Shown here one piece after another: positions 1 to 20,622 of a DNA stretch of 20,622 nt. Source of the DNA: a virus; IMG/VR virus record IMGVR_UViG_3300025010_000267, positions 1-20,622 of that record; one strand, written 5' to 3'. Position 1 is the stretch's first letter. The number at the start of each line of letters is the position of its first letter. Under the pieces are notes generated by a model. It saw only the letters and a program-made list of their open reading frames with translations. It was not told the origin of the DNA and searched no databases. A program made the position numbers and the translations under genes.

Positions 1-630
1 GGGGATGCTGTTTTGGTCGGGTATCTTGCTGAAGGGCAGGATAAGTTCTGCGAGGAGACCGGCTATTTTACCGATCTCACCAACTTCAAGCTGACCCTGC
101 AGACCGGGGTTGCTGTCTACGCCATCCCCGCCCGCGTTATCCAGATCCTCGACATCTGGGACGGCACCAGGAAGTTGGCCAAGGTCGACACCGGCAACAT
201 CTACACTACTCAGGATGCACTGTATGGATATACCGAGGCGACAGGAGTGCCGACCCACTGGCAGACTGACCTCGCCACCGGCTCCGTGCAACTGTTTCCG
301 ACGCCAACCGCTGCTGAGAACGGTGACATCCTGGTCCTGCAGGTTTGGCGGTACAGCCAGTATGACCTTGCCGGCGACGGAGCAGTACCTGAAGGTGGAG
401 GGGCTGCACCTGATGCCGAGCCCGAGATCCCCAGCCGCTTCCATTCCGCCTGTGTCGAGTGGGCAGCCTACAAGGCTTTCAACGACCATGACATGGAGAC
501 CCAGGACCCAGTCAAGGCAGCCGATCATCTTGCTTCATACCGGCTCTATGTCGGCGATGGGCGAGCAGCGCTGCAGCGCATCCAGAACCAGGAGACGCGG
601 ATAGGCACTTGTCCCGCGTACCGCACCTGA
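1..630 (+). CDS. Head-tail adaptor protein, SU10-like (5' partial)
   Basis: The reading frame is open from base 1, so the gene starts outside the window; the first visible possible start is TTG at 13, with no ribosome site in front. The visible 209 residues look like the adaptor family of podoviruses, which sits under the portal and joins it to the tail nozzle. Supporting features are a helical start (LVGYLAEGQDKFCEETGYF), a middle with YxIP and a W-rich strand region (IWDGTRKLAKVD, GVPTHWQTD), and a late helical segment (FHSACVEWAAYKAFN) followed by a helix with LASYR. The stop codon overlaps the next start in TGATG, so translation is probably coupled. The family call rests on pattern and position; it could be another connector type. 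Confidence 0.6.
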   Translation, partial: GDAVLVGYLAEGQDKFCEETGYFTDLTNFKLTLQTGVAVYAIPARVIQILDIWDGTRKLAKVDTGNIYTTQDALYGYTEATGVPTHWQTDLATGSVQLFPTPTAAENGDILVLQVWRYSQYDLAGDGAVPEGGGAAPDAEPEIPSRFHSACVEWAAYKAFNDHDMETQDPVKAADHLASYRLYVGDGRAALQRIQNQETRIGTCPAYRT

Positions 631-1532
631 TGGCTCAGGCGAAATTCATACCCATCGCCAAGGCCACCACCGGGCTGAATAATTACCTCGACCCTGTACG
701 TCTGACCTACGATCTGAAGACTGGAGAGACCGAGCTGTCGCAGGCGGTCAATGTCAATATTGACTCTTCCGGCCGGCCGTCCCGGCGCCTTGGCAGGGTG
801 CAGAAATCAGCCCTGTCAGCGCGGTGCGGGTTCTCTTTCGGCGAGGTCTGCCTGTTCGTCAGTGGCTCCACCCTCTACCGGATGTTTCCCAATTACTCAG
901 TCACTGCCCTGCGCACGGACCTGACGGTCGGGGCCAGGATGCGCTACCTGCCAGTAGCTGACCGGATCTATTATAGTAACGGGGCTCAGAAGGGCTACAT
1001 CGTCGGCGGAGTGACCAGAACCTGGGCGAAAGGAACATACAGCGGCGACCCGCTGCGAGTCTACTCTGACCCCCCCAATGGCCACCTGCTTGGCTGGTTC
1101 GCCGGCCGGTTGCTGATTGCCAAAGAGAATGTGATCTTCGCCTCCGAGCCGTCGTTCTACGGAGTGTATGATCTGCACCGAGGCTTCCGGCCGACACCCG
1201 ACCGAGTCACCATGCTCTGGGGCACGCCGCAGGGGCTGTGGATCGGGACCTCCTCACGTGTCGAGTTTCATCGTGGGTCTGCCTGGGGCCAGGTCCACCG
1301 CGAACCGAAGGCCGGATATGGAGTGCTGGAGGGGTCGATGGCCCCCTGCCCTGGTGAGAAGCTCGGGCTCGAAGGAGAGCATATCCTGATCACTACGCCG
1401 GCAGGTATCTGCGCCCTCACTGAAAGCGGAGGGCTTATAAATTTTACGCATCGCAAGCTGGTGTTCCCGTCCGGGAAATTTGCGAGCGCAGTCGTAGCGG
1501 GCGACCGTTATATCGTTATGATAGAGGCATAA
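630..1532 (+). CDS. Tail nozzle-like virion protein, probable beta-propeller
   Basis: The protein has 300 aa from ATG 630, which overlaps the adaptor stop as TGATG. An in-frame TTG at 609 is possible but would add only seven residues and has no ribosome site. The chain is rich in short beta strands with turns: a strand set near LFVSGSTLYRMFP, then MRYLPVADRIYYSNG, GRLLIAKENVIFASEP, LWIGTSSRVEFHRG and ILITTPAGICALTESGG. This blade-like repetition ('values shown, then read back') is typical of nozzle or tail-hub proteins found next to the adaptor in podovirus genomes. It would act in the tail tube below the adaptor. Function is inferred from the fold-like pattern and gene order, not from a catalytic motif. 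Confidence 0.5.
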   Translation: MAQAKFIPIAKATTGLNNYLDPVRLTYDLKTGETELSQAVNVNIDSSGRPSRRLGRVQKSALSARCGFSFGEVCLFVSGSTLYRMFPNYSVTALRTDLTVGARMRYLPVADRIYYSNGAQKGYIVGGVTRTWAKGTYSGDPLRVYSDPPNGHLLGWFAGRLLIAKENVIFASEPSFYGVYDLHRGFRPTPDRVTMLWGTPQGLWIGTSSRVEFHRGSAWGQVHREPKAGYGVLEGSMAPCPGEKLGLEGEHILITTPAGICALTESGGLINFTHRKLVFPSGKFASAVVAGDRYIVMIEA

Positions 1533-1545
1533 AAGGAGATCAATT

Positions 1546-2286
1546 ATGGCTGGAAGATTTAGCACCGGGCTCCGCAACGGGATGTGCTCGAAGAATAGTT
1601 ACCCGGTGAACATGATCACTGGGACCACTTTCGCTTTTGCTGACGGCACAGGCACAGGCGGGGCTGACCGTATCACCGACTCCGGCAACGGGTTTGTCAC
1701 AGCGGGCTTCACCGTTGGCCAGTACATCTCAGTCGCTGGCTCGACCTCGAACAACGTCGCTGGAGTAAAAGTCCTGGCAGTCGCCGCCGGCTATCTCGAG
1801 ATCCCGGCTGCCTCCCTCACCACTGAGGTTGCCGGCGACCAAGTTATCATCGCAGCCGGCGCCAACGGCGGCTCGCTTGACGAGCAGCTGCGCAATGGTG
1901 TGATTGAGGTCTACACCGGCACCCAGCCGGCTACCGCGGATCTTGCCGAGATCGGCACTAAGTTGCTGCGGATTACCGTCGCTTCTGGGGCGTTCACTCC
2001 AGGCGCCGCTGTCAACGGCCTCAATCTCGGCGACGCCGCGGCCGGAATTACCTCAAAAGAGGCTGGCGAAGTTTGGAGCGGCGTTGGGCTTGCCGCCGGC
2101 ACCGCCGGCTGGTTCAGATATTACTCGAACGCCTACGTCACTGGCGCATCGGAGTCCGCTGTCCGCTTTGACGGAATTTGCGGGGTTGGCACTGGCGAGC
2201 TGCGGATGTCCAGCCTGACCGTTGCAGTTGGGGCAACTACGACCATCGATACTGGCGCAATCACGCAGCCTGCTCAGGCAGCGTAA
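1546..2286 (+). CDS. Phage structural protein (head or tail decoration), unknown role
   Basis: The protein has 246 aa, with a clear ribosome site AAGGAGAT at 1533-1540 and ATG at 1546. Residues about 25-95 carry the pattern ADRITDSGNGFVTAGFTVGQ followed by ISVAGSTSNN, a small beta module seen in many phage structural proteins. Residues about 105-246 form a second module (NGVIEVYTGTQPATAD, LLRITVASGAF, TAGWFRYYSN, VRFDGICGVGTGELRMSS), also a common phage pattern. The composition is rich in Gly, Ala, Thr and Val with almost no charged stretches, as expected for a beta-rich virion protein. It lies between the nozzle-like gene and another small structural gene in the same run. I cannot assign a specific position in the virion. 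Confidence 0.55.
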   Translation: MAGRFSTGLRNGMCSKNSYPVNMITGTTFAFADGTGTGGADRITDSGNGFVTAGFTVGQYISVAGSTSNNVAGVKVLAVAAGYLEIPAASLTTEVAGDQVIIAAGANGGSLDEQLRNGVIEVYTGTQPATADLAEIGTKLLRITVASGAFTPGAAVNGLNLGDAAAGITSKEAGEVWSGVGLAAGTAGWFRYYSNAYVTGASESAVRFDGICGVGTGELRMSSLTVAVGATTTIDTGAITQPAQAA

Positions 2287-2297
2287 GGAGATAGACT

Positions 2298-2738
2298 ATG
2301 GCAGCTTCTCAATTTGCAGTATTCCACACGTTCAAAGCGAGGTTGGGGCAGAAACTGATCGACCTTGACACGGACGATATCAGATGCGCTCTGGTTGCAT
2401 CAACATGGACTCCCAATCTTGCAACAAATGCAAACTGGGCTGATATCAGTGCAAACGAAATAGTCAAGGATGGGTACACCGCCGGAGGACTTGCTGTAAC
2501 CAATGAATCATTTGTCAACATAGCGGGTACGGTCACATGGGATTGCGACGACCCGACCTGGACAGCAGGGGCATCCGGTATTGCCGCCAGGTATTGTGTG
2601 TTCTACGATAACACCGATGCAAACAAAACTCTGATTTGCTACAGCCTTCTTGACACGACCCCGGCAGACCACAGCGTTACTAACGGTCAGGTATTTTTGA
2701 TTACGTTGCCCGCTACTGGAATTTTCCAATTAGCGTAA
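2298..2738 (+). CDS. Small phage structural protein, unknown role
   Basis: The protein has 146 aa, with AAGGAG at 2285-2290 before ATG 2298. It follows a pattern common in phages: an N-terminal segment FHTFKARLGQKLIDLDTDDIRCALV, then TPN, a GYTAGG turn, a strand with TWDCDDPTWTAG, ARYCVFYDN, and a C-terminal strand pair ending in TGIFQLA. Such proteins usually lie among tail or capsid accessory genes; no enzymatic motif is visible. Its codons are less GC-rich (about 45% G+C in the line at 2401) than the genes on either side, which hints at separate acquisition. Assignment as structural rests on family pattern and position. Confidence 0.55.
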   Translation: MAASQFAVFHTFKARLGQKLIDLDTDDIRCALVASTWTPNLATNANWADISANEIVKDGYTAGGLAVTNESFVNIAGTVTWDCDDPTWTAGASGIAARYCVFYDNTDANKTLICYSLLDTTPADHSVTNGQVFLITLPATGIFQLA

Positions 2739-2749
2739 CTGGGGATTAA

Positions 2750-4129
2750 ATGGGGCATAGGTACTGGCGAATATATATAACCGCAGTGGCAGGGGCATAT
2801 AATGCGCTCTCCGAGGTAGAACTTCGTGAGAGCGTAGGCGGAACCGACCAGACAGGTTCGGGAACGGCGTATGCCAGTAGCGAGTCTTTCGGATATGCCG
2901 CAGAAGCGGTAGACAACAATACCTCTACCTTATGGCAGACATCATCCTCTGTGCCGGCGTGGTGGAAGTACGACTTTGGCGCGGGGATAGAAAAATCATT
3001 GGTCGAGGTGCTATTAACCCCACGACAGGATTACTATGCTGCGTCCCCGTCTGCGTTCAACATCGAGTGGAGTGATGACAATTCAGCATGGGAGTCAGCC
3101 GCATCGTTCACCCATACCTGGGAAAACAACTCAGCGCAGGCGTTCTCGTGGACCCCTGTTCTTTCACCAGCCACTGCCGATCTGGAGGTAACCGAAGGCA
3201 TCCCCACTACCGCCGCCGCCCCATTAACAAAAGGTGTCTCCATTACAGGAGGAACACCTGTTGCAAGGGCAGGTATTTCTGTAAATCCAACATCTGGTGA
3301 AATTTCCTTCACTGGAGGGACACCCACTCTCACCATTACCGTCCTGCCCAGTTCCGGGCAGATGCGGATTACCGGGCAAGCGCCTATAGCTCAAGTGTAC
3401 CAGACCGGAAACCTTGCAGTCACTTTGCCGACGCTTGCACCTCTGTTCCAAGCTCTTGGCAACTACGCAGCGTTGAACGTCAGCCTGCCGACTTTGATCT
3501 TCTCGGGGGCGACCAGTTCGCCGGCATGGTTGGATGTGGACCTACCGACACTGGTCCCGGCCTTCGTCGCCGGCACCGCATTGACTGTCGACCTGCCCTT
3601 TCCGGAGATACAGTTCTCAGCAGTCATGGGGGCGACCTGCGCTCTCGATGTTGACCTGCCGACCTTGATGTTCTCCGCCGGGGCCGGGGCGGCGTTCGCA
3701 CTTGACCTGCCTGAACTCACCCCGCTGTTCTCTTCGACAACCGGTTCAGTAGCGTCTCTCAATGTCACCCTCCCGCCGTTCGCTGCGCTGTTCACAGCGG
3801 ATGTAGAGAATTTGGCACAACTGGTCGTGCATCTCCCCGACCTGCTGCCCGCATTTTCGTCTCACCAGCAGACCCTGGGGCAACTGATCGTGGATCTCCC
3901 CCCGCTTTCCGTTCTCTTCTCCGGGTCTGCCGGTGAGGCGGCTTCCCTGCATGTAACCCTGCCGGAACTGCAGATCCTGCTGACTTCTTATGAGGAGATC
4001 ACCGGCCAGATGGTCGTTGTCCTGCCGGCCCTGAAGGCTCTTTTCTCCGCCATGCAGTCGGGTAGGTTCGACACCGCTACGCCCACCCAGCTTGACGGCA
4101 CAGTGCTCAGATACAGGAGGCCGGTATGA
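2750..4129 (+). CDS. Discoidin (F5/8 type C) domain protein with eleven LPxL repeats
   Basis: The protein has 459 aa; ATG 2750 follows a weak GGGGAT site. Residues 1-137 match an F5/8 type C (discoidin) carbohydrate-binding fold: RYWRIYITA at the start, AAEAVDNNTSTLWQTSS, PAWWKYDFG, and FNIEWSDDNSAW. Residues 149-213 hold three copies of a G-x-I-x-TGGTP-like strand-turn unit. Residues 221-432 are eleven short repeats with core LxVxLPxL followed by FSA or similar; the LP pairs lie 17-21 residues apart and the last six exactly 21 apart. A discoidin head on a repetitive beta stalk suggests a tail or capsid appendage that binds a host surface sugar, which is inference. The stop overlaps the next start as ATGA. 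Confidence 0.6.
   Translation: MGHRYWRIYITAVAGAYNALSEVELRESVGGTDQTGSGTAYASSESFGYAAEAVDNNTSTLWQTSSSVPAWWKYDFGAGIEKSLVEVLLTPRQDYYAASPSAFNIEWSDDNSAWESAASFTHTWENNSAQAFSWTPVLSPATADLEVTEGIPTTAAAPLTKGVSITGGTPVARAGISVNPTSGEISFTGGTPTLTITVLPSSGQMRITGQAPIAQVYQTGNLAVTLPTLAPLFQALGNYAALNVSLPTLIFSGATSSPAWLDVDLPTLVPAFVAGTALTVDLPFPEIQFSAVMGATCALDVDLPTLMFSAGAGAAFALDLPELTPLFSSTTGSVASLNVTLPPFAALFTADVENLAQLVVHLPDLLPAFSSHQQTLGQLIVDLPPLSVLFSGSAGEAASLHVTLPELQILLTSYEEITGQMVVVLPALKALFSAMQSGRFDTATPTQLDGTVLRYRRPV
3410..4045 (+). repeat. Eleven degenerate LPxL-coding repeats, 51-63 bp period
   Basis: Within the discoidin protein, the Leu of each LP pair falls at residues 226, 246, 265, 282, 303, 320, 341, 362, 383, 404 and 425. 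The last six units have an exact 63-bp period. The protein pattern is much better kept than the DNA, so the repeat is old and held by protein structure. Confidence 0.8.
4115..4120 (+). promoter_or_regulatory. Ribosome binding site AGGAGG for the 161-aa gene
   Basis: AGGAGG lies inside the end of the discoidin gene, five bases before ATG 4126. It supports that start even though the two genes overlap by four bases. Confidence 0.75.
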
Positions 4130-4611
4130 GCGACGCATTGACCCTAGTCCTTGAGTTGGCCGGCAAGTTTCCCAGTCAGTACATCAACATACCGTTTGAC
4201 TCGGCGGTGTTCTTCAATGGAGAGTTGATCTGGTTCGGGGCGGCCGGCATCTACGAAGAAACCGGCAGCCTTGACGGAGCCACAGCGATATCCGCCTGGG
4301 TCGACACGCCGCTGCACGACTTCGGCCGCGGAGGTCAGACCAGTATCGAGGCGTTCCGGATTGCCTTTGAGACTGCTGACGATCTCTTGCTTACCCTCTA
4401 CGGCGATGAGAACGAGACGACGGCGCGGACATTCACCATCGTCCCAGTCAAGACCGGTCAGGTCCAGCAGGAGGTTACCCAGACCTTGGAGAAATACCTC
4501 TACGGCAAGGCCAGATACTGGAAGGTCCGGGTTGCTAATGTTGATGGTGGAGATTTCTCGTTTGATGAACTTGCCCTCGCCCCGGTATTCCTGAAACGTC
4601 GGAGCCAGTGA
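4126..4611 (+). CDS. Phage virion protein, unknown
   Basis: The protein has 161 aa, translationally coupled by ATGA to the gene before and by TGATG to the gene after. It begins with a short stretch SDALTLVLELAGKFPSQY, then FFNGELIWFGAAGIYEETG, a strand-rich middle (WVDTPLHDFG, FRIAFETADDLLLTLYGDE) and an end with KARYWKVRVANVDGGDFSFDEL. The layout, with a 'value or feature name' strand followed by a beta sandwich that ends in an LxLxPV strand, resembles small virion proteins encoded next to tail appendage genes. I see no catalytic motif or membrane segment. The tight coupling suggests it is made in step with its two neighbours and may assemble with them. Confidence 0.5.
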   Translation: MSDALTLVLELAGKFPSQYINIPFDSAVFFNGELIWFGAAGIYEETGSLDGATAISAWVDTPLHDFGRGGQTSIEAFRIAFETADDLLLTLYGDENETTARTFTIVPVKTGQVQQEVTQTLEKYLYGKARYWKVRVANVDGGDFSFDELALAPVFLKRRSQ

Positions 4612-6164
4612 TGGCTCGCACGACGGCAATCGAGCTGAAGGGGGATCGGTACAAAGCCGAGCAACTCTCCCTCGCCCATACTCAACGGCTGCTCCGCACC
4701 TTTCGGGAAAACTCTGCATTCCAATCCCTACAGCAGAATAAGCACGAAGAGAATTTCTTCGACGAGACCGGAGCGTATATCGGCAAGATCTCCATACAAA
4801 ACGTCTTCGGAGTGGAGACGGTCATTGTTGACGTGCGACCTGAGAAACCTACGCCCCAGAAAGAAGAGTGGAAACTCAGGCAACGACAGGTCGACACCCT
4901 TATCCCCTGCTTCATTTGTACCGGCGAAGCGAACTACAGCCGGGAAATCGTTGGGATCATTGCCAGTCTGGGCGGGTCATTTACCGGGCCATATTACTGG
5001 TTCAGTAAATTGGAAGATGACGACGCTTTGGTCATGGAAGCTTTCTACCACGAAGGGTTCATGTATTATGACGCGGCGGTTGCTTTCGAGCACATGCGGA
5101 TACTGTCCATCTCCAATGACAAGACCCTGTATTTTTTCCGCCCCTCCGGGCTTGCCCCAGCCGACAGCCGCGCCGAGGATGGGCCGGACTATGGCAGTAT
5201 TGTGCAGACCGAGTCCTGCGGAGCAGTGGCGTGGTACGATGGGGCTGACTCCGAGTGGGTGTGGACAGCTGCCATGGCGCACAATCCGATCGGCGGAGGG
5301 GGAGTCGTAGGGTTCGACCAACTGTTTGACGGAGGGTACATCGGTGATAAGTATAGGCTGACGGTCTCGTATGCAGGCAGCTACTTCGTTGGACACGCAG
5401 AAGATTCCTGCACAGCACTTGAGGAAGGCCAGCCTCCCCCACAGAGTTGCTATGATGCGATTGATGCGTTCAAGGTAGCCTTCGAATTTCCTGCGAGTTG
5501 CACACATACATCCAGTAACACGAACAGCTTTGATCGATATGAGACGACGATCACTGTGACGGAGACGTTTCTTGACGATTTTCCCAACGGCAACATCCGG
5601 CTGAATGGCACCATCGCAGCATCTGTCTATCTACTTGAGCGGTGGCAGCAGGACAAGACGGTGTACACCTGGAACCACCAGCCGTTGCCGTCGCCATATA
5701 ACAATGAATGGGGGACGCTCCAGTGCCCGGGCTGCTACAGCGAGGATCTGACTTGGCAGGTCGAGCTCTTTATCGTTGCAGACAATGGGGCGCGGCAGAG
5801 TATTACCGCTGCGTTTGCCTGGGAGCCGATGCGTAAATACCGAGGGCTGGATGGCGAGGGGATAGTCTATCACAAAAGCGAGGCGCCTGGCGAGAGTATC
5901 TCCCTTGCCGTAGCCAAGTCAGGGGTGGCGGACATCAACGGAGACGGCGATCTTACCGACATGGCATTTGTCTACATCGGTCCAGCAGCGGATGAGTTCC
6001 AAGGGTCGGTGTCCTTCCCGCTGCTTAATCAGGGCTACGATGACTATGTCGAGATTCCCGAGGTGATCGGTATGCCGGAGGATGTAACGTACCGGGTGCG
6101 GGGCCAGATTTTTTTGGGGATCATTCGAACCATCGTTGAAGAGAAAGTGCAGGTCTATTCATAA
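4611..6164 (+). CDS. Unrecognised virion protein with calcium-type loop
   Basis: The protein has 517 aa from ATG 4611 (TGATG overlap). GTG 4608 is directly upstream and in frame but would add only one residue. I do not recognise the family. The N-terminal 80 residues are charged and helical; the rest alternates strand-rich segments with aromatic clusters (GPYYWFSK, FYHEGFMYYDAA, AWYDGADSEWVWTAAMAHN). There are several paired cysteines (CFIC near residue 100, CPGC near 370). Near the end, D441-x-N443-x-D445-G446-D447-x-x-D450 resembles the calcium loops of dockerin and thrombospondin type 3 repeats. Position among tail-appendage genes suggests a structural role. It might bind host surface material, but no enzyme motif supports that. 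Confidence 0.5.
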   Translation: MARTTAIELKGDRYKAEQLSLAHTQRLLRTFRENSAFQSLQQNKHEENFFDETGAYIGKISIQNVFGVETVIVDVRPEKPTPQKEEWKLRQRQVDTLIPCFICTGEANYSREIVGIIASLGGSFTGPYYWFSKLEDDDALVMEAFYHEGFMYYDAAVAFEHMRILSISNDKTLYFFRPSGLAPADSRAEDGPDYGSIVQTESCGAVAWYDGADSEWVWTAAMAHNPIGGGGVVGFDQLFDGGYIGDKYRLTVSYAGSYFVGHAEDSCTALEEGQPPPQSCYDAIDAFKVAFEFPASCTHTSSNTNSFDRYETTITVTETFLDDFPNGNIRLNGTIAASVYLLERWQQDKTVYTWNHQPLPSPYNNEWGTLQCPGCYSEDLTWQVELFIVADNGARQSITAAFAWEPMRKYRGLDGEGIVYHKSEAPGESISLAVAKSGVADINGDGDLTDMAFVYIGPAADEFQGSVSFPLLNQGYDDYVEIPEVIGMPEDVTYRVRGQIFLGIIRTIVEEKVQVYS

Positions 6165-6176
6165 AGGAGCAACATT

Positions 6177-8123
6177 ATGGGCAGTTTTGGATTCCCAGAC
6201 GCATCAGTAGCCGAGGACCTTGTCACTGCCAGGTTCGGGTTGAGCACCGACCTTGTCAACCAGTACGATTCAGCTTCAACCAGCGCCCTGGGGGCACTCG
6301 GCAATGCTTCGTTCTCTGCGCCTTCCGGCAGTGTCGATATCAGTGACCTGCCGCCTGAGCCGCCGATCGGCGAGCCCCCCAGCCCTGACGCGGTTGCGGC
6401 CTACGTCAGCAAGATGACGGCGGTGACGTTCTCCGATATCGCTGCCCTGCGCAACTTGCTCGGGCTCACCGAGGCGACGATCGCAGAGATCACTCTGCCG
6501 GTGCTCACGGCTGTCGAACCGACGGTGAACATCCCGGCCATGCCAAGCACTGCCATCCCGACAGTGCCCTCCGATGCGCCGGCGGTCGCCGACCCGGCCA
6601 TCCCGCCTGCCCCGAGCCTTGACCTGCCGCCGGTGCCGGTGCTTGAGACGATCGCCCTGCCAGCCGCGCCAGTGCTTGAGGGCCTGAGCTTTGACGGCGT
6701 GATGCCGACCGCCGACCTGACCCCGCCCGAGCCGATGTTCGTCTACAGTGAAGCGACCTACCAGTCCGACCTTGCCGACGCCCTGCGCACCAAGCTCTAC
6801 AACGACATCACGCTCGGCAACGCGGTCTATACCGACGAGGTGTGGACGGCGATCTGGGAGCGGGCACTGACCCAGCTTGACATTGAGATCAACAAAGGTA
6901 CCGCCAAGATCCTCAACGCCTGGGAGCAGTGGAACATGGAGATGCCCGACGGGGTGCTCTCCGCCGCCCTGCAGGAGGCTCTGTACGACGACCGGCGAAC
7001 CCGGCTCGACCTCGCCCGGGATACCATGTACAAGCAGGCCGATGTCACCCAGCAGGCGACTCAGTTCGCCATCACCAGCGGCCTGACCTTCGAGAAGCAG
7101 ATCATGGACTTCACCAACCAGGTGAACCAGCGAGCCTTCGAGATTGCCAAGACCCAGGTGCAGATGGTCATCGACATCTTCCAGTTGCGGGTTTCGGCCT
7201 ACACTGCTCGGCTTGAGGGCTACAAGACCCTGGCCCAGGTCTTCGAGAGCCGGATCCGCGCCGAGCTCGCCCGGGTGGAGATTTACCGCGCCCAGATGGA
7301 AGGGGCGAAGATCCTCGGCGACCTGCAGGTGCAGCAGGTGGAGATTTACTCGAAGCGGGTCCAGGCTCTGCAGGTGGTGATTGACCTCTACCGCGCTCAG
7401 ATGGAAGGGGCGAAGCTGCAGGTGGAAATCGACAAGGCACGGATCGAGGCGTTCCGGGCTCGCATCGACGCCGCCGTTGCCCAGATCAACGGAGTCACCG
7501 CCGGGTTTAACCTCTACCAGGCTCAGATCGCAGGCGAAACAGCCAAGGTGGACCTGTTCGCCAAGCAGGTCGAGGCCTTCTCCGCGCAGATGCAGGGGGC
7601 CAAGGTCGCCTCCGAGATCAACATTGCTGAGATCCAGGCAGTGACCGAGGGCAACAAGGACCGGATCGCTGTGCTTACCGCTGCGATCGAGAAGTATAAG
7701 GCTGATACGGACTACCAGCTCGGACTCGAGGAGGCTGGCACCAAGGTCTACGCCGCGGACATCGGCGCCTATGAGGCAGAGGTCGGGCGAGAGAGCGAGT
7801 ACATTAAGGCACTGGTAAATCGCTACTCGGCAACTATCTCCGGGGTCATGGCTCAGGCCGAGATCGCGGTCAAGGAACTTGAAGCCAACCTGCGGGCGAT
7901 GACGGCGATGAAGGAAGTGCAGGTCGAAGCCTTGAAAGCCGCCGCCCTGATTCAGGCCCAGAAGGTCGCTTCTGCCCTGTCGAGTGTCTCCGCCTCGGCC
8001 CAGCTCGGGTTCAACGAAAGCCTCTCGAACTCCTACAGTGAAAGCGACAGCGACAGCAGGGTCAATTCCACCAGCGACGAGACCGGTACAAAAACGCTGC
8101 ATAATTACAATTATAATATGTAA
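6177..8123 (+). CDS. Large coiled-coil virion protein with proline-rich N-terminus
   Basis: The protein has 648 aa, with AAAGGAGC at 6163-6170 and ATG 6177. Residues 56-70 and 107-190 are proline-rich with VPxLP-like steps and likely extended. Residues about 195-610 are almost wholly helical with no proline beyond residue 257, dominated by Ala, Gln, Glu and Lys. From 321 to 468 one heptad position carries twelve aromatic residues, and a YRAQMEGAK unit occurs twice (370 and 405). The C-terminus is Ser/Asp-rich (ESDSDS) and ends HNYNYNM. There is no signal peptide or membrane segment. Its place before the internal protein genes suggests a long fibrous tail or core component. A tape-measure role is possible but the chain is short and lacks hydrophobic segments. 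Confidence 0.55.
   Translation: MGSFGFPDASVAEDLVTARFGLSTDLVNQYDSASTSALGALGNASFSAPSGSVDISDLPPEPPIGEPPSPDAVAAYVSKMTAVTFSDIAALRNLLGLTEATIAEITLPVLTAVEPTVNIPAMPSTAIPTVPSDAPAVADPAIPPAPSLDLPPVPVLETIALPAAPVLEGLSFDGVMPTADLTPPEPMFVYSEATYQSDLADALRTKLYNDITLGNAVYTDEVWTAIWERALTQLDIEINKGTAKILNAWEQWNMEMPDGVLSAALQEALYDDRRTRLDLARDTMYKQADVTQQATQFAITSGLTFEKQIMDFTNQVNQRAFEIAKTQVQMVIDIFQLRVSAYTARLEGYKTLAQVFESRIRAELARVEIYRAQMEGAKILGDLQVQQVEIYSKRVQALQVVIDLYRAQMEGAKLQVEIDKARIEAFRARIDAAVAQINGVTAGFNLYQAQIAGETAKVDLFAKQVEAFSAQMQGAKVASEINIAEIQAVTEGNKDRIAVLTAAIEKYKADTDYQLGLEEAGTKVYAADIGAYEAEVGRESEYIKALVNRYSATISGVMAQAEIAVKELEANLRAMTAMKEVQVEALKAAALIQAQKVASALSSVSASAQLGFNESLSNSYSESDSDSRVNSTSDETGTKTLHNYNYNM
7284..7415 (+). repeat. 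27-bp direct repeat within the coiled-coil gene
   Basis: Bases 7284-7310 and 7389-7415 differ at one position and encode the same nine residues, YRAQMEGAK, 105 bp (35 residues, five heptads) apart. Such near-identity at DNA level suggests a fairly recent internal duplication within an older helical repeat. Confidence 0.75.
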
Positions 8124-8166
8124 CACGGTAGACATTTCTCTGCTGATGCGGTAGGTTAAGAAAGTA

Positions 8167-8175
8167 TAAGGAGGT
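8167..8175 (+). promoter_or_regulatory. Strong ribosome binding site TAAGGAGGT
   Basis: This near-perfect match to the 16S tail lies six bases before ATG 8182, at the end of a 58-bp gap (8124-8181). It is one of the strongest sites in the window and suggests high expression of the internal protein genes. No convincing promoter or terminator is seen in that gap. Confidence 0.8.
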
Positions 8176-8181
8176 TACATC

Positions 8182-9168
8182 ATGGCGATACGGACTGAGG
8201 AAGAAAAGGAACTGGCAAAGGTCCCCAGAGGGATAAGCTGGGCACGAGATATTCCGGCATGGGCGGCGCCTTTAAGTATGAGGACTCCCAGTCTGATGCC
8301 CTCCCACGGACTGGCGCAGACCTCGGCTGCAGTGCCTCCTCCGGCAGAGCCGACTGGCATCAAGAGACAGATAACCGCTCAGGCCAGCACCACTCCCGCA
8401 GCAGCCGTCGCCGCTCAGCCCGGAGCACCGGCCGGGATGCGGTTCCGCTCGGCGCAGGACTCTTCTGATTATCAGAAATACATCGGCACCGGGATGTCGA
8501 GCGACCCGAGCCCGAGCGTCCACCGCGCCATGCTGCAGGACCCGGCCACCGGCAAGTATTCCTTCCAGGAAATTCAGAACGGCACCGACGCCCCGCCCGC
8601 CCTGCAGACGCCTTTTGTCAGTGCCAAGGCCTTCCGGCAGATCACTGGCTACGACCGGAACCGAAATCCGATCTACAGCGATGGCTCGGCGGAGATGAAC
8701 GCGGCCAACGCCGGCATCGCCGACTACAACAAGTCCCTGATGGAAGGCTACACCCAGCGCAACGCGCAGTGGGCGGATATCGCTGGCGGCGTGCCAAAAG
8801 ACATCGCTGACGCTGCTAAGACTCGCGCCGAGACTGCCGAGATCCCGCTCGAAGGGACATCTGCTCGGGGGTTGAGGGCTGCGACAATGGCTGCACAGGA
8901 GGCTACCCGCCGCAAACCGATCGTCCTCAACCAAGAGATTCCCGTCGGTCCGCCGAACCAGCTTGGCGAACAGCAGACCATTAAGAAGCAGGTTTTGGTC
9001 GACCCTGACACCATGGAGATCCTGGAACCCAAGAGCGGGGGCACAACAGCCAAGTTGCTTTACACTCAGCTGGCAGCAGACAAGAAGTCCGTAGTCGACA
9101 AGCATTTCGCCGGCCGCGCCGATGTTACGCCCACGGAAGTCGCAGAGTTTATCAAGAACTTAAAATAA
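8182..9168 (+). CDS. Probable internal virion protein, unknown
   Basis: The protein has 328 aa from ATG 8182 after a strong ribosome site. I do not recognise the family. Residues 1-90 are low-complexity, rich in Ala, Pro, Thr and Ser (SAAVPPPAEPT, TTPAAAVAAQPGAPAG), like a flexible tail. Residues 90-175 have a mixed segment with DPATGKYSFQEIQNG and a GYDRNRNPIYSDGS turn. Residues 175-330 are helical (AANAGIADYNKSLMEGY, DIADAAKTRAETAEIPLEG, ARGLRAATMAAQEATRR), ending with FAGRADVTPTEVAEFIKNLK. Gene order (directly before two large proteins with enzyme domains) and the disordered-then-helical build fit an internal or ejected virion protein, similar in position to the small internal proteins of T7-like and P22-like phages. 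Confidence 0.45.
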   Translation: MAIRTEEEKELAKVPRGISWARDIPAWAAPLSMRTPSLMPSHGLAQTSAAVPPPAEPTGIKRQITAQASTTPAAAVAAQPGAPAGMRFRSAQDSSDYQKYIGTGMSSDPSPSVHRAMLQDPATGKYSFQEIQNGTDAPPALQTPFVSAKAFRQITGYDRNRNPIYSDGSAEMNAANAGIADYNKSLMEGYTQRNAQWADIAGGVPKDIADAAKTRAETAEIPLEGTSARGLRAATMAAQEATRRKPIVLNQEIPVGPPNQLGEQQTIKKQVLVDPDTMEILEPKSGGTTAKLLYTQLAADKKSVVDKHFAGRADVTPTEVAEFIKNLK

Positions 9169-9181
9169 CCCGGAGGGCTTA

Positions 9182-12100
9182 ATGCCTACCCTTGACGATA
9201 TTCTCGCCGCCGACGGGCCACAGCAGGGCACCTTAGACGACATCCTCGGGAACTCTCCTGCCAATATCCCTGCGCCGGTAGGCATCCGCACTGCAGCGAA
9301 TCGCTCCGCCGTCGGTGAAGTCTACACTGGCCTGAAGCGTGGTGTGGTCGGAGAGTTGCCAAAGATGGTCGGGCAGGCTGCCAAGTGGGCAACCGAGCCG
9401 GAGTCCAGAGTGTATAAGTTCGGCCAGGGCATCGTCAACGCAGCCGAGGCGCGACTCGCCAAACCCGAGATCCAGCTGAATCCTGAAGGTCACAACGCCG
9501 TTACCAACGCCCTTGCGGAAGGCGCCGAGATGCTCGCTCCCTCCGTCGCTATCCCGCTCGTTGTCGGTGCCGGCCTGGCTGCCGCCCCCACTGCTGCCGT
9601 TCCTGCCGCTGTTGGCCTGGGAATATCTGCGCTTGCCGGTGCAGTGCCTATGGGCATGGCCCAGGCTCAGGACACCATGGAGCGAGTCAAGGAAGCCGGT
9701 GGAGACACCGAGGCTGCCCGCATCGCTGGCTGGAAGTCGGGAGCGATCGAGGCCGGCGGCGAGACCATCGGTACGTATCTCGGCGGCAAGCTGCTCGGCA
9801 TCGGGGGCAAGGCCCTGAGCAAAGTAGCAAAGGAAGGTATTGACAAGGTCATTGCAAACGCGACGGACTCCGCGCTGTGGAAGCCCTTTGCCAAGCAGCT
9901 GTTCAAGACCGCAGTCGGCGAGGTTGCGACCGAGATGGGTCAGGGTTACGGGCAGGCTGTAGTTGAGAAGAATGCTGGGGTCGACGTTGATCCATGGCAG
10001 CAGACCAAGGACGTTATTGCTCCGACGCTCGGCATGACTGCACTGCTGGCGCCGTTCGGACTCGCCGGCCATTATCGTAACTCTCGCAGAGCGGAAGCGG
10101 TAGATCAGATCCTGGCCGACCCGAAGGCGGCGCCGGCAGAAGCGCGGCTGGCTGTGGTCCATATGCTGCACACCGAGGCCGTGGATAATAACGTGCCCGG
10201 GGCAGAGGAGTGGTTCTCCGGAGCGGTTGAGGATATCGCCAACGAGATGCCTATCCGCCGTGCTGCTGAGGCTGCTGTGGACCCGGTCAAGGATTCTGCC
10301 CAGAAGACACTGCTGAAGAACCTAGGGGTCGAGGGCGTCGTGCATAACGGCAAGGTCACTACCGAGGGCGGCGAGGCGGACGTCGACACCCTTGCCCAGA
10401 CCCTGGCGCAGGGCGGCAGCGTAGTCGATGCAGTGAAGAAGTCTCCTGCTCGCCTCGCCGAGCTTGAGGCCAAGGCACTGGGCGGGGAGCAGTTCACGCC
10501 AGACGAGCGTAAGGAATACCAGAAGCTGCTGGCCAAGTCCGGGACCAAGAAGTTCGAGCAGCTGGAGGACGACCCGGTGCGTCCGGAGGTGGTGAGGTTT
10601 CAGGTTTACAATGACAAGAAAGACGAGTTCAAGGTTTATGAGTATGCACCGCCAGCAGGCATGACCAGAGAGCAGGTCAATGCTGAGTTGGCAAAGCGTC
10701 CGAAGAGTCCTGGGTCCCAGTTCAATTGGCTTGAGAAAAATGCAACTAAGGTAAAAAGAGATGAAACTGAGCCGCAGGCAACGCCTGCAAATGAACCTGT
10801 TCAGGCTGTACAACCTGGACCCGAGCAAGTGGTGGACGGAGTTTCTGAACCACTGACTCCTGAACCGAGCGCTGCCCCGGCTAGTACCCAGCCAGTAGTC
10901 ACCAACCAGACCGAGCCGACTGACCTCGACACCCTGACCTTCCAGCACGACACCCTTGTTGATCAGTGGGAGGCACTGCCGGTAGGCCTTGAGAAGACCG
11001 CGGTGCAGGAGGAGATCTTCAAAATACGGGAGGAGATGAACAATGTTGCAATTCCTGTACCTCCGGAGGGAGGAGTTGGTCAAGGCGTGGCTGTGGCTCC
11101 GTCGCAAACCCCAGCTGCAGCCGAACCTGCAGGAACGCTTTCTCAGGTACTCGAAGCAGAACCCGCCGGAGGCCCCCAGAAGTCAGCAGGAAATTTGCCG
11201 GCAAGCAACGCAGTCAGCACTGACAGCAGTGCGAGCGTCGGAGAGTCGAGGGGAGAACTACAGCTGGTCCGAGTAGCTGCCAAGGTCGACAAGGACCTCA
11301 AGTACAACGGCGACAACCTCGGCCTGCCGCAGTTCACTTACCAGGCTGGCCCGCTCAAGGGCGTGACTTTCTCTGCCAAGGACGCCTCCGAGGAGAGCGT
11401 CCGGTCTGCGGCCGAGAAGATGAAGGCGCAGTGGGAGGGGAAGAAGAATAATGCGGTTGTCGCTACTGCCAAACCTGTAAAGGAAGAAGGACAGGTACAC
11501 GATTACAGCAACACTCAGGTGAACATCAAGGGGCCTGCCGCTAAGAAGATAACCGACCTCGGAAAATCAATCCCTGATAGTGAGCTTTACACCGATCCTA
11601 ACGATGATTCATATGGCCGCGAGACAGAGCCGCATATCACTGTAAGGTACGGGCTTGGTACCGACAACCCTGCAGAACTGGCTGAACTGTCGAAGGTCGG
11701 CCCAGTAACCGCCAAGATCGGCAAGGTGTCGATCTTTGAAACTGACAAGTACGACGTGGTGAAGGCCGAGATAATCAGCGACTCCCTGCGGGGCGCAAAC
11801 AAAAAGGTAGGGGACCTGGTCGACCTGCCCGGGGAGACATACAAGGACTATCAGCCACATGCGACCATTGCCTACGTGAAGAAGGGCGAGGGGAAGAAAT
11901 ACGTTGGTAATGCCTCGCTCGAGGGTACGGAAATAACCTTCAACGAGATTGCGCTGACTGACCGGTTCGGAAAGACTCACCCGATCAAACTTACCGGGGA
12001 TACTGCTAAATCTCCGGCGAAGAAACCTACACTAGTCAAGGCTAAGCCCGAAAAGAAAGTCACCTCCAAGAAAGCAGAGAAGCCCCTCCCCTCCGCCTAC

Positions 12101-12184
12101 GCAGCACAGGCGAAAGTCATTGCTGAGGACATCGCTAGTGGCGACACGCCGTTCAAACGCGTCCCGTCCGACGCCGCCAGCTGA
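9182..12184 (+). CDS. Large polyvalent-type virion protein with 2H phosphoesterase domain
   Basis: The protein has 1000 aa, with GGAGGG just before ATG 9182. Residues 1-25 carry TLDDIL twice (3-8 and 17-22). Residues 117-163 form a long hydrophobic Gly/Ala-rich stretch that could enter a membrane; 280-298 is a second, weaker one. Residues 470-535 form a small mixed module (VVRFQVYNDKKDEFKVYEY), followed by Pro/Glu/Thr linkers. Residues about 772-942 form a 2H phosphoesterase domain (2'-5' RNA ligase/LigT type), starting HDYSNTQVNI, with both catalytic motifs, H818-I-T820 and H893-A-T895, 75 residues apart. The family cleaves cyclic phosphates or 2'-5'-type bonds in nucleotides; some phage members (Acb1) destroy cyclic nucleotide immune signals. 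The C-terminal tail is Lys-rich. Carriage in the virion is inferred from context. The next gene starts one base after the stop. Confidence 0.7.
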   Translation: MPTLDDILAADGPQQGTLDDILGNSPANIPAPVGIRTAANRSAVGEVYTGLKRGVVGELPKMVGQAAKWATEPESRVYKFGQGIVNAAEARLAKPEIQLNPEGHNAVTNALAEGAEMLAPSVAIPLVVGAGLAAAPTAAVPAAVGLGISALAGAVPMGMAQAQDTMERVKEAGGDTEAARIAGWKSGAIEAGGETIGTYLGGKLLGIGGKALSKVAKEGIDKVIANATDSALWKPFAKQLFKTAVGEVATEMGQGYGQAVVEKNAGVDVDPWQQTKDVIAPTLGMTALLAPFGLAGHYRNSRRAEAVDQILADPKAAPAEARLAVVHMLHTEAVDNNVPGAEEWFSGAVEDIANEMPIRRAAEAAVDPVKDSAQKTLLKNLGVEGVVHNGKVTTEGGEADVDTLAQTLAQGGSVVDAVKKSPARLAELEAKALGGEQFTPDERKEYQKLLAKSGTKKFEQLEDDPVRPEVVRFQVYNDKKDEFKVYEYAPPAGMTREQVNAELAKRPKSPGSQFNWLEKNATKVKRDETEPQATPANEPVQAVQPGPEQVVDGVSEPLTPEPSAAPASTQPVVTNQTEPTDLDTLTFQHDTLVDQWEALPVGLEKTAVQEEIFKIREEMNNVAIPVPPEGGVGQGVAVAPSQTPAAAEPAGTLSQVLEAEPAGGPQKSAGNLPASNAVSTDSSASVGESRGELQLVRVAAKVDKDLKYNGDNLGLPQFTYQAGPLKGVTFSAKDASEESVRSAAEKMKAQWEGKKNNAVVATAKPVKEEGQVHDYSNTQVNIKGPAAKKITDLGKSIPDSELYTDPNDDSYGRETEPHITVRYGLGTDNPAELAELSKVGPVTAKIGKVSIFETDKYDVVKAEIISDSLRGANKKVGDLVDLPGETYKDYQPHATIAYVKKGEGKKYVGNASLEGTEITFNEIALTDRFGKTHPIKLTGDTAKSPAKKPTLVKAKPEKKVTSKKAEKPLPSAYAAQAKVIAEDIASGDTPFKRVPSDAAS

Positions 12185-12185
12185 G

Positions 12186-15100
12186 ATGGACGAGGCTGAG
12201 TACCAGGGGCTGACGGCGGTGATTGAGGATGAGCAAGTAAAGGTCGCCGACGCCAAGGCGGGTCCAAGTAATTTGGGCGACCCGTCCAAAGCAGAAGCTG
12301 AGAAAGTCCAGAAGGGTATCGAGGGCAAGACCCCCATCCAGGCCGCTGAGTGGCTGATCAACAACACGCCGAACAACGGACACAAGCTGATCGCCGCCAA
12401 GGTCCGGGTGGCCCTGCTCAGGCTCAAGGGTGCAGGCGTCGAGTTCAACCTGAACGTCACCCATGTCGGCGACAGCATCCCGGCCTCCTCAGCCAACTCC
12501 CGGGGTGTGTCGACCACCGACTTCTCGGACGGCATCAAGACCACGGTCAGACTGAACGGTGCCGATGTCACCGGCAAGGTGGGGATGTCCTACGAGACTG
12601 TCCTCCACGAGCTGATCCACGCCGCCACCCAGGCGGCCATCCATGTCGGTAACCGCAAGGTCAGCACCGGCACGACGCTCGCCAAGGCTACCGCGGAGAT
12701 GGTCGATGTCACCAACCTGATCATCGACCACTTCAACACCCGGGCGGCGAGCGGCGAGACCCTCACCGAGTTCGAGCAGAGGATCCTGCAGCGCAACGTC
12801 AACGCCCTCAACAACCCCTCCGAGGTGCTGGCCTGGACACTGTCCAACAAGGAGATGCAGGACTACCTGGAGACCGTCAAGCTGGGCAAGACCGAGACCC
12901 TGTGGTCCAGGTTCGTGCAGTCCGTCAGGACGTTTTTCGGCCTCACCGCCGCCTCCGACACCGCTCTCAGCGAAGTCCTGCGGCTGGGCGAGGACCTGCT
13001 CAACGCCGACGCGAACGTGGTCACCTCTTCACTGGATAAGTTGATGGGACGGACGACTGCCGAGCAGGTCCAGACCCCCCTCGGTGTCATCGCCGACGAG
13101 CAGATCAGTGAAGCCTTCAAGTCCGGGCAGAAAAAGCTCGACATGACCCTCACTGCGATCAAGAACCCGAAGTCCAAGCTCCACGATCTCTATGTCCAGT
13201 ATGCTCCGCAGTGGCTGGCGGTGACCCCGCTGCACACCCTGGTGCAGACATTCGGCAAGACCATCCCGCAGATCAAGGATTTCGCCAAGCACTTGGACGC
13301 CGTGGTCTCTGCCAAGACTGAGATCGTCGACACCTCGAAGGTGGTCTACGACAAGGCCATGGAGGTGGCCCAGAAGACCGTCGGGCTGGATGTCTTCAAC
13401 ACCGCGGCAGCTACCGCCTCATTTAACCGCATAACCCCCTGGCTGGACGTCTACAGTCAGGACTGGGTAGAAGGTAAGACCAAGTCCGAAAAGCTGAAGA
13501 ACGCTCAGAAGAAGTGGGTGGCAGCGAAGATGCAAAAGGCCACCAAGCTGACGTATATCGAGGCCTACAGCGAGGCGAAGAAGGCCTACGACGCCCTCAA
13601 GACCAACGAGATGAAGCAGGCTTACCAGGACACTGTCGAGCACATCGCCGGCATCAGGACCCGGGAGAAGAACAACCTGCTGCGCTACATTGAAAAGGTG
13701 ACCGAGCCCAACTCCGACGAGCGTAAAGAAATGATGCTCAAGTTCGACGCCACCTTCACCGACCTGCATGGTGCCTACTGGCCACTGGCCCGGGTCGGCG
13801 ACTTCGTCCTCAAGTACGTCGACAAGGACGGCTTCAAGTGGGCCGAGCATTTCACCACCATCGCCGAGCGCAACGAGGCCAAGGCTGAGCGCATCGCTGC
13901 CGGTGTTGATCCGGCCGGCATCAAGGAGTCGTACAAGGACAAGCAGCCGGCCGGCGCGGTCGCAATACCTGCGATGATGCTTGAGCAGTTGAGCAAGACT
14001 GTCCGGGAAAAGTACATGGTAGGGGTAAACCAGTACGACGACGTCGCCGTTGCTGATGCCCTCGAGGCAGCTCAGAACACCATCAACGACATGACCCAGA
14101 TCTGGCTGCGCTGGCAGCCGGAGACCTCCGCCCTGAAAAACTCGGTGCGCAGAAAAAACGTCAAGGGCTACAGCCTCGATATGCTGCGCAGTTACCTCGA
14201 TTACATGCAGCGTCATGCTTCCAACATCGCCTGGACTGAGCAGGGTAAGAAGATCGAGGGCGACCTCAAGAGCATGGGCGACGATATCAAGGCCAAGCTT
14301 GACGGTGATGCCGCTGCCAACACCGACATGGAGAACCACCTGCTCAACGACCTGCGGGCCCGGGTCCAGGCCCTGCGCTCGGTGAAGGTCGGCGTGGCTG
14401 CATCTTTCTTAGGCAAGATCGGCACCGGCTGGTACATGACCTCGCCGTCGATCGCCCTGGTGCAGATGACTCAGCTCGGCGCTTTGACCCTGCCTAAGCT
14501 GGCGGTCAAGTACGGGCCGGTCAAGGCAGCCAAGGCCTTGGCACTGTGGACCAAGGAGTCGTTCAAGAAAGACTACCGGCGGGCGCCGATGTTCAACGAT
14601 CCAATTGTCGAGCTGCTCTTTGACGAACTCCACGCCGTGGTCACCATCGACAACCGCAACACGCCGGCTGCCAAGGGCAAGGAACTGGGCGAGCCGTTGT
14701 TCACCGAGGAGCAGCTGGCGAAGCGGATAGCTGACGAACTCACCCCCTACCAACGTCGTCTGTTGGTCCTGCGGGAGGCCATGGCTCGCAACCTCCTCGA
14801 TATCTCGGCAGCACACGAGGCCTATGACCTGACCCGCGGCAAGGACCCGGACAGCATGATGAGTAAGGTCTTCAACCTGGCAATGAAACCGATGAGCCTG
14901 TCCGAACTTACCTCCCGCAAGGCGGCAGTGCTCAGCACCTACGATCTGGCTTCCCAGGACGGCAAGGAATTCTTCCTGGCGATGAACGACATCGCCGAAG
15001 TGGTCAACGACACCCTCTATTCCTACTCCAAGGAGAACAAGGGTGCGGCCCTGCAGGGCGGTCTGACTCGGGTGGTCCTGCAGTTCCAGCATTACCGGAT

Positions 15101-16031
15101 CATGACCGGCATCCGGTTGGCGATGCTGCTCAACAATGCAATCAGGGGCGAGAGCAAGGAGATCAAGGCTGCGGCCACCAAGGAGTTCGTCGGCATCATG
15201 GGAATGACCGGCGCTCTGGCCGGGTCTCTTGGGATGCCGTTCGCCGGCACGGTCTTCGCCATCCTCGGGGCAATCCTGGGGGACGACGACGAGCCGGAGG
15301 ATTACCGACTGATGTATACCAACTGGTTACAGAATACCTTCCCGAAGACCATGGCCGACCTCTTGACCCACGGCCTGCCGTCGCTGGTCGGGGCGGATAT
15401 CTCCAAGCGGGTAGGCTTGCAGGATGTCTACGGGATGCAGAGCGAGCCGCCGCCGAGGCTGCATGGCAAGGAGCTTGCTGCGTGGTGGGCTGCCAACCAG
15501 CTTGGCCCGGTGTTCTCAGTCGGTGCCGGCTTAGCGCAGGGATATGACGAGATGATCAACAAGGGCAACTATATGAAGGGCCTTGAAGCCGCTGCCCCCA
15601 AACCGATCAAGGATGTCTTCAAGGCGATCAGAGCTATGACGGACGGGGTGAAGACCGGCGCCGGCAAGAAGTTGATCCCTGACGACCAGATCGGCCCCGA
15701 CGATGTGCTGATGATTGCCCTCGGTTTCAACCCGGAGGAGATCTCCAAGGCGCAAGGGGCGGAGCGCAGCCTGCGGGGGATATCAACCCGGATCACCGAG
15801 CGGCGAGGGAAACTTATCCGGCGGGCGGCGGAGGCCATCCTTGAGGGTGACGGCGACAGTGCCGCCATGGAGGATATCAGGAAGTTCAACCTGCGGATGC
15901 CGAGGTTTGCCATCGGGGGGCGGGATATTAAACCGGCCGTGCGCAAGATCCTCCGGGGAGAGTCCGGCACGACCGGTCGACGTGAGAGGGACGTAGCTAC
16001 TCAATACGAGGTGCCTGCGATGATGGAGTAA
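12186..16031 (+). CDS. Large polyvalent-type protein: zincin peptidase plus LPD38-like region
   Basis: The protein has 1281 aa from ATG 12186, one base after the previous stop (TGAGATG); a TTG at 12120 in the same frame would overlap that gene by 65 bp and has no ribosome site. Residues about 60-230 are a zinc metallopeptidase-like domain: H141-E-L-I-H145 after a LxxxGxxxNxNVT strand region, with E213 in NPSEVLAWTLSN as likely third ligand. Residues 250-800 are long helical segments. Residues about 880-1110 resemble LPD38 of large polyvalent proteins: LQFQHYRIMTGIRLAML, a glycine-rich hydrophobic segment at 1001-1031, then DDEPEDYRLMYTNWL and GLPSLVGADISKRVGL. Such proteins are thought to be packaged and to enter the host with the DNA. 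The peptidase target is unknown. The 3' end overlaps the convergent Lar-like gene by 35 nt. Confidence 0.72.
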   Translation: MDEAEYQGLTAVIEDEQVKVADAKAGPSNLGDPSKAEAEKVQKGIEGKTPIQAAEWLINNTPNNGHKLIAAKVRVALLRLKGAGVEFNLNVTHVGDSIPASSANSRGVSTTDFSDGIKTTVRLNGADVTGKVGMSYETVLHELIHAATQAAIHVGNRKVSTGTTLAKATAEMVDVTNLIIDHFNTRAASGETLTEFEQRILQRNVNALNNPSEVLAWTLSNKEMQDYLETVKLGKTETLWSRFVQSVRTFFGLTAASDTALSEVLRLGEDLLNADANVVTSSLDKLMGRTTAEQVQTPLGVIADEQISEAFKSGQKKLDMTLTAIKNPKSKLHDLYVQYAPQWLAVTPLHTLVQTFGKTIPQIKDFAKHLDAVVSAKTEIVDTSKVVYDKAMEVAQKTVGLDVFNTAAATASFNRITPWLDVYSQDWVEGKTKSEKLKNAQKKWVAAKMQKATKLTYIEAYSEAKKAYDALKTNEMKQAYQDTVEHIAGIRTREKNNLLRYIEKVTEPNSDERKEMMLKFDATFTDLHGAYWPLARVGDFVLKYVDKDGFKWAEHFTTIAERNEAKAERIAAGVDPAGIKESYKDKQPAGAVAIPAMMLEQLSKTVREKYMVGVNQYDDVAVADALEAAQNTINDMTQIWLRWQPETSALKNSVRRKNVKGYSLDMLRSYLDYMQRHASNIAWTEQGKKIEGDLKSMGDDIKAKLDGDAAANTDMENHLLNDLRARVQALRSVKVGVAASFLGKIGTGWYMTSPSIALVQMTQLGALTLPKLAVKYGPVKAAKALALWTKESFKKDYRRAPMFNDPIVELLFDELHAVVTIDNRNTPAAKGKELGEPLFTEEQLAKRIADELTPYQRRLLVLREAMARNLLDISAAHEAYDLTRGKDPDSMMSKVFNLAMKPMSLSELTSRKAAVLSTYDLASQDGKEFFLAMNDIAEVVNDTLYSYSKENKGAALQGGLTRVVLQFQHYRIMTGIRLAMLLNNAIRGESKEIKAAATKEFVGIMGMTGALAGSLGMPFAGTVFAILGAILGDDDEPEDYRLMYTNWLQNTFPKTMADLLTHGLPSLVGADISKRVGLQDVYGMQSEPPPRLHGKELAAWWAANQLGPVFSVGAGLAQGYDEMINKGNYMKGLEAAAPKPIKDVFKAIRAMTDGVKTGAGKKLIPDDQIGPDDVLMIALGFNPEEISKAQGAERSLRGISTRITERRGKLIRRAAEAILEGDGDSAAMEDIRKFNLRMPRFAIGGRDIKPAVRKILRGESGTTGRRERDVATQYEVPAMME

Positions 16032-16287
16032 CTCCTCCTATTCTTCCACACCCTTCGCACGGATGAGTCATGTGGTTTAAGCACCCAGGGTGGCTGCATG
16101 GCTCTCCGGTTTTTAATGCAGGAGTTCGTCGATTCCATGCATCCTCGTTATTGTAGGTAACTTGTATCCTGGATGCTATACATCCTATAGTCGGACACGA
16201 ATGATAGTGATATCCGAAGTCAGTAAGGCGGTGCGCAGGAGCATATAATTCTTTTAGTGCCTTACCGCAAAAGGGACACGGTTTCAT
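15997..16287 (-). CDS. Lar-like restriction alleviation protein, zinc ribbon
   Basis: The protein has 96 aa from ATG 16287, with GGAG a few bases upstream. It starts MKPCPFCGKALKEL and has a second pair at HSCPTIGC, then YNNEDAWNRR: the hallmark of the Lar family, where a CPFCG knuckle and a W-N-R end bracket one zinc ribbon. A second Cys set (CSHPGC and CEGC, residues 64-80) adds a probable further zinc site that is not usual for the shortest members. Lar of the Rac prophage eases type I restriction and promotes modification of incoming DNA; a similar anti-restriction role is possible here but unproven. It is the last gene of the minus-strand run and its end overlaps the convergent LPD38 gene. 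It is AT-richer (about 42%) than the RyR gene. Confidence 0.62.
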   Translation of the reverse strand: MKPCPFCGKALKELYAPAHRLTDFGYHYHSCPTIGCIASRIQVTYNNEDAWNRRTPALKTGEPCSHPGCLNHMTHPCEGCGRIGGVTPSSQAPRIE

Positions 16288-16289
16288 AT

Positions 16290-16643
16290 CTACTCCTTCA
16301 ACAACGGCGCAAGCGCCCCAACCACAGCCTTGAACAGGTGGTCCTTCGCCTGCTGCTCGGCCGGCAGTTTCTTGTAGGTAACCATGCAAGGGTGGGTTTT
16401 CTTCTCGGCGTCCTTGACCTCGCCGTATACCCAGCCGGACTCTTTCTTCTCCTTGAGCCAGGCGTTGTGATTTGCGCTTGCCGCCGCGTTGGGGTTGTCG
16501 AGGCAGAACTGCACCCTGTTGATGGCGCTGGTGCGCTGCCACTCCTCCGCCTCGACCCATGACTTCTGGCTGCCGTCGCCGAGGGCGTTGCAGAGTTCCC
16601 GGTTCGCTTCGTGACATACTGCTGCGATCTGTCTTACGTTCAT
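16290..16643 (-). CDS. RyR-domain protein
   Basis: The protein has 117 aa from ATG 16643, with AAAGGAGAA at the usual distance upstream. Its end lies two bases before the Lar-like start, so the two are co-transcribed. Residues about 60-115 match the RyR domain known from ryanodine receptors and from many phage and bacterial proteins: HNAWLKEKKESGWVYGEVKD, then KTHPCMVTYKKLPAEQQAKD and a closing helix LFKAVVGALAPLL. The N-terminal half is helical (VRQIAAVCHEANRELCNALG). In phages it is a stand-alone small protein whose ligand is unknown. Its pairing with a Lar-like gene suggests an early, host-takeover or anti-defence role, which is inference. Confidence 0.78.
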   Translation of the reverse strand: MNVRQIAAVCHEANRELCNALGDGSQKSWVEAEEWQRTSAINRVQFCLDNPNAAASANHNAWLKEKKESGWVYGEVKDAEKKTHPCMVTYKKLPAEQQAKDHLFKAVVGALAPLLKE

Positions 16644-16661
16644 GGTATTCTCCTTTTTGGT

Positions 16662-16690
16662 TTGACATCTTCAGTAAAGTGAGTTACGAT
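16662..16690 (+). promoter_or_regulatory. Sigma70-like promoter, plus strand
   Basis: TTGACA (16662-16667) is a perfect -35 box, and TACGAT (16685-16690) is a 4/6 match to the -10 box, with an ideal 17-bp spacer. It points right, against the minus-strand genes, and would start RNA near 16698-16700. There is no plus-strand gene downstream; the first terminator ends near 16787. Confidence 0.5.
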
Positions 16691-16697
16691 TCTCACT
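16678..16697. promoter_or_regulatory. Operator-like dyad AGTGAG-N8-CTCACT over the -10 box
   Basis: Six-base perfect arms (16678-16683 and 16692-16697) flank eight bases that contain most of the -10 box of the plus-strand promoter. This is the size and position of a repressor site that would block polymerase. On the minus strand it lies 35-54 bp upstream of the RyR start, so it could also act on that gene. Confidence 0.35.
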
Positions 16698-16787
16698 GTA
16701 CATGGTGGTCCCCGGGAATGGTCTCAGGGACTAAAAATTAACCCCTTCCTGGCGGTGGTGCAGCTGCTTCGGGAGGGGTTTTTGTTT
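16698..16787 (+). ncRNA. Candidate small RNA, about 90 nt
   Basis: This is the stretch between the plus-strand promoter and a strong terminator. It contains a small hairpin (GTCCC 16708-16712 with GGGAC 16727-16731), an A/U-rich single-stranded part (CUAAAAAUUA), and a terminator stem of about 10 bp followed by UUU-G-UUU. It has no ribosome site or reading frame of note. The last 50 bases are antisense to the end of the diphosphohydrolase gene. The layout of promoter, hairpin, linker and terminator is that of a typical bacterial sRNA. Expression is not shown by sequence, and the terminator may simply serve the minus-strand gene. Confidence 0.35.
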
Positions 16788-17616
16788 GCTCTTTCCGCCT
16801 CCCAAGCTCCACAATGGCAGCAACGTTCCACAGTGCGTGGTCGATATGTGGCAGACCGCTCTCCAGGTCGAGGTGTTCACCTTGGCCGTACTTTAAAAGA
16901 TGTCGCATGCAGGCGTCAAGGTAGCGGACCTCAGCATTGGGTACCTGCAAGAATCCATGTCTTGAGTATTTACCAGCGCCGTATGTGGCAACCTGCACCA
17001 GTGCCTCTAAGGCACGAGGGAACGACAAGACAAGCTCTCCAGCCAAGAGCTTGCCGCCGTCGAGCTTACTGCCGGGGTCGCTTGCTTTCTTGCCGTTGGG
17101 GTCGAACTCCAAAGAAGATTTGCACCTGACTTCCAAGTCTCCTTTCCGCCCCTCCAGTGGCTCACAGATCTTTTTCTCAGCATCGAGTTGCACCTGGATG
17201 CCGGCGGCCGCACACAGGGGACAGGCCACACGGTGATAACCATATCCCGCGTAAGCCGAAGCCCCATCTGCTGGAGGCTTGTATACTCCGTGCATTCTAC
17301 AATACCACTGATTAGGAAGCAGCACAGGAGTACCTTCTGCGGCTGTCTCTACTATTCCATATCCTGATCGTAGTGCCTTGCCGTTGGGGTCGAACTCTTC
17401 GGTAGTGGCTGTCTCTACCCTTTCCTTCCAATTCTGCATGATGCGTGATGTGGATTCATTCACACATTCCGGGCAACTTGCCTCGGTGAAGCCCTTGTGG
17501 TGCACCGGGCAGCGCTTGATAGGGCCTACCAATTCTTCAGCGTAACAATGAGGGCAGACGTTTACTGTTACCCAGTCAGTGTCCCAGTCTCCATGCTTGG
17601 TGCAGCGTATTTGCAT
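16738..17616 (-). CDS. dATP/dGTP diphosphohydrolase-like protein with zinc-ribbon N-terminus
   Basis: The protein has 292 aa from ATG 17616; AAGGAGG sits seven bases upstream, while the GTG at 17619 is too close. The stop of the 59-aa gene overlaps as TGATG. Residues 170-272 match the MazG-like dATP/dGTP diphosphohydrolase family (DUF5664): EFDPNGK, SKLDGGKLL, FPRALEALVQVATYGAGKYS, RYLDACMRHLLKYGQGEHLD, ESGLPHIDHALWNVAAI. Members split purine dNTPs to dNMP and pyrophosphate. Residues 1-168 are extra: Cys/His pairs at C5-H8, C21-C24, C36-H39-H40 and C48-C51, then C106-H109 with C132-C135, suggesting two zinc-ribbon modules. EFDPNGK occurs twice (74-80 and 170-176), encoded by a perfect 21-bp repeat, so the second ribbon module looks inserted or duplicated. 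Together with thyX it suggests control of the dNTP pool. Confidence 0.72.
   Translation of the reverse strand: MQIRCTKHGDWDTDWVTVNVCPHCYAEELVGPIKRCPVHHKGFTEASCPECVNESTSRIMQNWKERVETATTEEFDPNGKALRSGYGIVETAAEGTPVLLPNQWYCRMHGVYKPPADGASAYAGYGYHRVACPLCAAAGIQVQLDAEKKICEPLEGRKGDLEVRCKSSLEFDPNGKKASDPGSKLDGGKLLAGELVLSFPRALEALVQVATYGAGKYSRHGFLQVPNAEVRYLDACMRHLLKYGQGEHLDLESGLPHIDHALWNVAAIVELGRRKEQTKTPPEAAAPPPGRG
16740..16780. terminator. Bidirectional intrinsic terminator
   Basis: AACCCCTTCC (16740-16749) pairs with GGGAGGGGTT (16771-16780) in ten pairs with one wobble, around a 21-base loop. On the plus strand the stem runs into TTTTT-G-TTT; on the minus strand the same stem runs into AA-TTTTT. It can therefore stop RNA in both directions. 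The minus-strand arm includes the last codons and stop of the diphosphohydrolase gene, so the RyR and Lar-like genes may need read-through or their own promoter. Confidence 0.7.
17089..17397. repeat. Perfect 21-bp direct repeat, 288 bp apart
   Basis: Copies lie at 17089-17109 and 17377-17397 and each encodes EFDPNGK plus flanking bases on the minus strand. The spacing is exactly 96 codons, so the frame is kept. The intervening piece carries one zinc-ribbon module. This is the footprint expected of recombination between repeats or a tandem duplication that has since diverged. Confidence 0.85.
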
Positions 17617-17795
17617 CACCCAACCTCCTTTTCGAGCATTGCCTTCAGCTCTTTAAGTTTTTCGATCTCTTTTTCCCTTGCGACAATAAGCTCATCGCAG
17701 GACATCATTGCCGGTTTCCATAAACCCATACTGATAAACTCCCGCAACAAGGCACCCTGGATGCGGTGGGTAGATATGAATTTGAGGAGGTTCAT
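17616..17795 (-). CDS. Small hypothetical protein, 59 aa
   Basis: ATG 17795 overlaps the thyX stop in ATGA, and a GGAGG lies ten bases upstream inside thyX. A TTG six codons further up is in frame but less likely. The stop overlaps the next ATG as TGATG. Residues 1-35 (LLKFISTHRIQGALLREF) look helical; residues 36-58 (CDELIVAREKEIEKLKELKA) form a short charged helix or coiled coil. I do not recognise a family. Coupling on both sides shows that it is a real member of the thyX operon. Confidence 0.65.
   Translation of the reverse strand: MNLLKFISTHRIQGALLREFISMGLWKPAMMSCDELIVAREKEIEKLKELKAMLEKEVG
17621..17630 (-). promoter_or_regulatory. Ribosome binding site AAGGAGG for the diphosphohydrolase gene
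   Basis: This strong site on the minus strand lies seven bases before ATG 17616 and inside the end of the 59-aa gene. It decides for the ATG over the adjacent in-frame GTG at 17619. Confidence 0.8.
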
Positions 17796-18679
17796 TTTAG
17801 AAATTCCTCCCAAGGCACCATATTCATTACTCGCTGCATATCAGGATGAGCCGACTTCGCTGTTCGTAGCTTCCTGATATGCGCCCATTCAGCAGCATCT
17901 GCTGTGACCACGATCTCGGTCTTCAGAGCATTGGGTAGGACAGCGCGGGCTTGCTGAGGAGAGCATCCATCTGTCAGACCTACCATAAATTTATATGCAC
18001 TTTCAGAAGATCGACATTGCGCCTTAAAAATAATCTGAGAGGCCAAGTTCCATTCTTCAAAACCATCCGGCTCAATAAATTCTATATTCTTGCCACCATA
18101 GCTCACATATCTGGTTGATTCTTGATCAAAAGAGCAAGGACGATGCCGAACCAACCCATGACTGACGCCGCGATCACAGATGAACTTTGCTGAGTAGCGG
18201 TGAAGTTCCTTGGGGATTTCGTCGTGGGGGCAGGGTTGCCAAACTGTTTGAAGCGGAGGAGCCGCGGCATCAAATGCGGTGTCGAACTTATCGCCGATCG
18301 AGAATAGCATACCGTATTGATGAAGGAACGGTTCAAACAGGTTCTTCCAGCCCATCTCTTTGCCACGCTGATACCACGCAGTGAGACTCCCCCCTACGTA
18401 GAGGTACTTATCGGTGTAGTAGTAGTTCAAATACTTTCCTATTACACCGCGCACATCGAGTTCAATTTTGGGAGTTCGCACCACAAAATTCGAGTGCTCA
18501 ACCATAGCCAGATGCCCAGCTTTGATCAGCTTCTTGACAAATCCTTCAGCACTATCTTCAGTGATCTTGTCTTCTGACTTGTAACAAGTTCTGCCTGCCA
18601 TTTCGATGAACTTGAGAGCAGCATTATATTCTGTCGGTACTGCTCCGAAAAACTCAACTGACGGTTTGATTATTTTCAT
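17792..18679 (-). CDS. thyX: Flavin-dependent thymidylate synthase ThyX
   Basis: The protein has 295 aa from ATG 18679, with GAGGTGA just upstream; the GTG at 18685 is in frame but has no ribosome site. ThyX makes dTMP from dUMP using FAD, NADPH and methylene-tetrahydrofolate, and lets a phage make thymidylate without relying on host ThyA. The signature RHR-x7-S is present (R178-H179-R180 to S188, sequence RHRPCSFDQESTRY). The usual Asn of RHRxxSxN is Asp here. Other family marks are GHLAMVEHSNF (55-65), ARAVLPNALKTEI (245-255) and AHIRKLRT. It lies in a minus-strand run of small early-type genes and overlaps the 59-aa gene by four bases. At about 40% G+C it is much more AT-rich than the virion genes, which suggests separate acquisition. 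Confidence 0.96.
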   Translation of the reverse strand: MKIIKPSVEFFGAVPTEYNAALKFIEMAGRTCYKSEDKITEDSAEGFVKKLIKAGHLAMVEHSNFVVRTPKIELDVRGVIGKYLNYYYTDKYLYVGGSLTAWYQRGKEMGWKNLFEPFLHQYGMLFSIGDKFDTAFDAAAPPLQTVWQPCPHDEIPKELHRYSAKFICDRGVSHGLVRHRPCSFDQESTRYVSYGGKNIEFIEPDGFEEWNLASQIIFKAQCRSSESAYKFMVGLTDGCSPQQARAVLPNALKTEIVVTADAAEWAHIRKLRTAKSAHPDMQRVMNMVPWEEFLK

Positions 18680-18681
18680 AC

Positions 18682-18894
18682 TCACCTCGATAATATTGTT
18701 TCAGATATACTCTCGGGTTTCAAGTTTACAGTTTTTGCGTATGCCTCGGCTGCTTCAAGGCATTTGTAATGCTTTTTGTCTTCTCCAACGCTAGCCATTC
18801 TGAAGAAGTTGCACCACTCAGCATGGTAGTCATATTCTTTGCATCCGATGCAGGTGTCTCCGTCAGGCACTTCCTTCTCAATTCTTATTTTCAT
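18682..18894 (-). CDS. Small Cys-rich protein, 70 aa
   Basis: The start is ATG 18894, which overlaps the stop of the 36-aa gene in ATGA and has GAGGG five bases upstream. A longer frame to 19047 runs across neighbouring genes and is not used. Cysteines at 15 and 18 (DTCIGC), 28 (WCNFF) and 45 (HYKCLEA) form the loose four-Cys pattern of small phage zinc-binding proteins; the start MKIRIEKEVPDGDTC is typical of such proteins. The function is unknown. The stop lies just two bases before the thyX ATG. Confidence 0.65.
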   Translation of the reverse strand: MKIRIEKEVPDGDTCIGCKEYDYHAEWCNFFRMASVGEDKKHYKCLEAAEAYAKTVNLKPESISETILSR

Positions 18895-19001
18895 GACACC
18901 CTCTCTATGGCAGTTGACGCGACCTTCATAAGTTTCCGCAGGTAGTCGAGATCCCGGCGGGGCTTCTTTGTGAACAGGTTGAAAAACCATTTGAGGTTCA
19001 T
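18891..19001 (-). CDS. Very small protein, 36 aa
   Basis: This short frame begins at ATG 19001, three bases after the stop of the 74-aa gene, and ends in TGA that overlaps the next start (ATGA). AAAGGGTG lies seven bases before the ATG. The translated product begins MNLKWFFNLFTKKPRR and continues DLDYLRKLMKVASTA to IERVS: an aromatic start, a basic turn, then an amphipathic helix. I do not know the family. The fit on both sides makes it very likely translated even though it is short. Confidence 0.6.
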   Translation of the reverse strand: MNLKWFFNLFTKKPRRDLDYLRKLMKVASTAIERVS

Positions 19002-19004
19002 AAG

Positions 19005-19229
19005 CTACACCCTTTCGATGTGTGGGTGCGTTTCCAACATTAGGCAAGGGACGTTGATTATTTTGTTGCGCAGAATGTCAAGCGGGTACAATCCATAAGA
19101 CCCCTCTTGATTGACGCCTCCAAGGTACACACCAACAATTTTCCAGCATCGGAAACGGCCGGGCTGAGTCTGGTACCCCGGCATCCTGATGACGTCGCCC
19201 ACTGTGAACTTACGCGTTTCTGTGCTCAT
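19005..19229 (-). CDS. Small hypothetical protein, 74 aa
   Basis: ATG 19229 follows the stop of the ATPase gene by ten bases, with a GGGGGAG-rich site in front. The sequence (KFTVGDVIRMPGY, RCWKIVGVYLGG, GLYPLDI, CLMLETHPHIERV) reads as a small all-beta domain of five strands, similar in feel to KOW or SH3-like folds. I do not recognise a named family and no catalytic residues stand out. It begins a run of four short genes around thyX. Confidence 0.6.
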   Translation of the reverse strand: MSTETRKFTVGDVIRMPGYQTQPGRFRCWKIVGVYLGGVNQEGSYGLYPLDILRNKIINVPCLMLETHPHIERV

Positions 19230-19239
19230 CCTCTCCCCC

Positions 19240-20622
19240 TCATTTCCTTTTCCCGGCTAAATGCAGAGGTGCTTTTGCCAGTGCATCAGCTACCTCCACC
19301 AAGTTCTCCACTACTGCCCCCAGTTTAGGGTTCTTCATATCGATCATCCAGCAAGGCTGCGAGGCTGAGTCGTAAAAGGTGTTCGACCCCAAGCACTTCG
19401 GCTTGTTGGCATCCCGCAAAATCTTCTTCTTCTCAAGCTCGACCTTGATCTGGGTATAGGACCCAAACCGGCGGGCAACCCAGGTCTTGAACGCCGCCCG
19501 GGACAGGTAGAGAATCTTGCTGTCCAACTCGTAGCGGATCAGCAGCGGGCCCCGCGGAGCTTCGATGATCGTGCAGATACCTCTTGGCCGATAGTCGCCC
19601 TTGACCAGCAAACGGTTGGAGGCGTGTTCATCCAGGAACTGGCCAAGGATGCCGACCGGGTCGCCGACCAGATCGTCTTTGTCGCCGCGCATGTTGCGGA
19701 TTACCTTGATCACCCACTCCATCGTCGGCACCACGTCGAACTTGATCAGCCCCAGCGACTTGGCGATCGCTCCGCCGACTAGAGACGCCGAAGCAACGGC
19801 CGACCAATACCTCTCATCCCCCCGCACCTTCGCCCGCAGGTCGATCTTCTCGCGCATCTTATCGATGGCGAACTTGACCACGTCGATGTTGCGTACCAGG
19901 TACTTAGCGTAGACCTCGCCGGCATGGCCGAAGTTCTCGTGGATGGTCCAGTAGGTCTGCGAGGCGACCTGGCTCTTGAAGCAGTCCATCTCCGGCACCG
20001 GGTACTCGAAGACCCGGTTGATCTCGGCGGAGGCGTCGTGCTTGAGTTCGGAGAGTTTGTCGATCAACGAGGCGTTCGACGAGGTTACAGCCAGGGTGTT
20101 CCAGGCGTTGATCAGCTTGCGCTCCTCGGAGTTCTTGGTCAGCCGTGCCTTGTCCCGCCCCTGGGTGACCTTGTAGACGAAGTCCGAGATCTCAATCCCC
20201 GGCATGTTGGTCACCTCGTCGACCACCAGCGGCAGGTTTCCGTAGACCCCGAGCCTGGACACCAACGCGTTCTTGGTGTCGTCTCTGAGCATCATCAGGT
20301 CGTTGTGGTAGCCCCAGATCGATTGGTTGAAACGGAGCATCAGGGTCTTGCCGGCACCGGACTCGCCGACCATTGAGATTAGGGCGCCGTCAAAGCCGGT
20401 GAACTTCATCAGCGGGGCCCCGAACCCGGCCAGCAGAGCGAAAGCGAACGGCTCCATGCCGCGGTTGGTAAAGACTTCGGTGGCTGCCGACCACTTCTCA
20501 AGCGAACCTTGCTGCCGGAAACCCTCCGCCGACTTCGGCACGTTGCGGGCCAAACTCGCCTCTTCACAGGATCCGTCGGCATGGTAGATCTTCCTGCCAT
20601 GGACGAACATCGGCTTTCCGCC
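19240..20622 (-). CDS. DUF927-type P-loop ATPase/helicase-like protein (5' partial)
   Basis: The frame is open through the right edge, so the N-terminus lies outside; 460 codons are seen. Counting from the Met at 20610, a Walker A motif G82-ESGAGKT, a Walker B LPLVVDE (126-132) and a polar strand end TSSNAS near 175 (sensor 1) mark an AAA-like ATPase as in DUF927. DUF927 proteins are helicase-like and often sit next to or within primases of phages and plasmids, so a role in replication start is likely. The C-terminal part has LSRAAFKTWVARRFGSYTQI, a possible DNA-binding winged helix. It is the most upstream visible gene of the minus-strand run and returns to high G+C (55-65%), unlike the small genes after it. 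Confidence 0.78.
   Translation of the reverse strand, partial: GGKPMFVHGRKIYHADGSCEEASLARNVPKSAEGFRQQGSLEKWSAATEVFTNRGMEPFAFALLAGFGAPLMKFTGFDGALISMVGESGAGKTLMLRFNQSIWGYHNDLMMLRDDTKNALVSRLGVYGNLPLVVDEVTNMPGIEISDFVYKVTQGRDKARLTKNSEERKLINAWNTLAVTSSNASLIDKLSELKHDASAEINRVFEYPVPEMDCFKSQVASQTYWTIHENFGHAGEVYAKYLVRNIDVVKFAIDKMREKIDLRAKVRGDERYWSAVASASLVGGAIAKSLGLIKFDVVPTMEWVIKVIRNMRGDKDDLVGDPVGILGQFLDEHASNRLLVKGDYRPRGICTIIEAPRGPLLIRYELDSKILYLSRAAFKTWVARRFGSYTQIKVELEKKKILRDANKPKCLGSNTFYDSASQPCWMIDMKNPKLGAVVENLVEVADALAKAPLHLAGKRK

Follow-up and report, generated by a model that had tools for sequence, protein, structure and literature searches.

What does a 2H phosphoesterase domain do inside a giant phage protein, and would it reach the host cell together with the phage DNA? 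This question is raised by an open reading frame (ORF) in the window analysed here, namely, the whole stretch of 20,622 nucleotides of viral DNA, in which the initial annotation had recognized two HxT motifs and proposed an enzyme of the Acb1 type carried by an ejected virion protein. CBASS and related systems respond to infection with nucleotide signals, and Acb1, whose family cleaves 3'3' cyclic di- and trinucleotides and protects phages against CBASS, is a small separate phage protein. The main idea of that annotation was already in print as a prediction, since a section of Iyer et al. (2017; PMC5512222) deals with 2H domains in phage polyvalent proteins and predicts for them either degradation of immune nucleotides or RNase activity; our literature search found no paper on virion-delivered Acb1.

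The 1000-residue ORF is the N-terminal part of a giant gene

In the ORF list of the window the domain lies in an ATG-started frame of 1000 aa, which had initially been taken as a whole protein. This view was dropped after comparison with three related contigs (L001, L002 and L004), which define the following gene parts.

9182..12184, + strand: polyvalent protein gene, N-terminal part (ORF; single frame with the downstream ORF in L001, L002 and L004)
12179..12180, no strand: 58-base gap relative to L001, with frame shift and split of the gene (blastn comparison of the window and L001, with inspection of the sequence)
12186..16031, + strand: polyvalent protein gene, C-terminal part, 1281 aa from the ATG at 12186 (100% alignment to residues 1027-2302 of the L001 giant protein)

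L001, a 54 kb IMG/VR contig, is 99.9% identical by blastn to window positions 25-12179, has 58 extra bases directly after the equivalent of position 12179, and then continues at 98.6% identity to the window; its giant gene reads uninterrupted for 2302 residues (L001:10001-16909). Single unbroken frames were also found in the more distant relatives L002 (2742 aa) and L004 (2723 aa), and the stretch absent from the window (AIRAYREKNPRAKADAAM) is encoded by L002 at the equivalent place, with an unbroken junction. The 1000-aa ORF is, by these uninterrupted frames, a truncated form that represents the N-terminal part of the protein.

The 58-base gap itself may reflect a deletion variant, or else an error of assembly or sequencing. 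Alternatively, the split may be real in this genome, with the 2H unit made as a separate 1000-aa protein lacking the C-terminal part. A TGA at 12182 indeed closes the first frame, which ends at 12184, and the ATG at 12186 opens the second in another frame; yet we consider a real split unlikely, given that a contig nearly identical up to the gap has the additional bases and a single frame, that L002 and L004 read through as well, and that a fault of assembly or sequencing, or a rare deletion variant, accounts for the gap equally well. A real split would concern the form of the gene, and is compatible with any of the functions considered below.

The giant protein belongs to the phage-type polyvalent class

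To place the reunited protein we considered its motifs, its C-terminal region and its genomic surroundings, for which the relevant features are as follows.

9509..9661, + strand: hydrophobic Ala/Gly-rich segment, residues about 110-160 (19-residue Kyte-Doolittle windows exceeding 1.4; shared by L001 and L002)
12606..12620, + strand: HELIH (HExxH) motif, candidate zincin-like metallopeptidase (motif; HExxH also in the giants of L002, L004, L005, L006 and L007)
13773..15950, + strand: PLxRFG domain (NF032893, 'tail-700'), a shared C-terminal region of giant phage proteins (NCBIfam E=3.6e-98; overlaps phrog_10089)

The long hydrophobic segment noted initially was thus found again. First, an HExxH motif is present in every complete giant inspected. 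Second, the C-terminal part matches phrog_10089, a 'DarB-like antirestriction' family, with E=1.1e-48. Third, ART-PolyVal and LPD39 are found in the L002 and L004 homologues, and ART-PolyVal, LPD1, LPD23 or LPD38 in other carriers of the 2H module; ART-PolyVal occurs in seven of the 15 module-bearing contigs, inside a large open frame. In the L001 giant neither an LPD nor an ART-PolyVal domain passes in Pfam, and the candidate peptidase there is recognized by its HExxH motif only. Fourth, the neighbours are virion genes, with an SU10-type adaptor and a head closure protein Hc3 upstream, an F5/8C-domain protein, and a capsid gene in the same contig.

We therefore have a large multi-domain protein among late or structural genes that combines HExxH with LPD, ART or PolyVal domains, the former as HELIH in the window and the latter in homologues and other carriers, and it is very probably a phage-type polyvalent protein. 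The prediction for such proteins is that they are packaged and injected, and that zincin-like peptidases release their parts (PMC5512222); packaging and injection have been demonstrated for P1 DarB and the N4 virion RNA polymerase, in literature cited in the same paper. The proposal that the host protein belongs to a class predicted to be virion-packaged and injected is borne out by its PLxRFG/DarB-like C-terminus, its HExxH motif and the ART-PolyVal and LPD domains of its relatives. Its C-terminal 350-700 residues are in common with P1 DarB and the PLxRFG giants (phrog_10089, NF032893), whereas the L001 protein has no methylase-helicase part by Pfam, and has a 2H cassette instead. Judged by this class, the protein is likely to be delivered with the DNA.

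The embedded domain is a 2H phosphoesterase under purifying selection

The domain and its catalytic motifs were delimited as listed here.

11498..11995, + strand: 2H phosphoesterase module, residues 773-938 (profile matches; AlphaFold2 pLDDT 92.7; Foldseek; DNA similarity to L005 and L006 confined here)
11633..11641, + strand: first catalytic motif, H818-I-T820 (His and Thr unchanged in all 52 relatives; alignment to H44/T46 of T4 Acb1)
11858..11866, + strand: second catalytic motif, H893-A-T895 (His and Thr unchanged in all 52 relatives; alignment to H113/T115 of T4 Acb1)

HIT at 818 and HAT at 893, 75 residues apart as first described, form the only such pair in the ORF, which holds one further H-x-T/S match (HDT at 589). 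The pair alone is weak evidence, because one like it arises in 3.6% of shuffled versions of the protein; that the 2H assignment is real follows from the profiles. PF13563, the 2'-5' RNA ligase superfamily, matched the whole ORF with E=1.2e-4 (residues 807-903) and the domain alone with 5.5e-6; the corresponding values were 1.4e-5 and 6e-7 for phrog_755, and 0.01 and 2.1e-4 for Acb1 (PF23474). Among 52 aligned relatives (the final alignment excludes L052, which holds a stop, and L066), PF13563 was matched by all, Acb1 by 50 and LigT_PEase by 27 at E<=0.01; phrog_755 was likewise matched by every member. The catalytic H/T/H/T tetrad is invariant throughout, stand-alone phage proteins included. 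Among genome contigs the only two relatives were in Desulfobacterales and Pyrinomonadaceae metagenome bins. Finally, dN/dS was 0.039 between the window domain and its closest relative, L016, synonymous sites being saturated for the other relatives; the module is under purifying selection.

The AlphaFold2 model of the domain, built with the 52 relatives, is confident (pLDDT 92.7, pTM 0.86), and has the HxT motifs on strands 50-57 and 125-132 (domain numbering). A Foldseek search of the PDB yielded, at E<=0.001, no matches other than 2H enzymes and 2H-like proteins, the probability being 1.00 for 2H enzymes: human Usb1, Deinococcus CPDase, avipox cGAMP PDE, the Acb1 proteins of BCSR5 and FBB1, YjcG, LigT and a mitoribosomal chain. 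From this fold match and the motif-bearing strands, both histidines would lie in one pocket. The hallmarks of the superfamily, namely, two HxT/S motifs some 70-80 residues apart, paired central strands and a duplicated alpha/beta fold, are all found in the module. With PF13563, phrog_755, the invariant tetrad, the model and Foldseek in agreement, the 2H domain called initially stands, and the module is almost certainly a 2H enzyme.

The 2H unit behaves as an exchangeable cassette

The L001 protein matches that of L002, the nearest homologous giant, up to residue 791 and again from residue 938, the 2H domain being missing in L002. The module sits in a Pro/Lys-rich linker of the giant protein. 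The DNA flanking it is 92% identical between the window gene and L002 on one side, and 87% on the other. The giant genes of L005 (3699 aa), L006 (3290 aa) and L018 (3022 aa) have DNA similarity to the window gene as well (83, 75 and 71% identity, respectively), limited to gene positions about 2300-2810, that is, residues 767-938, and the L005 and L006 giants share little else with the window protein at the protein level. Free-standing versions of the domain occur in other phages as proteins of roughly 165-240 residues. On a tree whose bootstrap is not fully settled, the 24 giant-embedded copies require five label changes, against 17.8 in shuffles, so that embedding is clustered, yet was gained or lost several times. 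By these comparisons, the 2H unit behaves as a cassette exchanged between unrelated giant genes.

In a second set of large phage proteins (L061, L076, L078, L085, L088, L090 and L091; 1293-2370 aa) a related 2H domain is located close to the C-terminus, a placement that differs from the N-terminal third seen in the first group.

L002 has, in turn, an ART inserted at residue 1315, where L001 is continuous. Plant and yeast CPDases of the 2H fold use ADP-ribose 1'',2''-cyclic phosphate, and the substrate of the module might accordingly be an NAD-derived or ADP-ribose cyclic phosphate product, with the ART domains that are frequent in this protein class as its partners. Although the seven module-bearing contigs with ART-PolyVal agree with this, L001 has the module without an ART-PolyVal match and L002 an ART without the 2H domain, which means that the two are not obligate partners; we regard such a partnership as quite improbable.

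The same comparison bears on whether the module might lack catalytic activity and serve a virion protein as a structural or binding unit, as its embedding in a large protein of the late-gene region would allow. Absence of the module from close relatives implies that it is not needed for building the particle, and both the tetrad invariant in 52 of 52 relatives, among them the stand-alone phage proteins, and the low dN/dS argue for catalysis. An idle unit is, on these grounds, highly improbable.

The module leans towards Acb1 but falls below its curated cut-off

Among solved proteins, Acb1 of Burkholderia phage BCSR5 comes nearest in sequence profile (E 1.5e-8), followed by archaeal LigT-like proteins (1vdx, 1e-4) and then by Acb1 of FBB1 (6e-4); a PDB search with the single sequence gave no match. 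In Pfam, however, the Acb1 cut-off of 27 bits was missed by both the domain (21.5 bits) and the whole ORF (16 bits), whereas T4 57B scores 202.7 bits against PF23474. We accordingly rejected the assignment of the module to Acb1 proper. T4 Acb1 (gene 57B, L099:7953-8411) matches phrog_755 at 5e-68, and its branch in the tree exceeds four changes per site.

The base-stacking aromatics of T4 Acb1 are Y12, W74, F107 and W147, the last of these in the lid (PMC9117128). In the module family Phe occupies the position of W74 in 52 of 52, and the F107 position holds Tyr, Phe or His in 52 of 52; the position of the lid W147 is Leu, not an aromatic, and that of Y12 is not reliably aligned. The module resembles Acb1 (T4 57B, FBB1 and BCSR5; PMC9117128) in its 2H fold, its HxT/HxT tetrad, the aromatics at the W74 and F107 positions, and in having BCSR5 Acb1 as its best PDB sequence match, but differs in being about 20% identical, under the Pfam cut-off, without an aromatic in the lid, and embedded in a giant protein where Acb1 is a small free enzyme.

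The comparison with LigT and the RNA 2',3'-cyclic phosphodiesterases (TIGR02258, PF02834, PF13563) is similarly divided. Fold and catalytic motifs are shared, and PF13563 is found in all members; but TIGR02258, the only NCBIfam match of the module (E 0.001), gives 19 bits against a cut-off of 65.7, and LigT_PEase is found in just 27 of the 52. Nor did the fold separate LigT, Usb1 and Acb1: Foldseek places Usb1 and Deinococcus CPDase at the top (E 1e-5), and the E-values (1e-5 to 9e-4) and TM-scores (about 0.5-0.67) overlap, so that the predicted structure settles the fold and not the family. Of the comparison with LigT and Acb1 that had been suggested initially, the 2H fold thus came out confidently, and a preference for Acb1 over Usb1, CPDase or LigT did not. 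The Acb1 type itself holds in part, since the nearest solved relative by profile is an Acb1, whereas the bit score, the lid position and the neutral fold comparison do not bear it out. As judged from sequence, the module leans to Acb1 and is not a member by the curated cut-off. In PHROGs, phrog_755, the family of T4 Acb1, is called 'RNA ligase', a label that would mislead anti-CBASS annotation.

A proposed injected effector against immune signals, or possibly an enzyme of RNA

Our preferred reading, held tentatively and at slightly less than even confidence, is that the module is an injected Acb1-related 2H effector directed against a nucleotide immune signal; we infer both CBASS as the target and the delivery. 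The giant protein would be packaged in the particle and enter the cell with the DNA, as its class suggests; the HExxH peptidase of the same polypeptide could free the 2H unit; and the latter would hydrolyse a nucleotide immune signal, as Acb1 does. The chemistry would be a metal-free acid-base catalysis by the two histidines, in which the ribose 2'-OH attacks the 3'-5' phosphodiester. That a cyclic or oligonucleotide signal is the main substrate is, in our estimation, about as probable as its opposite. Several observations count against this reading: the score below the Acb1 cut-off, the long branch of T4 Acb1 and the Leu at the lid Trp position; the place of FBB1 Acb1 behind archaeal LigT-like proteins by sequence, and of Usb1 and CPDase first in Foldseek; and TIGR02258, far under its cut-off, as the sole NCBIfam match.

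The alternative is an RNA enzyme, either an injected Usb1/Mpn1-like RNase or a 2',3'-cyclic phosphodiesterase trimming ends of damaged host or phage RNA. It is favoured by the top Foldseek ranks of Usb1 and Deinococcus CPDase and by the sub-threshold TIGR02258 match; moreover, PF13563 is the widest match among the relatives, and RNase activity is one of the two roles proposed in PMC5512222. However, the Foldseek scores are too similar to tell the families apart, and by profile no RNA-processing 2H enzyme is as near as BCSR5 Acb1. A partner in RNA repair, where a 2H enzyme would be expected to associate with an ATP-grasp RNA ligase, is argued against by the search for RNA_ligase PF09414, which matched the positive controls and none of the 15 module-bearing contigs, although these may be fragments; moreover, such 2H domains never associate with RNA ligases according to PMC5512222. 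A search for the ligase PF09511 was likewise empty in all 15 contigs, but its controls were silent too. An RNA enzyme is a serious possibility that we nonetheless hold to be rather improbable. Degradation of an immune signal is preferred because of the lean to Acb1 together with the absence of PF09414 from the 15 carrier contigs.

Other genes of these phages

Downstream of the giant gene, the window encodes an RyR-domain protein of 117 aa (16290-16643, - strand; Pfam E 2e-12), which adjoins dATP/dGTP diphosphohydrolase-like and ThyX genes. ThyX is of 297 aa in the window (17792-18685, - strand), and in L001 (18900-20633, - strand) it is matched in three pieces of a 587-aa frame; the L001 ThyX is probably interrupted by an intein or a different insert that the other of these two very close phages lacks. 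Near a capsid gene, L101:6050-8416 (- strand) encodes a 789-aa protein without a Pfam match, whose start, ...MGPIGCTSADTEFLTPTGWKRID, resembles the start of an intein, and which may be a terminase with an intein. A DHH/DHHA1 phosphodiesterase lies at L100:11757-12581 (+ strand), on the same contig as L001 and hence in the same phage as the 2H module; enzymes of this kind are another class proposed to counter nucleotide signals (PMC7824862).

Implications for phage polyvalent proteins

The module differs in nothing essential from the 2H domains of polyvalent proteins described in PMC5512222, with which it shares a giant multi-domain phage protein, HExxH, ART-PolyVal and LPD-type neighbours, the occurrence of stand-alone phage versions, and the lack of an RNA ligase partner. 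What is added here is the exchange of the module at the DNA level between unrelated giant genes, and the profile lean to Acb1, an enzyme described only in 2022.

An enzyme that entered with the DNA and degraded the signal would be at work before the alarm has built up, and the swapping of the module between unrelated giant genes suggests that particular injected activities have been selected for. It is thus tempting to speculate, although we see this as a doubtful prospect at present, that signal degraders of the anti-CBASS type form an exchangeable cassette in injected phage proteins, that the cyclic-nucleotide alarm is thereby removed from the first minute on, ahead of any phage gene expression, and that the cassette is swapped with ART or other modules depending on which defences are encountered. 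Some two dozen concrete giant proteins are now available in which this may be tested.
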